64,000 bases of DNA from Rhodococcus koreensis. GTDB lineage: Bacteria; Actinomycetota; Actinomycetes; Mycobacteriales; Mycobacteriaceae. The notes beneath the pieces are model-generated. The model was not told the DNA's origin and searched no databases. It was given only the letters and a program-made list of their open reading frames with translations. Within the stretch, counting starts at the first letter, position 1. The number at the start of each line of letters is the position of its first letter. Positions 1 through 64,000 of the stretch are shown here, in pieces. The stretch is taken from NCBI RefSeq assembly GCF_900105905.1, contig NZ_FNSV01000005.1:930001-994000 (forward strand). The letters are read 5' to 3'. Position numbers and translations under genes: made by a program.

Positions 1-510
1 CGGGCCGACGACCTTGTTTACCAACCCTGCCCGAAACAGGGTGTCGGGTCCGAGTACATGCCCGAGAAGGAGAATCTCCATCGCCAGCTTGTGCGGGATC
101 TTCGTGGCCAACCCAGCGGCCAGACCGCGGGACAGACCCAGTCGCGCTTCGGGATACCTGAACTTCGCGTTCGTCGTTGCCACACTCAGATCGGCCTGCT
201 GAAGCAAGATCATTCCTGCGCCGACACACCAACCATCGATCGCCGCGATGATCGGCTTGTTCGTTGACGGACCCAGGTGCGGCGCCCACGCCGATGTGGT
301 CGGCGGGTCGGTGACATCGACGCCGACCGTGAAGTTGCCCTCCGAACCGGTCAGGACAGCGACGCGGTCCTCACTCCGGTCGAAACGCAGCCACGCGTCC
401 TCCAGCCCGACCGCGGCCACGCTGTTCACGGCGTTCTTCTTGCCCGGCCGATTGATCGTGATGATTGCGATGTTGTCGACCGACTCGTAGGAGACAGTGT
501 CCTCAACCAT
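1..510 (-). CDS. Enoyl-CoA hydratase/isomerase family protein (C-terminus off the window)
   Basis: Crotonase-fold protein that would hydrate or isomerise an acyl-CoA. The 170 visible residues start MVEDTVSYESVDNIAIITIN and contain the typical RPGKKNAVN turn, the oxyanion-hole region (KPIIAAIDGWCVGAGM, about residues 88-103) and FRYPEARLGLS. The 3' end lies beyond base 1. The ATG overlaps the stop of the upstream reductase gene by 8 nt, so it is the last visible gene of the leftward catabolic operon. The substrate cannot be told from sequence. Family assignment is firm; hydratase versus isomerase is open. Confidence 0.85.
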   Translation of the reverse strand, partial: MVEDTVSYESVDNIAIITINRPGKKNAVNSVAAVGLEDAWLRFDRSEDRVAVLTGSEGNFTVGVDVTDPPTTSAWAPHLGPSTNKPIIAAIDGWCVGAGMILLQQADLSVATTNAKFRYPEARLGLSRGLAAGLATKIPHKLAMEILLLGHVLGPDTLFRAGLVNKVVGP

Positions 511-1549
511 TTTCGGTTCCGTTCTTGTTGTCGAGAGTGACGAGCATCTTCCCGGTGTTCCTGCCGCGCAGCATGTCCAGGAAGGCGACAGGTGCGTTCG
601 TGATGCCGTGGACAACGGTCTCGTCGTAGCGCAGTCGCCCTTCCCGGACCCACTTGCCGACCTCGCGGTGGAAGTCGGGACGGCGGTCGAGGCTGTCACT
701 GACGATGAATCCCCGCATGATGAGGCGCTTGGTGACCACCTGGAACAGGTTGCTCGGTCCCGTTACCGGCCCCTCGGAGTTGTACTGAGCGACGGCTCCG
801 CATGCCGCGATGCGTCCACCGACGTTGAGGACCGCGATCGCGGCTTCGAGGTGTTCTGCGCCCACGTTGTCGAAATAGACATCGATGCCATGCGGTGCAG
901 CGTCTCGCAGTTGCTCGAGCACCGACCCGTCCTTGTAGTTGAATGCTGCGTCGAATCCGAGGTCGTCGATGAGGTAGCGAACCTTTTCCGCTGAGCCGGC
1001 GCTGCCGATGACCCGCGGAGCGCCACGCAACTTCGCCATCTGACCAACCAGTGAGCCGACGGCACCTGCCGCACCTGAGACGAACACGGTGTCTCGCGGC
1101 GTGAACGACGCCTTGTCGAAGAGCCCGACGTAGGCACTCAATCCCGTCATTCCCAGCACCCCGAGGTGGGTGCTGATCGGTACCTCGGTGTCGCGGATGA
1201 TCGTAGCCGCAGCGTGGTCGAGCACGGCGTACTCGCGCCAACCCAACCGGTGCTGGACTGTCGTGCCTACGGGGATCCCCTGCGCGCGGCTGGCGACGAC
1301 TTCTCCGACGACGGCACCGTCGAGTGCCCGCCCGATCTCGTATGGGGGTACGTAGGACTTCGTGTCGTTCATCCGACCCCGCATGTAGGGGTCGACGCTC
1401 ATGATCTGGTTGCGGACCAGGATCTGGCCGTCGGACGGCTGCACGATCGGCGTTTCGACGATGTCGAAGTTCTCCGGCAGCGGCCACCCCGCCGGGCGTG
1501 AGGCGAGTCGAACCTCGAGGCTGCTGTCCGGTATGTGTTGATCTTCCAT
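503..1549 (-). CDS. NADP-dependent medium-chain reductase (leukotriene B4 dehydrogenase/CurA-like)
   Basis: Zinc-independent MDR-superfamily oxidoreductase of 348 aa, of the type that reduces the double bond of enones or enals with NADPH. The N-terminal half has the typical MSVDPYMRGRMND stretch; the Rossmann part shows VFVSGAAGAVGSLVGQMAK followed by VIGSAGSAEKVRYL, and the YFDNVG motif lies further on. No zinc-ligand cysteines are present. The ATG at 1549 was chosen because GAGGA stands just upstream. An in-frame ATG at 1582 would overlap the stop of the alcohol dehydrogenase gene (ATGA) and add 11 residues. It belongs to the operon running from 6141 leftward. Confidence 0.85.
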   Translation of the reverse strand: MEDQHIPDSSLEVRLASRPAGWPLPENFDIVETPIVQPSDGQILVRNQIMSVDPYMRGRMNDTKSYVPPYEIGRALDGAVVGEVVASRAQGIPVGTTVQHRLGWREYAVLDHAAATIIRDTEVPISTHLGVLGMTGLSAYVGLFDKASFTPRDTVFVSGAAGAVGSLVGQMAKLRGAPRVIGSAGSAEKVRYLIDDLGFDAAFNYKDGSVLEQLRDAAPHGIDVYFDNVGAEHLEAAIAVLNVGGRIAACGAVAQYNSEGPVTGPSNLFQVVTKRLIMRGFIVSDSLDRRPDFHREVGKWVREGRLRYDETVVHGITNAPVAFLDMLRGRNTGKMLVTLDNKNGTENG

Positions 1550-1578
1550 GTGTTCCTCGTTCCGTGAAACCAGTGCAG

Positions 1579-2694
1579 TCATGACCCGTGAGGCAGGACA
1601 ATTCCTCGAATGTTCTTCCCTTCCAGCAGGTCGTGATATCCCTGATTGATCTGCTCGAGGGTGTAACGCGTGGTGATGAGCTCGTCCAGCTTGAGGTCGC
1701 CGGACTGGTAGAGGCCCAGTAGGCGGGGGATGTCGTACTGGGGATTGGCCGAACCGAACATGGTGCCCTTGATGGTCTTCTCCAGGACCACCATCATGGC
1801 GCCGGGAATCTTGACGTTGAGGTCCTCGCGACCCGACAGGCCGACGAGGACGACCGTGCCTCCCTTGCCGATCGCGTCGAAGGCATGCGCAACCGTGTCC
1901 TCGTCCACCACACCGACGGCGACCAATGCCTGATCTGCTCCCTGCCCCCAGGTCATGTCGATGACCGCGGCGTGTGCCTGGTCGGCAGCTTCGAAGACGT
2001 GAGTAGCGCCGAGCTTGAGTGCGGTGTTCCGTTTGAACGACACCGGATCGACCACGACGATGTTCTTGGCACCAGTGAGGGCGGCGCCTTGGACGGCGTT
2101 GATGCCGATTCCGCCGGCTCCATACACAACGACGGTGTCGCCCGGGCGGACGTTCCCGGCGTAGACCGCCGCTCCCCATCCGGTCGGTACACCGCAGCTG
2201 ACGAGCACGGCACTGTCGAGTGGGAGGTACTCATCGATCTTGACGACGGAGTTCTCGCGTACTACTCCGTATTCGGCGAAGGTGCCCAGGGCGCACATCG
2301 CGCCGACGTCCGTTCCCGAGCGGTGGAGGCGGAAGGTGCCATCGGGCATACAGCCCTCGGTTGCGCGTGCCCCGGAATCGCAGAGATTCTGGTGCCCGGT
2401 CGCGCAGTAGCGACAACGGCCGCAACTCGGGGTGAAGCTGCACACGACGTGGTCCCCGGGACGCACCCGTGTGACTCCTGGTCCGATGTCCTCGACCACG
2501 CCGGCACCTTCGTGTCCGGGAACGATCGGAAATCGGGTGCCGATGGTGCCGTCGGTCAGGTGCAGATCCGAGTGGCACATTCCCGATGCCTCGTATCGGA
2601 TGAGCACCTCACCCTCTCGTGGCCCGTCCAGGTCGAGTTCCATGATCTCGAATGGTGTGTTCAATGCCGTGAGGACGGCTGCTTTGGTCTTCAT
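1579..2694 (-). CDS. Zinc-dependent alcohol dehydrogenase, NDMA-dependent (Rxyl_3153-like) type
   Basis: A 371-aa MDR alcohol dehydrogenase that would oxidise an alcohol to the aldehyde. The catalytic zinc ligands are visible as C40 (GMCHSD) and H61 (GHEGAG), with the third Cys in VSCGVPTG. Structural zinc cysteines are C91, C94, C97 and C105. The nucleotide motif VVVYGAGGIGINAVQGA follows at about residue 188. Length and the residues around the structural zinc resemble the actinobacterial group with tightly bound NAD that can use the artificial acceptor NDMA; that subgroup call is inference. It lies 19 nt after the aldehyde dehydrogenase, its natural partner. Start ATG at 2694. Confidence 0.88.
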   Translation of the reverse strand: MKTKAAVLTALNTPFEIMELDLDGPREGEVLIRYEASGMCHSDLHLTDGTIGTRFPIVPGHEGAGVVEDIGPGVTRVRPGDHVVCSFTPSCGRCRYCATGHQNLCDSGARATEGCMPDGTFRLHRSGTDVGAMCALGTFAEYGVVRENSVVKIDEYLPLDSAVLVSCGVPTGWGAAVYAGNVRPGDTVVVYGAGGIGINAVQGAALTGAKNIVVVDPVSFKRNTALKLGATHVFEAADQAHAAVIDMTWGQGADQALVAVGVVDEDTVAHAFDAIGKGGTVVLVGLSGREDLNVKIPGAMMVVLEKTIKGTMFGSANPQYDIPRLLGLYQSGDLKLDELITTRYTLEQINQGYHDLLEGKNIRGIVLPHGS

Positions 2695-2713
2695 CTCGTC
2701 GTCTCGATTCGGT

Positions 2714-4228
2714 TCACAATGCGATGTTGACGGCCTTGACCTGGGTGTAGAGGGCTATGCCGTCTGCTCCCAGCTCCCGGCCCCAACCTGACTGCTTGTA
2801 GCCCCCGAAGGGCAGCGCCAGGTCGCTGGCGTTGTATTGGTTGACCCAGACCGATCCAGCCTTGATGCGCTTGGCGACACGATGCGCGTTGGATAGATCG
2901 GTCGTCCAGACACCCGCCGCGAGCCCGTAGATCGTGTCGTTGGCGTGTGCAATGACTTCGTCCACGCCATCGGCCGCAGAGAAGGGCATAGCTGCGACGA
3001 CCGGGCCGAAGATTTCCTCACGCACCACGCTGAAGTCGGGATGCACGTCGACGAGGACTGTGGGTTCGACGAAGTACCCTTCGGTGCCCCAACGCTTCCC
3101 ACCGGTGAGGACGCGGGCGCCATCCGCGATTCCCTGGTCGATGTACCCCGTGACCCGGTCCAACTGTTCCTGCGAGACGAGCGGGCCCATCTGTGTGTCC
3201 GGGTCGAGCCCAGGCCCGATCTTCGTCCTCGCGACGTGCTCGGCAACCGCTCGGGTGAACTCGTCGAAAATGGAGTCCTCGACGAACAGCCGGGTGCCGG
3301 CGACACATGCCTGGCCCTGGTTGCTGAGCCACGCGTTGACCGATCCGGGCACCGCTTTGTCGAGATCAGCGTCCGCGAACACAATATTGGGACTCTTGCC
3401 GCCGAGTTCGAGGGAGACCTTTTTCAGGTTGCCCTTGGCCGCGTCGACGATCTTCCTTCCAACCTCGGTAGAACCTGTGAAGGCAATCTTGTCGACATCG
3501 TCGTGGGCGGCCAGTGCCGCACCCGCATCACCGAACCCGGTGATGATGTTGACCACGCCGGGTGGCAGACCGGCGTCGAGGAACACCTCCCCGAGCAGCA
3601 GCGCCGTCAGGGGGGTCTGCTCAGCAGGCTTGAGCACTACGGTATTACCGGCGGCGAGGGCAGGCGCCAGTTTGAACGCGGCCATCAGCATGGGGAAATT
3701 CCAGGGAATGATCTGTCCGCAGACACCGATCGCCTCGCGCAGCGTGTATGCGTGGAACTCGCCATCCGGGACTCTGGTCATCGACACATTGACGGTGCTG
3801 CCCTCGAGTTTCGTGGCCCATCCCGCGTAATAGCGGAACAGATCCGCGGTGCGAGCGACGTCCGAGACCTTGGCGATCGAGGCCGGTTTGCCGTTATCGA
3901 GGGATTCGATCTGGGCGAACTCGTCGGCACGGGCGGTGATTGCGTCGGCAATGCGCCACAGCAGACGTTCGCGCTCGTTCGGGCGCATCGTCGTCCACGG
4001 TCCGGTCTCGAATGCCACTCGTGCCGCGTGCACGGCGCGGTCGATGTCGATCGCACGTCCACGAGGTACCTGACACAGCACACCGCCAGTCGCGGGGTCG
4101 ACAGTGGGGAACGTTTCTCCGGCGGCGGGATCTACCCAGTCCCCTCCGATCAGTAGCCTTTTCGGCTGGCCCAGAAAGTTGCGGACGGAAGGAAGAAGCT
4201 GATTGTCGATGGCAACGGTTGAGGTCAC
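2714..4228 (-). CDS. Aldehyde dehydrogenase (NAD(P)+), class 1/2 type
   Basis: A 504-aa aldehyde dehydrogenase that would turn the aldehyde made by the neighbouring alcohol dehydrogenase into an acid. Visible motifs are IIPWNFPMLMA, the FTGSTEVGRKI cofactor loop, the general-base Glu in SLELGGKSPNIVF, and the nucleophile Cys in NQGQACVAGTRLF; the C-terminus keeps LPFGGYKQSGWGRELG. The start is a GTG at 4228, and GTGA overlaps the stop of the acyl-CoA synthetase gene by 4 nt, which points to translational coupling. Full length for the family and no broken motif. Confidence 0.93.
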   Translation of the reverse strand: MTSTVAIDNQLLPSVRNFLGQPKRLLIGGDWVDPAAGETFPTVDPATGGVLCQVPRGRAIDIDRAVHAARVAFETGPWTTMRPNERERLLWRIADAITARADEFAQIESLDNGKPASIAKVSDVARTADLFRYYAGWATKLEGSTVNVSMTRVPDGEFHAYTLREAIGVCGQIIPWNFPMLMAAFKLAPALAAGNTVVLKPAEQTPLTALLLGEVFLDAGLPPGVVNIITGFGDAGAALAAHDDVDKIAFTGSTEVGRKIVDAAKGNLKKVSLELGGKSPNIVFADADLDKAVPGSVNAWLSNQGQACVAGTRLFVEDSIFDEFTRAVAEHVARTKIGPGLDPDTQMGPLVSQEQLDRVTGYIDQGIADGARVLTGGKRWGTEGYFVEPTVLVDVHPDFSVVREEIFGPVVAAMPFSAADGVDEVIAHANDTIYGLAAGVWTTDLSNAHRVAKRIKAGSVWVNQYNASDLALPFGGYKQSGWGRELGADGIALYTQVKAVNIAL

Positions 4229-6141
4229 GGTCGTACTACTCCTTGGTCAGGGCATGCGGATTCGTGTGGAGATCGGTCGGCGAGGATCGTGCCGAGTTCG
4301 TCGAGGACGCCGGCATCTTCGATGGTCGACGGAATGGAGGCCGACTCCCCATCGACGAGTTGCCGCAGTGTGCGGCGCAGGATTTTTCCGGACCGTGTTT
4401 TCGGCAGGCCGCCGACCACATCGACCCGTGACAGCGACGCGATCGCACCCACCCTGGTGCGGACAAGGTGCAAAATTTCCTCCGACAGCCCGGTGGTGTC
4501 GTGGCCGACCTTCGTCACCACCAACGCCCGTGGCACTTGTCCTTTGAGCGGATCGCGCTCGCCGATGACGGCGCATTCGGCAACTGCCGGATGGGAGGCG
4601 ATCGCGGCTTCGATCTGCCCCGAGGAGAGTCGATGACCGGCAACGTTCATCACGTCGTCGGTGCGGCCGAGCACGAACAGGTAACCGTCGCGATCGAGGT
4701 AACCCCCGTCGCCGGTGAGGTAGTAGCCCGGAAACCGGTTGAGGTAGCCATCGATGTATCGGGCCTCGTCACCCCAAATGCCGGTCAGCGTTCCCGGGGG
4801 CAACGGCAAACGCAAGCAGATCGCTCCCTCGTGGTCAGCACCGAGCCTGTCACCGCTGTCATCGAGTATGTGCACTGCATAGCCGGGTAGCGGCACAGCG
4901 GCCGACCCGGGTTTGCTCGGGAGGGACTCGAGCCCGCGAGGATTGGCAGCGATCGGCCACCCGGTCTCGGTCTGCCACCAATGGTCGGTCACGTCGACAT
5001 CGAATATTGTTGTCGCCCAGTTGTACGTGTCGGGATCGAGCCGTTCGCCAGCGAGGAACAGGTTATTCAGGCTGGAGGTGTCGTACCTCTGAAAATACTC
5101 ACCGCTCGGGTCGGTCCGCTTCAGTGCCCTGATCGCGGTGGGGGCGGTGAACACAGCCCGGACGCGATGTTCCTCGACGACCCGCCAGAACGCCCCCGCG
5201 TCCGGTGTTCCAACCGGTTTCCCCTCGTACAGAATCGTTGTCGCACCGACCAGCAAGGGCCCATACACAATGTAGGAGTGTCCGACTATCCACCCGACGT
5301 CACTCGCCGTGAGCATCACATCTCCGGGCCCGATGTCGTACACATTCGCCATCGACCAGGCGAGGGCGACGGCATGGCCCCCGTTGTCGCGGACGACGCC
5401 CTTGGGTTTTCCCGTGGTGCCCGACGTGTAGAGGATGTACAACGGATCGGTCGCTGCGACGGGGACACACGCCGCAGGCTCGATCTGCGAGTTCATCAAC
5501 TCGGTGTAGTCGACGTCACGATCACTCATCCGCGCCTCGCACAGCGGGCGCTGCACCACCACACTCCGTGCAGGCGCGTGCCCGGCCAGGTCGAGGGCGG
5601 CATCGAGCAGTGGCTTGTATTCGACAATCCGATTGGGCTCGATGCCGCACGACGCCGTCACGATCACATGTGGTTCCGCGTCGTCGATCCGCGCCGCAAG
5701 CTCGGGGGCGGCGAATCCGCCGAAGACGACCGAGTGCACTGCACCGATACGCGCGCAAGCCAGCATCGCCACGACAGTCTCAGGGATCATCGGCATGTAC
5801 AGCAGAACGCGATCGCCCTGGCCCACACCCAGGTGCCGAAGGACTCCCGCAAACTTCGCGGTCAGGGTCGTCAGCTCTGCATAGGTGAACGACCTCTTCG
5901 ATCCGGTGACCGGCGAGTCGTAGATCAGGGCATCTCGTGGGCCATACCCAGCACGCACGTGCCGATCGAGAGCGTTGAAACAGGTGTTGAGCACACCGTC
6001 CAGGAACCAGCGATAGAGCGGAGCGGTGCGGTCGTCGAGTGTCACTGCGGGCGGGCGGGCCCACTCGATCGCACGGGCAGCTCCCGACCAGAATGCGATG
6101 GGGTCGGTGGTGCTGAGTTCGTATTCACTTCTGTAGGTCAT
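4225..6141 (-). CDS. Propionyl-/acetyl-CoA synthetase-like acyl-CoA ligase (PrpE-type)
   Basis: AMP-forming acyl-CoA synthetase of 638 aa that activates a short acid with ATP and CoA. The P-loop YILYTSGTTGKPKGVVRD, the WWQTETG motif, YYLTGDGGYLDRDGYLFVLG and the C-terminal KTRSGKILRR lysine are all present. The start MTYRSEYELSTTDPIAFWS is typical of the acetyl/propionyl group. ATG 6141 was chosen for the GGAG 7 nt upstream; a longer reading to 6195 would run through the operator at 6186-6199. First gene of the leftward operon with aldehyde and alcohol dehydrogenases, divergent from the GntR gene. Propionate as substrate is likely but not shown. Confidence 0.88.
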   Translation of the reverse strand: MTYRSEYELSTTDPIAFWSGAARAIEWARPPAVTLDDRTAPLYRWFLDGVLNTCFNALDRHVRAGYGPRDALIYDSPVTGSKRSFTYAELTTLTAKFAGVLRHLGVGQGDRVLLYMPMIPETVVAMLACARIGAVHSVVFGGFAAPELAARIDDAEPHVIVTASCGIEPNRIVEYKPLLDAALDLAGHAPARSVVVQRPLCEARMSDRDVDYTELMNSQIEPAACVPVAATDPLYILYTSGTTGKPKGVVRDNGGHAVALAWSMANVYDIGPGDVMLTASDVGWIVGHSYIVYGPLLVGATTILYEGKPVGTPDAGAFWRVVEEHRVRAVFTAPTAIRALKRTDPSGEYFQRYDTSSLNNLFLAGERLDPDTYNWATTIFDVDVTDHWWQTETGWPIAANPRGLESLPSKPGSAAVPLPGYAVHILDDSGDRLGADHEGAICLRLPLPPGTLTGIWGDEARYIDGYLNRFPGYYLTGDGGYLDRDGYLFVLGRTDDVMNVAGHRLSSGQIEAAIASHPAVAECAVIGERDPLKGQVPRALVVTKVGHDTTGLSEEILHLVRTRVGAIASLSRVDVVGGLPKTRSGKILRRTLRQLVDGESASIPSTIEDAGVLDELGTILADRSPHESACPDQGVVRP

Positions 6142-6185
6142 GCGTGGCTCCGAAGATTGTTCCGAAATGCATCGACCTGCCCGGA

Positions 6186-6199
6186 CAGAATGCATCCTG
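6186..6199. promoter_or_regulatory. Predicted GntR operator between acyl-CoA synthetase and GntR genes
   Basis: CAGAATGCATCCTG is a near-perfect palindrome lying 20 nt before the GntR start and 45 nt before the divergent synthetase start. The same 14-mer on the other strand recurs at 9574-9587, and a 12/14 match at 11105-11118. Position and symmetry suggest an autoregulatory FCD-GntR binding site. Confidence 0.7.
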
Positions 6200-6218
6200 C
6201 GGTCTGTAGCATCGGGCT

Positions 6219-6911
6219 ATGTCTTTCGCCCCACCCCCGACACGTGCCGCCGCAGTCCTCGACCAGCTGCGAGCCGAAATCGTCGGTGGCGTACTCGCCC
6301 CCGGGGAGATACTCAAAGACGCCGAACTGGCCACCCGCCTGGGCGTGAGCATCACCCCGGTACGGGAGGCGATCGCAGAACTCGCCAGAGAAGGACTCGT
6401 CGAGGTCTCGCCCAACCGATGGCGGCGAGTTGCGGAGATGACCCTCGAACAGGCCGTCGCCACGATCGACATTCAATTCATCCTCTTCGGCGGCGCCGTC
6501 GAACGTGCGGTCCCCCAGTTCACCGACGAAGACGTCGTACAACTCGAAGCGAACGTGGCCGAGATGCGCCGCGCAATTGCTGACGGCGAACCCGCCAGCA
6601 CCGCGAAGGCGGTCGCCCAGTTCTTCGAACTCACCATCGCCCGCGCCGGAAACGCCGAACTGTCGGGCGTGTGGAATCTCGTCTTCGGCCGGGGCCGGCG
6701 CTTCATGGGACTGACCGCGACGAGCAACCTGTGGCAGCTCTGGCTCGACGGATTCACCGAAGTCTTCGCCGCCGTCCAGAAGCGTGACGCGGACCTGGCC
6801 GGACGACGGGTGCGTGAAATGGCCACCACGATCCGGGAGACGACGCTGGGGCCCGAAGCCCACGGGTACATCCTGGGTGCACCCAGCTCCAACTCCCCGG
6901 CAAACCCTTGA
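6219..6911 (+). CDS. GntR family (FadR/FCD) transcriptional regulator
   Basis: DNA-binding regulator of 230 aa. The N-terminal winged helix spans about residues 8-68 (QLRAEIVGGVLAPGEILKD, LATRLGVSITPVREAIAELA, GLVEVSPNR); the rest is a helical FCD-type effector domain. It is divergent from the acyl-CoA synthetase operon and convergent with the monooxygenase gene. A palindrome 20 nt upstream is repeated in front of the other units, so it is probably the local repressor, released by a pathway acid or acyl-CoA. The FCD metal-ligand histidines are not obvious. The effector is unknown. Confidence 0.9.
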   Translation: MSFAPPPTRAAAVLDQLRAEIVGGVLAPGEILKDAELATRLGVSITPVREAIAELAREGLVEVSPNRWRRVAEMTLEQAVATIDIQFILFGGAVERAVPQFTDEDVVQLEANVAEMRRAIADGEPASTAKAVAQFFELTIARAGNAELSGVWNLVFGRGRRFMGLTATSNLWQLWLDGFTEVFAAVQKRDADLAGRRVREMATTIRETTLGPEAHGYILGAPSSNSPANP

Positions 6912-6945
6912 CGCTGCTACGACCGGGGTCCGGCCAGTCGCTCGT

Positions 6946-8598
6946 TCAGTGCGCAACGGACTGCCTCACACGGCTGAACCCGCGGTACCCCTCGGTAGCC
7001 ACCGAGTCGCACAATTCGCGGTAGGTACCGACGCCGCCCACGTACGGCAGAAAGACGCGCGGTTTGCCCGGAATGTTCGCGCCCATGTACCACGACGCCG
7101 CCATGGGGAACAGGGTGTCGTCTGCAAGTTCGCGCAGATGGTCGACCCAGCCGTCCTGAGCCTCTCGGGTGGGCTCGATCATTCCCACACCGTCCGCAAT
7201 CGAGCGCTCGACCAGGTCGGATATCCACTCCACGTGCTGCTCGATCGACGTCATCATGTTGCTCATGACCGACGGACTACCGGCGGTCGCGATGGTGAAC
7301 ATGTTCGGGAACCCCGCGCACGCGACACCGAGGTAGCTTCGCGGGCCCGCCGCCCACGTCTGACGCAAGACCTCACCACCTCGCCCGACGACGTCGATGT
7401 TGTTGATCGCTCCGGTCATCGCGTCGAAACCGGTGGCGAAGACGATCGCATCGACCTCGAACTCAGTGGTGGCGGTACGCACCCCACGCTCGGTGATGGT
7501 GTCGATGGGATCGGTTCGAATGTCCACGAGTTCGACGTCATCGCGGTTGAACGTTGCGTAATACCCGGTGTCCACACACGGCCGCTTCGTCGCGAAAGGG
7601 TAGCTTGTGGGCGTCAGGGCCGCAGCGACGGCCGAGTCCGACACGATCGCACGGATCTTCTCGCGGATGAAATCTGCTGCTGTCTCGTTCGACTCGAGGT
7701 TCGTCTTCAAGTCCGAGTAGGCGTTGGCGAAGTTCAGACCGCCCTCCTCCCACAGTAGTTCGTACCGCGCGCGTCGACGATCCCCGGGGACGTCGATCGC
7801 GTTCTCTGTGTTGTCGATCCGGAATACCCCGCCGGAGTTGTAGCGGGCGACACGTCGGCGATCTGGGTAGTTCGCCTTCACGTCGCGCACGAAGTCGTCG
7901 TCGAGCAGTCGGTTGCGCGCCGGGAGGCTGAAGTTCGGAGTTCGCTGAAAGACAGTGGTTCGGGAGGCCTGTTCCGCTATGAGAGGGATGGACTGAATAC
8001 CGGACGATCCCGTGCCGATGACCGCCACATGCTGCCCGGTGAAATCGACCCCGCCGTGCGGCCAGGCCCCGGTGTGGTACGTCGGCCCCGAGAAGGCGTC
8101 GATCCCGGGGATTGCCGGGACGTTCCCGACCGACAGGCATCCTGTCGCGAGAACAAAATATGTCGCCGTCACTTCCTCCTCGGAATCGGTGGTGATCCTC
8201 CATGTTTCGTCGTGTTCGTCGAAGACGGCCGACAGCACCTGCGTGTCGAATTCGACATCGGTACGCAAACCAAATCGGTCCGCGACGTGGTTGGCGTATC
8301 GAAGGATCTCCGGCTGAGTTGCGAAGCGCTCGGACCACCGCCACTCCTGCTCCAACTCGGTCGAGAAAGAGTAGGAATAGTCGACGCTCTCGATGTCGCA
8401 CCGCGCGCCCGGGTACCGGTTCCAATACCAGGTGCCGCCCACGTCCGCACCGCGTTCGTACACGCGCACAGTCAAGCCCATTCCACGCAGCCGATGCAGC
8501 ATGTACATGCCGGAGAACCCGGCACCCACAATCACTGCATCGAACGCTTTCGGGGCGTAATGGTTCGTGGGTGACGTCGAAGTGTCGAGGAGAGTCAT
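6946..8598 (-). CDS. FAD-dependent Baeyer-Villiger monooxygenase
   Basis: A 550-aa class B flavoprotein monooxygenase that inserts oxygen next to a ketone carbonyl to give an ester or lactone, using NADPH and O2. The FAD Rossmann motif is G25-A-G27-F-S-G30. The Baeyer-Villiger fingerprint FSGPTYHTGAWPHGG (FxGxxxHxxxWP) stands at about residues 168-182. The second dinucleotide motif is VIGTGSSGIQSI, and the C-terminal ATG motif is FATGFDAMTGA. Start ATG 8598 overlaps the hydrolase stop (ATGA), so the two are co-translated: ketone to ester, then ester cleavage. It resembles cyclohexanone/hydroxyacetophenone-type enzymes; the substrate is open. Confidence 0.92.
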   Translation of the reverse strand: MTLLDTSTSPTNHYAPKAFDAVIVGAGFSGMYMLHRLRGMGLTVRVYERGADVGGTWYWNRYPGARCDIESVDYSYSFSTELEQEWRWSERFATQPEILRYANHVADRFGLRTDVEFDTQVLSAVFDEHDETWRITTDSEEEVTATYFVLATGCLSVGNVPAIPGIDAFSGPTYHTGAWPHGGVDFTGQHVAVIGTGSSGIQSIPLIAEQASRTTVFQRTPNFSLPARNRLLDDDFVRDVKANYPDRRRVARYNSGGVFRIDNTENAIDVPGDRRRARYELLWEEGGLNFANAYSDLKTNLESNETAADFIREKIRAIVSDSAVAAALTPTSYPFATKRPCVDTGYYATFNRDDVELVDIRTDPIDTITERGVRTATTEFEVDAIVFATGFDAMTGAINNIDVVGRGGEVLRQTWAAGPRSYLGVACAGFPNMFTIATAGSPSVMSNMMTSIEQHVEWISDLVERSIADGVGMIEPTREAQDGWVDHLRELADDTLFPMAASWYMGANIPGKPRVFLPYVGGVGTYRELCDSVATEGYRGFSRVRQSVAH

Positions 8599-9557
8599 CG
8601 GGAGACCTCTTTCGCGGTAGTGGTGAGGAAGTGAGCTATTTCGTCTGCAACGAATTCGAGCGCGATCCTGCTGGCGGGGAGAGCCCCGAAAAGGGTGAAG
8701 AAGCCGTGCATCTGGTCCTCGAAATGTCGAGATACCACCGGCACACCTGCCCTCCTCAGTCGGTCGGCATACTCGATCGCCTCGTCGCGGAGCGGATCGT
8801 GTTCGGCGGTGACCACGATCGCGGGTGGAAGCTCGGCGAGATTCGGCTCATGCAGGGGGACGGCCTCGGTGTCGGACCGGGCCGATTGGGTTGGGTCGTA
8901 GTTATTCCAGAACCACATCAGGGTTTCGCGGGTGACGAGAAGTTGGTTCTCGCTCTTCAGGTACGAATCCCGGTCGAAGTCGGAATCGGTTGCAGGGTAG
9001 ACCAATATTTGAAGAGCTATGCGTGGGAATCCTGCGTTCCGGGCACGATGTGTGACGACGGCAGCGAGGGTCCCGCCGGCGCTGTCGCCACCCACTATCA
9101 GGGGCACAGACGATCCCGCGAACTGTTCGATGTGCTCGTGCACCCACAGTAGCGCCGCCCACGCATCGTTTATCGCGGTCGGGAAGCGGTGCTCGGGAGC
9201 AAGCCGGTAGTCGACGAGCGCGACAACACAACCGGTCGTATCCGCCAGGAAGCGGCCGAGAAGCTCCGACTGTTCAATTCCTCCGAGCACCCAGCCGCCG
9301 CCGTGGTAGTACACCACCACGGCGCGAACCACCCCGCGCGGAACCAGCATTCGCACACGCACGCCGCCGCCCGGCACCACGATCATGTGGTCGGATACCG
9401 ACGACATTTGCCGCCGATCAGCAGGCAAGGTGCCCTTTCCACGGGCCAGGCGGGTCGGAAACGCACGTGCCTCGTCGAGGGTCATGCAGTGCAGTGGCTT
9501 CTCTCCGAGAGCTGCGATTGTCGCGAGCAACTTCTGCGTCGCCGTATCGAGTGCCAT
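8595..9557 (-). CDS. Alpha/beta hydrolase (HSL-type esterase)
   Basis: Esterase of 320 aa in the hormone-sensitive-lipase group. The oxyanion motif YYHGGGWVLGG, nucleophile Ser in GGDSAGGTLA, Asp in EHDPLRDEA and His in QMHGFF are all visible. ATG 9557 was picked for its strong AGGAGGTGAG ribosome site; a longer frame to 9743 would cross the operator. Paired with the Baeyer-Villiger monooxygenase (4 nt overlap), it most likely cleaves the ester product to alcohol and acid. A predicted GntR operator lies 17 nt upstream. Confidence 0.9.
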   Translation of the reverse strand: MALDTATQKLLATIAALGEKPLHCMTLDEARAFPTRLARGKGTLPADRRQMSSVSDHMIVVPGGGVRVRMLVPRGVVRAVVVYYHGGGWVLGGIEQSELLGRFLADTTGCVVALVDYRLAPEHRFPTAINDAWAALLWVHEHIEQFAGSSVPLIVGGDSAGGTLAAVVTHRARNAGFPRIALQILVYPATDSDFDRDSYLKSENQLLVTRETLMWFWNNYDPTQSARSDTEAVPLHEPNLAELPPAIVVTAEHDPLRDEAIEYADRLRRAGVPVVSRHFEDQMHGFFTLFGALPASRIALEFVADEIAHFLTTTAKEVSR

Positions 9558-9573
9558 CTCACCTCCTATAATG

Positions 9574-9587
9574 CAGGATGCATTCTG
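9574..9587. promoter_or_regulatory. Predicted GntR operator before the hydrolase-monooxygenase operon
   Basis: CAGGATGCATTCTG is the exact reverse complement of the site at 6186-6199. The flanking bases also match, giving a shared 16-mer GCAGGATGCATTCTGT. It sits immediately upstream of the ribosome site of the hydrolase gene, consistent with repression. Confidence 0.7.
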
Positions 9588-9601
9588 TGCTTGGAAATTG
9601 A

Positions 9602-9631
9602 GGCCCTGCCGACAAATGCCGCAACAGGGCC
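9602..9631 (-). terminator. Hairpin after the MFS transporter gene
   Basis: GGCCCTG pairs with CAGGGCC across a 16-nt loop, 9 nt past the transporter stop. There is no T-run, as usual in high-GC actinobacteria. Confidence 0.4.
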
Positions 9632-9639
9632 GATGCCGC

Positions 9640-10998
9640 TCACTCAGCTGCGTACTCGACCCGACCCGTCGGCCGAAACTCGAGATCCTTCGTCTCCGGA
9701 CCCCACAGCGCCCCGATGACAATGAGAGCCCCTCCGACGACAATCAGCGGAATCGCCGTCACCGTTTCGGGCAGGAATGTAGCCAACCCCAACAGATAGA
9801 AGCTGTAAAAACTCGGAATCAACAGGGAAAGACTGTATCCCATCGCGAAACCCGACGAGCGAACACTGGTACCGAACCGCTCGTTGACATACACGGTCGC
9901 AACACCGAACACCGAACTGATCACAACCTGAACCACGATGGAAGCAGCGATGATACCGAGCGTTCCTTCGATCAAGTCCGACATGAAGATGTAGTACGCC
10001 GCACTTCCGACAACGGCGATAACGAACCCCATCACGGTGAGAAACTTGCGTCGACCGACCCGCTGGCTCGTCACGCCTGCCGCCACGAATCCTGCGTACA
10101 ACACAACATTCGTGACCAGCAGCGCCCACGTCACCGTCGTCGCATCGATCTTGTGAAAGTTCTTCAGCTTGTCGGGCACCACGGAGGCCACCATCGACGA
10201 CGTCAGCCACAGTCCTGTCATCAGCACGAACACCTGCCAAAACGAGCGCTTCTCCGACCCGAACATCACCTGCCGTAGCGGTGACTTAGCCTTGGCGGAC
10301 TCTTCCCAAAGGTCCGACTCGGGAAGATGCTTCCTCCGGTACACCAGGAACGCGAATCCGCATGCAGCACCGAACAAGAACGCGATTCTCCAGCCCCACT
10401 GCACGTACGGAGAGTCCAGCCCACCAGCAGGTGCAACCCTCAGCATAACGAGTGTGACGAGCGAAATGATCACGAACGCTGCGCAATAGGCACCGGCCAA
10501 AATCCCTCCCACCAGGCCTCGCTTCTCGCGGTCGCAATATTCGTAGGCAAGCGGAACGGCCGCGGTGTACTCACCACCGAGAAAAATGCCATCGATGAAC
10601 CGGAGCCCCACCAACAGAACGATCGACCACATGCCCACTGTCTGGTACCCCGGCAGAAAAGCGATCAGGAGAGTGCACACCGAGAAGCCCGCGACCGAGA
10701 TCATCGTGATCCGACGACGTCCGATTCGGTCGGCCATCGAACCGAAAAGGAGTGCGCCGATCGGGCGGCCGAGGAGTGTGGCCGCGAACGTCACGAAGTA
10801 GATCGTCGACTTCATCGCCGGTGACAAATCGGCCGGCTGAAAGTAGATGATCGCGGGAACCAGTGCGATCACCGGGAGGTATATGTCGATGAAGTCGACC
10901 AGTAACCCCTGATAGGCGCCGACGATTGCCTTCCGGCGCTTCGAAGGATCGACCCTGCGCCCGACGTGCCCGGACTCTGAGTTGGTTATCGCTGTCAT
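9640..10998 (-). CDS. MFS metabolite:H+ symporter (MHS family)
   Basis: Inner-membrane transporter of 452 aa with about 12 membrane segments. The family signature RPIGALLFGSMADRIGRRR lies in the loop between helices 2 and 3, and RFIDGIFLGGEYTAA between helices 4 and 5. This group carries organic acids such as shikimate, ketoglutarate or aromatic acids. ATG 10998 was chosen for AAGGAG 8 nt upstream. A weaker copy of the GntR palindrome lies 107 bp upstream, so it probably imports the growth substrate or an acid intermediate of the neighbouring pathway. Confidence 0.9.
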   Translation of the reverse strand: MTAITNSESGHVGRRVDPSKRRKAIVGAYQGLLVDFIDIYLPVIALVPAIIYFQPADLSPAMKSTIYFVTFAATLLGRPIGALLFGSMADRIGRRRITMISVAGFSVCTLLIAFLPGYQTVGMWSIVLLVGLRFIDGIFLGGEYTAAVPLAYEYCDREKRGLVGGILAGAYCAAFVIISLVTLVMLRVAPAGGLDSPYVQWGWRIAFLFGAACGFAFLVYRRKHLPESDLWEESAKAKSPLRQVMFGSEKRSFWQVFVLMTGLWLTSSMVASVVPDKLKNFHKIDATTVTWALLVTNVVLYAGFVAAGVTSQRVGRRKFLTVMGFVIAVVGSAAYYIFMSDLIEGTLGIIAASIVVQVVISSVFGVATVYVNERFGTSVRSSGFAMGYSLSLLIPSFYSFYLLGLATFLPETVTAIPLIVVGGALIVIGALWGPETKDLEFRPTGRVEYAAE

Positions 10999-11016
10999 GC
11001 AAAGCTCCTTGTGCAT

Positions 11017-11348
11017 AACCCATGACGTGGGGTTTTGAAGTGCCAGCGGACTGAGACAGCCCGGACAGATAGAAGCGTAAGTGCCTCAAGTCACCCAGTC
11101 AATGCTAAATGCATTCTGCATCGACCGGCGGTAGGAATAGACGACGGCCACTCGAGGACGAACAGCTCCGACGGACGATGGATCGCTTCGTCAGGCCCGC
11201 AGGTGTCGATGAACGGCCGGCAAACGGTCACGCTGTGCGCCAGGAATTTGGTGCGCACCCCGCTGTCCCTACTCTCGCAGTCCGCGCTTGTGCATCGTGT
11301 ACACCGGTGAGCGGTTCACTTCTCGGATCCCATTCATGAGGACGACTG
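11017..11348. other. Intergenic region with third GntR-type site
   Basis: This 332-bp gap separates the MFS gene from the DUF3263-like gene. It holds CTAAATGCATTCTG at 11105-11118, a 12/14 match to the GntR palindrome found at 6186 and 9574. I see no gene or clear promoter for the rightward gene. Confidence 0.5.
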
Positions 11349-11816
11349 ATGACCACCATCCCTCCCCTACATCAATCCAACGGCGATAATGGGCGTCCAA
11401 CAGACAGAGGTCCCGCGCTCGCGACTCAGATTCGCGCGTACAAGCAAGCGCGCCGCCGAAGGCTCCAGGCCGTCACAGCTGAGAGAATTCGTCGTCGTGT
11501 CCCGCGGGAAACCGAGGAAATTGTCGGCTTCGCCCAGATGTGGATCCCATACGGTGGGGCACCAAACGCCGAGATATTTCGGCATTTCGGCATGTCGGCT
11601 TCCCAATTCTCTGTCCGACTCTGGAAGGCAGTCTCGGACATGAAGTGCGCCGCGCAATCCGTGCGGAGGCTAGCCGAGGTCTACCCTCGCCCACGTACAG
11701 GATTTTCGTCGAGGAAGCTCGCAAGAGCGAGAGGATCTGCGGGCAATGCAGATGCCTGGAACGCTGCGCACCAATCAGCGAACAACCCCCAGTCGTATCG
11801 ATGGCCCGAACCCTGA
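11349..11816 (+). CDS. DUF3263-like small protein
   Basis: A 155-aa soluble, basic protein. The middle part (about residues 55-108: ETEEIVGFAQMWIPYGGAPN, then AEIFRHFGMSASQFSVRLWK) has the pattern of DUF3263: an acidic start, an aromatic patch, a Gly-Ala turn and a helix-turn-helix-like FGMS-xx-F-xx-RL segment. The residues before it are basic (YKQARRRRLQ). Such proteins are found in actinobacterial chromosomes, plasmids and phages, with a presumed DNA-binding role. It sits at the border of the linear-replicon module and may belong to it. The product is hypothetical. Confidence 0.55.
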   Translation: MTTIPPLHQSNGDNGRPTDRGPALATQIRAYKQARRRRLQAVTAERIRRRVPRETEEIVGFAQMWIPYGGAPNAEIFRHFGMSASQFSVRLWKAVSDMKCAAQSVRRLAEVYPRPRTGFSSRKLARARGSAGNADAWNAAHQSANNPQSYRWPEP

Positions 11817-12297
11817 TCCTTATCGCCGAACAGGGCGGAAACATTCTGCCCGCCTGTGAATTCCGTCTGGCCGTTGGTCACTGCTCAAGGTTAGGCAATC
11901 CGCGGCCGCCAATCATGCCTCGGAGGGTCTGTGTCGCCATGAAGACTACCCTCGGGCAAAAGCTGGTTCACTTACTTGCGCAACACCAGGCGTGACCCCA
12001 GCCCGCAAAGTGCATATGGATCACGACAAATGCGAACTATCGAGTAGACGCTCTGCAGCAGCGCCGGCCCTCAACGACTGACCCCCGACCCTGCTGACCA
12101 CCTCATCCGAATAGCCCGCGAGGGCTGCGCGTCGCCTATCGCAGCGTGAATCGCTGAACCGGACAGCGGCGCCGCACTGATATTGCCGTTCGCGCGTATT
12201 GCGCGGAACACAGGAAACGCTAGCCGCAATAGCAGCGCCTTCCGTAACCTGACCTGCGGAAACGACTTCTCCGCTGGCGGTTGGGTTCGTCCTGTGA
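11817..12297. other. Gap with no recognised gene
   Basis: These 481 bp lie between two convergent genes. Reading frames are short and lack a ribosome site or recognisable domain. I see no RNA gene or clear hairpin terminator. Confidence 0.5.
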
Positions 12298-13095
12298 TCA
12301 GATCCAGTCGATGTGGACGGAGTCGATGTGGTCGAAGTGGAACCCGAACTGGTCGCTGTACCTGTCGAAGCCCTTGTTCTCCGGGTAGTCGAGGGTGGCG
12401 TGCCGCTCGAGCAACGCGACGACCCGGGCGTGATCATCGTTGGCCAACGCGGCGGCCAGTTCGCGGGACTCATCGCTGCTGAACGGGGTGTCCGAGTTCG
12501 CGAAATCCAATGTGCGGACCCGGTAGTCGTACCCCTCGTCGGCCCCGTTGCGCACCATGACACCGCCCCTGACCCGGATGACCGCCCGTTTCGGGGTTCC
12601 GTCCGGCCGCAACACCCCGGCTCGCTTCATGATGTCCTGTGCCTTCACGTTTTTGAGTTTCTTGCTGGCATCGGCCCGCAGCTCGTTCGTCTCCCCCGAC
12701 CGATACCGCGACACCGCGGAGCGGGACCGGCCGATCATCGCCGCCACCGCGTCGATACCGCCGAGGCGTTCGATCGCCGCACGCCGCTGGGCACGCTCGA
12801 GAATATCGGCATGCGGGATGCGGCCCTGTTGCGCCCACCGGCGCAGTGTGCGCGCGGATGGGGGTGTGCGGCCGGCATCGATCGCCGCCTGCCGCAAACC
12901 CTCGTTGCCGAGCTCCTTCCGCAGCTGTGTGACCGAGACCTTGCTGGTCAGCCCGGCCAAACCCCCGGACTTGACCTGCTTGGATTTTTCCACCCCGCTG
13001 GTCGCGGCGTTCGCGACGGACACCCTGAGGCCGTCCAGACCGACCGCCTGCTGCGCCGGTTTCGTGGTGCGCGGCTTCGGCAGGTGCAGGGCCAT
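12298..13095 (-). CDS. Tpg-like telomere terminal-protein candidate
   Basis: A 265-aa basic protein. Residues about 40-80 hold one possible DNA-binding segment (LRKELGNEGLRQAAIDAGRT); the central helix-turn-helix is GGIDAVAAMIGRSRSAVSRY at about 112-131. It is followed by a Lys/Ala-rich stretch, and the C-terminus is FHFDHIDSVHIDWI. This order (HTH of the A..LG.S..TV.RY type, basic linker, F-D-I-D tail) is how I recall Streptomyces Tpg, the protein primed onto linear-replicon ends. The gene starts inside the stop codon of the Tap-like gene (TGATG), as in tap-tpg operons. Assignment rests on pattern and context, without alignment; the alternative is a plasmid replication regulator. Confidence 0.6.
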   Translation of the reverse strand: MALHLPKPRTTKPAQQAVGLDGLRVSVANAATSGVEKSKQVKSGGLAGLTSKVSVTQLRKELGNEGLRQAAIDAGRTPPSARTLRRWAQQGRIPHADILERAQRRAAIERLGGIDAVAAMIGRSRSAVSRYRSGETNELRADASKKLKNVKAQDIMKRAGVLRPDGTPKRAVIRVRGGVMVRNGADEGYDYRVRTLDFANSDTPFSSDESRELAAALANDDHARVVALLERHATLDYPENKGFDRYSDQFGFHFDHIDSVHIDWI

Positions 13096-14945
13096 CAGAG
13101 CGCCCCCTCCCCATCCTCGAAGGCGAACTCGTCGTCGGTGTTCTCGTCGTCGGCGAAGACCGCCCGGATTACCAGATTCACCTCGTGCACATCCTGAGCC
13201 GACGCCAACGCGGACCGGAGTGGGCCGGTGAGGGGGGTGTCCTTCTCCACCGACATCTTCCCCAACGCCGCACTCGGATCGGCGATGTCCTCCCCGTCGG
13301 CGAGGAGATACACCCAGGAGTCGGTGACGGTGCGGATCGGCCAACGATTGTGCTCGCGGCCGATCCGCATCGCCACCCGCCGGCCCCGCCACCGGCAGTG
13401 CGCGATGATCGCCGCCCGCCACAAAGGTTGGTGGTGATGGGCCATCCGGGTCGCGGTCCACATGTCCGGGTTCACCATCCGCCCGATATATCCCTTGTAG
13501 CAGGACCCGAGGAATCGTTTCGTCGCCGCATCCTCGGTGTCCACCGCGGCCTTGCGCGCCTCGCGGAGGATCTTCGCCCACTTGTCCAACACCCGGCCCT
13601 GCTGCGGGTACACCCAGGCCTCGGTGATGTCCAGATCGTCGAGGTCGGCGCCGATCCCCCCATCCGTCACCGGTGCGCACAACCCGTCCAGGCTCACGGA
13701 GGTGACCCACGTCTGCACCGGCTGATCCGCCAGCATATGCGGGTGCGGCAACGGCAGTTTCTCGGGCAGCGACAACGTTTGCCCCGCGGGGAGGGTGATC
13801 CGCCACAGCCCGAACGGGGCACCCTTGTCCCCCACCGCCGCACCGGCCGCCGCCCCGCCGGTCAAATGGGCAGGCTGCCCGTACCCGAATTCCAGCATCC
13901 CGGCCGACGCCAGGTACGCGGCGCGTTGGTCGATCGACACCAACCGGCTCGTCCCCTCGAGGTCCTGTTCGTCGGGGACCTGGGTCCAACCCACGGCGGG
14001 TTCGAGGTCCCCGCGCGGGGCGCCGTCCAGCGGCGGCACCGGGCCCGCCGTCGCCACCACCAGGCCCTTGCCCGACCGGGTGCGTTCACGCTTGATCTTG
14101 TCGACGATCGCGGCGCCGGTCCGCGCCGGTGTCGGCCCCGGTAGCACGCCGAGGTGTTTCGCGGACCACGCCAACCGGCGACCCAACTCCCGCGCGGCCG
14201 GCAGGTCGTCGTCGGGGAGATACGTTCCCGCCGTCGGTGAACCGAGGATCCCCATCTCCCCGACCCGGTTGTTCCAACCGAAGTCCTTGTTCCAGTACGT
14301 CCACACGTACGGCTCGAGCACCACATCGACCATCGAGGTGAACTTGCCGATGCTGCGGGACAGGTGCACCACATGCCCCGGATCGCCGCGCAATTCCCAC
14401 CCCGCGCTCAGCATCGGCGTCAACGTGGCCTGCAGGACCGCGGTCAGGTCGGCGGCGGCGCGGGTGCGCAGCGCCTCCATGTCGTCGAAGTCGTCCTCGC
14501 TGCCCGGATCGATCACCCACCCCAAGGATTCACACGCGCCCTGGCCCACGATCCACACCTGCGGAGGAGCACCCAACGGCGTCAAAGCGGCCCACCGGAT
14601 CAACTTGTCCAGCTTCTCCACCGAATCGACGGGACCGGTCAACTCCCGCCCCGACGGCGTGTACGTCCCGTCGACGGTCACGATCACAGCGTGCTCATCC
14701 GCCTCCGCACCCACCGGCAGCGACTCCCACACCGGCCGGCTCGAGGTTGTTAGCTCGGGCGCCGGCGCAGCCGGCGATTCCGCTGGTTCCGCTGGTTCCG
14801 CTGGTTCCGTGGCAGCGGTAGGTGTCGACGGTTCCGCCACAGCGGTCTCCTCCGCGTCGATCTCGTCGGTATCGTCGGTGGCAGGATCCGGGGCGGAGGG
14901 CTGGTGCAGGTCGAACAGGGCAATCTGCTCCCACGGACGGCTCAT
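13095..14945 (-). CDS. Tap-like telomere-associated protein
   Basis: A 616-aa protein. The first 95 residues are acidic and Ala/Pro/Glu-rich, with short AEP repeats. The rest looks folded: residues about 100-330 hold VIVTVDGTYTPSGRELTG and a WTYWNKDFGW patch, and the C-terminal half starts at SRLVSIDQRAAYLASAGMLE and ends with AIIAHCRWRGRRVAMRIGRE and IRTVTDSWVYLLADGEDI. The D-x-x-A-A-Y-L-A start and the R-x-N/R...TD..VY end match my memory of Streptomyces Tap, which recruits Tpg to telomere overhangs. ATG 14945 has GGGAG about 10 nt upstream; it lies 4 nt after the RHH gene and overlaps the Tpg-like gene by 1 nt. Confidence 0.65.
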   Translation of the reverse strand: MSRPWEQIALFDLHQPSAPDPATDDTDEIDAEETAVAEPSTPTAATEPAEPAEPAESPAAPAPELTTSSRPVWESLPVGAEADEHAVIVTVDGTYTPSGRELTGPVDSVEKLDKLIRWAALTPLGAPPQVWIVGQGACESLGWVIDPGSEDDFDDMEALRTRAAADLTAVLQATLTPMLSAGWELRGDPGHVVHLSRSIGKFTSMVDVVLEPYVWTYWNKDFGWNNRVGEMGILGSPTAGTYLPDDDLPAARELGRRLAWSAKHLGVLPGPTPARTGAAIVDKIKRERTRSGKGLVVATAGPVPPLDGAPRGDLEPAVGWTQVPDEQDLEGTSRLVSIDQRAAYLASAGMLEFGYGQPAHLTGGAAAGAAVGDKGAPFGLWRITLPAGQTLSLPEKLPLPHPHMLADQPVQTWVTSVSLDGLCAPVTDGGIGADLDDLDITEAWVYPQQGRVLDKWAKILREARKAAVDTEDAATKRFLGSCYKGYIGRMVNPDMWTATRMAHHHQPLWRAAIIAHCRWRGRRVAMRIGREHNRWPIRTVTDSWVYLLADGEDIADPSAALGKMSVEKDTPLTGPLRSALASAQDVHEVNLVIRAVFADDENTDDEFAFEDGEGAL

Positions 14946-14949
14946 CGCT

Positions 14950-15282
14950 CTACTGCTCCCCGATCCGACCATCAGGGTCGGCCGGCGGTACGTCGTAGCG
15001 GTCCAGCAACTCCTGCAGCGCCACGTCCACCACGCTGGTGACCGTGAACTGTCGGTTCTTCACCAGCCACTTCAACCGGGCCTCCGTCGACGCCAGCACC
15101 CAGGTGTTCAGCTGCACCTTCACCGGACCCCTGCGGGACTCGAGCTTCGACGTCAAACCTGCAATGGACGGCCCCACCTCGGGGCTACCTCCCGACACAC
15201 GGGCATCGTTGTGCAGCTTCGAGGTTCGGCCTCTCTCACTCGGTCGCGACGAGTGGCCTCCACGTTTTCCGGCCTGCGCCAT
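14950..15282 (-). CDS. Ribbon-helix-helix-type small protein upstream of tap-like gene
   Basis: A 110-aa protein. Its basic, Gly/Ser-rich first half (MAQAGKRGGHSSRPSERG) is probably disordered. The second half reads VKVQLNTWVLASTEARLKWL then TSVVDVALQELLDRY, the beta-strand plus two-helix pattern of CopG/ParG-like ribbon-helix-helix proteins. ATG 15282 was chosen over the longer frame to 15372, which would run across the direct repeats. It is the first gene of an apparent three-gene operon with the Tap- and Tpg-like genes and probably represses it, or acts in partitioning. Confidence 0.6.
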   Translation of the reverse strand: MAQAGKRGGHSSRPSERGRTSKLHNDARVSGGSPEVGPSIAGLTSKLESRRGPVKVQLNTWVLASTEARLKWLVKNRQFTVTSVVDVALQELLDRYDVPPADPDGRIGEQ

Positions 15283-15356
15283 GCCCACTCCTTTGCCCCA
15301 CTGGCCTTGGCCGCCGCGCGTGTTGCCGGCCGCCACTGCAACCCATCCTAGTCGAT

Positions 15357-15398
15357 ACACGCAAGTTCGCACGCTCTATTACACGCAGATGTGCACGC
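15357..15398. repeat. Two 18-bp direct repeats upstream of the RHH-tap-tpg operon
   Basis: ACACGCAAGTTCGCACGC at 15357-15374 and ACACGCAGATGTGCACGC at 15381-15398 share 14 of 18 positions with a 24-bp period, about 75 bp before the RHH start. Short direct repeats in front of an RHH gene are typical autoregulatory operators; iterons or a partition site are alternatives. Confidence 0.6.
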
Positions 15399-15526
15399 AT
15401 GTTTGGATGCAGAAAACTGCCCGACTCCACACGTTGTGAGACACGCCCATTCTCAGAATCCGGTCAATGGAGCGGCAATGATCGCCGCGGATGCCTGATC
15501 CAGATCGCTCGAGCAGCGGATCCAGG

Positions 15527-15952
15527 TTAAGGAACTGGCCAAACGCCGGCGCCCGGTAGCAGCGTGGTGGGCGTGCCCAGGTAACCGGGCATACCGCCCG
15601 CTGTGAAGGCAGCAACCACCGTCCCGGATCCAGTCTGGGCGACCCCCCGAGAAGGTCCGTACAAGAGGTCCGCAGCGCCACTCGCGCCGGTCGATAGGTT
15701 CCGCCAGTGGACGACTAGATCGCAGTAGGGGTATGCGCCGCAGCGGAATCGAGTGATTCCCGGCTCGTCTGGGTCAGTTAGGACAGAGATGAACGTACTG
15801 GACGGCGGGTTGGTGAATCCAGTCGGTCCATTGGTCAGTCCCGCGAAGGGGATCGGCAGGACCGTGTCGGTCGGGGCTGCGCTCGCCGGCGGAGCCGCGA
15901 GCAGCAGTGCCGCGAGTGCGATCCCGGCGAGAGTAGTCATGCTGCGGGGCAT
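15527..15952 (-). CDS. Secreted protein of unknown function
   Basis: A 141-aa protein with a clear Sec signal peptide (TTLAGIALAALLLAAPPASA, cleavage after ASAA near residue 26). The mature part is about 115 residues, low in charge, with one CGAYPYC cysteine pair that could form a disulphide. I do not recognise a family. No good ribosome site is seen at 15952 or at the internal ATG 15940. It lies between the telomere-like module and the mobile-element nest. Confidence 0.55.
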   Translation of the reverse strand: MPRSMTTLAGIALAALLLAAPPASAAPTDTVLPIPFAGLTNGPTGFTNPPSSTFISVLTDPDEPGITRFRCGAYPYCDLVVHWRNLSTGASGAADLLYGPSRGVAQTGSGTVVAAFTAGGMPGYLGTPTTLLPGAGVWPVP

Positions 15953-16341
15953 CGAAGCGGTTCAAAACATGGTCCACCCCCTGTCAGGCGTCGAGCTGCG
16001 CGTAGCCGGACGGATCCGTTGCTGGTCGCGCGTCTGGCAGAGGCTGCCGAAGCCCCCGCGATGCTATTGAGAGCAGTCCTATTTGCCGATCGGTCTAACC
16101 CATACGGCGGGATCGGAATCACCGTCATCACCTCCGGTTGGTGAAAAGAAGGGCGTTTCACCACGCAAGGAAGTTGGGCACCGCAGGCCAGAACGGAGAC
16201 CAGAAGTAAAGATCCACGGCAACCACCTCCTGCGCTGTGTATCGCCCGCCGGAGGCGGATCGGTACAGCTACGCATCGGGACGCTCCACACAAGCGGGAT
16301 CACGCTGAATCGGGTCGAGTCCCGAGGCGTGGTGTACGAGT
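15953..16341. other. IS256-type 3' flank, no gene
   Basis: Next to the transposase remnant (about 16290-16341), the minus-strand sequence has the ATGAACTCGTACACCACG and CGGGACTCGACC pattern seen after many actinobacterial IS256-type transposase genes. The insertion sequence probably ends near 16290. The remainder, 15953-16290, shows nothing I can name. Confidence 0.4.
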
Positions 16342-16588
16342 TCATCGCGTGACTCCTCGTGGGGGGTATGCGGTTAGCTCCGCGGGTGTCACCTCCTGGT
16401 CAGGTTCGGTCGTGGTGTTGTCGCCACGAGAACGGGCGAGCACGTCGAGACCGAGATAGCGGAGCCCCTCGATCCACTCATCGTGTTGCTCGGCGAGGAC
16501 GGCTCCGACGAGGCGGATCAACGCGGTGCGGCCGGGGAAGGTCCCGACCACATCGGTTCTCCGGCGGATTTCCTTATTGAGACGCTCC
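16342..16588 (-). pseudogene. IS256-family transposase, C-terminal fragment
   Basis: The frame reads ERLNKEIRRRTDVVG, then FPGRTALIRLVGAVLAEQHD and RRYLGLDVLAR-like text, the well-known C-terminal part of IS256/MutA transposases, including the Glu of the DDE triad in ERLNKE. It begins exactly where the missing part should join: the N-terminal part of the same kind of transposase ends with NNPR at 25844. The two fragments flank element A, so one transposase gene was split by that insertion. Confidence 0.85.
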
Positions 16589-16589
16589 T

Positions 16590-16605
16590 TTAACCGGCCT
16601 TCGCG
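16590..16605 (+). repeat. Element A left terminal inverted repeat
   Basis: TTAACCGGCCTTCGCG matches 13 of 16 positions with the minus-strand reading of 25823-25838. The two probably serve as recombinase core-binding arms. Confidence 0.6.
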
Positions 16606-16635
16606 TGTGGGTCAACCTCAGGTTCGCGATTTGGG

Positions 16636-17117
16636 TCAGCGGTCGAGCCGGTGAAGGTGATCGGTCAGGGCGTCTGCAACGCGGTGGTGGCGAGCAGCTT
16701 CGTCGGGCCAGCCGCGGTCGCAGGCATCGGCTTCGAGTGCCTGGACGTCGGTGCGTTGCGCCTCGAGCGTGTCGCGGAATTCGGGTCCGGTGACGAAGTT
16801 GTCGCAGGTCTCGCAGATGTTGGCATAGGGACAGGCTCCGGCCGCCTCGTGCCGAGAACAGTAGCCATGGGCGAGGCGGGTTTTGAGCATCTCGCTGCCG
16901 AGCCAGCTGACGGTGTCGGGAACGATCGGTTTGCCGACCGGGGTGAGGGTGAACCGCCGCCGCATCTTGCCCATGGCCTGGTCGTAGGCGTCGCGCAGCG
17001 TCGGCGATGCGAGGGTGGCGTAGCGGAGAGTCATCTGAGGAGTGACGTGCCCGAGCAGCGCCATCAACGCCTGCAGGCTCATTCCGGCATTGGCGAGTTC
17101 GGTCGCCCAGGTGTGCC
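16636..17117 (-). pseudogene. Element A second tyrosine recombinase, C-terminal part (split)
   Basis: This piece begins at RHTWATELANAGMSLQALMA, the last catalytic box, continues with LLGHVTPQMTLRYA carrying the His and the Tyr nucleophile, and ends with a Cys-rich tail (GYCSRHEAAGACPYANICET) that may bind zinc. The part encoding residues before RHT is at 23205-24670. Element B lies between them; deletion of 17118-23208 fuses the two into a 1,944-nt frame of 648 codons. Stop at 16636. Confidence 0.85.
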
Positions 17118-17261
17118 TTGTGTCCGCAGAGGCCGTGTGCGGTCGGGTTCGTGTTGCGTTTGAAATGGAGGGTCTCCGGCGCGGAGTTCGCGACGCTCGT
17201 GGCCGCCTGTGTAGCGATAAGACGTTAGTGTTTGTGACTGACGTCACCGCTCGATCTCGCG

Positions 17262-17720
17262 TCAGCATGGCCCGATGATTTTCTGGCGTGTCGTCGGCAG
17301 GCGGGTGACGGTGGTGTTCGGGTCTGCGGCGGCGCGGAGGCGGAGGATTTCTTCGTGCTGTGCGGCCAGCCTCGCCAGTGCCTGGCCGCGGAAGTCGGTG
17401 AGCTCCTCGATGGTCGAATGGGCCTGGTTCAGGCGCTCTTTGAGCTTGTCTATCTCTGCTTTCAGTCGTGCGATTCGCGCGGTCTTCGGGTCGGGGGTGT
17501 CGCCGTTGCTCTGTAGCTGCTCAAGCCGGTGTTCGAACTCGGCGCGTAGGTGCGCGTAGGGCCTGCTGCCGTAGAAGGCGGTGCGATCGACGCCGGCCTC
17601 CGCGGCGAGGGTCTTGATATCGCAGCCTCCGCCGGGTGGGATCTCGCCGCGGAGCAGTCGGTCGATGGCGGCGCGAATGCGGTTCTCGTTCTGGGTGCGT
17701 TGGTTGGCACTGATTCTCAT
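17262..17720 (-). CDS. Element B small coiled-coil protein (TnpC/DUF6262-like)
   Basis: A 152-aa protein. Residues 1-60 form a helix-turn-helix-like head (AAIDRLLRGEIPPGGGCDIK, then TLAAEAGVDRTAFYGSRPYA); residues 65-140 are heptad-rich and predicted coiled coil (ARIARLKAEIDKLKERLNQA). This matches Tn554 TnpC, an accessory factor that steers the orientation and frequency of transposition. ATG 17720 overlaps the recombinase stop (ATGA). The longer upstream frame is a shadow. Confidence 0.75.
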   Translation of the reverse strand: MRISANQRTQNENRIRAAIDRLLRGEIPPGGGCDIKTLAAEAGVDRTAFYGSRPYAHLRAEFEHRLEQLQSNGDTPDPKTARIARLKAEIDKLKERLNQAHSTIEELTDFRGQALARLAAQHEEILRLRAAADPNTTVTRLPTTRQKIIGPC

Positions 17721-19912
17721 GGCAGGTCCCTGTTTGTGGTGGTTGTGGCCGCGTCTATATCGGCGATGACCCGGACTGCGCGGTCGTGGTCGGCTTGCAG
17801 GCGGGTGCGCTCGGTGGTGCGGGTTTTGCCGAGTTGGCCGAGGAAGATCTTGGTGCGTTCGGCGTGTTCGGCCCAGACGGAGCGATGGACATCGTGGTGG
17901 GTGGCCTGCGGGCAACGCGCCGAGTCACACATGCCGATCATCGGCCGCGTCGCGGTCGGGGTGCCGGCCAGTTTGAGGCAGAGGGCGCGGGACGGGTCGA
18001 CGAACCAGCAGTAGTTCGCCGGGCCCAGGTGCAGGACCTTGGCTCGTTTGGACAGCAGGTTGAGGATGTCGCGATCGTTGCGCTGCACCTTCGGTGCCGC
18101 AGCCGATTCCGCGTTCACGTCGGCGTCGACGGTGGCGAAGTACTCGGTGAGGTTTCGTGCGCCGGGGCCGGAGGGCAGGATGCCGTTGCGGTAGTTGTGG
18201 AACTCGGCCAGTATCAGCTGAAGGTTGCGGTCGGCTTCATGCTTGTTGACCTCGGCCAGTAACTCGGCTTGAGCGCCACCCGGCCGGGCCGCATAGCCTT
18301 CGGTTGTTGCGGTTGCGATATGCTTGAGCTGCAGTTTTGCTGCGAGAACCCCGCCGGGGCGATAGGCCAATTCCAGCGCGATCGTTCTTCTGAGCATCCG
18401 CAGTGAGACCGGTCCCTCGGGAATTGGGGCCAGGCCCAGGCGTTCTCCTGCCGAAGAGTTGACCCAGTTGCGGAACCAGATGTAACGGACCCGGAAGCTG
18501 AACCGGGACAACAGAAGAGCATCATCGCGTGGATCGTCGTGCAGTTGTTCGATGAGTTCGACAGCTCGGTGGACCGGTTCGATGACGACCCATTCGTCGT
18601 CGGTGCCGCCGAGCGGCTGGCCTTTGACGATCTTGCTGGCGATGCGGTAGCGCATGAGCCCGGGTATGGGTTCCTCGATCGGGCGGCGGCAGCCAACACG
18701 TAGTTCCATCAACTCGCTGCTGCGCATCCCTGATGATGCCGAGAGCACGATGATCGCGGCTGTTCGGACGATCCCGACCACGGCGACGGCCTGCGATCGG
18801 TGCAGCGGCAGGCTCCAGGGCCGTGTCGCGCCGTCGGCGGTCGGCGCCTGTTCGGCGTCGCGAGCGAATACCTTCTCGACCCCGACCGCGGCGACTGCGT
18901 TGGTGAGCGGTCCGCGCAGTCGCGGCAACCAACGGGAGTCGATATTGCGGCGTCCGGCCTGCCTGGCGAGAATCCCGGTGGCGACGGGCAGCAGTAGGTC
19001 GTCGGCTGACCATCCGGCGGCCAGCCGTTTGGTGATCTCATGGTCTTCGTGTCGGGGCAGCGGCGTCCCTGTCCTGGTGTAGTCGGCCAACACGGTCACG
19101 ATGTCGTCGACCGCAGAGGTGGTGGTTTGACGCCGCTGTCCGATCCTGACCGAATGGACGCGGTCGTGTTCGCGGACCTGCTGGTTCAATGCGACCGCGT
19201 GCGGGCCGAGGACCTGCATCAGGTGCAGCGCCGCCGCGAGCATCGGCTGCAGGATCTCGTCGGGAACGGCGGGCGTGGTGTTTCCGTCACGGCCGGAACG
19301 CATTTCGGCGACGGCGGAAGCCGATGCGCCGCCCCAGGGGCGAAGATCGGCGCGGACGCGGTCGGCGGTGAACAGGTCTCGGTGGTTGACCAGGTCGACG
19401 ATGATCTGCGCCGCAGCGCGTCGAACCGCGGGGCTCTGTTCACCGACAACATTGCCGTCCTCGTCGAGGATGTAGCGCCGGAATGCCAGGTAGGCCTCGC
19501 AGGTGTGGGTGTCGATTTCGGCCAGCGTGGTGACGTGTCGCCGGTCGAGCCAGCGGAACAGTCGCGTCAGCTCGCCCAGCCGTCCGATGCAGCTGCGCAG
19601 ATGCAGCGGTGTGCGGTATGCCCTGGGCAATTCGGCGACGGCGGGATGCCGCGGGGCGAGGGCGGCGATGATCAGCTCCTTGGCGACCATGCGCCATCGC
19701 GGGTCGCCGATCACGGCGAAGTCGAAGCGGCGGTTCGCCAACGGGATGTTGACTGCCAACCCGACGACCTCGGTGAAGTCCCATAAGTCGTCGTCGAACA
19801 GGGGGCGGCGAACGTCGTCGGGCAGTGTCAGACCCGCCTGCAGACAGACATCGGCGCCGGTGAAGACTGATGTCCGGTGTTCGCGGGCGCTGTTGGTGGC
19901 GAAGGTCGTCAT
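17717..19912 (-). CDS. Element B large tyrosine recombinase (TnpB-like)
   Basis: A 731-aa recombinase with an N-terminal SAM-like DNA-binding part and a C-terminal catalytic domain. Box I Arg is in SASSGMRSSELMELRVG. Box II is variant, SLRMLRRTIALELA, and the last box is LQLKHIATATTEGYAAR with the Tyr nucleophile. A late Cys-rich segment (CWFVDPSRALCLK, MCDSARCPQ) is typical of Tn554 TnpB relatives. ATG 19912 overlaps the middle recombinase stop by 4 nt. It cuts and joins DNA at the element ends together with its two partners. Confidence 0.85.
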   Translation of the reverse strand: MTTFATNSAREHRTSVFTGADVCLQAGLTLPDDVRRPLFDDDLWDFTEVVGLAVNIPLANRRFDFAVIGDPRWRMVAKELIIAALAPRHPAVAELPRAYRTPLHLRSCIGRLGELTRLFRWLDRRHVTTLAEIDTHTCEAYLAFRRYILDEDGNVVGEQSPAVRRAAAQIIVDLVNHRDLFTADRVRADLRPWGGASASAVAEMRSGRDGNTTPAVPDEILQPMLAAALHLMQVLGPHAVALNQQVREHDRVHSVRIGQRRQTTTSAVDDIVTVLADYTRTGTPLPRHEDHEITKRLAAGWSADDLLLPVATGILARQAGRRNIDSRWLPRLRGPLTNAVAAVGVEKVFARDAEQAPTADGATRPWSLPLHRSQAVAVVGIVRTAAIIVLSASSGMRSSELMELRVGCRRPIEEPIPGLMRYRIASKIVKGQPLGGTDDEWVVIEPVHRAVELIEQLHDDPRDDALLLSRFSFRVRYIWFRNWVNSSAGERLGLAPIPEGPVSLRMLRRTIALELAYRPGGVLAAKLQLKHIATATTEGYAARPGGAQAELLAEVNKHEADRNLQLILAEFHNYRNGILPSGPGARNLTEYFATVDADVNAESAAAPKVQRNDRDILNLLSKRAKVLHLGPANYCWFVDPSRALCLKLAGTPTATRPMIGMCDSARCPQATHHDVHRSVWAEHAERTKIFLGQLGKTRTTERTRLQADHDRAVRVIADIDAATTTTNRDLP

Positions 19913-21630
19913 GCGGTGCGTTCCTCTGGGCGAAGGGGGATTTCGTCGTCGGTGTCGGTGACCCGGGAAGCCGCGGCCGTGAGTTCGGCGGGGTCGAACC
20001 GGCCCAGGATCTGATCGATCCGAGTCGCGTAAGGCCCGAACACCGCCATGAACTGCGCGGCGGGCAGCTGCTGCCATTGGCGGGAGAAGAACGCCTTGAG
20101 CCGCAGCAGGTTCACCGCGTGCCGCGGCGCGAACACCGCCAGCGGGCAGAGCAGGCAGACCCACGGCCTGGCCGGACACGGCTTGCCGACCGGACCGTGC
20201 AGGCCGGCCAGCTGATCACCGCATGCTGCGGTGAACACATCGCGCGCGCCGCCGACCAAATCGGCGATCGCGTGGTCGTCGAGATTCATCGCCGCCATCA
20301 GTTGCGGGTAGCCGTCGGCCAGCGCGGCGGCGTCCTCCTCGGCGATCACGGTGGGCGGATGCGCGCGGCGCAACAGATCGTGCTGGGCATCCTCGATGAC
20401 CGCCTCGACCGCGTGCCGTTGGCCCGGGGTCGTCACCGACAGGTAGTGGTCGCCTTCGACAGCGGGCGTGTGATTGGGGTCGATCGTGGCGCGTGCGTTG
20501 CCTGTCCAGGTCTTCCTCTCGCGCATCGCATGGTGCGTGGTGCGGATGCGTGCTCGATGGATCTTCAACGGCCGACCGTCGGCCCCGAGCACGCCGTGGC
20601 GGTTCACCCATCGCTGGATGCTGACCCGATTGATCTCGCGGATCAGGACGGGTTTGCCCACGTAACTCAGGCCCAACCACAGCCGGTCGCGGTCGCTTGG
20701 TGCGACCAGGCTGCGCAGCAGCGACGAGTGCGTCAGCCACTGCTCGAGCAGACGCACCGCCGGACGCGGCAGGTTCAGGGTCTCCGCCGCGGTGCGGCGT
20801 TTGACGTAGGACAGCAGAACGGTCGAGTCCCCGGCCCATTCGATGTCGTCGACCCCCAGGTCGGCGATGCCGTCGGGAACGATGCCGGAGTAGACGCCGA
20901 ACAGCAGCCGGTAGGCGATGACGGCGTCCAGGTGCGGGAACACCGCCCTCAGGGCGTCATAGAACGCTGGTGGTCGCCGATTGTGGAACACGCTGTGCGT
21001 CACGCCGATCGTGTGGGCGAACACGGGAGTGCTGACCGGGCCGAGCCGTTCCAGCAGCCAGCAGAAGTTCTCCCATGTCCATCCGTGCTCGGCGGGATGA
21101 CGGCCCTGCCCGATCGCGGCCAGTGCGCGGCGGTGCGTCGCATACGACTCCTCGACGACCGTGCGGCATGCGGTGATCAGACCCTGCCATTCGACTTCGG
21201 GATAGGGCGGCAGTGGTCGACGGTTGGGCTGGATATTGAAGTGTCGGCCCGCCGCCAATTCCAGCACCCCGTCGCCGAGGCCGCCGCCGGATCGGGCATA
21301 TCCCTCCACCATGGCGCGGGTGTATGCCTCCAACCTTCTGGGGCCCGCCATCCAGAACTGCGCAAGCTGTCCGCGGCGCAGCCCACTCGCGCCGCCGGTG
21401 AAACCCTGCTCGGCGAGCGCGCGAACCATTGCTCTCAGTGCACCCGCGTAGGCATCGACCGTTCCGGCCGAGTTCGCGCTGCCGTGCGGATGAATCAGCT
21501 CCAGGAGCCCGACTGCCAGATCACGCGCCAACCGAGGGTTCGGCAACCCCGCCAGGTCGAACTCCGCCCGGCTGCCGTCGCTGAACACACAGCTCAAGCC
21601 AAGCGGTTCGTCGGTCACTCTCGTCGGCAT
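19909..21630 (-). CDS. Element B middle tyrosine recombinase-like protein, box I Arg not evident
   Basis: A 573-aa protein. The catalytic-domain outline can be followed: FGVYSGIVPDGIADLGVDDI stands where box I normally reads TGLRxxE, so the Arg appears replaced by Val. RARIRTTHHAMRER is box II, and EGDHYLSVTTPGQRH has a candidate Tyr. A Cys-rich tail (KPCPARPWVCLLCPLAVFAP) ends the fold. It may be catalytically inactive and act as a structural partner. Start is ATG 21630, overlapping the previous stop as TGATG; GTG 21633 is equally possible. Confidence 0.75.
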   Translation of the reverse strand: MPTRVTDEPLGLSCVFSDGSRAEFDLAGLPNPRLARDLAVGLLELIHPHGSANSAGTVDAYAGALRAMVRALAEQGFTGGASGLRRGQLAQFWMAGPRRLEAYTRAMVEGYARSGGGLGDGVLELAAGRHFNIQPNRRPLPPYPEVEWQGLITACRTVVEESYATHRRALAAIGQGRHPAEHGWTWENFCWLLERLGPVSTPVFAHTIGVTHSVFHNRRPPAFYDALRAVFPHLDAVIAYRLLFGVYSGIVPDGIADLGVDDIEWAGDSTVLLSYVKRRTAAETLNLPRPAVRLLEQWLTHSSLLRSLVAPSDRDRLWLGLSYVGKPVLIREINRVSIQRWVNRHGVLGADGRPLKIHRARIRTTHHAMRERKTWTGNARATIDPNHTPAVEGDHYLSVTTPGQRHAVEAVIEDAQHDLLRRAHPPTVIAEEDAAALADGYPQLMAAMNLDDHAIADLVGGARDVFTAACGDQLAGLHGPVGKPCPARPWVCLLCPLAVFAPRHAVNLLRLKAFFSRQWQQLPAAQFMAVFGPYATRIDQILGRFDPAELTAAASRVTDTDDEIPLRPEERTA

Positions 21631-23099
21631 CACAGATCCCCGTCGGTGTCATGGTCGAATTCGGCGTCGGCTTCCCACTGGGCTGCGGTAGCATCGATGA
21701 GTCCGGCTGCCGCGCCCTCGGTTTCGTAGGCCTGCCGGTAAATCCGTGTGGTATCAAGACGCTTCAGGTATTTCTCGGTGGTCAACACGGTCGAATGCCC
21801 GAGCAAATCTCGCAGCACCAGCAGCGGATCGGCCTTGGTCAGGTAAAAGATCAGCGCCGCGTCGGCATCGGTGTGGCGCACCAGCTTCGCTGCCTGCCGG
21901 TAGTAGCCGGTCACCAGATATTCCAAAGTCTGCATCGAGAAGCAGTGACGAAGCCGGTGCGGGTGAACGTGCGGGAACCGCGGCTCGAACCGGGCCCGGA
22001 TCCGGTCGGCGGTGCGCTCGAACACCGTCGCCCACGCCGTGAACGGTCCACCGTCGGCCTTGACCGCCAGCAGGCACGACCCGCCCTCCGGTGCCACGAG
22101 CCGCCGCCGCTCCGGCGGGGTCAATGACTCCCACGACCGGCGGATGCCGTTGATCCGGCCGCCGCGGGCGTCCGGTTCGCTCACGTGCATCGGCTCGCCC
22201 CACCGTCGTGGTGGCCGCCAGCTCGATTCGACGGTGACGGCTGCGCGATCGAGCTGCAGGTAGTCGTGCAGCCCGGCCAGGGCGTCGTAGGAGATCCAGG
22301 TGGTGCGGAACTTGCGGCCCTTGGTGATTCCCGCCGGCACCGGAAATGGGATCGGGATCGCCGTCCGCGCCGGCGGCAGTGCCGGGATCTCCCACGGCAG
22401 CAAATGCGTGAACTCGCCCAACCGCAACCCGGTCGCCAGCGCGAGATCACCGATCGCGGCGTTGCGGGTCATCTCCCGGCCCGCGAACCCGGTGTCGCGG
22501 TTGCCGTCCGGCGCCAGCCCCCGCAACCCTTTCCGGAACAGGTCGGTGAAGTCCGGCTCCAGATACTTGATGGTCACATGCGGTTTCGGGGTGCGGCGCA
22601 CCGCCAGATTCACCCGCACCTCCCGGCCGGTCCCGGCGAAGACCGCCCGCGCCGACCGGTAGGTGAACGGTTCGGCAGACGCGAACCCTTCCTCCATCGC
22701 CCACCGGTAGAACAGCGACAGGATGCTCATGTGCTGGCCCCATGTGGTCGCCGCGAACCGCGACCGCGCCGGCCCCGCTGCGCGGTGCTCCGCATAGCGA
22801 CTCAGCCCAGCTTTCAACCGTTCCCGGGTATCGAACAACCCCACGCCGTGTTCGGCGAGGAACTCCGCCCATTCCTTGACCGCCCGCGCGTAGTTCTCCC
22901 ACGAACTCGGCGCCGGAGCCCCGCTGGCCGGAAGCTCCCGCAGCCACCGGTTCACCACGGACGCCTGCCGCGGCGCGGCCGGGCCGTCCTCGAACAACAG
23001 ATCGTCATCGATGAGGAACGCCATCCCCTCCGGGATCACGGGACGATGCTCAAGGTCCCAGGACCGCCAGTCCAGCGACGAGAAGTAGCTCAAGATCAT
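21630..23099 (-). CDS. Element B first tyrosine recombinase (TnpA-like)
   Basis: A 489-aa site-specific recombinase with an intact active site: Arg in ATGLRLGEFTHLL, HPHRLRHCFSMQTLEYL box II, LLGHSTVLTTEKYLKR with the Tyr nucleophile. A 70-residue N-terminal segment precedes the SAM-like core-binding domain (PSSWENYARAVKEWAEFLAE). ATG 23099 was chosen; the frame extends 15 codons further. It is first in the four-gene operon, each gene overlapping the next. Confidence 0.88.
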   Translation of the reverse strand: MILSYFSSLDWRSWDLEHRPVIPEGMAFLIDDDLLFEDGPAAPRQASVVNRWLRELPASGAPAPSSWENYARAVKEWAEFLAEHGVGLFDTRERLKAGLSRYAEHRAAGPARSRFAATTWGQHMSILSLFYRWAMEEGFASAEPFTYRSARAVFAGTGREVRVNLAVRRTPKPHVTIKYLEPDFTDLFRKGLRGLAPDGNRDTGFAGREMTRNAAIGDLALATGLRLGEFTHLLPWEIPALPPARTAIPIPFPVPAGITKGRKFRTTWISYDALAGLHDYLQLDRAAVTVESSWRPPRRWGEPMHVSEPDARGGRINGIRRSWESLTPPERRRLVAPEGGSCLLAVKADGGPFTAWATVFERTADRIRARFEPRFPHVHPHRLRHCFSMQTLEYLVTGYYRQAAKLVRHTDADAALIFYLTKADPLLVLRDLLGHSTVLTTEKYLKRLDTTRIYRQAYETEGAAAGLIDATAAQWEADAEFDHDTDGDL

Positions 23100-23204
23100 G
23101 GGCGCTGACAGTAGAAACACCACACGGCTCGGCGCAACAACCAAACCCCCAGGTCGCCCTCACCTTCGGGTCTAATGCAACACGGGAACTAAGCAGAGAC
23201 AATA

Positions 23205-24670
23205 TGCCGCAGCTGATGCGGTGTCACCACCAACGGTGCGCCGCCGGCGCCGCGCAGCCCGGACTGCTCGACGGCGGCGAGCAGCCCATTGCGCAGCCGG
23301 GTCTGGCCGAGGCGGCGGCCGTGCGCGACGAACAGGAAATCGGTCAAAGCTCCGGTCCGCGGATGCGGCAGCGGCCGGCAGACGCCGCGCCCGCCGCTCC
23401 ACTCGTCCAACGCCGCGACCGTGGCCGCCGACAGCGGCACCATGCGCTCGGTCGCGAGTTTGCCCAGCGGCACCTTCAGCCAGGTCCCGGCCGGGCCGTA
23501 GTCGACGACGCTGCCGAGCTCGAGGTCGAGCAGTTCCCCGACCCGCAACCCCGCACCGCGGAGCACCGTCAACCCGATGCGAGCGAACGGATCCTCCAAC
23601 CCGGCAACAGCGTTCATCACCACGCCGTCGACGTCGGGTGCCAGTGCGCGGGGCAAGGGTTGGTCGAGTTTGGGGACGTCGGCGGCGAAGACCAGCCGGC
23701 GCGGCGGTGCCTGCTCCCAGCCCCATGCGGTGATGTCGTCGAGCAGGTTGCGCAGGCTCAGCACCGTCGATTGGATCACCGCCATCGAGATGGTGCGTCC
23801 GGCGCCGGCGGCGGCGCGTTGCCCGCGCCAGGTGCGGGTGCGGTTCCAGACGAGGAAGCCCTCGATGTGACTGCGGTCGAGACCGTCGAGGGAGGTGACC
23901 TCGGGGTGGTGTGTGGTGAGATAGTCTGCGAATGGCAGCAGGTCGTTGATCAGTGATTCGACGGACTTCGGGCGAAGCACCGCGGCCCGGACGGTGACAT
24001 AGCGCAATAGCGTCTCGCGGATCGCGTCGGCCATCGGAACGTCGGCGAACCGTTGGCCATAGCTGCGGGCCCAGACGCGGCGCCGTGGTGGTGTGTCGAC
24101 GATGCGGGCCTCGAACAGCACCTGCCGCAGACCCGCGATCCGATTGCGGTAGGCCCGGCGCGACGACGGTGGAATAGCTTGTGTTGCAGCCAATGCGGCA
24201 TCGAAATCGTCGACGGTGTCGTTGGTGATGCCGCTGACGGATCCGCCGTGCCAGGCGAGCAGCACCGCCAGGCACTCGCCGAGGACGGTCTCCACCCATG
24301 ACGGTGTCCAGCCCAAGGCCAGTCCGGCGGTCCGGGCCGCGGCGAACCCGTCCGGGTCGCGCGCCTCGATCGCACTGCCGAGTCCGGTGAGGTTCTTGAC
24401 GGCGGCGAACTCGAGGTCCAGTCGCAGCTCGTCTCGCCCGATGACGTGACACAGCAGCGGCCAAGCCCCGGCACTGCGGAGTTCGGTGAGCCGGTCCGAT
24501 GCAGGCCGGGCCATCCATTCCTGCAGATCCGGGTGCGCGGCCAGAAACGTGCTCGCGATGCGGGTGCGGCCGCGGACGGCCCTTCCGCCCAGCCCGAGGG
24601 TGGCGACGTGGTCGAGATAGCCGGCCAGCACCGTGTCCGGGGCCACCATGGTCGTCGATGCGGTGGTCAT
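23205..24670 (-). pseudogene. Element A second tyrosine recombinase, N-terminal part (split)
   Basis: This part starts at ATG 24670, overlapping the stop of the first recombinase gene (ATGA), and runs through the core-binding domain to box I (LRGAGLRVGELLDLELG) and the beginning of box II (TPHQLRH), then hits element B DNA and stops after four foreign residues (IVSA). It lacks the LGH and Tyr boxes, so the product is inactive. The C-terminal half is intact at 16636-17117. Confidence 0.88.
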
Positions 24671-25728
24671 CGCCGTTCCCCGGCGAGACTGGCCCGGGCG
24701 GCGCCGTATTCGGCGGCGAGCTGCTCGATCGACAGGTGCACGTACTCGGCGGTGGTCTCCGGGGACGCGTGCCCCATCAACTCCCGCAGTACCATCAGAT
24801 CGATTCCCGCGGAGGCGAGTTCGGTGCCGTAGGTGTGTCGCAGCCGGTGTGGACGCACCCGACCCGCGCCGGACAGCTCTCGGTGCCGCCGAAACAACGA
24901 CCGCAGCCCGGCCTCGGTCACCGGCGCCCCCAGCGTGGGGCCGCGCAGCACCACAAAACATTCCGGTGTCGCCAACCCCGGTGGCCGCTCGAGGCGCAGA
25001 TAGGCCGACAGTTCGGTGAAGAACACCGCATCGACCGGCACCACCCGCTCCTTCGAACCCTTGCCGAGCACCCGCAGCCGACGTCGACCGAAGTCGACCT
25101 CCGCCAGCCGCAGCGACCGCACCTCGGCGCTGCGCAGACCGCCGAGCAGCATCGCCCACACCATCGCCCGGTCCCGATGGGTGCGCAGCGACGAGACGAA
25201 CACGTCCACCGCGTCGGCGTCGAGGGACTCGGGCAGCAACCGCGGCTGGCGCACCAGCCGGCCTCCGGCCCGGGGCCGGCCGGGCCCGAGATGCCCGAGC
25301 AAACCCCGCCCCGACGGACGTAACCCCTGCCCGCGCCGGGGTGAGGGCACCGGATTGTCGGCGCGCACCCCGGTCATCACCAGGTACTCGAACAATGCCC
25401 GCACCGCCGCGACCCGCCGGTTGATCGTCGACGCCGCCGTCGTCCGCTGCCGGCCGTTCCTCGGTGCTGCACCGGGTCGGGGATCACGGCGCACGCCCTG
25501 CCAGTCGATCCACTCGAACACGGTCACCGGCGTCACCGCCGCCAATCCGACATCGCGGTCGATCAGGAACCGCGCCAGATTCAGCATATCGAACGCATAC
25601 GCCCGCACCGTCGCCACGCTGAACGCCCGCCCGGCCAGATGCTTGAGGAACGCGTTCGCCGCCGCGCAACCCTCCCACTCGCCGTCGACCACATAACCGT
25701 CGCCCGCCGTCTGCACCCGAACGGCCAT
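24667..25728 (-). CDS. Element A first tyrosine recombinase (TnpA-like), intact
   Basis: A 353-aa recombinase with the full catalytic set: Arg in LLGGLRSAEVRSLRL, RPHRLRHTYGTELASAGIDL, and LMGHASPETTAEYVHLS with the Tyr nucleophile. ATG 25728 is preceded by GAGAGGAG. With its split partner it formed the two-gene recombinase operon of element A. It could still act on the ends alone, but the partner is dead while element B is in place. Confidence 0.88.
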   Translation of the reverse strand: MAVRVQTAGDGYVVDGEWEGCAAANAFLKHLAGRAFSVATVRAYAFDMLNLARFLIDRDVGLAAVTPVTVFEWIDWQGVRRDPRPGAAPRNGRQRTTAASTINRRVAAVRALFEYLVMTGVRADNPVPSPRRGQGLRPSGRGLLGHLGPGRPRAGGRLVRQPRLLPESLDADAVDVFVSSLRTHRDRAMVWAMLLGGLRSAEVRSLRLAEVDFGRRRLRVLGKGSKERVVPVDAVFFTELSAYLRLERPPGLATPECFVVLRGPTLGAPVTEAGLRSLFRRHRELSGAGRVRPHRLRHTYGTELASAGIDLMVLRELMGHASPETTAEYVHLSIEQLAAEYGAARASLAGERR

Positions 25729-25820
25729 CGTCTGCTCCTCTCGTGAATCGAGCCGCCACCGTCAGCATGCGCCCCATCCGGGCGGCGGCCCCGGACCTCA
25801 CGCCGCGGACAGAATCGTGT

Positions 25821-25838
25821 CGCCCGAGAGCCGGTTAA
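25821..25838 (-). repeat. Element A right terminal inverted repeat
   Basis: Read on the minus strand as TTAACCGGCTCTCGGGCG. The first 16 positions match the left repeat (16590-16605) at 13 places; TTAACCGGC is identical. Confidence 0.6.
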
Positions 25839-25843
25839 CCGAT

Positions 25844-26520
25844 CGCGGATTGTTGCTCCAGATCTGTTTCCAGATCTGCATGGGAAATGCGGTGAACGCC
25901 AACAGGTCCGATCGCGCGGCATCGAGGTGGTCGGCAACCTTCGGCAGCTTCTCGGCAGTGCGTTGATGATCCGATCATGTTGAGCATGAACGGAATCGGC
26001 GTCGAGTTGGTCGTAGACCGAGTGCAGCAGTGTCTTCACCCTCCCCCCGCAAGCGGGCGGTACCCCCACGGCCACGACGCCTTCTCCGGTCACCGCCATG
26101 AGGTTCGTCGAGCATGCGTTCGGCACCTCTGCCACGAGGCACCGGGCAGGGTCGCGCCGATCGCCGCCACCTGCCCGGCGTGGGCGTCGGAGGTCACCAA
26201 CCCGACCCCGGACAGGCCGCGTGCCACGAGCGGGCGGAAGAACGCCAGCCAGCCGGCACCGTCCTCGGACGAGGTCACATCCACACCGAGTATCTCCCGG
26301 TAGCCCTCGGCGTTGACGCCGACCGCGACCAGGGTGTGCATGTTGACCACCCGCCCGTTCTCGTGAACCTCGAGGGCGGGGGCGTCGGCGGCAACGAACA
26401 TGTATGGGCCGGCGTCGAGCGGCCGGCTACGAAACGCCTCGACTTGTGCATCGAGGCGCTGGGGACATGCGGAGGCGCGACGGGCGACACCCGGGTGATC
26501 ACGTCGAACGTATACGAGCT
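25844..26520 (-). pseudogene. IS256-family transposase, N-terminal/middle fragment with frameshifts
   Basis: Minus-strand frames read DAQVEAFRSRPLDAGPYMFV, then VNAEGYREILGVDVTSSEDG, WLAFFRPLVARGLSGVGLVT with SDAHAG, then after a frameshift near 26095 KTLLHSVYDQLDADSVHAQH, and after another near 25955 AEKLPKVADHLDAARSDLLA up to QIWSNNPR. These are consecutive IS256 transposase blocks with the first two catalytic Asp residues (VAADA, VTSDA). The 5' end is missing before about 26520. The frame then continues at 16588 across element A. Confidence 0.85.
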
Positions 26521-26713
26521 CAAACGTCGGCATCATCTACAGCCCAGTCCCACACGCTCTATGTCACTCCTCGAGCGAATTCCGAGATCCCGACCCGCGC
26601 CGCGCCCCGTCTCCGCCGAAGAACTACGGGAGCCTCGGACCTTGTGAGGGAGGAAGGCCGCCGACACTGCTGCAAAGACGCTAACCGTGATCATCCCGCT
26701 ACTCTTTCCGGGT

Positions 26714-27673
26714 ATGGGGACCACCTTCCACGGGCCGAGCCCTTGGCCGCACATCACCCGCGCCATCCGCACGCGCGGACCTCGGCACGCCGCGATCGCC
26801 TACCTCGGCCAGGACGCCCCCACCCTGCTGCCGCTGCGCGCCGGAGACGTCCTCGTCGTGAACGCCTCGCGGGCCGCGGTGCGCGCCCACGCCACCTCCC
26901 CGGCCGCGCTCGCGCACTACGTGGCCGCCGGGGTGCGGGTGCTGTCGTCGCCTAACCTGCACACAGGCGTGATCGCCACCGGTAGGTGGGCTGTCATCGG
27001 CTCCGCAGGCGCCTCCCACAGCTCCACGATCTCGGATGAGGCCGTGGTCATCACCGATGATCCCGAGATCGTGGCCGCCGTCCGGACATTCATCAACGGT
27101 ATCGACGAGATCACCGAGGTCGACCAGCTGTTCCTCGACAACGCCACCGCCATCTGGCAGATCGGCCGGGCCGTACCCCTGCCCGGGATCGGCGGCCGCA
27201 ACCGCGCCGAACCCGACTTCCTCCCCACCCCGGTAACCCGGATGTTCCTGTGGCACATCACCCACTACCAGCCCGGCGCCGCGGAACAACACGAGCGCGC
27301 AGCCCACACCAGCCTCCACAGTACGTCCGCGGGTCCGGCGGCGAAATACCAGCTCGAATGGTTCCGCATCGACACCCCCGCCGGCCGCGGCCGCGGCCGG
27401 CTCCAGCGTGGCGACGTCCTGCTCCAGGTCACAGCCGACAACGAATGGCTCTACCCGCCCGCGGTCGTGGACTCCGACCCGATCGCGATCCCCCACACCC
27501 GCACAGCGGTGGCACACCACCTGCGTACCCGGATCGACCTGGAGCCGATCGCGGTGACCGACGCGGAAGTACTGCTCGCCGACCTCGGGCACCCGGGCCC
27601 CCGGCTGCGCACCGACCACCGCATCGTTTCCGCCAGCCTGCGGGCCGCGCTGCTTCGACTCTGGAACCTGTGA
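26714..27673 (+). CDS. Phospholipase D-like superfamily protein with degenerate HKD motif
   Basis: A 319-aa protein whose first 140 residues follow a PLD-type pattern: AIAYLGQDAPTLLPLRAGDV, then SSPNLHTGVIATGRWAVIGS and ISDEAVVITDDPEIVAAVRT. Where PLD nucleases have HxK and GSAN, it has HTG and GSAGAS, so the catalytic Lys is missing. The C-terminal half, from WHITHYQPGAAEQHERAAHT on, has no recognised fold. ATG 26714 was chosen; a GTG at 26687 is possible. It directly follows the IS256 remnant. Function unknown: perhaps DNA binding, or part of a decayed defence or helicase system. Confidence 0.55.
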   Translation: MGTTFHGPSPWPHITRAIRTRGPRHAAIAYLGQDAPTLLPLRAGDVLVVNASRAAVRAHATSPAALAHYVAAGVRVLSSPNLHTGVIATGRWAVIGSAGASHSSTISDEAVVITDDPEIVAAVRTFINGIDEITEVDQLFLDNATAIWQIGRAVPLPGIGGRNRAEPDFLPTPVTRMFLWHITHYQPGAAEQHERAAHTSLHSTSAGPAAKYQLEWFRIDTPAGRGRGRLQRGDVLLQVTADNEWLYPPAVVDSDPIAIPHTRTAVAHHLRTRIDLEPIAVTDAEVLLADLGHPGPRLRTDHRIVSASLRAALLRLWNL

Positions 27674-27813
27674 GCCGATCCGCACGATTCCCGGCTCGAC
27701 CCCGTGCGTACGACATGACCGGCGACGCGGTGTGTGCGGCCGCCGACCCGGGTGGAGTGGGCGACGTCGTCGGTCCAGGTGCAGTCCCTGTGAACCGAGT
27801 CAGACCGCCCGAA

Positions 27814-28263
27814 TCACGCCGCCGCCGGTCGTTCCTTCGGCACCAGTAACGCCACCAGCGCGACGATCAGGCCACCACCGGCGAGATACAACCCCCAGCG
27901 ATCGGTGAACACGGTGTCGGAGTTGTCCCGGAGGTAGTCGCCGACACGGTCATTGAGCCGCCACCCGAACACCGCGAGGGTGCCGATCCCTACGATCACC
28001 CCCACCCACTCGGCCGCACATGAACCCACCCACGCGGCGACCAGCAGCAAGGCCGCAGCCCCCAACAGCAACACCGTCATCGACCGGTAGAAGGTCACGG
28101 CCTGATTCTCGATCTGCTCGACGGTGATTCCGGCAGGGAAGCCGTCGCGCAGATCGATCACCGCGACGTCGCCCGGGGAAATGCCGCCGACCACGGGAAG
28201 AAAGGCACCGATCGCGACTGCAATGGCGCACGCGAACAGGACCACATGGACGAAGCTGCGCAT
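27814..28263 (-). CDS. Four-helix membrane protein of unknown function
   Basis: A 149-aa protein with four predicted membrane helices: FVHVVLFACAIAVAIGAFLP, SMTVLLLGAAALLLVAAWVG, WVGVIVGIGTLAVFG and LYLAGGGLIVALVALLVP. The first periplasmic loop is rich in D and G. ATG 28263 has AGGAG at 7 nt; the ATG 6 nt earlier is too close. I do not recognise a family. Confidence 0.65.
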   Translation of the reverse strand: MRSFVHVVLFACAIAVAIGAFLPVVGGISPGDVAVIDLRDGFPAGITVEQIENQAVTFYRSMTVLLLGAAALLLVAAWVGSCAAEWVGVIVGIGTLAVFGWRLNDRVGDYLRDNSDTVFTDRWGLYLAGGGLIVALVALLVPKERPAAA

Positions 28264-28814
28264 CGGCATTCTCCTGGATATCGGGCGGATGATATGGCGT
28301 GGGTTCGGTTACTCGTCCGGCACCGGGGGCGGGGAAGCGGCCCGAAGCTGACCGAGCGACAACGACACCGTGGTCGCGCGGACCCCACCGAGCCGGGACC
28401 GTGCCACCCCACACGCCTCGAAGGCAGTCGACATCCCCAGGCGGCCACGGCGCCGACTCGACCGGTGTCAACCCACACCGCCCACAGCGGTCCGACAGCC
28501 GTCCGATGACACCGTCGAGCGCGGCACTCTGCGCACACTCCGCATCAGGACCCGCGGCGACACCAACTCAACGGTGCCCCGACCCTGCTCCTCGGCCAGG
28601 TCCGCCAACACGGCCAGCGACAGTGACACCGCAAAGTCCTCCTCGAAGTGGGCGGCCCGAGTCCGAACCCCTGCCACTATCGCGCATCACCGTGCCTCAC
28701 GCCGAACACCCCGGACCGACGGAGCGTCACATCGATCTCGCTGCCCGCACAACATGGATGGACCGGGCGTTGAATCGACGGTCGATCGATCACTACTCAG
28801 GTCCACTGGAGAAA
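28264..28814. other. Gap of degraded sequence
   Basis: No gene is supported over 550 bp. A minus-strand stretch (28660-28500) could be read as VRTRAAHFEEDFAVSLSLAV, but has no start, ribosome site or known domain. It looks like decayed coding DNA, in line with the pseudogenes that follow. Confidence 0.4.
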
Positions 28815-29090
28815 ATGACCATCAAGCCCAGCCACGTCAGCGCAGTAGCCTCTGTCGTCGACGTCGAGGCCGCCGTTACCTGGTACACGAGTTTCTTCGA
28901 CCGACCTGCCGACCGTCACACCGGACTCGCCGAATGGCAGCTCACCGGTGACGCGGCCCCGCCGGCCGGTACTCGATCCGTACGGCGCCGGCCACCAGGC
29001 GGTCACTCCGCACGCAAACGGCATGCACGACGTCCCCGCCGAACCCGAGCACCACGACATCACCCCGCAGCCGGAAGATCGAACAAAGCA
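28815..29090 (+). pseudogene. VOC/glyoxalase-type protein remnant
   Basis: The frame opens with MTIKPSHVSAVASVVDVEAA and VTWYTSFFDRPADRHTGLAE, the first beta-alpha-beta unit of a vicinal-oxygen-chelate fold protein. After about 45 residues similarity to the fold stops and the frame becomes Arg/Pro-rich, so the gene is frameshifted or deleted internally. Confidence 0.55.
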
Positions 29091-29180
29091 CCAAATACGC
29101 TGTTGGGTATGACTTTTCGATTACAGAATCCACCGATTCCGAGACAACGACAGTCGGGGCGGCGGAGAGTACCTGAAACA

Positions 29181-29479
29181 GTGAGGCCCACGCTCGACGG
29201 TGACGTGCTCGCTGCACTGGGCGCCGCATCCGAGGCGAGGTTCACGACCGGCCAGTTGCACCGGGTGCTGCACCGCCATTCGAAAGAGGGGATTACAGAA
29301 GGTGCTGCAACGATTGAGCAAGCAGGGCACGGTATGCCGCCGTGTTCGGGTCGGCGGCAAACGGAACGATGACGATCGACAGTGACATCGACCTCTTCCT
29401 GGTCCGGCCGGATCACGCCTCGGATGAGCAGTGGGATGAGCAGGTGGCGGAACTGATGGCCGAGGTCACCAGATGGACC
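29181..29479 (+). pseudogene. MNT-type nucleotidyltransferase (antitoxin) remnant
   Basis: The first part gives VRPTLDGDVLAALGAASEAR and FTTGQLHRVL, a winged-helix head. After frameshifts (KVLQRLSKQGTV) the frame jumps to VFGSAANGTMTIDSDIDLFL and VRPDHASDEQWDEQVAELMA. GS followed by DSDIDL is the minimal nucleotidyltransferase signature. The region between head and catalytic motif is missing (about 60-80 residues in family members), so this is a deleted, frameshifted gene. Confidence 0.65.
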
Positions 29480-29650
29480 GAGCCGAACAGCTCTTCCACC
29501 TGGCCGAGACCGGTCGCGACGTCGCCGACGAACCTGGACGGTGTCGATGATGCGGTCACGACATTCTGGGTGCACGCGGGCATCGCAGCATCGGATGTCA
29601 TCCACTGCGCCCGACCGCCGAACCGTCACCGTGGCAGATTATCGAACTTG
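29473..29650 (+). pseudogene. HEPN-domain protein remnant, partner of the MNT gene
   Basis: ATG 29473 overlaps the nucleotidyltransferase remnant and encodes MDRAEQLFHLAETGRDVADE before a stop. A shifted frame continues with DDAVTTFWVHAGIAASDVIH and CARPPNRHRG, the last helices of a HEPN-like toxin. The MNT-HEPN gene order is typical of toxin-antitoxin pairs; both members are broken here. Confidence 0.5.
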
Positions 29651-29739
29651 CGTTCGACTGAAATCGCTTGTCGGCGTGGTCCCCTAATGTCGTGTCTATC
29701 CTGAGTCCGCCATTCCGACGCGAAGAAGGAGTCGACCCG

Positions 29740-30081
29740 ATGACGAAGTACCTGATCTCGTTCCCGAGTGGTGCCATGGTCATTCCCGACGGGGATCTGC
29801 AGGCAGTGTCCGATGCGTCGCACGCGGTGGTTCAAGAGGCGAAGGACGCCGGCGTCTGGGTGTTCGGCGGTGGCATCGACGAAAGTGTTCCACCGGTCAT
29901 GGTCGACGGGGACGGAACGGTGACCGCGGGCACGTACCCGCAGACGACTCAGCTCGAAGGCGGCTACGCGGTACTGGAACTGCCGTCCCGTGAGGCGGCA
30001 CTGGAATGGGCCGCGAAGCTCGCAGTTGCCTGCCGGTGCGCGCAGGAGGTGCGCGCGTTCGGGTACGACCCCGCCAGCTGA
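29740..30081 (+). CDS. YCII/DGPF-domain protein
   Basis: A 113-aa alpha-beta barrel-type protein: MTKYLISFPSGAMVIPDGDL, then KDAGVWVFGGGIDESVPPVM, TYPQTTQLEGGYAVLELPSR. This is the YCII fold, whose members are small enzymes or partners of ECF42 sigma factors. ATG 29740 has AAGGAG 10 nt upstream. Another family member lies at 39956-40318 next to a sigma factor; this one stands alone. Function unknown. Confidence 0.75.
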   Translation: MTKYLISFPSGAMVIPDGDLQAVSDASHAVVQEAKDAGVWVFGGGIDESVPPVMVDGDGTVTAGTYPQTTQLEGGYAVLELPSREAALEWAAKLAVACRCAQEVRAFGYDPAS

Positions 30082-30207
30082 CCGGTCTCGACCTCGCTGG
30101 GAATCGCCCACGAGGCTCCGCCGTCGCCGCTCGCCGGGCGAACCGGGACCGGAACGCATATGCTTCCGGTCCCCCGCCGGCACACACCAGACAGAGCGGA
30201 GCGCACG

Positions 30208-30435
30208 ATGACCATCACGATCTACGCCAAACCGGCCTGCGTGCAATGCACCGCCACTTACCGCGCCCTGGACAAGGAAGGCCTCGACTACACGGTCGTC
30301 GACATCACCCGCAACCTCGACGCCCACGACTACGTGCGGGCTCTCGGTTACCTGCAGGCGCCCGTCGTCGTGGCCGGTGACGACCATTGGGCCGGTTTCC
30401 GGCCCGACCGCATCAAGGCCCTCACCGCGGCCTGA
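30208..30435 (+). CDS. NrdH-like glutaredoxin
   Basis: A 75-aa thioredoxin-fold redoxin: MTITIYAKPACVQCTATYRA has the CVQC active site at residues 11-14, and the C-terminal part is YLQAPVVVAGDDHWAGFRPD with the cis-Pro and the W-GFRPD motif used for thioredoxin reductase contact. NrdH proteins feed electrons to class Ib ribonucleotide reductase; no nrdI/nrdE is present here, so this is an orphan or paralogue. GGAG precedes ATG 30208. Confidence 0.85.
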   Translation: MTITIYAKPACVQCTATYRALDKEGLDYTVVDITRNLDAHDYVRALGYLQAPVVVAGDDHWAGFRPDRIKALTAA

Positions 30436-30453
30436 CCGAGGCGCGCCCACCCC

Positions 30454-30999
30454 TCAGCGGCCTGAAGATTGCTCGACCTGAGGCGCCCGGAGCCGCGGGC
30501 GCACATGTTCGAAGATCAGGATGGTCTCGGTCGAGGCGACCGCAGGGTGCGCGCTGAGGTGGTCGAGGACGAAACGCCTCAACTCCTCACTGCTGCCGGT
30601 GGCGACGTGGATGAGGTAGTCGTCGGCGCCCGCGATGAAGTACACGTTCAGCACGTCCTCGAGGGTGGCGAGTTGCTCGGCGAGCTGCCCGAGGTGCTGT
30701 CTTGCATTGGCCTGCACGCGAACTGCGATCATCGCCTGCAGATCCCTGCCGAGGGTGGCGGGGTCAATGTCGGCGTGGAAGCCGCGGATCACTCCACAGT
30801 CGATCAGGGAGCGCACCCGACCCAGGCAGGTCGACGGGGCGATGCCCGCGAGCGCGGCGAGGGCGTTGTTGGGCGTACGGGCGTCCCGCGAGAGTTGATC
30901 GAGGAGGATCCTGTCGATGTCGTCGATCGGCGCCCCCGCTCGAACATCATTCGATCGCGGGCCTTCGGCATACGGCGTGCCCGGAACATTCTTCTTCAT
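30454..30999 (-). CDS. Lrp/AsnC family transcriptional regulator
   Basis: A 181-aa regulator. The N-terminal helix-turn-helix is IDDIDRILLDQLSRDARTPN then LAALAGIAPSTCLGRVRSLI; the RAM ligand domain follows with VLNVYFIAGADDYLIHVATG. ATG 30999 is preceded by AT-rich DNA with a GAGAATTTTC-type semi-palindrome (31012-31021), the kind of site Lrp proteins bind. It is divergent from the NDH-2 gene; its regulon may include that gene or just itself. Confidence 0.88.
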   Translation of the reverse strand: MKKNVPGTPYAEGPRSNDVRAGAPIDDIDRILLDQLSRDARTPNNALAALAGIAPSTCLGRVRSLIDCGVIRGFHADIDPATLGRDLQAMIAVRVQANARQHLGQLAEQLATLEDVLNVYFIAGADDYLIHVATGSSEELRRFVLDHLSAHPAVASTETILIFEHVRPRLRAPQVEQSSGR

Positions 31000-31202
31000 C
31001 GGCCCAGTCTAGAGAATTTTCTTCTTTCACCTTGGATTCGGTGCGCCGATTGTTCACCATTGGTGCCTGTCAGCCGAATTTTCCGGCAGACCTTCACGAA
31101 CCACAAGCACCGCCCGCACCACCGTCCCACTCCCCTGGTCCACGGCTGCAAATGCCCCGACACCGAGATCGTCGCTTCCCAGCGTGATCGGAAAGGCTCA
31201 TG

Positions 31203-32594
31203 ATGAGCAACCCCCAGTCCCCGCCCGCACGCCACCGCGTCGTGGTGATCGGATCTGGCTTCGGTGGGTTGTTCGCGATCAAGGCCCTCCGCCGCGCGGA
31301 CGTGGACGTCACGGTGATCGACCGCACCACCCACCACCTGTTCCAGCCTCTCCTGTATCAGGTGGCGACCGGTATCCTCTCCGAGGGCGAGATCGCCCCG
31401 TCGACGCGAATGATCCTCAAGGACCAAGCGAACGCCGCCGTCCGTCTCGGTGAGGTCACCGGCATCGACCTGACCGAACGCACGGTGACGTCCGAACACC
31501 TCGGGCAGGCCACCGTCACCGGGTACGACAGCCTCATCGTGTCCGCCGGGGCGCAGCAGTCGTACTTCGGCAACGACCACTTCGCCGAACACGCCCCGGG
31601 GATGAAGTCCATCGACGACGCCCTCGAACTCCGCGGCCGCATCCTCGGCGCGTTCGAGCAGGCGGAAGTGACCGCCGACCCGCAGGAGCGGGCACGCCTG
31701 CTCACGTTCGTGGTGGTCGGTGCCGGGCCCACCGGCGTCGAGATGGCCGGTCAGATCGCCGAACTCGCCCACCGAACCCTCGTCGGGGCCTACACCAACT
31801 TCGACCCCCGCGACGCGCGGATCATCCTGCTCGACGCGGCCTCCGCGGTACTGCCGCCATTCGGTGACAACCTGGGTTCGGAGGCGGCGGAAACCCTCGA
31901 AAAGCTCGGTGTCGAGGTGCGAATGGGTGCGTCGGTGACCGACGTCGACGCCGGCGGACTGACCGTCCGGGATGCGGAGGGCACCGAGCACCGCATCGCG
32001 TCCGTCTGCAAGGTCTGGTCCGCGGGGGTGGCGGCGAGCCCACTCGGCGCGCAGCTCGCCGCCCAGTCGGGTGCCGCCCTCGACCGCGCCGGCCGCGTCG
32101 CCGTCGACGAAGACCTCACCCTGCCGGGCCATCCCGACGTGTTCGTCGTCGGCGACATGATGTCGCGTGATCGCCTGCCCGGCGTCGCCCAGGTCGCGAT
32201 TCAAGGGGGCCGCTACGCCGCGAAGCGGATCGCCGCCGAGGTCGCCGCGGCGGCCAAGGGACGCCCGGCGCCGGAACGGCCACCGTTTCGATACCGCGAC
32301 AAGGGCTCGATGGCCACCATTTCCCGGTTCAACGCGGTCGCCCAGATCGGCGGCGTCGAGCTGACCGGCTTCCTTGCGTGGATCATGTGGCTGGCCGTGC
32401 ACGTGGTCTACGTCGTCGGGTTCCGGAGCCGTGTCGCCACCCTGTTGTCGTGGGCCTGGACCTTCCTCGGCACCTGGCGCGGGCAACTGACCAACACGCA
32501 TCAGCAGATCACCGCCCGCAATGCGATCGCGCAGCTGCACAGCCTCGAGCGTCGTATGGAGGATGCGGACGCCCCTGTCGCGCAGGCGAGCTGA
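31203..32594 (+). CDS. ndh: Type II NADH dehydrogenase (NDH-2), first copy
   Basis: A 463-aa membrane-bound flavoprotein that passes electrons from NADH to menaquinone without proton pumping. The FAD motif is VVVIGSGFGGLFAIKAL, the quinone-side segment QPLLYQVATGIL, and the NADH motif FVVVGAGPTGVEMAGQIAEL. The C-terminus has two hydrophobic helices (FLAWIMWLAVHVVYVVGF) for membrane attachment. ATG 31203 is favoured over 31200 by the GAAAGG spacing. A second copy lies at 43438. The downstream metal ABC operon is close (103 bp) but has its own promoter. Confidence 0.9.
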   Translation: MSNPQSPPARHRVVVIGSGFGGLFAIKALRRADVDVTVIDRTTHHLFQPLLYQVATGILSEGEIAPSTRMILKDQANAAVRLGEVTGIDLTERTVTSEHLGQATVTGYDSLIVSAGAQQSYFGNDHFAEHAPGMKSIDDALELRGRILGAFEQAEVTADPQERARLLTFVVVGAGPTGVEMAGQIAELAHRTLVGAYTNFDPRDARIILLDAASAVLPPFGDNLGSEAAETLEKLGVEVRMGASVTDVDAGGLTVRDAEGTEHRIASVCKVWSAGVAASPLGAQLAAQSGAALDRAGRVAVDEDLTLPGHPDVFVVGDMMSRDRLPGVAQVAIQGGRYAAKRIAAEVAAAAKGRPAPERPPFRYRDKGSMATISRFNAVAQIGGVELTGFLAWIMWLAVHVVYVVGFRSRVATLLSWAWTFLGTWRGQLTNTHQQITARNAIAQLHSLERRMEDADAPVAQAS

Positions 32595-32672
32595 CGGTCG
32601 CATCCGCCGTGGGCGCGCAGTCGTGAACGACGCGATCTCGCCCCGCCCGGCACGCAGCTCGAAGATCCGCAC

Positions 32673-32702
32673 TTGCGGTTTCGGCGAGCCGAACATTATG
32701 AT
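32673..32702 (+). promoter_or_regulatory. Promoter with embedded palindrome for the metal ABC operon
   Basis: TTGCGG at 32673-32678 and TATGAT at 32697-32702, 18 bp apart, make a good sigma-70-type promoter. TTCGGCGAGCCGAA (32680-32693), a perfect 6+6 inverted repeat, fills the spacer, as expected for a metal-responsive repressor site. Transcription would start near 32709-32710, on the GTG codon at 32710. Confidence 0.55.
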
Positions 32703-33657
32703 TCGCCACGTGAAAATAACGTCCTTCAAGGTGGGTGCGCGACGACGGCCGGCGACCGCTGCCGCGGTACTGACAGCGCTGGCCGCGACGCTGATGCTGT
32801 CCGGGTGCGGCAAGGGCGACGGGCCCGCCGACGACAAACCGGTGGTGCTGACCACGTTCACCGTGCTCGCCGACATCGCCGCGAATGTCGGCGGCGAGAA
32901 CCTGACCGTCGAGTCGATCACCAAGGCGGGCGCGGAAATTCACGGATACGAGCCCACCCCGGGCGATATCAAGAAGGCCGCGCAGGCCGACCTGATCCTC
33001 GACAACGGCATGAACCTGGAGGCCTGGTTCGGCCAGTTCGTCGACGGGGTGGACGTCGAGCACGTAGTCGTCAGTGAGGGCGTCGAACCGATCGCCATCG
33101 GTGAAGATGCGTATGCGGGCAAACCGAATCCGCATGCCTGGATGTCACCGCTGAACGTGCAGATCTACGTCGACAACATGGTCGCCGCGTTCAGCGAACT
33201 CGATTCCGCTCATGCCGCCGACTACCGCTCCAACGGCGACGCGTACAAGGCGCAGTTGCAGGCCGTGCAGGACGAGTTGGTCGCCGAACTGGGCGCACTG
33301 CCGGTCAACGAACGGGCGCTGGTCACGTGCGAGGGAGCGTTCTCGTACCTGGCCCGCGACGCGGGGCTGACGGAGAAGTACATCTGGCCGGTCAATGCCG
33401 AGCAGCAGGCCACTCCCCAGCAGATCGCGTCGACGATCGAGTTCGTGAAGCAGAACCGGGTTCCGGCGGTGTTCTGCGAGTCCACGGTGTCGGATGCGCC
33501 GATGCAACGGGTCGTCGAAGCGTCCGGCGCCGCGTTCGGTGGCACCCTGTACGTCGACTCGCTGTCCGAGGCGGACGGGCCCGTGCCGACGTATCTCGAT
33601 CTGATCCGGCACGACGCCGACACCCTCACCTCCGCACTGAACGGGCAGCGGTCGTGA
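32698..33657 (+). CDS. Metal ABC transporter substrate-binding lipoprotein (Mn/Zn type, cluster A-I)
   Basis: Surface lipoprotein of 319 aa that binds divalent metal for import. The lipobox is LMLSGCGKG. The metal ligands of the family are visible: His in EIHGYEPTPGD, His in KPNPHAWMSPLN, Glu in TCEGAFSYLA and Asp in LYVDSLSEADGP. It resembles MntA/SitA/TroA-type proteins more than zinc-specific ZnuA, as there is no His-rich loop. The ATG at 32698 lies inside the predicted -10 box, so the real start may be the leaderless GTG at 32710 (MKITSFKVGARRR). Operon with ATPase and permease. Confidence 0.88.
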   Translation: MIRHVKITSFKVGARRRPATAAAVLTALAATLMLSGCGKGDGPADDKPVVLTTFTVLADIAANVGGENLTVESITKAGAEIHGYEPTPGDIKKAAQADLILDNGMNLEAWFGQFVDGVDVEHVVVSEGVEPIAIGEDAYAGKPNPHAWMSPLNVQIYVDNMVAAFSELDSAHAADYRSNGDAYKAQLQAVQDELVAELGALPVNERALVTCEGAFSYLARDAGLTEKYIWPVNAEQQATPQQIASTIEFVKQNRVPAVFCESTVSDAPMQRVVEASGAAFGGTLYVDSLSEADGPVPTYLDLIRHDADTLTSALNGQRS

Positions 33658-34391
33658 CCGCGCAGCCGGCCGTCGAGGTCGAGGACGTCACCGTCCACTA
33701 CGGCGACGTCCTCGCGCTCGACCGGGTCTCCCTCGCCCTTCGCCCCGGACGCGTCTGCGGACTCGTCGGCATGAACGGCTCAGGAAAGTCCACCCTGTTC
33801 AAGACGATCATGGGCACGGTCAAACCCGATACCGGCGTGGTCCGCATCAACGGCGCGGCGCCGGCCGCGGCGCGCAAGGCCGGGGTGCTGGGGTACGTCC
33901 CGCAGAGCGAGGACGTCGACTGGACGTTCCCGCTCTCGGTGCGGGACGTGGTGATGACCGGCCGGTACGGGCGCATGGGACCGACCCGGAGGCCCGGAAA
34001 GGCCGACCGCGAGGCCGTCGATCACGCTCTCGAACGCGTCGAACTCACGGACCTGGCGGACCGGCAAATCGGGCAACTGTCCGGCGGCCAGAAGAAGCGC
34101 ACGTTCGTCGCCCGGGGAATCGCGCAGGGCGCCACCATCCTTCTCCTCGACGAACCGTTCGCCGGGGTCGACAAACGCTCCGAGGCCACCATCACCGCGC
34201 TGCTGCGTGAACTCGCCGACGCGGGCGCGGCGATCCTGGTCTCCACCCACGACCTGCATGCGCTACCCGATCTGGCCGACGAGGCGATCCTGCTGCTGCG
34301 CACGGTGCTGATGCACGGCGACCCGGCGGTCGTGCTGCAACCGGAGAATCTGGCGGCCGCGTTCGGCCTCGACGTGATGACAAGGACCTGA
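33654..34391 (+). CDS. Metal ABC transporter ATP-binding protein
   Basis: A 245-aa ATPase. Walker A is GMNGSGKST, the signature LSGGQKKR, Walker B ILLLDEPFAGVDK, and the switch His is in STHDLH. The start is a GTG overlapping the stop of the lipoprotein gene (GTGA). It drives the permease encoded 6 nt downstream. Similar to MntB/SitB ATPases. Confidence 0.92.
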   Translation: MTAQPAVEVEDVTVHYGDVLALDRVSLALRPGRVCGLVGMNGSGKSTLFKTIMGTVKPDTGVVRINGAAPAAARKAGVLGYVPQSEDVDWTFPLSVRDVVMTGRYGRMGPTRRPGKADREAVDHALERVELTDLADRQIGQLSGGQKKRTFVARGIAQGATILLLDEPFAGVDKRSEATITALLRELADAGAAILVSTHDLHALPDLADEAILLLRTVLMHGDPAVVLQPENLAAAFGLDVMTRT

Positions 34392-34397
34392 GAATCA

Positions 34398-35288
34398 ATG
34401 GACGTCATCGATTTCTTCGTCGACCCCCTGCGCTACGACTTCATGGTCCGCGCGCTGATCACCACCCTGATCGCGGCGGTGGTGTGTGCGGTGCTGTCGT
34501 GCTGGCTGGTGCTGATCGGCTGGTCGCTGATGGGTGATGCGGTCTCGCACGCCGTCCTGCCCGGCGTGGTCCTGGCCTACATCGTCGGCGCCCCGTTCGC
34601 GATCGGCGCGGTGATCTTCGGATTCCTGGCCGTGGCACTGATCGGATTGGTCCGCGACACCAGCCGGGTGAAGGAGGACGCCGCGATCGGCATCGTGTTC
34701 TCCACACTGTTCGCCCTCGGACTGGTGCTGGTCTCGGTCACCCCCAGCCAGACCGATCTGAACCACATCATCTTCGGCAACCTGCTGGGCGTCAGCCGGT
34801 CCGACCTGGTCCAGATCGCGATCCTCGGGGCGTTCGTGTTCATCGCACTGATCGTCAAGCGCCGCGACTTCACGCTGTACGCCTTCGATCCCACCCATGC
34901 GCACGCCATCGGCCTGAACCCGCGGCTGCTCGGGGCGGCGCTGCTGGGGCTGCTGGCCCTGACGGCGGTGGTGGCTCTGCAGGCCGTCGGCGTCATCCTG
35001 GTCGTGGCCATGCTGATCATTCCCGGGGCGACGGCGTACCTGCTGACCGACAGTTTCCATCGGATGCTGATCATCGCCCCGGCGGTCTCGGCATCCTGCG
35101 CCGTCATCGGCCTGTACCTGAGCTATCACCTCGACACCGCCAGCGGCGGCATGGTGGTGCTGTCCCAGGGCGCGGCCTTCGCTCTGGTCTATCTGCTTGC
35201 GCCGCGGCAGGGCGTGATCGGTCGCCGTATCACCGCGTCCCGGCGTCGCCGGGCATCCACGTCCGCGGCGGTGGTGGCCGACCGCTGA
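34398..35288 (+). CDS. Metal ABC transporter permease (Mn/Zn type)
   Basis: A 296-aa permease with about 8-9 hydrophobic helices of the ABC-3 family. The segment GWSLMGDAVSHAVLPGVVLA carries the family signature, followed by DTSRVKEDAAIGIVFSTLFA. ATG 34398 is 6 nt after the ATPase stop. Last gene of the three-gene metal uptake operon. Confidence 0.92.
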   Translation: MDVIDFFVDPLRYDFMVRALITTLIAAVVCAVLSCWLVLIGWSLMGDAVSHAVLPGVVLAYIVGAPFAIGAVIFGFLAVALIGLVRDTSRVKEDAAIGIVFSTLFALGLVLVSVTPSQTDLNHIIFGNLLGVSRSDLVQIAILGAFVFIALIVKRRDFTLYAFDPTHAHAIGLNPRLLGAALLGLLALTAVVALQAVGVILVVAMLIIPGATAYLLTDSFHRMLIIAPAVSASCAVIGLYLSYHLDTASGGMVVLSQGAAFALVYLLAPRQGVIGRRITASRRRRASTSAAVVADR

Positions 35289-35291
35289 CGG

Positions 35292-36182
35292 TTATGCCGC
35301 CGGTGCGTGTCTCGGCACGATCATCACGGGCACGGGAGCGTGCCGCAGAATTTTCGAGGCGGCCGAGCCGAGGAACACGTGCGCGGCGGGTCCGGCGGCT
35401 CCCGACCCCAGCACCAGCATGTCGTCGGGTTCCCAGGACACGGCCTCGACCGCCGCGCGCCAGTCGGTGCCGCTGCCGATCTCCACGTCCACGTCGGGAA
35501 CCGGGATGCGGGCGCGAACCGCGTCGAGTTGCCGGGCGATATCGTCGGTTGTCCGGCGCGTCCACTGCCGGACGACGAGATCCTCGGTCGATTGCTCGAT
35601 CGCGCCACCGAACCTGGACACCGGCCGCACCGTGAACGACACGATCCGCAATGTCGCCGGCCACCGTGCGGCCATCTCGGCGGTGGCGGCGATGAGGCCG
35701 TTGACGTCGGCTTCGCCGCCGTAGGCGGCGGTGAGCCTGCGGATCGGTCCGGGCGCCGGTGGGTAGCCGCGCGGCGCGATCGCGACGGGCACTGCCGCGG
35801 TGTGCACGAGCCGTTCGGTGACGCTGCCCAGCGCCACCCGGCCCAGCAGACCGGACGACGACGACCCGACGACGACGAGGGTGGCGTCGTGGGCGGCGAC
35901 GAGTTCGATCAGCCCGGTGGGAATCGAGGTCGATCGGTGGACGACGGTGGGGATGTCCAGGTCGCCCGGCAGACCGCCGACCACCCCGTCGAGTGCCCGT
36001 GACGCCTCCGCGGTGACGTAGCGCAGGTATTCGCGGTCGATGGGGTCGTCCTTCCCCGGCCACGGCTGTTCCACGATCGCCGCGGCGACGACCGTCTCCC
36101 CGGTCCAGCGCGCTATCCGTGCCGCCAGGTGCAGCGGCGCGGTCCCCTGACGGCTCGAGCTGAATCCGGCGATGATCGTCAT
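35292..36182 (-). CDS. Tandem universal stress protein
   Basis: A 296-aa cytoplasmic protein with two USP domains (about 1-140 and 150-290). Each ends with an ATP-binding signature: VVVGSSSSGLLGRVALGSVT and VLGSGAAGPAAHVFLGSAAS, followed by the VPVAI/VPVMIVPR strand. ATG 36182 overlaps the permease stop (ATGA), so it is co-translated with that transporter and may sense or regulate it. Confidence 0.88.
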   Translation of the reverse strand: MTIIAGFSSSRQGTAPLHLAARIARWTGETVVAAAIVEQPWPGKDDPIDREYLRYVTAEASRALDGVVGGLPGDLDIPTVVHRSTSIPTGLIELVAAHDATLVVVGSSSSGLLGRVALGSVTERLVHTAAVPVAIAPRGYPPAPGPIRRLTAAYGGEADVNGLIAATAEMAARWPATLRIVSFTVRPVSRFGGAIEQSTEDLVVRQWTRRTTDDIARQLDAVRARIPVPDVDVEIGSGTDWRAAVEAVSWEPDDMLVLGSGAAGPAAHVFLGSAASKILRHAPVPVMIVPRHAPAA

Positions 36183-38002
36183 CGAGCGGATTTCCCTGCG
36201 CCGATCGGATTGACCACCACGTGTGTCACCGGCACATCGTGCTCGGCGCGGGCGCGGTCCACGACGTCGAACCGGTGCCACACCGACTCTTCGGGTGGCA
36301 GCGTGGAGATGACGATCTGATCCGGATGGAACGACTCGACGCCGGCGGCCAGTGCGCGCAGCGGCCGGTAGTCCCCCACCTCGCCGTCCGCGTCGAGGTC
36401 CTCCGAGCGCAGCGTCGTCAGCGTGTCGTCGAGTCGCTGCCGGGCGACTTCCCGGGTGGCTTCCGCGACGTCGAGCGGGCCGTGGGTGGCGGCGGTTCCG
36501 GTTTCGATCGGGCTGGCCGGCACGACCACGAAGTAGGTGGCATCCCGATCCGCGTCGATGCGACGGAGCTCGTCGAGCATTTCCTTGGACTGGACGGTCT
36601 GGTTGGCCAGCACCAGCACGCGGTGAGGCCGGGTGGTCGCGGCGGCCCCCTCGACGGCGGGCCGCCGGCGCACGAACCAGGTGTTCGCGAGGAACAGCAC
36701 GATGACGACCGCCCACGACAGCAGGCTCAGCACCAGTTGCGACCGCACATCGTCTTGCAGATACATCTGCACCAGGATCGCCACGATCGCGGCCGCGGTG
36801 ATGATCGACACCACCGGGAACAGCCACATCTTGACCCGCAACTCCGAGTCCGGGGTGCGGTACCGCAGCACGATCTGCGAGACGGCGATGAGCAGGTAGA
36901 CGAACAGGATGACCGCACCGCTGGAGTTCAGCAGGAAGGCGAAGACGGTGTCCGGTGACACTGCCGCGGCGATGACGCACAGAAAACCGATGACCGAGGA
37001 CGCGAGTATCGCGATAGCGGGCACCCCTCGACGCGTCACCCTGACCAGCTGCGCAGGCGCCTCCCGGCGCGCAGCGAGGACGAACAGCATGCGGGAGGCG
37101 GTGTACATGCCCGAGTTGAGACAGCTCAACACGGCCGTCAACACCACGGCGTTCATGATGTGGTCGGCGTACGGGATCCCCATTTCGGTGAACGCGGCGA
37201 CGAAGGGGGACGCGGCCGCATCCTCGTCGTTCCACGGCAGGATCGTCGCCAGCAGGAACGTGGAGCCGACGAAGAACACCGCGATCCGCACGATCACCGA
37301 GTTCGCGGCCTTGGTCACCGCCCGCTCCGGATCCGCCGACTCCGCGGCCGCGATCGTCGCGATCTCGGCGCCGACCATGGAGAAGATCACCGTGACCACG
37401 CCGACGGTGACGGCCATGGCGCCGAAGGGAAGGAACCCGCCGTGGCTCCACAGGTTGGAGAAGTCGAGTGCCTTGTTCGGCCACACGCCGAGCACGAACA
37501 ATGCGCCCAGCGCGATGAACACCACTATCGCGGCGACCTTGATGCCGGCGAACCAGAATTCGAACTCGCCGAACGACGACACGGAGAACAAGTTCGTCGC
37601 CGTCATCAGGATCATCAGAACAAGCGCGGACAGCCACAGCGGGATGTCGATCCAGTACTGGATGATCGTCGCGCCGGCGATGGCCTCGAAGCCGACGACA
37701 ATCACCCAGAAGTACCAGTACAACCAGCCGACGGAGAAACCGGCCCAGTTACCCAGCGCGGCGCGCGAATAGTCGGCGAACGACCCGGTCGACGGATTGG
37801 CCACCGCCATCTCGGCCAGCATCCGCATGACCATGATGATCAGGACCCCGGCAAGAGCGTAGGTGATGAAGGCTCCCGGCCCGGTGTCGCCGATGACGAC
37901 GCCCGAGCCGACGAACAGGCCTGCGCCGATCACGCCGCCGATAGCAATCATCGTCAGCTGCCGCTGGCTCAGCGCCTTCTTCAGTGCGGGTGTTCCGCTC
38001 AT
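36179..38002 (-). CDS. APC-family amino acid permease with soluble C-terminal domain
   Basis: A 607-aa transporter. Twelve hydrophobic helices cover about residues 17-450; the GGVIGAGLFVGSG motif in helix 1 and the AEMAVANPSTGSFADYSR loop are typical of the AAT/GabP group. The last 130 residues (from HRVLVLANQTVQSKEMLDEL) are soluble, with a strand-helix pattern like a universal stress fold. ATG 38002 has GGAGGG at 7 nt. Substrate probably an amino acid or GABA; a USP gene follows in the same operon. Confidence 0.88.
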   Translation of the reverse strand: MSGTPALKKALSQRQLTMIAIGGVIGAGLFVGSGVVIGDTGPGAFITYALAGVLIIMVMRMLAEMAVANPSTGSFADYSRAALGNWAGFSVGWLYWYFWVIVVGFEAIAGATIIQYWIDIPLWLSALVLMILMTATNLFSVSSFGEFEFWFAGIKVAAIVVFIALGALFVLGVWPNKALDFSNLWSHGGFLPFGAMAVTVGVVTVIFSMVGAEIATIAAAESADPERAVTKAANSVIVRIAVFFVGSTFLLATILPWNDEDAAASPFVAAFTEMGIPYADHIMNAVVLTAVLSCLNSGMYTASRMLFVLAARREAPAQLVRVTRRGVPAIAILASSVIGFLCVIAAAVSPDTVFAFLLNSSGAVILFVYLLIAVSQIVLRYRTPDSELRVKMWLFPVVSIITAAAIVAILVQMYLQDDVRSQLVLSLLSWAVVIVLFLANTWFVRRRPAVEGAAATTRPHRVLVLANQTVQSKEMLDELRRIDADRDATYFVVVPASPIETGTAATHGPLDVAEATREVARQRLDDTLTTLRSEDLDADGEVGDYRPLRALAAGVESFHPDQIVISTLPPEESVWHRFDVVDRARAEHDVPVTHVVVNPIGAGKSAR

Positions 38003-38256
38003 GTCATCCCTCCGATGCTTCACGCGCCGGCGTGCTCGCTCCTGGCGAGACCGACTGTCGGAGTCCGAAGGGTGGTTCGGCTGGGCGACGTCGAGGGGGC
38101 TTCGGCCGCAGGGCCTCGAAATTCAATCGTAGGCCGCGGCACCGGTCCGGCGAGCGGGATTCGATGTCCGTCCCTTCGCGCCGTTTACCGGCCTCCGCGG
38201 CGGGTATCAATACGGTGACGTCCGGAGTGAGACCGCCGAGAACGAAGGTTCCGCTG

Positions 38257-38733
38257 ATGACACTCGTGCCCCGGGTCGCGGTCGCGCTGCTCGCCGCAGG
38301 CCCCCTCGCCCTGTTCCTGGCCGCGCCCGCCGCCGCGGACCCGCCGGACGTGACCCTGGCCGCCGCGGTGGCCGGGAGCACCGTCACGACGACGCTCACC
38401 AACGACACCGGTGCGGACATCGTGTGCGGACTCGGCGGACTGCGGGCGGCGGACGACATCGTGAACCCCGAGTCCGTGGCGGTGTTTCACCGATCGAACG
38501 TGGTGATCGGGCCGGGACCGCGGGAGTTCGTGTTCGAGGCGGTACCCGACGGCGACTATCTGATCCACTGGATCTGCAGCGAGAACGCCGGTCCCGGTGA
38601 CGAGGTGTGGGGTTCGGCGCCGCTTCCGGAGGCCGCGTACGCGAAGCCTGCGACGGCCGAACCGCTCCCCGTCACCGTGCGAACGCAGACGTGTTTCGGA
38701 TCGTTGTGCCTGCCGCCGGGGCTTGGTCTCTGA
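38257..38733 (+). CDS. Secreted protein of unknown function
   Basis: A 158-aa exported protein: ATG 38257 with AAGG at 8 nt, signal peptide VPRVAVALLAAGPLALFLAA ending APAAA-DPP near residue 28. The mature part has four Cys (IVCGLGG, WICSENAG, TCFGSLCLPPG), probably two disulphides, and beta-rich text. Mycobacteria and rhodococci have many such small secreted proteins; no function is known. Confidence 0.7.
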   Translation: MTLVPRVAVALLAAGPLALFLAAPAAADPPDVTLAAAVAGSTVTTTLTNDTGADIVCGLGGLRAADDIVNPESVAVFHRSNVVIGPGPREFVFEAVPDGDYLIHWICSENAGPGDEVWGSAPLPEAAYAKPATAEPLPVTVRTQTCFGSLCLPPGLGL

Positions 38734-38742
38734 GCGCGCACG

Positions 38743-39954
38743 TCATCCGATCGAATCGCGCTGTGTCCGAAGGAATTCCCGCTCGGCCGCGTTCTCGGTG
38801 CGGTCGTGTGCCGCGTCGTAGGCGCGGGCGGCCTCGACGGGGCGCCCGAGGCGGCGGAGAAGGTCGGCCCGCACCGCGTGGTACAGGTGATAGTCGTCGA
38901 GGTCGAGCTGGTCGACGAGCGCCAGCCCCTCCGCCGGACCCCGTACCTCCGCCACGGCGACGGCCCGGTTCAACGCCACCACCGGGCTCGGCGCCAGCGA
39001 CATCAGCTGGTCGTACAGCTGCAGGATCTGCCACCAGTCGGTGTCGGCGGCCGTCTCGGCGTCGCTGTGGACGGCGTTGATCGCGGCCTGGATCTGATAC
39101 GGGCCCGGTTTGTTGCGTCGCAGGCAGTCCCGCACCAGAGACTGTCCCTCGGTGACGAGGTCGCGATCCCACCGACTGCGGTCCTGGTCGGGCAGGAGCA
39201 CGAGTCGTCCGTCGGCGTCGGTGCGGGCGGCGCGCCGCGATTCGATCAGCAGCATCAACGCGAGCAGCCCGGTGACCTCCGGTTCGCCGGGCATCAGGGC
39301 AGCCAGGACCCGGCCGAGACGGAGGGCCTCGGCGCACAGATCCGCCCGTGTCAGCCGGTCCCCCGAACTCGCCGTGTACCCCTCGTTGAATATCAGGTAG
39401 ACGACGGCCAGGACGGTGCGGAGACGGTCCGGGAGATCGGTCTCGTCCGGCACCCGGTACGGGATCCGGGCGTCCCGGATCTTCCCCTTGGCCCGGACGA
39501 GGCGCTGCGCCATGGTCGGCTCGGGCACCAGGAAGGCGCGGGCGATCTCCGCGGTGCCGAGTCCGCCGAGGAGGCGCAGGGTCAGTGCGACCTGGGCGGT
39601 GGGTGCCAGCGCCGGGTGGCAGCAGGTGAAGATCAGGCGTAGCCGGTCGTCGTGCACGGCGCCCTCCTCCGTCGGTTCGTCGCGGGCGAGCAGCAGCGCG
39701 GCCTGCGCGTGCCGGTCGTGCCGGGACGCCTCGCGCCGGAGTCGGTCGATCGTGCGGTGCCGGGCGGTGGTGATGATCCACCCGGCGGGGCTCGGTGGCA
39801 GCCCGGCCGACGGCCAGCGCTGCACCGCCTCGGCGAAGGCGTCCTGGACGGCATCTTCGGCGAGGTCGATGTCGCCGAACACGCCGACCAGGACGGAGAC
39901 CGCGCGACCGTGTTCGGTGCGGAACACGTGTTCGATGTCGGCGGTGCCGATCAC
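38743..39954 (-). CDS. ECF42-type RNA polymerase sigma factor
   Basis: A 403-aa sigma factor: region 2 ([20 protein letters not shown]) and region 4 ([20 protein letters not shown]) are in the first 180 residues. The remaining 220 form the SnoaL-free, TPR-like extension typical of ECF42 ([35 protein letters not shown]-like text). Start is GTG 39954, one base after the stop of the DGPF gene; the pair is the known ECF42 arrangement, in which the C-terminal extension is needed for activity. It probably directs its own operon. Confidence 0.92.
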
Positions 39955-39955
39955 G

Positions 39956-40318
39956 TCAGTGGCTTCCGGCCCCGGCGTGGTGGGCGAACGGCCGGACCTC
40001 GATGGGCAGCGTCGTCGCCCGGGTGAGCTTGCGACCCCACCCGAGCGCGGCGTCCAGGTCGGGGGCCTCGACGATGGTGAATCCGCCGAGATGCTCCTTG
40101 CCTTCGGTGTAGGGGCCGTCGGTGACGAGCACGTCGCCGCCGCGGGCCCGCAGCACGGTCGCGGTCGTCGGGGCGCACAGTCCCCCGCTGAACACCCACG
40201 CGCCTGCGGACACCATCTCCTCGTTGAGGGCGTCGAGGTCGTCGGCGATCTTCGCGAGGACGTCGGGTTCGGGAGCGGGACCGTCGGGCTGGTACACGCT
40301 CAACAGGTACTGGGTCAT
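39956..40318 (-). CDS. DGPF/YCII-domain protein partnered with ECF42
   Basis: A 120-aa protein, [20 protein letters not shown], with [20 protein letters not shown], which contains the D-G-P-Y/F motif of the family. AGGAGG lies upstream of ATG 40318. The gene sits directly upstream of the sigma factor and behind a promoter that fits the ECF42 consensus. DGPF proteins are frequent ECF42 targets; the activity is unknown. Confidence 0.9.
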
Positions 40319-40385
40319 GTCGGGTTCCTCCTCGGATCGGACGGTCGGCTCCTCGGGATGTGCTGTGGCCGGCCTTCACCTCCTA

Positions 40386-40412
40386 TACGAACGCCGGCCC
40401 CCCGAATCGACA
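40386..40412 (-). promoter_or_regulatory. Predicted ECF42 promoter of the DGPF-sigma operon
   Basis: On the minus strand TGTCGA (40412-40407) is followed after 17 bp by CGTA (40389-40386). This fits the TGTCGA/CGWC-type promoter reported for ECF42 factors. It lies about 70 bp before the DGPF start, which suggests autoregulation. Confidence 0.5.
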
Positions 40413-40455
40413 CTGTGCACGAAAAACACTGTGCACGAGGAAACACCGTGCGCGA
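40411..40455. repeat. Three short tandem repeats upstream of the ECF42 promoter
   Basis: CACTGTGCACGA at 40411-40422 and at 40427-40438, and CACCGTGCGCGA at 40444-40455, repeat with a 16-17 bp period. They lie just upstream of the predicted -35 box of the leftward operon and could bind an activator or a repressor. Confidence 0.6.
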
Positions 40456-40475
40456 CGAAGTTGCCCCGGGTGCCG

Positions 40476-41030
40476 TCAGTTGTGCTCGGACACCAGCACG
40501 GCGCGGGTCCCCGGCTCCAGCGCCTCGAACACGTGTGCGACATCGCCCGGGTAGGCGATGTAGTCACCGGGCCCGAGCTCGACGGGGGCGCTCGCGAGGC
40601 CGACGAGTGCGCGCCCGGCGCTGAGGATGACGTGCTCGACCACGCCGGGCATGTGCGGTTCGGATTCGCGGGCCGGTCCCGGTTCGACGGCGAGGCGGTA
40701 GAGGTCCCGGCGCGCGGACGGCGGGCAGGACGCGACGAGGGTGGCGCGGTAGTCGGCCCGGTCGGAGGTCAGTTCCGGTCCCTCGTCGGCCCGGATGACC
40801 TGGACGCGCGGGCGGGGCGGATCGAGGAGTTGCGACATCGGCACATCCAGCGCCACACACAGGGCCCACAGGGTTTCGACGCTCGGGTTCCCGCCTCCCG
40901 ATTCCAGTTGGGACAGAGTGGATTTCGCAACCCCGGCACGGCGAGCGACCTCGGTCAGGGACATGCCCGACCGTTCGCGCTCGCGGCGCAGCGAGGGGCC
41001 GATGTATCCCAGCGGGGATTGCCCGTCCAT
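40476..41030 (-). CDS. XRE-family regulator with cupin domain
   Basis: A 184-aa regulator: helix-turn-helix RRERERSGMSLTEVARRAGV and AKSTLSQLESGGGNPSVETL at about residues 15-60, and a C-terminal cupin (VEHVILSAGRALVGLASAPV, LGPGDYIAYPGDVAHVFEAL). ATG 41030 was chosen for GGAAGGG at 6 nt; upstream ATGs lack a ribosome site. It is divergent from azlCD, with two copies of an inverted repeat between; in other bacteria this regulator type represses AzlC-type exporters. Confidence 0.9.
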   Translation of the reverse strand: MDGQSPLGYIGPSLRRERERSGMSLTEVARRAGVAKSTLSQLESGGGNPSVETLWALCVALDVPMSQLLDPPRPRVQVIRADEGPELTSDRADYRATLVASCPPSARRDLYRLAVEPGPARESEPHMPGVVEHVILSAGRALVGLASAPVELGPGDYIAYPGDVAHVFEALEPGTRAVLVSEHN

Positions 41031-41069
41031 GGTTCCCTTCCCGAGGCTGTTCATTATTTCGGTCGGCTC

Positions 41070-41133
41070 GTTCGACTTGACGAACAATACGTCACCTGTT
41101 CAGTATATAAGTCATGCGTTCGATGAAGCGAAC
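41070..41133. promoter_or_regulatory. Divergent azlC promoter with two GTTCG-N6-CGAAC operators
   Basis: The inverted repeat GTTCG-N6-CGAAC occurs at 41070-41085 and at 41118-41133. Between them lie TTGACG (41077-41082) and CAGTAT/TATATA (41101-41109), a candidate promoter for azlC. Both operators flank the core promoter, as for a looping or blocking repressor; the XRE-cupin protein encoded next door is the natural ligand. Confidence 0.6.
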
Positions 41134-41788
41134 ACTCGGCTCGCGGGATCTCCGGAACATCGCGCTCGTGTGCCTGGCCGACGGACTGGTCGGCATGTCG
41201 TACGGCGCGATCGCGGTCGGCTCGGGGCTCGGCGCATGGCTGCCCGTCGCATTGTCGGTGCTGGTCCTCGCCGGTTCCGCGGAGTTCCTGTTCGTCGGCA
41301 TCGTCGCGGCCGGCGGCAGCCCGATCGCGGCGACGATCGCCGGACTGCTGGTGAACGCGCGGCACCTGCCGTTCGGTCTGGCGGTCGGTGACGTGCTCGG
41401 GCGGGGGCTCCGGCGCGTCGCGGGCAGTCACCTGATGAACGACGAGTCGGTGGTGTTCGCGCTCGGGGAGACGGACCCGGACCGCAGGCGCGCCGCGTAC
41501 TGGGCGTGCGGTGTGGGGATCGCGGTGTGCTGGCCGCTCGGGGCGCTGCTCGGCGCGCTGGCGGGCAACGCGATCGGCGACCCGGCCGCGCTCGGTCTGG
41601 ACGCGATGTTCCCGGCGGTGCTGCTGGCCCTGGTGCTGCCGGCGCTGCGCGATCGGGACGTGCGGGTGCCTGCGCTGATCGGTTCCGTCGTCGCCCTGGC
41701 GGCCACGCCGGTCCTGCCCGCCGGGCTTCCGGTGCTCGCGGCGCTGGTGGGTCTGCTCGCGGGTGTGCGGCGGACGGTGCTGCGGTGA
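41114..41788 (+). CDS. azlC: AzlC-family branched-chain amino acid exporter large subunit
   Basis: A 224-aa membrane protein with about 6 helices; LADGLVGMSYGAIAVGSGLG, LVLAGSAEFLFVGIVAAGGS and LLVNARHLPFGLAVGDVLGR are family landmarks. The second operator overlaps the start of the coding region. It forms a complex with AzlD, encoded with 4 nt overlap. Confidence 0.9.
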   Translation: MRSMKRTLGSRDLRNIALVCLADGLVGMSYGAIAVGSGLGAWLPVALSVLVLAGSAEFLFVGIVAAGGSPIAATIAGLLVNARHLPFGLAVGDVLGRGLRRVAGSHLMNDESVVFALGETDPDRRRAAYWACGVGIAVCWPLGALLGALAGNAIGDPAALGLDAMFPAVLLALVLPALRDRDVRVPALIGSVVALAATPVLPAGLPVLAALVGLLAGVRRTVLR

Positions 41789-42108
41789 CCGGGCACCTCG
41801 TGTTGATCGGGTCGGTCGGGGTGCTCGCGGCGGGCACGTTCGCGTTCCGGTTCGCCGGGCCGGTGCTGCGGCCGCGGATCGCGACCCGGCCCTGGGTGGA
41901 GCGGACCATGGCGTCGGCCGCCGTGGTCCTGCTCACCGCCCTGGTGGGCACGGCGGCGCTCACCGAGGGCCACGACCTCGCCGGAGTGGCGCGTCCCACC
42001 GGGGTCGTCGTCGCGGGCCTACTCGCCTGGCGGAAGGCGCCTTTCGTCGTCATCGTGCTGTCCGCTGCCGCCGCGGCCGCCGGATTGCGGCTCCTCGGCG
42101 TGCCGTGA
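41785..42108 (+). CDS. azlD: AzlD-family branched-chain amino acid exporter small subunit
   Basis: A 107-aa membrane protein with three to four helices, starting with GTG 41785 that overlaps the azlC stop (GTGA). The text RFAGPVLRPRIATRPWVERT and GVVVAGLLAWRKAPFVVIVL fits AzlD. Partner of AzlC. Confidence 0.9.
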   Translation: MTGHLVLIGSVGVLAAGTFAFRFAGPVLRPRIATRPWVERTMASAAVVLLTALVGTAALTEGHDLAGVARPTGVVVAGLLAWRKAPFVVIVLSAAAAAAGLRLLGVP

Positions 42109-42110
42109 GG

Positions 42111-42950
42111 ATGCATCATCGAGGGGTGTTATTTCATCTCTGTGCCACGTGCGGCGTCGAACAGGACCCGAACACCCCGCTCCCCGACGAGTGCGCGATC
42201 TGCGCCGACGAACGCCAGTACATTCCGCTCGGCGGGCAGGAGTGGACCACCGTCGAGGCGCTGGCAGGCGCGGGATACCGCGCCGTCGAACACGAAGTCG
42301 AGCCGGGACTGCACGGCCTGTACGTGGACCCGAAGACCGCGATCGGTCAGCAGTCCCTGGTGATCAGCACCCCCGCCGGGTCGCTGCTGTGGGATCCGAT
42401 CGGATTCGTCGACGCCGCGGCCGTCGACGCCGTCGCCGCGCACGGCCCGGTCATCGCCGTCGCGGGCAGTCACCCGCACATGTTCGGTGTCCAGACGCAG
42501 TGGTCGACGGCGCTCGGTGAGGTGCCCATCCTGGTGGCGGAGGCGGACCGCTCCTGGCTGGCGCGTTCCGACGGGCCGATCGTGTTCTGGTCCGGCACCC
42601 ACGAGGTGGCGCCGGGGCTGACCCTGCACCAGATCGGCGGGCACTTCCCGGGCAGCGCCGTCGCGCACTGGCGCGGCGGCGGCGACGGCCGGGGTGTGCT
42701 GCTCACCGGCGACGGCGTGTTCCCCAACCCGGACCGCCGCACCGTGTCGTTCCTGCGGTCGTACCCCAACCGGCTGCCGCTGTCCGCGGCGGTGGTGCGG
42801 CGCATCGCGGACCAGTTGTCGCACCTGGAGTTCGACCGCATCATCGGCAACTTCGACAACGTCATCGACCACGACGGCCGGGAGGCGCTCGAGTATTCGG
42901 CGACCCGGCACTGCGCCTGGGTGACCGGGGAGTTCGATCACCTCACGTGA
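42111..42950 (+). CDS. Metallo-beta-lactamase-fold protein with N-terminal zinc ribbon
   Basis: A 279-aa protein. The N-terminus has a Cys4 zinc ribbon (HLCATCGVEQDPNTPLPDEC with AIC). The remainder follows a metallo-beta-lactamase-like outline (SLVISTPAGSLLWDPIGFVD, VAGSHPHMFGVQTQWS, LHQIGGHFPGSAVAHW, VLLTGDGVFPNP). The usual HxHxDH motif is replaced by GSHPHMFG, so the active site is variant. ATG 42111 is chosen, though GTG 42126 is possible. Function unknown. Confidence 0.75.
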   Translation: MHHRGVLFHLCATCGVEQDPNTPLPDECAICADERQYIPLGGQEWTTVEALAGAGYRAVEHEVEPGLHGLYVDPKTAIGQQSLVISTPAGSLLWDPIGFVDAAAVDAVAAHGPVIAVAGSHPHMFGVQTQWSTALGEVPILVAEADRSWLARSDGPIVFWSGTHEVAPGLTLHQIGGHFPGSAVAHWRGGGDGRGVLLTGDGVFPNPDRRTVSFLRSYPNRLPLSAAVVRRIADQLSHLEFDRIIGNFDNVIDHDGREALEYSATRHCAWVTGEFDHLT

Positions 42951-43079
42951 CGGTCGCGGAACCGGCCACGGCGCCGGGCGGCGCCTTCGAGGGGGCACTG
43001 TAATCGTTCTTCCCCGCCGACGCGGCGATAGCGGCTACCCTCCGCAGTAGCGTGAGCAGCGACTGAGGAGGTAGGTCTG

Positions 43080-43253
43080 ATGGACTTGACAGCAATTGGT
43101 GTCGGTTTCGGCTACGTGGTCGTAGTCCTCACCATTCTTGTCGTCGTGGTCGGGGTGACGGCCCTGTTCGTGTTCTCGATCAAATCGGATTTCATCCCCC
43201 CGGACTCCACCGGAACTCCCTCGGGCAGGAAGCGGATCGGCCGGGCGGAATAG
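43080..43253 (+). CDS. Small single-span membrane protein, 57 aa
   Basis: MDLTAIGVGFGYVVVVLTIL begins a 57-residue protein with one membrane helix (about 10-36), a short cytoplasmic tail rich in Pro and Lys/Arg, and a strong GGAGG ribosome site before ATG 43080. A strong hairpin terminator follows 16 nt after the stop, so it is transcribed as a short single gene. No family is recognised. Confidence 0.65.
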   Translation: MDLTAIGVGFGYVVVVLTILVVVVGVTALFVFSIKSDFIPPDSTGTPSGRKRIGRAE

Positions 43254-43268
43254 CCGCGTCGAGCACCG

Positions 43269-43307
43269 GAAGGCGGGCAGTCCCTCACGGAGGGGCTGCC
43301 CGCCTTC
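43269..43307 (+). terminator. Strong hairpin terminator
   Basis: GAAGGCGGGCAGTCCCTC pairs with GAGGGGCTGCCCGCCTTC-like bases across an ACGG loop, a stem of about 17 bp. It separates the small membrane protein gene from the NDH-2 gene. Confidence 0.85.
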
Positions 43308-43437
43308 GTACGTGGCGGGGGCGGCGGGTCTTCTGGATCGATTCCGGCCGCGGGCGCAGGGAAGCACGCCTTACTGAGACGCTCGAGGACAAGGCGACTA
43401 CCGTGACAGGAGTCGCCTATTTTTCGAGGAGCACGGA

Positions 43438-44832
43438 ATGAGTATCCAGTCGGTTGAGTCACGCCGCCATCGCGTCGTGGTCATTGGATCCGGCTTCGGT
43501 GGGTTGTTCGGCACACAGGCGCTGAAGAATGCCGACGTCGACATCACCATGATCGCGCGCACCACTCACCACCTGTTCCAGCCGTTGCTGTACCAGGTGG
43601 CGACCGGCATTCTCTCCGTCGGCGACATCGCCCCCGCCACCCGGCTCGTGCTGCGGAAGCAGAAGAACACGCAGGTGCTGCTCGGCGATGTCGAGAAGAT
43701 CGATCTCGAGGCGAAGACGATCACCTCCCGGTTCCTGGACCGGACCACCGTCACCCCGTACGACAGCCTGATCGTCGCCGCCGGCGCGGGACAGTCGTAC
43801 TTCGGCAACGATCACTTCTCCGAGTTCGCGCCCGGCATGAAGACGATCGACGACGCACTGGAGTTGCGCGGCCGGATTCTCGGCGCGTTCGAGCAGGCCG
43901 AGTTGTCGAGCGATCCCGCCGAGCGGGCCCGGCTGCTGACGTTCGTCGTCGTCGGCGCAGGCCCGACCGGTGTCGAGCTCGCCGGCCAGATCGCGGAACT
44001 GTCGCGGCGCACCCTGTCGGGGGCGTTCCGCAACATCGACCCCCGCGAGGCCCGGGTGATCCTGCTGGACGGCGCGGACGACGTCCTGCCCGTCTACGGC
44101 GGCAAGCTGAGCCGCAAGGCCCGCCAGCAGCTGGAGAAACTCGGAATCGAGATCCAGCTCGGCGCGATGGTCGTCGACGTCGACGTGGACGGCCTCGTCG
44201 TCAAGGACAAGGACGGCACGCAGCGCCGGATCGAGTCGCAGTGCAAGGTGTGGTCGGCCGGTGTGCAGGCGAGCCCGCTGGGCAAGCAGATCGCGGACCA
44301 GTCCGACGCCGAGATCGACCGCGCCGGACGCGTCCTGGTCAACCCGGACCTGTCGGTGCCCGGGCACCCGGACGTGTTCGTGATCGGCGACATGATGTCG
44401 CTGGACAAGCTGCCGGGTCTGGCGCAGGTCGCGATGCAGGGCGGCAAGTACGCGGCCAAGCAGATCAAGGCGGGGCTGAGCGGGCAGACGCCGGCGGACC
44501 GGCCGCCGTTCAAGTACTTCGACAAGGGCAGCATGGCCACCATCTCGCGGTTCAGCGCGGTGGCGAAGGTCGGCAAGCTCGAGATCAGCGGATTCATCGG
44601 CTGGGTGGCGTGGCTGGCGATCCACCTGATGTACCTGGTCGGGTTCCGCAGCCGGCTGTCGACGGTGCTGTCGTGGACGGTGACGTTCCTCGGTCGCGGA
44701 CGCGCGCAGATGGCGTCCACCGAGCAGTGGGTGTTCGCCCGCAACGCGATGGAGCAGTTGGAGCGGCACGAACGGGAGAAGGAGACCGCGGAGAAGTCGT
44801 CCGGCGGCGAGCAGCGCAAGGCCGCCGGGTGA
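43438..44832 (+). CDS. ndh: Type II NADH dehydrogenase (NDH-2), second copy
   Basis: A 464-aa close relative of the product of 31203-32594: VVVIGSGFGGLFGTQALKN, QPLLYQVATGILSVGDIAPA, FVVVGAGPTGVELAGQIAEL, and the C-terminal membrane helices at FIGWVAWLAIHLMYLVGF. The tail is longer and rich in Glu/Lys. It transfers electrons from NADH to menaquinone at the membrane. GAGGAG precedes ATG 43438, and terminators bound it on both sides, so it is a single-gene unit. Confidence 0.92.
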   Translation: MSIQSVESRRHRVVVIGSGFGGLFGTQALKNADVDITMIARTTHHLFQPLLYQVATGILSVGDIAPATRLVLRKQKNTQVLLGDVEKIDLEAKTITSRFLDRTTVTPYDSLIVAAGAGQSYFGNDHFSEFAPGMKTIDDALELRGRILGAFEQAELSSDPAERARLLTFVVVGAGPTGVELAGQIAELSRRTLSGAFRNIDPREARVILLDGADDVLPVYGGKLSRKARQQLEKLGIEIQLGAMVVDVDVDGLVVKDKDGTQRRIESQCKVWSAGVQASPLGKQIADQSDAEIDRAGRVLVNPDLSVPGHPDVFVIGDMMSLDKLPGLAQVAMQGGKYAAKQIKAGLSGQTPADRPPFKYFDKGSMATISRFSAVAKVGKLEISGFIGWVAWLAIHLMYLVGFRSRLSTVLSWTVTFLGRGRAQMASTEQWVFARNAMEQLERHEREKETAEKSSGGEQRKAAG

Positions 44833-44855
44833 CACGGTCATCCACCTGAGCTGAC

Positions 44856-44899
44856 CACGGCGGAGGGGACGGACCATCGGGTCCGTCCCCTCCGCCGTG
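44856..44899 (+). terminator. Strong hairpin terminator after NDH-2
   Basis: CACGGCGGAGGGGACGGA pairs perfectly with TCCGTCCCCTCCGCCGTG (18 bp) across an 8-nt loop. It lies between convergent genes and can act for both. Confidence 0.9.
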
Positions 44900-44910
44900 T
44901 CCGGGGTGTG

Positions 44911-45372
44911 TCAGTTGCCGAGGCGTCCGGTGTCGGTGATGTTCGCGAGCCGGACCTGCCCCTTGGAGACCAGCCGATCCTGTTCGTCGGTGATCCGGAC
45001 CTCCCACAACTGCTGGGTGCGGCCGCGGTGGACGGGGCTGGCCTCGGCGGTCAGCGTTCCCTCCCGCGTCGCGCGGAGGAAGTCGGTGTTGTTGTTGACG
45101 CCGACGACGTGGCCGCGGCCGCCGAGCCAGACCGTGCCCGCCGTGCTGGCGACCGATTCGATGACAGAGCAGTACACGCCGCCGTGCTGGATTCCGGCCG
45201 GTTGCTGCAGGTCGGTGGTGACCGTCCACTGCGCGCGCACGCGGTCGGGGCCGAGTTCGAGGTATTCGAGTCCGATGAGGGCGTCGAATCCCTTGCCCAG
45301 TTGATCGGCCAGCGCGGCGGTGTCGCCGTGCCCGTCGCCGTTCGATGCCTGCTGCTGCCCGGAATCCACCAT
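44911..45372 (-). CDS. PaaI-family hotdog-fold thioesterase
   Basis: A 153-aa acyl-CoA thioesterase-like protein. The core has RAQWTVTTDLQQPAGIQHGG and VYCSVIESVASTAGTVWLGG, carrying the H-G-G motif and the helix with Glu/Ser of the PaaI group, then VGVNNNTDFLRATREGTLTA. ATG 45372 was chosen for GGAG at 7 nt; the frame extends further upstream without a ribosome site. It hydrolyses some acyl-CoA; the substrate is unknown. Confidence 0.88.
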   Translation of the reverse strand: MVDSGQQQASNGDGHGDTAALADQLGKGFDALIGLEYLELGPDRVRAQWTVTTDLQQPAGIQHGGVYCSVIESVASTAGTVWLGGRGHVVGVNNNTDFLRATREGTLTAEASPVHRGRTQQLWEVRITDEQDRLVSKGQVRLANITDTGRLGN

Positions 45373-45471
45373 CGCACTCTCCATCGGATCGCTGTGCGCT
45401 CTCGCGGCGCACCCGCACTCCTGCCTACACGACGGGACGGGCGGCGGGGGAAGCAGGTGGGGCAAACGGAT

Positions 45472-45508
45472 CGGCGGGCCTCACGCTTGTTCAGCGTGAG
45501 GCCCGCCG
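45472..45508 (-). terminator. Hairpin terminator of short iron-box transcript
   Basis: CGGCGGGCCTCACGC pairs perfectly with GCGTGAGGCCCGCCG (15 bp, 7-nt loop). It lies downstream of the iron-box promoter at 45605-45626 and upstream of the thioesterase gene. Confidence 0.85.
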
Positions 45509-45604
45509 TGGGATGGACCTGGGAGTCACTGCAGCCCTCAGGACTCCTGCGCGGTCCGGTAGTTCGGTTCTCGGCGCCGGCGTTTCCGCTCGACGTCTGC
45601 AATG
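45472..45604 (-). ncRNA. Candidate iron-regulated short transcript
   Basis: An iron box (45608-45626) overlaps a TATACT -10 element (45610-45605, minus). A strong terminator ends at 45472, so transcription would give an RNA of about 125 nt. It contains a Lys/Arg-rich short frame (ADVERKRRRREPNYRTAQES) without a normal start codon. It may be a small RNA, or a remnant of a lost gene. Confidence 0.35.
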
Positions 45605-45607
45605 AGT

Positions 45608-45626
45608 ATAGGCAAGGCTTCCCTAA
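45608..45626. promoter_or_regulatory. IdeR/DtxR-type iron box
   Basis: ATAGGCAAGGCTTCCCTAA matches 13 of 19 positions of the DtxR/IdeR consensus and is itself nearly palindromic. It overlaps the stop codon of the FhuF-like gene and points to iron-controlled transcription leftward. Confidence 0.5.
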
Positions 45627-46363
45627 TTAAGCAAGCGCTTCCGCGCCTGACCCAACCGACCGCAGTGCGGGCGCGTGATCCGGCCCTTCGAGCGAACCGG
45701 TACGCCGGCAGCCACGAAGGCGTCCAGGATGCCCTGACCGCGGCGCTGCGCGGCAGCCTCACCGCCACACGCGAGGATCGGCACGTACGTCGCGGCGCCG
45801 AGCACCGACTCCCCCACGAGCCCCCAGAATCGGGACGCATCGATCGGCGTCAGCCGGGCGATCGCGTCGAACACCGCGTGCAGCGACGTGAGACTGCGAT
45901 GCACCGTCCAGAGCAGCAGTGCCCGCTCGCACGGCACGGTGACCGTCCGGGGCGCGCCGGCGTAGGGGTCGTCCGGCAGCACGCGCATGGTGTCGTCGGC
46001 GACGCCCGCCCAGTCGATTCCCTCGTCACTGTCCATGTGGATCCACAGGTTCTCGAGCCCCGGGTCCCAGGCCCGCCCCTCCAGCACGACGAGGGCCGTG
46101 ACACGCCCGACCACCGCGTGGATCAGCGCGGTGGCCACCTGCATCGCGGCGACGTCCGGGTCGGGGACGTCCTCGAGCGAACGCGCCCACATCCGGGGCA
46201 CCCGGTCGCCGTCGAGGTCGCCGGCGAGCGACCACCACCTGCGTTTACCCTCGTCTGCCATCGTCGCGACCGCGTACATGCGCGGATACTCGGCGTTCAG
46301 CGCGCGAAGTCGTGTGCAGGACACGTCCAGTGCGGTCGCGGGGGCGGACAGGGTCGAAGTCAC
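45623..46363 (-). CDS. FhuF-like siderophore-iron reductase family protein
   Basis: A 246-aa protein related in outline to FhuF ferric-siderophore reductases: an alpha-helical domain with ERALLLWTVHRSLTSLHAVF and RFWGLVGESVLGAATYVPIL. The expected C-terminal 2Fe-2S cysteine cluster (CC-x10-CxxC) is absent; the tail reads ITRPHCGRLGQARKRLLN with a single Cys, so it may be truncated or only bind the siderophore. GTG 46363 has GGAG at 7 nt; longer starts lack a ribosome site. It is divergent from the permease operon, with an iron box 39 bp upstream. Confidence 0.55.
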   Translation of the reverse strand: MTSTLSAPATALDVSCTRLRALNAEYPRMYAVATMADEGKRRWWSLAGDLDGDRVPRMWARSLEDVPDPDVAAMQVATALIHAVVGRVTALVVLEGRAWDPGLENLWIHMDSDEGIDWAGVADDTMRVLPDDPYAGAPRTVTVPCERALLLWTVHRSLTSLHAVFDAIARLTPIDASRFWGLVGESVLGAATYVPILACGGEAAAQRRGQGILDAFVAAGVPVRSKGRITRPHCGRLGQARKRLLN

Positions 46364-46401
46364 CGTGCACTCCAATCGGTCGGGATGAAACTCCACCAAA
46401 C

Positions 46402-46420
46402 ATAGGTGAGCCTAACCAAA
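46402..46420. promoter_or_regulatory. IdeR/DtxR-type iron box for the FhuF-like gene
   Basis: ATAGGTGAGCCTAACCAAA matches 15 of 19 positions of the DtxR/IdeR consensus. It lies 39 bp upstream of the FhuF-like start on the minus strand, so this gene should be repressed by iron. Confidence 0.75.
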
Positions 46421-46502
46421 TATCAAGACTTGACATCATGTGATGTGGGGCACCCCCGCGAACCGTGGCACCCGGGACGCCCCGCCGGATGTGGCATCGG
46501 GG

Positions 46503-46521
46503 ATAGGGTTCCGTAACCTAA
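46503..46521. promoter_or_regulatory. IdeR/DtxR-type iron box for the FecCD operon
   Basis: ATAGGGTTCCGTAACCTAA matches 13 of 19 consensus positions, and its outer arms (TAGG...CCTA) are intact. It is 60 bp upstream of the first permease gene. Confidence 0.6.
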
Positions 46522-46580
46522 GTAGTTGAATCAGTGCAGATCCCGTGCACAGGCACACACGTCAGGAGCTTCCCCCGCCA

Positions 46581-48050
46581 GTGACGACGACGAGACAGTT
46601 CGGCAGCGACATCCCGCACCTGCCGACCGACGAGCCCTACGGAAAGCGCGACGTTCCGCGCGGTCCCGCCCCGCTGTACCTCCGGGCACTCGCGGGACTG
46701 CTCGACATCGGGATAGTGGCCATCCCGCTCGTTCTCGGGTGGTACATCGTCGACTCCCTCCGCGACGACAACGGCGGCGGGGAGGCCGACCGGGTCGTGT
46801 TCGGCGGCGCCGCCGTCGCGATCGCGCTGGGACTCGCCCTGTGGAACCGCGGATTCCGCGAAGGCAACACCGGGCAGAGTTCGGGCAAGGGCTGGGTCGG
46901 CCTCGTCACCCGCGACACCCACACCGGCGACGCGATCGGCCCGAAACGGTCGCTGCAACGGGCGTTCCGGCGCACCGGCACCGAGGTCGTCCGGGAAAGC
47001 ACCGCCACCGACGAGGGATTCGCCGTCCGCGAGAGGGACGTCAGCGTCGCCGCGATCCGCCGGCGCCGGCTGATCGGTCTGGGCGTCCTCGTGATCCTGC
47101 TCGGACTGGTCCTGCTCGCCAGCGTCGCGGTCGGGGCGCGGCCGCTGTCGTTCGCGGAGATCTTCCACGCACTGTTCGATCCGGACGGCTCGCAGACCGA
47201 CATCATCGTGCGGACGCTCCGCGGCCCGCGCACCGTGCTCGGCCTCGTCGTCGGAATGGCGCTCGGTGTCGCGGGCGCCCTCATCCAGGGGCACACCCGC
47301 AACCCGCTCGCCGACGCCGGACTCCTCGGCCTCAACGCCGGCGCCGCGTTCCTCGTCGTGCTGTCGATGTACCTGTTCGGGTTCAGCGCCCCCAGCGAAT
47401 ACCTGTGGTTCGCGTTCGCCGGATCCTTCGCGGCGAGCGTGATCGTGTTCGGGCTCTCGTCGATCGGCAACGGGGCGGCGAGCCCGCTGAGTCTGGCGCT
47501 GGCCGGCGCCGCCGTCGCGTTCTTCCTGCAGGCGATGACCAACGCGATCATCGTCGTCGACCAGTCCAGCCTCGACTCCTACCGGTTCTGGGTGGTCGGG
47601 TCGGTGGCCGGCCGCGGCTTCGACGTGCTGTGGCAGGTGCTGCCGTTCCTGGTCCTCGGGCTGATCCTCGCCCTCGTCAGCACGCCGGGCCTGAACGTCC
47701 TCAGCCTCGGCGAGGACGTGGCCCGGTCGCTGGGCACCAACATCGCGGCCAGCCGTGCGCTCGGCATCGTCGCGATCACCCTCCTCACCGGTGCGGCCAC
47801 CGCGGCGTGCGGTCCGATCGCGTTCATCGGCCTCGTTGTCCCCCACGTCGCGCGGGCCATCACCGGCCCCGACTACCGGTGGCTGGTCCCCTACGCCGGG
47901 CTCCTCGGCGGCGTGATGCTCGTGACCGCCGACGTCATCGGACGGGTCGTGGTCCGGCCCGGTGAGTTACAGGTGGGAATCGTGCTCGCCGTGTTCGGGG
48001 CACCGTTCTTCATCGCGTTGGTTCGGCGCAGAAAGTTGGCAAGCCTGTGA
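46581..48050 (+). CDS. RDD domain - FecCD iron-siderophore permease fusion
   Basis: A 489-aa membrane protein with two parts. Residues about 30-145 form an RDD domain: PLYLRALAGLLDIGIVAIPL and a second helix VVFGGAAVAIALGLALWNRG, then GPKRSLQRAFRR. Residues about 155-489 form a full FecCD permease (TLRGPRTVLGLVVGMALGVA, GALIQGHTRNPLADAGLLGL, PIAFIGLVVPHVARAITGPD). The start is GTG 46581 with AGGAG upstream. No frameshift separates the parts. It imports ferric siderophore with the next two genes. Confidence 0.85.
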   Translation: MTTTRQFGSDIPHLPTDEPYGKRDVPRGPAPLYLRALAGLLDIGIVAIPLVLGWYIVDSLRDDNGGGEADRVVFGGAAVAIALGLALWNRGFREGNTGQSSGKGWVGLVTRDTHTGDAIGPKRSLQRAFRRTGTEVVRESTATDEGFAVRERDVSVAAIRRRRLIGLGVLVILLGLVLLASVAVGARPLSFAEIFHALFDPDGSQTDIIVRTLRGPRTVLGLVVGMALGVAGALIQGHTRNPLADAGLLGLNAGAAFLVVLSMYLFGFSAPSEYLWFAFAGSFAASVIVFGLSSIGNGAASPLSLALAGAAVAFFLQAMTNAIIVVDQSSLDSYRFWVVGSVAGRGFDVLWQVLPFLVLGLILALVSTPGLNVLSLGEDVARSLGTNIAASRALGIVAITLLTGAATAACGPIAFIGLVVPHVARAITGPDYRWLVPYAGLLGGVMLVTADVIGRVVVRPGELQVGIVLAVFGAPFFIALVRRRKLASL

Positions 48051-49153
48051 GCACTCGAGACGACGTGCGCCCCGACCTCGGCGCCGCGCCCGCGGCCCGG
48101 GTGCCGGCCCGCCCCGCGTTCCGCCTCGGACCGATCTCCCTGGTCCTGCGCCCCCTCGGCATCGCCGTCAACGTCGCGCTGCTGGCGGCCCTGTTCCTGG
48201 TGCTGTGCCTCAACATCGGCCGCGGCGACTACCCGCTGTCGATCCCCGAGGTCACGCGGGTGCTGTTCGGCGGCGGCACGAAGGCCCAGAACTTCATCGT
48301 CATGGACCTCCGCCTGCCGCGGTCGCTGACCGGGGTGTTCATCGGCATGGCCCTCGGCCTGGCAGGCGCCATCACCCAGTCGATCGCCCGCAACGCCCTC
48401 GCCAGCCCCGACATCCTCGGCATCACGTCCGGTGCCAGCGCCGCCGCGGTCGCGCTGATCGTCCTCGGCGGCGGCGGCAGCTTCGTCGGCATCCTCGCCA
48501 CCCTGGGGATCCCGCTGGCCGCCCTGCTCGGCGGACTCCTCACCGCCCTGGTCATCTATCTGCTCGCGTGGCGCGGCGGGGTGGAGGGATACCGGCTGAT
48601 CCTGATCGGCATCGGTGTCAACGCCATGCTCATCGCGGTCACCGGGTGGCTGCTGATCTCGGCGGACATCAACGACGCCTCGCGGGCCCAGGTGTGGCTC
48701 AACGGGTCCCTCAACGGCGCCTCCTGGAGTCAGGTGTGGCCCGTCACGATCGCCGTCGTCCTCGTCGGCGGCTACGCGGTGATCTCCTCGTTCACGATGG
48801 GCGCGCTGCGTCTCGGCGACGACAACGCCGTGTCACTGGGGGTGCGGCTGCAGTGGTCGCAGGCCCGGCTGCTGCTCATGTCCGTCGCCCTCGCCGGCAT
48901 CGCCACCGCCGCGGCAGGCCCGGTCGGGTTCGTCGCGCTCGCCGCGCCGCAGGTGGCGCTGCGGCTGGTGCGGTCCGCCGGTCCGCCGCTCATCGCGTCG
49001 GCGCTGACCGGCGCCGTGCTCGTGGTGGGCAGCGACGTCGTCGCCCGCACCATCCTGCCCGTCGAACTGCCCGTGGGTATCGTCACCTCGGCACTCGGTG
49101 GCCCATTCCTGCTCTATCTGCTGGTTCGCAACAATCGGAAGGTCTCGGCATGA
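48047..49153 (+). CDS. FecCD-family iron-siderophore permease
   Basis: A 368-aa permease with about 10 helices; LRLPRSLTGVFIGMALGLAG and SIARNALASPDILGITSGAS match the family, and GPVGFVALAAPQVALRLVRS its last conserved block. GTG 48047 overlaps the stop of the fusion permease (GTGA). It forms the second half of the transport channel. Confidence 0.92.
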   Translation: MSTRDDVRPDLGAAPAARVPARPAFRLGPISLVLRPLGIAVNVALLAALFLVLCLNIGRGDYPLSIPEVTRVLFGGGTKAQNFIVMDLRLPRSLTGVFIGMALGLAGAITQSIARNALASPDILGITSGASAAAVALIVLGGGGSFVGILATLGIPLAALLGGLLTALVIYLLAWRGGVEGYRLILIGIGVNAMLIAVTGWLLISADINDASRAQVWLNGSLNGASWSQVWPVTIAVVLVGGYAVISSFTMGALRLGDDNAVSLGVRLQWSQARLLLMSVALAGIATAAAGPVGFVALAAPQVALRLVRSAGPPLIASALTGAVLVVGSDVVARTILPVELPVGIVTSALGGPFLLYLLVRNNRKVSA

Positions 49154-49983
49154 CCGTGCAGACTGACTCTCGACTGATCGCCGACAACCTGAGCCTCGGG
49201 TACGGCGACCGGGTCATCGTCGACCACCTGAACCTCGAGGTGCGGACCGGGGTGATCACCACCGTGATCGGGCCGAACGGCTGCGGCAAGTCCACGCTGT
49301 TGCGCGCGCTGGGGCGACTCTTGAAGCCGCGCAACGGTTCGGTGCTGCTGGACGGCAAGGCCATCGGGTCGATGCGCACCAAGGACGTCGCCCGCACCCT
49401 CGGCATGCTCCCGCAGGCGCCGGTGGCCCCCGAGGGCCTCACCGTCGCCGACCTGGTGGCCCGCGGCAGGCACCCGCACCAGTCGTGGCTGCGGCAGTGG
49501 TCCTCCGACGACGAGTGCGAGGTCGCCGAGGCGCTCGCCCTGACCGGGGTGTCCGACCTCGCGGACCGCCCCGTCGACCAGCTGTCCGGTGGTCAGCGTC
49601 AGCGGGCGTGGATCTCGATGGCCCTCGCGCAGGGAACCGACATCCTGCTGCTCGACGAGCCCACCACCTACCTGGACCTGGCGCATTCCGTCGAGGTCCT
49701 CGACCTGGTCGACCGGATGCACGAGGAACTGGGCCGCACGGTGGTGATGGTGCTGCACGACCTCAACCTCGCGATCCGCTACAGCGACCAGCTGATCGTC
49801 ATGCGGGACGGCACCATCGTCGCGTCCGGCGCGCCGAAGGACATCATCTCCGCCGAACTGCTGCTCGAGGTGTTCGGCCTGGAGGCCGCGGTCATCGCCG
49901 ACCCGGTGTCCGACCGCCCGCTGGTGGTGCCGATCGGCACCCGCCACGTGTACGGCGCGATCGGCGGACCGAACGCGAAGTAG
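49150..49983 (+). CDS. Iron-siderophore ABC transporter ATP-binding protein (FecE/FepC type)
   Basis: A 277-aa ATPase: Walker A GPNGCGKST, signature QLSGGQRQR, Walker B ILLLDEPTTYLDL, and the switch His in VLHDLN. ATG 49150 overlaps the permease stop (ATGA). Last gene of the operon; no periplasmic binding-protein gene is next to it. Confidence 0.94.
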   Translation: MTVQTDSRLIADNLSLGYGDRVIVDHLNLEVRTGVITTVIGPNGCGKSTLLRALGRLLKPRNGSVLLDGKAIGSMRTKDVARTLGMLPQAPVAPEGLTVADLVARGRHPHQSWLRQWSSDDECEVAEALALTGVSDLADRPVDQLSGGQRQRAWISMALAQGTDILLLDEPTTYLDLAHSVEVLDLVDRMHEELGRTVVMVLHDLNLAIRYSDQLIVMRDGTIVASGAPKDIISAELLLEVFGLEAAVIADPVSDRPLVVPIGTRHVYGAIGGPNAK

Positions 49984-49989
49984 CGGCCG

Positions 49990-52578
49990 TCAGCGCCGCC
50001 CGCCGATCATCGTCCGCACCAGCCGGTAACTCTGCCCCAGCGACACCGTCGGCAGGTACGCCCTGCCGACGGCGTTGCCGATGCTCGGAAGGGCGGCCGG
50101 GTCGGCGAACGTCATGTGCATGGCCACGTACCGGGGCTGGAACTTCGACTTGAACGCCAGCAGCGAACGGAACCCGTACACCGGTTCCAGGGTGCGGCCG
50201 AGCAGATCGAGCACGCTGTCCATCACCGCCGACAGGCTCGACGACTCCGACCGTTCCCGCTCGTCGGCGTCGCCGTCCGGTTGCTCGACCTTCGCGAGCG
50301 GGGCGCCGGACAGGCTCAGGAACTGGGCCCCTTCCTCCTCCAGTTTCAGTGCCGCGGACGCGATGAGGAACTCCATCGCCGGCCGGAACCCTTCGGCCCG
50401 CCGCCGCATGAAGTCGAGGGTCCAGCCGACCACCCGCCCGTCCTGGTACACCGGCAGCCAGGACGTGATGCCGTGGACGGTGCGGTCCTCGTCGACGGCG
50501 ATGAGGCAGCGGACCTCCGGGTCGTCGACCTCGTCGAGTCCGCCGAGTGTGAAACCCATTTCGGGCATGCCCTTGTCGGCCACCCATTCCTCGGAGATCG
50601 CGGTGATCTGATCGGTGATCGCCCGGGGGGCGCTGGGGAAGCTGACCCATTCGGCGGTGATCCCCGATTTCTTCGCCTTGTTCAGGGCGGTGCGGACGTC
50701 CTGGAACCGTTTGCCGGTGAACGCGATCTGCCCCAGATCCAGCACCGTCTCCTCCGCGACCTGGATGCCGCTCCAGCCGAGAGCGTCGGTGATGTCGCGG
50801 ACCTCACCGGTCACCGAGTAGAAGCACGGAATCCAGCCGTTGGCGGCGGCGAACTCGGCGAAGTGTTCGACGGTGTCCCGCAACCGGTCCGGTGGGCCGA
50901 CCGGGTCGCCTGTGGTCAGGGCGACACCGGCGATGACCCGGTACGCGACGTAGCTGGTGCCGTCGGCGGAGAACCAGTAGTTGTTGCCGCGCCACGTCGT
51001 CATCCAGGACAGCGGGCTCCCGCTCCCCGACTTCAGGAGGGCCCGGGCGCGTTCGGTGGACTTCGAGTCCGAGCCGATGGCGGGGCTGAGGAATGTCGCG
51101 GCGACCAGCGCGCAGAGGGCGACCCAGAACACCACCCCGGTCCACTCGTACAGCAGCGTCGCGGGGATGCTCTCCGGCAGCAGCCGCGGGTCGAGCCATT
51201 GCAGGTACACGGGCGGGATCAGCCGCTCCGGGAAGTCGGCCAGCAGCGTCGTCGTTCCCGGCCGGGGGTCGAACCCGTGCCGCGCCCACAATCCGCCCAG
51301 GACGTAGAGGACGGCGAGACCGGCGACCAGCGCCACCAGGACGCCCGCCAGCCGCCGGTACGTCCCGGCCGGGGCGGAGACGTCGAAGAACCGCCGGGTC
51401 GCGAGCAGCACGACCAGGATCGCCAGCGGGGTCAGGAACGGCACCAGCGTCCGGTACAGGTTCGGGTCGGCGAGACCGTAGAACAGGGAGTCCTCGTCGA
51501 GGGAGTCGACGAACCGGACCGCGAAGTTCAGCAGCGACAGCACCAGCAGGACGACCTGGGCGATCACCGACGCCACCCACGCGAAGCGACGGCCCCGTCG
51601 GAGGCCGTCGCTGAGGGTGAGCAGGAACAGGGACGGCATCAGACTCAGCAGGGTCGGCCCGACCCCGGACAGGCGCAGTTCGAGCAGCCCGCGCCGGCAT
51701 TCGGGGTCCGCCGCCGACACCTCGCACAGGTCGCGGACCTCGCCGGCCGTGTACGGCACGCCGCGGAACAGGTCGCGCAGCACGGCGAGCGGCCCGACCG
51801 CCTCCGCGGACAGCGCGGCGATCATCGGACCGATCGCGCTGGCCGCCACCACGATCGCGACGAGCACCCGGCCCTCCCGCTGGGTGCCCGCGATCCGCTC
51901 GCCGCGGGCGGAGCGGCCGACGATCCAGCGGCCGATCACCAGCCCCACCACAGCCGCGGCCAGCCGGACCACGTCCTGCAGCGACCCGCTGAACAGCGCC
52001 AGGGTGATCGTGAACGCGAGGACTCCGACGCGGATCCGCCGCCGCCACAGCGTGCCCATGTTGGAACTGGCCACCATCGCGGCGCCGACGATCCAGGTGC
52101 TCAGGCCGACGGCCATCCCCACGTGCAGCCGGAAACCCCAGTTCGCGTCGACGACCTTCGCGACCGCGGCCACCGACAGCGCCAGCAACCCGCCGAGCAC
52201 CTGGGTGGCGACCGCGGCCAGGGTGAACCGCGCCGACCCCATCCGGCGTTCCAGCGGCGCGGCCACCACTAGGAGCAGCACGGTCGTCGACAGGTACGCC
52301 AGGACGTCGTCGCCCCACAGCCCGGCGGTGAGCAGCGTCCACACCCAGCCGTTCTGGAACGCCCGGATCCCGATCGCGACGTGCTGGGACAGGTCGTGGG
52401 AGGGCCCGCTGATCACGCTGGACGTGGCGATCGCCAGGATCCAGATCGCAACCAGCAGCGAGATGCTGACCGGTGCGCCCCGCACCCCGCCCCAGACCCG
52501 TTCCGCGGCCCGCCCCGTCCGACCCTTGACCCTCGCTGCCGTACCGTGTCCGGTTGCCGCGCTGTCGTCGGTCTTCAT
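49990..52578 (-). CDS. MprF-like lysyl-phosphatidylglycerol synthase/flippase (DUF2156)
   Basis: An 862-aa membrane protein. The N-terminal half has about 10-12 helices, including a rhomboid-like region (HLSQHVAIGIRAFQNGWVWT; LLVVAAPLERRMGSARFTLA). The C-terminal 330 residues form the GNAT-like DUF2156 transferase (GNNYWFSADGTSYVAYRVIA; VDEDRTVHGITSWLPVYQDG; RRRAEGFRPAMEFLIASAAL). This class moves lysine or another amino acid from tRNA to phosphatidylglycerol, lowering surface charge. ATG 52578 was chosen; a longer frame to 52647 has no ribosome site. Confidence 0.85.
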   Translation of the reverse strand: MKTDDSAATGHGTAARVKGRTGRAAERVWGGVRGAPVSISLLVAIWILAIATSSVISGPSHDLSQHVAIGIRAFQNGWVWTLLTAGLWGDDVLAYLSTTVLLLVVAAPLERRMGSARFTLAAVATQVLGGLLALSVAAVAKVVDANWGFRLHVGMAVGLSTWIVGAAMVASSNMGTLWRRRIRVGVLAFTITLALFSGSLQDVVRLAAAVVGLVIGRWIVGRSARGERIAGTQREGRVLVAIVVAASAIGPMIAALSAEAVGPLAVLRDLFRGVPYTAGEVRDLCEVSAADPECRRGLLELRLSGVGPTLLSLMPSLFLLTLSDGLRRGRRFAWVASVIAQVVLLVLSLLNFAVRFVDSLDEDSLFYGLADPNLYRTLVPFLTPLAILVVLLATRRFFDVSAPAGTYRRLAGVLVALVAGLAVLYVLGGLWARHGFDPRPGTTTLLADFPERLIPPVYLQWLDPRLLPESIPATLLYEWTGVVFWVALCALVAATFLSPAIGSDSKSTERARALLKSGSGSPLSWMTTWRGNNYWFSADGTSYVAYRVIAGVALTTGDPVGPPDRLRDTVEHFAEFAAANGWIPCFYSVTGEVRDITDALGWSGIQVAEETVLDLGQIAFTGKRFQDVRTALNKAKKSGITAEWVSFPSAPRAITDQITAISEEWVADKGMPEMGFTLGGLDEVDDPEVRCLIAVDEDRTVHGITSWLPVYQDGRVVGWTLDFMRRRAEGFRPAMEFLIASAALKLEEEGAQFLSLSGAPLAKVEQPDGDADERERSESSSLSAVMDSVLDLLGRTLEPVYGFRSLLAFKSKFQPRYVAMHMTFADPAALPSIGNAVGRAYLPTVSLGQSYRLVRTMIGGRR

Positions 52579-52705
52579 CCGCCAGGTCCCCACTCTCTCC
52601 GCGATGTCGAGAACGAAAGCTTGCCCGGCGGGTCGGCCGCTAGCCAACCCGACCGTAATCCACCCGTTCGGACTATGGCCAATACCACACGCCGTGACGC
52701 AGTTT

Positions 52706-52722
52706 TACTACTACCAGTAGTA
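52706..52722. promoter_or_regulatory. BlaI operator
   Basis: TACTACTACCAGTAGTA is a perfect 7+7 inverted repeat with a 3-nt centre, close to the TACTACA/TGTAGTA operators of BlaI/MecI repressors. It is 34 bp upstream of the BlaI-like start, so autoregulation is expected. Confidence 0.8.
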
Positions 52723-52756
52723 CGTATCTGCGTCGTCGTATCCGTAGAATCGGTTT

Positions 52757-53170
52757 ATGGCTGGACTCGGCGAACTCGAACGCGCAGTGATGGATCACCT
52801 GTGGTCCACTTCGGAACCGCAGACGGTACGGCAGGTGCACGAGGCACTGGCGGCACGCCGTGAACTCGCGTACACCACTGTCATGACAGTGCTTCAGCGG
52901 CTGGCGAAGAAGCACCTCGTCATCCAGCAGCGCGACGACCGCGCCCACCGGTACCTGCCGGTGCACCAGCGTGAGGAACTCGTCGCGAGCCTCATGGTGG
53001 ACGCCCTGCAGCAGGCCGACAAGTCCGGCAGCCGCGCGGCCGCACTCGTGCACTTCGTCGGCCAGGTCGGCGCCGACGAGGCCGACGCGCTCCGCGAGGC
53101 CCTCGCCGCGCTCGAGGCCAAGGAACGGACCACCGGAGACAATCAGTCGGGAACCGTTCGCGCCGGCTGA
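52757..53170 (+). CDS. blaI: BlaI/MecI/CopY-family transcriptional repressor
   Basis: A 137-aa winged-helix repressor: LGELERAVMDHLWSTSEPQT, VRQVHEALAARRELAYTTVM and TVLQRLAKKHLVIQQRDDRA are typical. The C-terminal half is the dimerisation region. It is followed 26 nt later by the M56 peptidase gene, as in mycobacteria (Rv1846c-Rv1845c). The BlaI box lies upstream. It would respond to beta-lactam or cell-wall stress by proteolysis. Confidence 0.92.
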   Translation: MAGLGELERAVMDHLWSTSEPQTVRQVHEALAARRELAYTTVMTVLQRLAKKHLVIQQRDDRAHRYLPVHQREELVASLMVDALQQADKSGSRAAALVHFVGQVGADEADALREALAALEAKERTTGDNQSGTVRAG

Positions 53171-53196
53171 CGTTCGTCATGCATGATGAGTAGGAC

Positions 53197-54150
53197 ATGG
53201 ACGCCACCACCGCGCTGGTATTCGGAGTACTCGCACTTCTTCTCGCAGGGCCTGTCCCTGCGCTGCTGAGTCGAGCCCGATGGCCGCATCACGCCCCCCG
53301 AGCAGCACTCGTGCTGTGGCAGGCAATCGCCCTCGCCGCGGTCCTGTCCGCGTTCAGTTCGGGACTCGCGATCGCCAGCCAGCTCCTCGTCCCCGGACCG
53401 GACGGCCGCCCCACCACCGCACCGGTCGCCGAGATCGACGCCCTCGGCCTGCCGCTGTGGCTGCTGTACGTGGTGGTGTTCGCGCTGACCCTCCTCGTCG
53501 GGGCCAAACTGATCTTCGCGATCGTGCAGGTCGGTGTCCGCACCCGGCGTCGGCGCGCCCGGCACCGCATGCTCGTCGATCTCCTCGACCGCTGCGACTC
53601 GTCGTCCCCGCTCGCCCGCACCCCCGACCTGCGGGTCCTCGACGTCACCGAGCCCATCGCCTACTGCCTGCCCGGGCTGCGGCAAAGGGTGGTGCTGAGC
53701 CAGGGCACGTTCACCAACCTCGACGACGCGGAGATCACCGCGATCCTCACCCACGAGCGGTCCCACCTGCGGGCCCGGCACGACCTCGTCCTCGAGGCCT
53801 TCACCGCCGTCAACGCCGCCTTCCCCACCGTGGTGCGCAGCAAGTCCGCGCTGGGATCGGTGCAGCTGCTGGTGGAGATGCTCGCCGACGACTCCGCCGT
53901 CCGCGCCACCGGGCCGACCGCACTGGCTCGCGCACTCGTCGCCTGCTCGGGGTCGGTCGCCCCGAAGGGTGCCATGGCCGCCGGCGGTCCCAGCACCCTG
54001 CTGCGGGTGCAGCGCCTGGCGTCCACGGAACAGGGCACCCGGGTCGCGCTCGCCGCCTACGCGGCGTCCGTGGCCATCCTCGTGGTGCCGACCATCGCCG
54101 TCGCCGTCCCCTGGCTCACCGAGCTGAGCCGATTGTTCAGCGCCGTATAG
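53197..54150 (+). CDS. M56-family (BlaR1/MecR1-like) metallopeptidase
   Basis: A 317-aa membrane peptidase with helices at about 1-25, 37-60, 85-110 and 285-310, and a zinc motif H-E-R-S-H in AILTHERSHLRARHDLVLEA. The penicillin-sensor domain of BlaR1 is missing, as in the short mycobacterial relative. It probably cleaves the BlaI repressor. ATG 53197. Confidence 0.9.
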   Translation: MDATTALVFGVLALLLAGPVPALLSRARWPHHAPRAALVLWQAIALAAVLSAFSSGLAIASQLLVPGPDGRPTTAPVAEIDALGLPLWLLYVVVFALTLLVGAKLIFAIVQVGVRTRRRRARHRMLVDLLDRCDSSSPLARTPDLRVLDVTEPIAYCLPGLRQRVVLSQGTFTNLDDAEITAILTHERSHLRARHDLVLEAFTAVNAAFPTVVRSKSALGSVQLLVEMLADDSAVRATGPTALARALVACSGSVAPKGAMAAGGPSTLLRVQRLASTEQGTRVALAAYAASVAILVVPTIAVAVPWLTELSRLFSAV

Positions 54151-54293
54151 TCGCCCACCTCACATCCCGCCGGGTTCGATAACCGGGTCCCCCGTCGCGT
54201 ACACTGGTCGGCGGTCGCCACTGCGGCCCATCAACACTGAAACGGCACACAGCCCAATTCCCCGCACTTCCGCGAATGGATTGACCAGGTGAC

Positions 54294-54437
54294 ATGTGCC
54301 CTGGCTCGTCCCTTTGTGCGTGCTGCATGACAGCCCCCGCTCCGCGACGCGCCCTATGCCCGGAGAGGTATTTGCGTGACCAACGCTGTCCAGACGACGT
54401 CTGCCCCACTAGAGCAGACCGAGACCGAAACCCCTGA
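54294..54437 (+). CDS. Candidate Cys-rich upstream ORF in the helicase leader
   Basis: ATG 54294, preceded by AGGTGAC, opens a 47-residue frame MCPGSSLCACCMTAPAPRRA with 7 cysteines, overlapping the helicase start by 62 nt. Its size and position fit a translational leader, but the reading frame may be chance. Confidence 0.2.
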   Translation: MCPGSSLCACCMTAPAPRRALCPERYLRDQRCPDDVCPTRADRDRNP

Positions 54438-56301
54438 TCAGAACGCCACCGTGACGTTCGCGGAGATCGGCCTGCCCGCACCCCTGGTGCAGGCCCTCGC
54501 CCGCAACTCCATCACGGTCCCGTCGCCGATCCAGGCGCTGGCCGTCCCCGATGCGCTGGCCGGCACCAACGTGCTCGGCCGCGCACAGACCGGATCGGGC
54601 AAGACCCTCGCATTCGGCCTGCCGATGCTCACCCGCCTGTCCCGGCACGAGGACCGGCCCGCACCCAAGCGTCCCCGCGCGCTGGTGCTCGTCCCCACCC
54701 GTGAACTCGCGTTCCAGGTGGTCGACTCCCTCAACTCGTACGCCGGGGCCATGGGACTGACCGTCCGCCCCGCCGTCGGCGGCACCCCGTTCACCAAGCA
54801 GGTCGACCAGCTGCGCCGCGGCGTCGACATCCTCGTCGCCACCCCCGGCCGGCTGAACGACCACCTGCGTCAGGGCACCTGCATCCTCGACTCCATCGAG
54901 ATCACCGCGCTCGACGAGGCCGACCAGATGGCCGACATGGGCTTCCTGCCCGAGGTCCGGGCCATCCTCGGCGAGACCCCGGCCGACGGCCAGCGTCTCC
55001 TGTTCTCCGCCACCCTCGACCGTGAGGTGCAGTCGCTGGTCCGCCAGTTCCTGCCCGACCACGTGCAGCACTCCACCGAGGACGGTCGCGCCAGCGTCGA
55101 CACGATGGAGCACTACGTGCTGCTCGTCGATCGCGGCCAGAAGGACAACGTTCTCGCCGAAATCGGTGCCCGCGACGGCCGCACGATCATGTTCGCCCGC
55201 ACCAAGCTCGGCTGCGAGGGCATCACCGACCGCCTCCGCGCGGTGGGCATCGCCGCCGAGGCCCTGCACGGCGGCAAGGCGCAGAACCAGCGCACCCGGG
55301 TCCTCGAACGCTTCAAGAACGGCCGCACCCCGGTGCTCGTCGCCACCGACGTCGCCGCCCGCGGCATCCACGTCGACGGCATCGACCTGGTCGTGCACGT
55401 CGATCCGCCCGCCGACCACAAGGACTACCTGCACCGCGCGGGCCGGACGGCCCGCGCAGGCGAGAAGGGCACCGTCGTCGCGATCGTGCTCCCCAACCAG
55501 AAGCGCACGTTCCGCCGCCTGACCGGCATGGCGGGTGTCGACGCCACCGCCGTGCCCGTCACCCCCGGCTCGGAGAAGCTGGCCAGCATCACCGGCGCCA
55601 AGGCGCCCAGCGGAGAACCGGTGCGCGACACCTACTCCCGCGGCGAGCGCGGCGGCGACCGCAAGTTCGGTGACCGCGGGCCCCGCCGCGAAGGCGGGTA
55701 CGCCGGCCGCGACGGCGGCGGGTACCGCGGCAACCGCGGCTTCGACGGTCGCGGCTCCTCCGACCGGGGCGGCCCCCGCCGCGACGCCGGTGAGCGCAGC
55801 TACGGTGACCGCCCGTCGGGTGGTCGCAGCTTCGAGGGCCGCGGCAACGAGGGCCGGGGTTACGAGGGGCGGGATTACGAAGGGCGCGGCCCGCGCCGCG
55901 ACCAGACCGACAACCGGTCCGGCGGCTACCGGGGCGACCGCCCCCAGCGTGACGGCGACAACCGCGGTGGGTACCGCGGTGACCGCGACAACCGGACGTT
56001 CTCCGATCGGGCTCCGCGCCGCGACTTCGGGGACAGCGCACCCCGGCGCGACTACGGGGACCGCGGCGACAGCCACCGCGGTTCCGGCGAGCGCAGCTTC
56101 GACCGCAGCGCACCGCGCCGCGACTTCGGCGACAACCGCGGCGCCGCAGGCGGGTTCCGCCGGGACGATCGGCGGGACGATCGGCGCCCCGCAGCCACGT
56201 CGGAGCGGCGTCCCGCGTCGACCGGCGGCGGGTTCCGCAGCCGTACCGACCGTCGCTCCTACGACGGCTTCGACGGCCCGCGCCGTGAGCGCCGCAGCTG
56301 A
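54376..56301 (+). CDS. DEAD-box RNA helicase with RGG-like C-terminal tail
   Basis: A 641-aa ATP-dependent RNA helicase. Motif I is AQTGSGKT, II is DEAD (ALDEADQMADMGF), III SAT, and VI HRAGRTAR. The last 220 residues are a repetitive, disordered tail of RGGD/YRGDR/RRDFGD units that bind RNA. Start GTG 54376 with GAGAGG; 225 bp of leader precede it. Role probably ribosome or RNA turnover in the cold. Confidence 0.92.
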   Translation: MTNAVQTTSAPLEQTETETPDQNATVTFAEIGLPAPLVQALARNSITVPSPIQALAVPDALAGTNVLGRAQTGSGKTLAFGLPMLTRLSRHEDRPAPKRPRALVLVPTRELAFQVVDSLNSYAGAMGLTVRPAVGGTPFTKQVDQLRRGVDILVATPGRLNDHLRQGTCILDSIEITALDEADQMADMGFLPEVRAILGETPADGQRLLFSATLDREVQSLVRQFLPDHVQHSTEDGRASVDTMEHYVLLVDRGQKDNVLAEIGARDGRTIMFARTKLGCEGITDRLRAVGIAAEALHGGKAQNQRTRVLERFKNGRTPVLVATDVAARGIHVDGIDLVVHVDPPADHKDYLHRAGRTARAGEKGTVVAIVLPNQKRTFRRLTGMAGVDATAVPVTPGSEKLASITGAKAPSGEPVRDTYSRGERGGDRKFGDRGPRREGGYAGRDGGGYRGNRGFDGRGSSDRGGPRRDAGERSYGDRPSGGRSFEGRGNEGRGYEGRDYEGRGPRRDQTDNRSGGYRGDRPQRDGDNRGGYRGDRDNRTFSDRAPRRDFGDSAPRRDYGDRGDSHRGSGERSFDRSAPRRDFGDNRGAAGGFRRDDRRDDRRPAATSERRPASTGGGFRSRTDRRSYDGFDGPRRERRS

Positions 56302-56316
56302 TCGAACGATGCCGTG

Positions 56317-56360
56317 ACACGAAGGCCGGCCGTCGCATGTGCGACGGCCGGCCTTCGTGT
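56317..56360 (+). terminator. Hairpin terminator after helicase
   Basis: ACACGAAGGCCGGCCGTCGC pairs with GCGACGGCCGGCCTTCGTGT, a 20-bp perfect stem with a 4-nt loop. Confidence 0.92.
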
Positions 56361-56433
56361 GTTTGGCTTAGCCGGTCGAGCTTTTCGTAGCCGCCGATTT
56401 CACTACCGCCGAGCGAGAGGGAATGCTGTATCC

Positions 56434-57885
56434 ATGACTATCGACAACACTGAGGGTGCCCGCGCGCAGATCGGCGTCACGGGACTGGCCGTCATGGGCT
56501 CGAACATCGCCCGCAACTTCGCCCGGCACGGTCACACGGTCGCGCTGCACAACCGCAGCATCGCCAAGACCGACGCCCTCATCGAGGAGCACGGCAGCGA
56601 AGGTGACTTCGTCCGCACGGAGACGATCGAGGAGTTCGTGGCAGCGCTGCAGAAGCCGCGCCGCGTGCTGATCATGGTCAAGGCCGGCGACCCCACCGAC
56701 GCCGTCATCGAGGAACTCGCCTCGGCGATGGAGCCCGGTGACATCATCATCGACGGCGGCAACGCCCTGTACACGGACACGATCCGGCGCGAGGCTTCCC
56801 TCCGGGACCGTGGCCTGCACTTCGTCGGTGCCGGCATCTCCGGCGGCGAGGAGGGCGCGCTGAACGGCCCGTCGATCATGCCGGGCGGACCGAAGGAGTC
56901 CTACCAGGCCCTGGGCCCTCTGCTCGAGTCGATCGCCGCGCAGGTCGACGGCACCCCCTGCTGCACGCACATCGGCCCCGACGGGTCCGGGCACTTCGTG
57001 AAGATGGTCCACAACGGCATCGAGTACGCCGACATGCAGCTGATCGGCGAGGCGTACAACCTGTTCCGCGACGCCCTCGGCTACGACGCCGACCAGGTCG
57101 CCGACGTGTTCACCGAGTGGAACGCGGGCGACCTCGAAAGCTACCTCGTCGAGATCACCGCCGAGGTGCTGCGGCAGAAGGACGCGAAGACCGGCAAGGC
57201 CCTCGTCGACGTGATCGTCGACGCCGCGGAGCAGAAGGGCACCGGCCGATGGACCGTCAAGTCCGCCCTCGACCTCGGTGTCCCCGTCACCGGCATCGCC
57301 GAGGCCGTGTTCGCCCGTGCCCTGTCCGGTGCCCGCGAGCAGCGCAAGGCCGCGGTCGGTCTCGCGTCCGGTCAGCTGGCCGACAAGCCCGCCGACGCCG
57401 CCCAGTTCACCGAGGACATCCGGCAGGCCCTGTACGCGTCGAAGGTCGTGGCCTACGCGCAGGGATTCGACCAGATCGCGGCAGGCAGCGCCGAATACGA
57501 CTGGAACCTGCACCCCGCCGACCTCGCGACGATCTGGCGTGGCGGCTGCATCATCCGCGCCCGGTTCCTCAATCGCATCAAGGACGCGTACGACGAGAAC
57601 CCGAAGCTGCCGAGCCTGATCCTGGCCCCGTACTTCCGGGACGCCATCGAGACGGCCATCGACAGCTGGCGCCGCGTGGTGTCCACCGCCACCCTGCTGG
57701 GGATCCCCGTGCCGGCGTTCGCGTCCTCACTGTCCTACTACGACGCCCTGCGCGCCGAGCGGCTGCCCGCCGCCCTGACGCAGGGGCAGCGGGACTTCTT
57801 CGGCGCCCACACCTACGAGCGGGTCGACGCCGAGGGCAAGTTCCACACCCTCTGGAGCGGTGACCGCAGCGAAGTGCAGGCCTGA
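56434..57885 (+). CDS. gnd: 6-phosphogluconate dehydrogenase, decarboxylating
   Basis: A 483-aa enzyme of the pentose-phosphate pathway that makes ribulose 5-phosphate, CO2 and NADPH. The Rossmann region IGVTGLAVMGSNIARNFARH and HNRS are at the N-terminus; GISGGEEGALNGPSIMPGG and HFVKMVHNGIEYADMQLI are the catalytic motifs, with the Lys in VKMVHNGIEY. ATG 56434 was chosen. Same neighbours (blaI side and guaB1 side) as in mycobacteria. Between two terminators, so a single-gene unit. Confidence 0.96.
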   Translation: MTIDNTEGARAQIGVTGLAVMGSNIARNFARHGHTVALHNRSIAKTDALIEEHGSEGDFVRTETIEEFVAALQKPRRVLIMVKAGDPTDAVIEELASAMEPGDIIIDGGNALYTDTIRREASLRDRGLHFVGAGISGGEEGALNGPSIMPGGPKESYQALGPLLESIAAQVDGTPCCTHIGPDGSGHFVKMVHNGIEYADMQLIGEAYNLFRDALGYDADQVADVFTEWNAGDLESYLVEITAEVLRQKDAKTGKALVDVIVDAAEQKGTGRWTVKSALDLGVPVTGIAEAVFARALSGAREQRKAAVGLASGQLADKPADAAQFTEDIRQALYASKVVAYAQGFDQIAAGSAEYDWNLHPADLATIWRGGCIIRARFLNRIKDAYDENPKLPSLILAPYFRDAIETAIDSWRRVVSTATLLGIPVPAFASSLSYYDALRAERLPAALTQGQRDFFGAHTYERVDAEGKFHTLWSGDRSEVQA

Positions 57886-57906
57886 CCCTCCCCGATCGAC
57901 CGTCCC

Positions 57907-57939
57907 CGGCCGTGACGTACCCCGTGTACGTCACGGCCG
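57907..57939 (+). terminator. Hairpin terminator after gnd
   Basis: CGGCCGTGACGTAC pairs with GTACGTCACGGCCG (14 bp) with a 5-nt loop, 21 nt after the gnd stop. Confidence 0.88.
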
Positions 57940-57981
57940 AGGCGTCGGAGGCCCCGCGCTCGAGGCGGTAGCCTTCTCGAT

Positions 57982-59379
57982 ATGCCCGACGACGAGTTCT
58001 CCTCGCCCGCACCGGTGGGTGAGACGTTCCTCGCGCTCGGTCTCCCCGCGGTGATGACCCACGCCCTCGACCGCGGCGGCATCGCCGCGCCGTTCCCGAT
58101 CCAGGCGGCCACCATTCCCGATGTCCTCACGGGCCGGGACGTGCTGGGCCGGGCACCGACCGGGTCGGGAAAGACCCTCGCGTTCGGGTTGCCGATGCTC
58201 GTGCGGCTCAAGGGCGCCGCCAGCAGGCGCGGGTACCCGCGCGGCGTCGTGCTGGTGCCCACCCGCGAGCTGGCTGTGCAGATCGAACGCGCACTGGACG
58301 AGCCGGCCCTGTCGGTGGGGTTGCGGGTGGCGAACGTCGTCGGCGGGGTTCCGATCAAACGGCAGGTCGAGACGCTGTCGCGGGGTGTCGACCTGCTGAT
58401 CGCGACGCCGGGGCGCCTCGCCGACCACCTGTCGCAGGGCTCGGTGTCCCTCGACGACGTGACGGTGCTGGCCCTCGACGAGGCCGACCACATGGCGGAC
58501 CTGGGGTTCCTGCCGCAGGTCACGGCGATCCTCGACAAGACGCCGGCCGGGGGGCAGCGGCTGCTGTTCTCGGCGACCCTCGACGGGGAGGTCGACACCC
58601 TCGTCCGCCGGTACCTGCACGACCCGGTGACGCATTCGACGGCGCCGGCCGCGGCGGCGGTGCCGACGATGCGGCACCACCTGCTGTACGTCGACCGGCA
58701 GGACAAGTATTCCGTTGTGGCACATATCGGTTCACGGTCGGGGCGGACGTTGATGTTCGTGCGCACCAAGTACGGTGTGGACCGGGTGGCGCAGGAACTG
58801 CACGCCGCCGGCATCGCGGCCGGGGCCCTGCACGGCGGCAAGGCGCAGAACAACCGCACCCGCACCCTGGAGTCGTTCGCCGACGGCACCACCCCGGTCC
58901 TGGTGGCCACCGACGTGGCGGCCCGCGGCATCCACGTGGACGGCATCACGCTCGTCGTGCACGTCGATCCGCCCACCGAGGCCAAGGACTACCTGCACCG
59001 GGCGGGGCGCACCGCCCGCGCGGGCGAGTCCGGGGTGGTGGTCACCCTTGTCACCGAGGACGAGCGGGCCGCGGTCGAGAAGCTGACCCGCAAGGCCGGT
59101 CTCGACGTCACCGGCACCCCGGTGCGGCCGGGTGACCGGGTGCTGGCCGAGCTCACCGGGGCCCGCCGTCCCACCGGGAAGGCCGTCCCCGCACCGGACA
59201 CCCGGGCGCAGGCGCAGGACACCCCGAAGAAGGGCAGGCAGGCGCACGACCCCGCGGGTCGCGCCGCTCGCCGCGGCAGGCCCGGCCACGGCGGAGCGGC
59301 CCGGTCGGGTGCGCGCCGCGGCCGGAAACCCGGACCTGCGTCAACTCCCCACGGACACCGCAACCGCGGGGCACACTGA
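57982..59379 (+). CDS. DEAD-box RNA helicase, short form
   Basis: A 465-aa helicase: AQTGSGKT is APTGSGKT here, ALDEADHMADLGF carries the DEAD box, HRAGRTAR the last motif. The C-terminal tail (about 60 residues) is rich in Arg/Gly/Lys but lacks the long repeats of the other helicase at 54376. It may work with RNA of stress conditions. ATG 57982. Confidence 0.92.
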   Translation: MPDDEFSSPAPVGETFLALGLPAVMTHALDRGGIAAPFPIQAATIPDVLTGRDVLGRAPTGSGKTLAFGLPMLVRLKGAASRRGYPRGVVLVPTRELAVQIERALDEPALSVGLRVANVVGGVPIKRQVETLSRGVDLLIATPGRLADHLSQGSVSLDDVTVLALDEADHMADLGFLPQVTAILDKTPAGGQRLLFSATLDGEVDTLVRRYLHDPVTHSTAPAAAAVPTMRHHLLYVDRQDKYSVVAHIGSRSGRTLMFVRTKYGVDRVAQELHAAGIAAGALHGGKAQNNRTRTLESFADGTTPVLVATDVAARGIHVDGITLVVHVDPPTEAKDYLHRAGRTARAGESGVVVTLVTEDERAAVEKLTRKAGLDVTGTPVRPGDRVLAELTGARRPTGKAVPAPDTRAQAQDTPKKGRQAHDPAGRAARRGRPGHGGAARSGARRGRKPGPASTPHGHRNRGAH

Positions 59380-59384
59380 GAGGC

Positions 59385-60263
59385 ATGTCCCTGCCGTTCG
59401 CGTCGGTCGTGTGCGCGCTGATCGCGGCGCTGCTGTTCGCGTGCGCGTCGGTCGCGCAGCAGAGTGCCGCGTCCGAGGTCCCCGAGGACGCCGCGTTCCT
59501 GGCCACCCTGCTGCGCAGTCCCCGCTGGTGGGCCGGCATCGTCGGGGACGGCGGCGGCTACGTGATGCAGGCGGTGGCGCTGGCGCTGGGGTCGGTGCTC
59601 GTGGTGCAGCCGCTGCTGGTGACGGCGCTGCTGTTCGCGTTGCCCCTGTCGGCGAAGTTCTCCGGGTACCGGCTCAGCCGCACGACGTGGGCCCTCGCCG
59701 TCGCGCTGGCCGTGGCGCTCGCGATCTTCCTGGTGATCGGCGACCCCACCGAGGGGAACATCGACGCCCCGTTCCGGGAATGGGTGGTGCCCCTCGGCAT
59801 CCTGCTCGCCGTGGTGGCGGCCGCGGCCGCGGCGGGGATGACGAAGATCGACCCCGGGTGGCGGGCCCTGCTGCTCGGCGGGGCGGGCGGCATCCTGTAT
59901 GGGGTGGCGGTCGCGTTCACCAAGTACGTCGTCGAACTCGTCCCCCGCGGGTTGTGGGCGGTGCTGAGCAGCTGGCAGGCGTGGGCGCTGGTCGCCGCCG
60001 GGCTGGCCGGGGTGTATCTGCAGCAACGCGGCTTCCAGGTGGGGCCGCTGTCCGCGTCGCTGCCCGCGCTGACCATCGCCGAACCGCTCGCCGCCGTGTT
60101 CCTCGGCATGACCGTCCTCGACGAACGCCTGCGGGTCGCAGGACCCGGACTGGTGGTGGTCGGCTGCTCGGTCGCGGTGATGCTGGTGGCCACGATCGGA
60201 CTGTCCAGGTCGCAGGCTCAGCGGACATCCGGCATCGCCGCAATTTCCCCGGTATCGTCCTGA
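59385..60263 (+). CDS. DMT-superfamily (EamA-like) transporter
   Basis: A 292-aa membrane protein with 9-10 helices: ASVVCALIAALLFACASVAQ, MQAVALALGSVLVVQPLLVT, ALVAAGLAGVYLQQRGFQVG, ASLPALTIAEPLAAVFLGMT. The repeated helix pattern fits the drug/metabolite transporter family, probably exporting a small molecule. ATG 59385 lies 5 nt after the helicase stop. Confidence 0.85.
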   Translation: MSLPFASVVCALIAALLFACASVAQQSAASEVPEDAAFLATLLRSPRWWAGIVGDGGGYVMQAVALALGSVLVVQPLLVTALLFALPLSAKFSGYRLSRTTWALAVALAVALAIFLVIGDPTEGNIDAPFREWVVPLGILLAVVAAAAAAGMTKIDPGWRALLLGGAGGILYGVAVAFTKYVVELVPRGLWAVLSSWQAWALVAAGLAGVYLQQRGFQVGPLSASLPALTIAEPLAAVFLGMTVLDERLRVAGPGLVVVGCSVAVMLVATIGLSRSQAQRTSGIAAISPVSS

Positions 60264-61703
<1,440 letters not shown>

Positions 61704-62009
61704 GGACTGCATCCTGAAGTGCCGGAGGGTGTCCTGTTCCACGGAACCGGACATCCCCCGGTATCATGGGTCGCTCAACCACACCAGTTCTCGGCGCCGG
61801 ACCCGTCCGGGCCGTCGAGGCCGAACGAGAGGACTCCGGTGCCCGCGGCACCCACATACGCAGCAAGCGCTCCACCCGCCGTCTCCGGGAGTGTCGTCCC
61901 CTCCTGCTCCGTGGAATCGGACTCCGATTCCGCCGGTTCGGAGGGCTCCTCTATCGAGCCGGGTGACAAACCCGGCGACCCCCGTTCCTCCGCTCGGCGG
62001 CGATGACCG
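61704..62009. other. Leader region of the CNNM gene with a palindrome
   Basis: No gene is supported over 306 bp. It holds a 24-bp inverted repeat (61730-61753) with arms TGTCCnGTTCC and GGAACnGGACA, and near the 3' end a GCCGGGT/ACCCGGC hairpin (61955-61975). I did not recognise a known magnesium or manganese riboswitch. Confidence 0.45.
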
Positions 62010-63380
62010 ATGGACATCGCGCTCAGCATTCTCGCCCTATTCGGCTTTCTCGCCCTGACCGCGGGTACCGCGTTGTTCGTGGCGGCCGAGTTCTCCCTCA
62101 CCGCCCTCGAACGCAGCACCGTCGACGCGCACGCCCGCACCGGTGACCGGCGGGCCCGGCAGGTGCAGCACGCGCACCGCACCCTGTCGTTCCAGTTGTC
62201 GGGGGCCCAGCTCGGCATCACCATCACCACGCTGATCACCGGCTACCTGTCCGAACCGGTCCTGGCACGCTTCATCACCCCGGTGCTGTCCGCGATCGGC
62301 TTCAGTGAATCTGCCGCTGCGGCAACGTCTTTGGTGATCGCCCTGATTCTCGCGACCTCGTTCTCGATGGTGTTCGGCGAACTCGTGCCGAAGAACCTCG
62401 CCATCGCGCACCCCTTGCCCACGGCGCGGGCGACGGCCGGGATGCAGGCCGCGTTCTCGCTGATCTTCAAATGGGCCATCAACGGGCTCAACGGAAGCGC
62501 GAACTGGCTGGTGCGACGCCTCGGCATCGAACCGGCCGAGGAGTTGCGGTCCGCGCGGTCCCCGCAGGAACTCGGTTCGCTCGTGCGGACGTCCGCGCAG
62601 CGCGGCGCCATCGACAAGGGCACGGCGCTGCTGGTCAACCGCTCGCTGCGCTTCGGCGAACGCACCGCGGAGGAACTGATGACCCCGCGCGTGAAGATCG
62701 AGACCCTGTCCACCACGGACACGGTGGCCGATCTGATCGACACCGCCGCCCGCACCGGGTTCTCCCGCTTCCCCGTCGTCGACGGCGACCTGGACGACGC
62801 CGTCGGCATCGTCCACATCAAGCACGCGTTCGCGGTGACCGCGCAACGCCGCCGCACCACCCGCCTCAACACGCTGGCCCAGAAGGTGCCGGTGGTGCCG
62901 TCCAGCCTCGACGGCGACGCGCTGATGGAACGGATCCGGTCCGACGGCATGCAGGTCGCGTTCGTCGTCGACGAATACGGCGGCACCGCCGGGATGGTCA
63001 CCATGGAGGACCTGATCGAGGAAATCGTCGGCGACGTCCGCGACGAGCACGACGAACCGGAGATCGACGTCCAGCGGATCGGCGACAGCTGGTCCTGCTC
63101 CGGGCTGCTGCGCGTCGACGAGGTGTCCGAGACCACCGGCTACACCGCCCCCGAGGGGGAATACGAAACCCTCGGCGGTCTCGTGCTCACCGAACTCGGG
63201 CGGATCCCCGACGAGGGCGACGAGGTGCAACTCCCGCTGGCCGAGGGCGCGCACGACCCCGGCGGCCGGTGGGTGGCCACCGTGACCCACATGGACGGCC
63301 GGCGCATCGACCGGGTGCTGCTCACCCCGAAACCCGATCGGACCACCGGCACCGGCAGCGAGGAGGACGACGATGAGTGA
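62010..63380 (+). CDS. CNNM/CBS-domain transporter (hemolysin-C-like)
   Basis: A 456-aa membrane protein: the CNNM (DUF21) domain with three to four helices ([40 protein letters not shown]), then a CBS pair ([31 protein letters not shown]) and a CorC/HlyC domain ([20 protein letters not shown]). Related to Rv1842c and to divalent-metal transport. ATG 62010; it overlaps the next gene by 8 nt. Confidence 0.9.
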
Positions 63381-64000
63381 CCTCTTCGGTGTGCTGCTCA
63401 CGTTCGTGCTGCTCGCGGGCAACGCCTTCTTCGTCGGCGCCGAGTTCGCGCTGATCTCGGCGCGCCGCGACCGGCTCGAGGCCCTCGAATCGCAGGGCAA
63501 GAAACGCGCCCGCACCGTGATCCTCGCGGGCGAGAACCTGTCGCTGATGCTGGCCGCCGCGCAGCTCGGCATCACCATCTGCTCGATCCTGCTCGGCAAG
63601 GTCGCCGAACCGGCGATCGCGCATCTCCTCGAGGTCCCGCTGCACGCGGTCGGGCTGCCCGCCGGGCTGCTGCACCCGATCGCGTTCACGATCGCGCTGG
63701 CGCTCGTCGTGGTGCTGCACATCCTGCTCGGTGAGATGGTGCCGAAGAACATCGCCCTGGCGGGCCCGGAGCGGACGGCAATGCTGCTGGTCCCGGTGCA
63801 CCTGGTGTTCATCAAGCTGGCCCGGCCGCTGATCTCGTTCTACAACCTGTGCGCCAACCTGACGCTGCGGTTGCTGCGGGTGGAGCCGAAGGACGAACTC
63901 GACGTCACCGTGTCGGCGGTGGAACTGTCCGAGATGATCGGCGAATCCCGGTCCGAGGGGCTGATCGACGCGGAGGAGCACCGCCGGCTCACCCAGGCGC
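63373..64000 (+). CDS. Second CNNM-domain transporter (3' end off the window)
   Basis: The visible 209 residues are the CNNM domain: [80 protein letters not shown]. The CBS pair lies outside the window. Start ATG 63373 overlaps the upstream stop by 8 nt. Rv1841c-type partner of the preceding protein. Confidence 0.9.

Follow-up and report, generated by a model that had tools for sequence, protein, structure and literature searches.

The window, a 64,000-nucleotide stretch of Rhodococcus koreensis DNA, contains a three-level nest of mobile elements: an IS256-family transposase gene is interrupted by an element that we call A, and A in turn is interrupted by a second element, B. This nest, proposed in the initial annotation on the basis of broken coding frames, is borne out by our analysis with coordinates that hold within a few bases. 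Intact homologues of the A-encoded TnpB span the B site, so the frames joined there do belong together. The features, which were all found on the minus strand, are the following.

25845-26536, minus strand: left remnant of an IS256-family transposase gene (Pfam Transposase_mut)
16342-16589, minus strand: right remnant of the same gene (Transposase_mut profile positions 339-378)
16590-25844, minus strand: element A, 9255 bp with B inside it and 3165 bp without, its ends recurring in relatives
25839-25844, minus strand: element-borne 6-bp spacer GATCGG at the left end of A
25830-25838, minus strand: left terminal inverted repeat of A, TTAACCGGC
24667-25728, minus strand: A tnpA, 353-aa tyrosine recombinase (Pfam Phage_integrase, 2.7e-26)
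23203-24670, minus strand: N-terminal part of A tnpB, up to ...TPHQLRH (intact homologues)
17113-23202 (about), minus strand: element B, 6090 bp, four genes (free copy L011; relatives L067 and L142)
21630-23099, minus strand: B ginA-like tyrosine recombinase gene, about 489 aa (Pfam SAM-like; integrase match below cut-off)
19909-21630, minus strand: B ginB-like conserved gene that matches no family, about 573 aa
17717-19912, minus strand: B ginC-like gene, about 731 aa ("site-specific integrase" in five of six annotated relatives)
17262-17720, minus strand: B ginD-like gene for a small protein, about 152 aa
16636-17112, minus strand: C-terminal part of A tnpB, catalytic tail and Cys cluster (intact homologues)
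16590-16598, minus strand: right terminal inverted repeat of A, GCCGGTTAA
16584-16589, minus strand: the target's own 6-bp core AGGAGC at the right end of A

At the outer level, a single IS256 transposase gene was expected to be split by an element of about 9.25 kb. The split stands, and the host gene is additionally truncated and frame-broken; it is already decayed, not otherwise intact. Its left ORF (26090-26536) corresponds to Transposase_mut positions 138-260, lacking the first ~137 profile positions, and 25846-25974, corresponding to positions 299-337, lies in a different frame. The insertion of A falls between positions 337 (left piece) and 339 (right piece) of the 379 in the profile. 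The host gene fits the Transposase_mut family and scores 120.5 of 150 bits with the NCBIfam IS256 model, below the cut-off, as is expected of a fragment. No empty copy of this particular IS256 host was found in its own genome. An intact copy annotated as IS1164 is identical to the IS interrupted in locus L050 at 96.0% of positions over the left half and 94.1% over the right half; IS1164, or the IS256 family, is the host of A and not its relative.

Judging by its genes and ends, A belongs with the Tn554-related transposons; it encodes two tyrosine recombinases and lacks TnpC. The Tn554-type pair of adjacent short (353 aa) and long (648-aa homologues) recombinases is present, and TnpA also gives an XerC-type match below cut-off. 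The second recombinase gene, tnpB, had been described as split by a 6.09 kb element; this is confirmed by five intact TnpB homologues (first row of the alignment, 648 aa), which read HQLRHTWATELANAG uninterrupted through the B insertion point. The right end of A lies 46 bp past the tnpB stop codon, and tnpC is absent. Actinobacterial Tn554-related transposons include members without TnpC in the accessible part of Van Houdt et al. (2012; PMC3414803), and its absence from A is therefore a known, non-excluding variation. Relatives of A that lack B measure about 3.15 kb, most of those with both ends found being 3102-3278 bp. Since these uninterrupted relatives consist of two genes in about 3.1-3.3 kb, the possibilities that A is a RIT element or an ICE or prophage remnant were ruled out. 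The Tn554-type target features, i.e. a fixed site, no duplication, imperfect inverted repeats and a 6-bp spacer, are all seen for A, being exact only for the single element with a near-identical empty site. That site is resolved at nucleotide precision for the IS256 carrying A on contig C8: L157 carries an uninterrupted IS256 that is 99.6 and 99.7% identical to the halves flanking A in L009. Here, no target bases were lost, and the left end of the element contributes 6 extra bp. The 6-bp core of the target is found at the right end of A, even where the IS gene abuts in reverse, and AGGAGC is uninterrupted in the IS256-type genes L158 and L159.

Element B was thought to carry three recombinases. 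This is clear for ginA and supported for ginC, and it is weak for ginB, which has no family match. Relatives of ginC are labelled "site-specific integrase" by NCBI in five of six annotated records, and in an alignment ginC keeps the R, LRxLRR and LKH...GY residues; all six annotated relatives of ginB are "hypothetical protein". The ginB and ginC profiles matched no solved structure up to E = 1, and comparison with TnpA by hhalign gave probabilities <1% for both, the aligned stretch of ginC coinciding with the expected catalytic boxes at that probability. Single-sequence structure prediction (mean pLDDT 35 and 39, respectively) did not yield predictable folds, and a scan of viral contigs gave no relatives of either gene. 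The gene row of B has the order and overlaps of the GInt type, with ginB unrecognisable as a recombinase. No GInt-type cargo (2.5 kb or more) is present in the window copy, the repeat visible by eye at the two junctions is only some 6 nt long (GGCAYA) versus imperfect direct repeats of 10-17 nt in GInts, and the 3' end is not AT-rich (65.6% GC in 17001-18000, at 1-kb resolution). The proteins, of about 489, 573 and 731 aa, are outside the RIT size of about 315-410 aa. On these features B is a GInt-like four-gene element, not a GInt, and we use the former name because the cargo region is missing.

Both elements occur elsewhere. A with B is also present on contigs C8, C7 and C1 of the same genome (incomplete at the contig ends on C1), B without A lies elsewhere on contig C3, and A without B is found in relatives, Rhodococcus sp. 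HM1 having two uninterrupted A-type copies; the free copies that the initial annotation had suggested looking for thus exist. A search with ginA at E 1e-60 in a phylum-wide sample of 396 genomes added one genome, G692. All four members whose ginA is at least 83% identical start at (H)xLRH codons, in four different tyrosine-recombinase genes; one of them, L142 (83.5%), additionally carries a gene for a methyltransferase, located between ginD and its right end. More distant relatives of B sit in non-recombinase genes, e.g. that of an MFS transporter (L143, L147). A third element, C' (L136, Mycobacterium sp. SM1), is inserted at the LxGH box (LMGH|VTP), and the uninterrupted counterpart of its site, L109, is in the same genome.

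The target choice of A was followed across its relatives. A conserved motif of a DDE-transposase gene (IS256, ISL3, IS3, IS66 or rve) is the location read for 68 of the 69 distinct A-family loci with a readable flank, a count that was scripted from class labels set by eye, several of them from one flank and those of L087 and L111 from <30 nt. Loci read subsequently fit the pattern in 17 of 17 cases. Pfam gave Transposase_mut for 30, ISL3 for 8, rve for 4 and IS66 for 2 of the 59 left flank halves scanned, and Transposase_mut for 31 and ISL3 for 3 of the 47 right halves; assuming one match per member, 15 left and 13 right peptides matched none of the named DDE families at 0.001. For the left flank of L100, relaxing the cut-off to 0.01 still gave no Pfam match, and one left-flank member matched the unrelated family RHA1_ro05818_N. 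The left flanks of L061, L089, L090 and L092 and the right flanks of L094 and L067 fail to give the expected gene when read along their whole length; in L089 and L092 the left-end search gave an implausible result and the class was assigned from the right flank. In L048, L074, L079, L126 and L179 at least one end faces the IS gene in reverse, in some cases with both ends on same-side halves, and such loci are therefore taken to be rearranged. That flank reading would always yield transposases was ruled out, as distant relatives of B gave other genes by the same reading. The target class tracks the TnpA tree, with 8 changes against a minimum of 7 and a mean of 29.9 after shuffling (none of 200 shuffles was as low). 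Although they are conserved motifs, targets T2, T5, T8 and the site of L064-L066 do not lie beside the catalytic glutamate. No TnpA relatives were found in phage records at E 1e-30. Together, these data suggest that the A group is a widespread, specialised parasite of mobile DNA, residing almost only at fixed, conserved spots in the mobility genes of other elements. Since A and B each lie at a site that recurs among their relatives, the nest in the window is no chance stack. The annotators' interpretation is thus supported, with the refinements that the IS256 gene is decayed besides the insertion and that the A and B sites are recurrent.

We consider it highly likely that A-type clades target conserved transposase motifs and that B targets recombinase active-site codons; the mechanism outlined here is read from sequence throughout. 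A would use site-specific tyrosine recombination to enter a fixed 6-bp core that lies within the IS256 transposase frame, at NNP|xER, a point that we take to adjoin the catalytic glutamate codon of the transposase. The intermediate is presumed to be circular and to have a crossover region of 6 bp, the spacer of which would be inherited along with the element. Related clades would use the same chemistry on other conserved transposase motifs, each clade being specialised on a single site in a single IS family. B would enter tyrosine-recombinase genes, in this case A tnpB, at the codons of the HxLRH active site and should thereby disable A, so that parasites are nested in parasites. The presumed benefit is a target that is multicopy, host-dispensable and plasmid-borne, and whose DNA stays constant, the encoded residues being barely free to vary.

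On the one hand, the pattern might result from survivorship, A-type elements inserting widely and only insertions in dispensable IS genes persisting. Transposase genes are indeed multicopy and dispensable to the host. However, survival selection alone would leave positions scattered within the IS, and the observed sites are fixed: insertions occur at the identical nucleotide across different IS genes, and separate clades hold separate single sites. We regard this explanation as highly improbable. On the other hand, each IS type may have received A in one ancient insertion and the resulting IS[A] units may have spread by IS transposition. IS256[A[B]] is present in both L009 and L010, flanked by different duplications (9 bp and 8 bp), showing that whole IS units do move. 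Nevertheless, near-identical elements are present in clearly different IS genes: in the window and L009, whose A parts are 100% identical; in L082 and L086, from two species, with a TnpA distance of about 0.003; and in L109, L110 and L136, which are about 99% identical in one genome. We regard such inheritance, too, as highly improbable.

A related issue is whether A and B moved jointly as a composite or B entered A later at each place. In this genome the copies of A carry B at one and the same base, as expected of a composite. However, no differences separate the three compared A copies over the parts that both members of a pair contain, while the B parts inside them diverge (93-99% at the ginD end), and over all four segments the B of L010 matches the free copy in L011 exactly. 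Joint movement is therefore unlikely, and independent entry of B, or gene conversion, would fit these copies better.

Motif-specific insertion, our preferred reading, has partial counterparts. Tn554 itself uses a unique site, radC, whereas the A group uses transposase-coding motifs, clade by clade. The comparisons below refer to the accessible parts of the cited papers. The Tn554-related elements of PMC3414803 resemble A in having adjacent short and long tyrosine recombinases and in being multicopy in Actinobacteria; similar attB sites are suggested there as possible, with no target named for these elements. Plasmid pBD2, which is listed in its Table 2, carries an element that matches A TnpA at 39%; this element sits in an IS3-type motif. 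Like B, GInt elements (Bardaji et al. 2017; PMC5385486) have a row of three genes, recombinase-type in GInts, plus a small fourth one and a fixed target, and 6-nt staggered cuts have been proposed for them. GInts, however, target host genes such as ssb, whereas B targets a recombinase active site, and unlike GInts the window copy of B is cargo-free with a short end that is not AT-rich; the words "transposase" and "Streptomyces" are absent from the main text of that paper. The strand-biased circularizing elements (SEs; Idola et al. 2023, PMC10214605) share with A two recombinases, imperfect terminal repeats and a 6-bp spacer carried along, albeit at the right end in SEs and at the left end in A; their genes (intA, CDS2/tfp, intB, CDS4/srap) and hosts are unlike those of A, and one SE-6945 insertion in insJ of IS3 is mentioned. 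RIT elements have three consecutive recombinase genes, comparable to the ginA-ginC row of B, with proteins of 315-410 aa versus about 489-731 aa plus a fourth gene in B, and Acidithiobacillus RITs have been reported in the transposase gene of a Tn6049-related transposon (PMC3414803, PMC10214605). RUP, a pneumococcal MITE (PMC2229807), is reported to target IS-containing regions and to inactivate IS transposase genes; unlike A it is non-autonomous, with no fixed motif or tyrosine recombinase described. The kinds of element are already known, and the target rule is left open in the literature that was accessible, in which we found no paper describing a transposase-motif rule.

It seems probable to us that these elements form a guild of tyrosine-recombinase transposons in Actinomycetota that are obligate predators of mobile elements, the att site of each clade being conserved transposase or recombinase motif DNA. 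The targeted motifs would then often be catalytic, with one recombinase or transposase family per clade, and prey that mutated the site would hardly keep its own mobility. Homing elements likewise sit in active-site codons. Predators would be preyed on too, as B and C' break A-type tnpB at its active-site boxes. Where a clade recognises the motif of one transposase family, its elements would be natural, specific inactivators of insertion sequences. A guild would also help explain the recurrent nests in actinobacterial plasmids, and would provide a series of related recombinases with differing, predictable targets as a tool for studying how tyrosine recombinases acquire new specificity. The titles of metagenome-assembled genomes with relatives name, as deposited, Chloroflexi, Armatimonadota and Dormiibacterota, and the guild may perhaps extend to other phyla.

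Tn554 inserts in radC. The A family, sampled here by TnpA protein only, had matches at E 1e-50 in 17/351 genomes of the window's family, and a search of genome contigs gave a further 68 loci. L140 (23% identity) was excluded before targets were counted, and L137 fell out as a short match. A usable tnpA was present at 87 loci; removing 10 whose flank was not found by script and 8 duplicates left 69 distinct loci, and reading their junctions first placed 67 in transposase genes, with target labels assigned by eye.

Target sites of A-family elements, 67 of the 69 distinct loci ("/" marks the insertion point)
IS256 at NNP/xER: 33 loci
IS256 at VHxxR/N: 12 loci
ISL3 at LLK/EALR or its like: 7 loci
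ISL3 at the IKHIKR/ARG motif: 6 loci
IS3 at SMGRVG or its like: 4 loci
IS66 at NNQAERDLRPxK: 2 loci
rve-type at HSRPxR: 2 loci
IS3, N-terminal region: 1 locus

Locus L065 was later read as an IS3 C-terminal motif, which brings the count to 68/69; its sister copies, L064 and L066, are two of the ten loci without a found flank. In the one left over, L059, the element adjoins a run of N. As an independent check, Pfam was run on single flank halves. Among 59 left peptides it recovered Transposase_mut (30), ISL3 (8), rve (4) and IS66 (2); the 47 right peptides gave 31 matches to Transposase_mut and three to ISL3. The L059 left flank had been removed beforehand, and several unmatched peptides are short or in a frame picked by a weak rule. 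The catalytic roles of the target-motif residues are assumed here, as are the IS-family assignments of motifs without a Pfam match. Titles of metagenome-assembled genomes can mislead: L107, titled Acidobacteriaceae, has the flanks of L054, from the window's family.

Seventeen further A-family loci were read later, on two viral contigs, on 14 plasmids (14 of 28 matching plasmid records) and in one further genome (L166), the other matches of that search outside the window's own genome being already in the earlier sample. All 17 lie at a transposase motif, including both viral-contig loci; the neighbouring transposase annotation of L155 and L156 was known before reading, so that 15 of the 17 were strictly unseen, and the 17 are different records, some of which may share one ancestral insertion. 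Twelve are in IS256 (one of them, L179, with its left flank reversed), four in IS3 and one in an rve-type gene. Two plasmids have an annotated gene close to an A-type element, an integrase (L174, 6916-7512) and an IS3 transposase (L183, 7022-7966), and these are possibly additional nests.

The targets follow the TnpA phylogeny. A tree of 61 TnpA proteins requires 8 changes of target label, the minimum possible being 7, whereas with shuffled labels the mean was 29.9 and all 200 shuffles came out above 8. This shows clustering of targets and not their exact history, because near copies inflate the clustering and 19 inner branches are open. That targeting happened repeatedly is seen directly, since near-identical elements occupy different IS genes (window and L009; L082 and L086; L109, L110 and L136).

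At forward junctions, the 6 bp at the left end belong to the element and vary between clades (GATCGG, TATCGG, TATCCG and the like), and those adjoining the right end come from the target itself (AGGAGC and TCGAGC are examples). The target's 6 bp again adjoin the right end at L048 and L126, where that end faces a reversed IS256 gene; these loci are rearranged, either having ends on same-side IS halves or having only one end located. This pattern fits a 6-bp crossover region, and A would move via a circle intermediate. The available part of one paper describes such a region for strand-biased circularizing elements (SEs) and GInts and states it for Tn554 (PMC10214605). Unlike in the SE model set out there, the spacer carried by A stays at the left end.

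In the window, the nest belongs to a genome of 10.3 Mb. The outer IS256-family transposase gene, on the minus strand, is broken at position 338 of the Pfam Transposase_mut profile, its left piece ending at 337 and its right piece starting at 339; it is also damaged elsewhere, in that the ORF at 26090-26536 begins at profile position 138, with a frame break after it.

Inserted elements of the nest
16590-25844, minus strand: element A, between the two IS256 pieces, with ends TTAACCGGC and GCCGGTTAA; TnpA of 353 aa; tnpB gene cut by B after ...TPHQLRH
17113-23202: element B, inside tnpB of A, with four genes in a row (ginA-like, ginB-like, ginC-like and a small ginD-like gene)

Beside the nest, the minus strand at 503-11016 encodes two zinc-type dehydrogenases, an aldehyde dehydrogenase, an AMP-binding enzyme (acyl-CoA synthetase type), a flavin monooxygenase-like protein, an alpha/beta hydrolase and an MFS transporter, a cluster that looks like one for ketone or alkane catabolism.

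In five uninterrupted TnpB homologues, HQLRHTWATELANAG reads through the B site. Rhodococcus sp. USK10 has an IS256 without A whose identity to the IS halves flanking A on contig C8 of the window's genome is 99.6% and 99.7%, and relative to this empty copy the C8 locus has gained A plus a 6-bp spacer and lost 0 bases. For the IS broken in L050, an intact copy annotated as IS1164 shows 96.0% identity on the left and 94.1% on the right. An empty copy of the IS256 that hosts A in the window was looked for in the same genome and not found; relatives of this IS on Rhodococcus plasmids share about 82-91% identity with parts of its left half.

Searching the nest against its own genome gave matches at 11 places, of which three are short and weak. 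The tnpA of A occurs on C3 (the window), C8, C7 and C1, every time with B, which on C1 is cut through by the contig ends. On C8, C7 and C1 the host IS256 is not that of the window, yet A sits at the same motif. The whole IS256[A[B]] unit has probably made one or more moves as an IS as well, because the direct repeats that border it, exactly where the shared sequence ends, differ between C8 (9 bp) and C7 (8 bp). Around the tnpB start, 482 bp are missing from the copies on C7 and C1. The A parts of the window, C8 and C7 are identical wherever present, while B varies: at the ginD end, the window's copy shares 98.8% identity with that of C8 and 93.2% with that of C7. The B on C7 is identical, in all four segments compared, to a B without A on C3 (L011), which lies in another recombinase gene, again directly after an LRH codon group. 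Because of this, B appears to have come in independently or by conversion, the unit not having been simply copied. The start of C1 matches C7 and its end matches C8, each through the nest into the flank; either replicons have recombined or the contigs are misassembled here. The listed contamination of this genome is 8.09.

The four B-type elements whose ginA shows 83% identity or more (window, L011, L067 and L142) all start directly after (x)LRH codons, which belong to four different tyrosine-recombinase genes; the right flank is a recombinase in three, the exception being L067. The more distant relatives L143 and L147 lie in an MFS transporter gene (L147 by annotation only), no recombinase was recognised by eye at the sites of L068, L141 and L144, and L069-L072, L145 and L146 were left out of the classification. 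In Mycobacterium sp. SM1, C', another Tn554-like element, whose TnpA' is 44% identical to TnpA of A over 248 residues, likewise breaks tnpB at an LxGH/VTP box, in A-type elements belonging to two target classes. The same genome has an uninterrupted copy (L109), 99% identical to one of these broken elements.

Copies of C', in tnpB of A-type elements at the LxGH box
L136: 9104-12082
L090 and L091: about 9080-12060

Van Houdt et al. 2012 defined the actinobacterial Tn554-related class and, in the available part of the paper, suggested only that similar attB sites exist and mentioned RITs (three-recombinase elements) in a transposase gene (PMC3414803). Recombinases like Tn554 TnpA form a subgroup in the accessible text of a 2021 Mol Syst Biol survey of tyrosine recombinases (PMC8138268), and excerpts of a review report insertions of the pneumococcal MITE RUP in IS transposase genes (PMC2229807). 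Word searches of the open-licence literature, which may miss other wordings, found no statement of the motif-targeting rule.

Several loci deserve mention on their own account. In L048, A has a left IS half on either side, in inverted order, and two IS256 copies share a break at codon ~279, each caused by an insert of ~2.17 kb (2506-4678 and 8341-10512); the first insert has a 712-aa ORF resembling an ISAzo13-type transposase. Six draft contigs of ~3.15 kb (L075, L076, L081, L084, L113 and L120) consist of a bare A-type element, ending at or a few bases from its tips, and for L084 and L120 a coverage of about 210x is stated in the record title, which suggests collapsed multicopy elements. B-type elements can carry cargo, since the B relative L142, on a Streptomyces chartreusis plasmid, holds a methyltransferase gene (13900-14766) between ginD and the right end.
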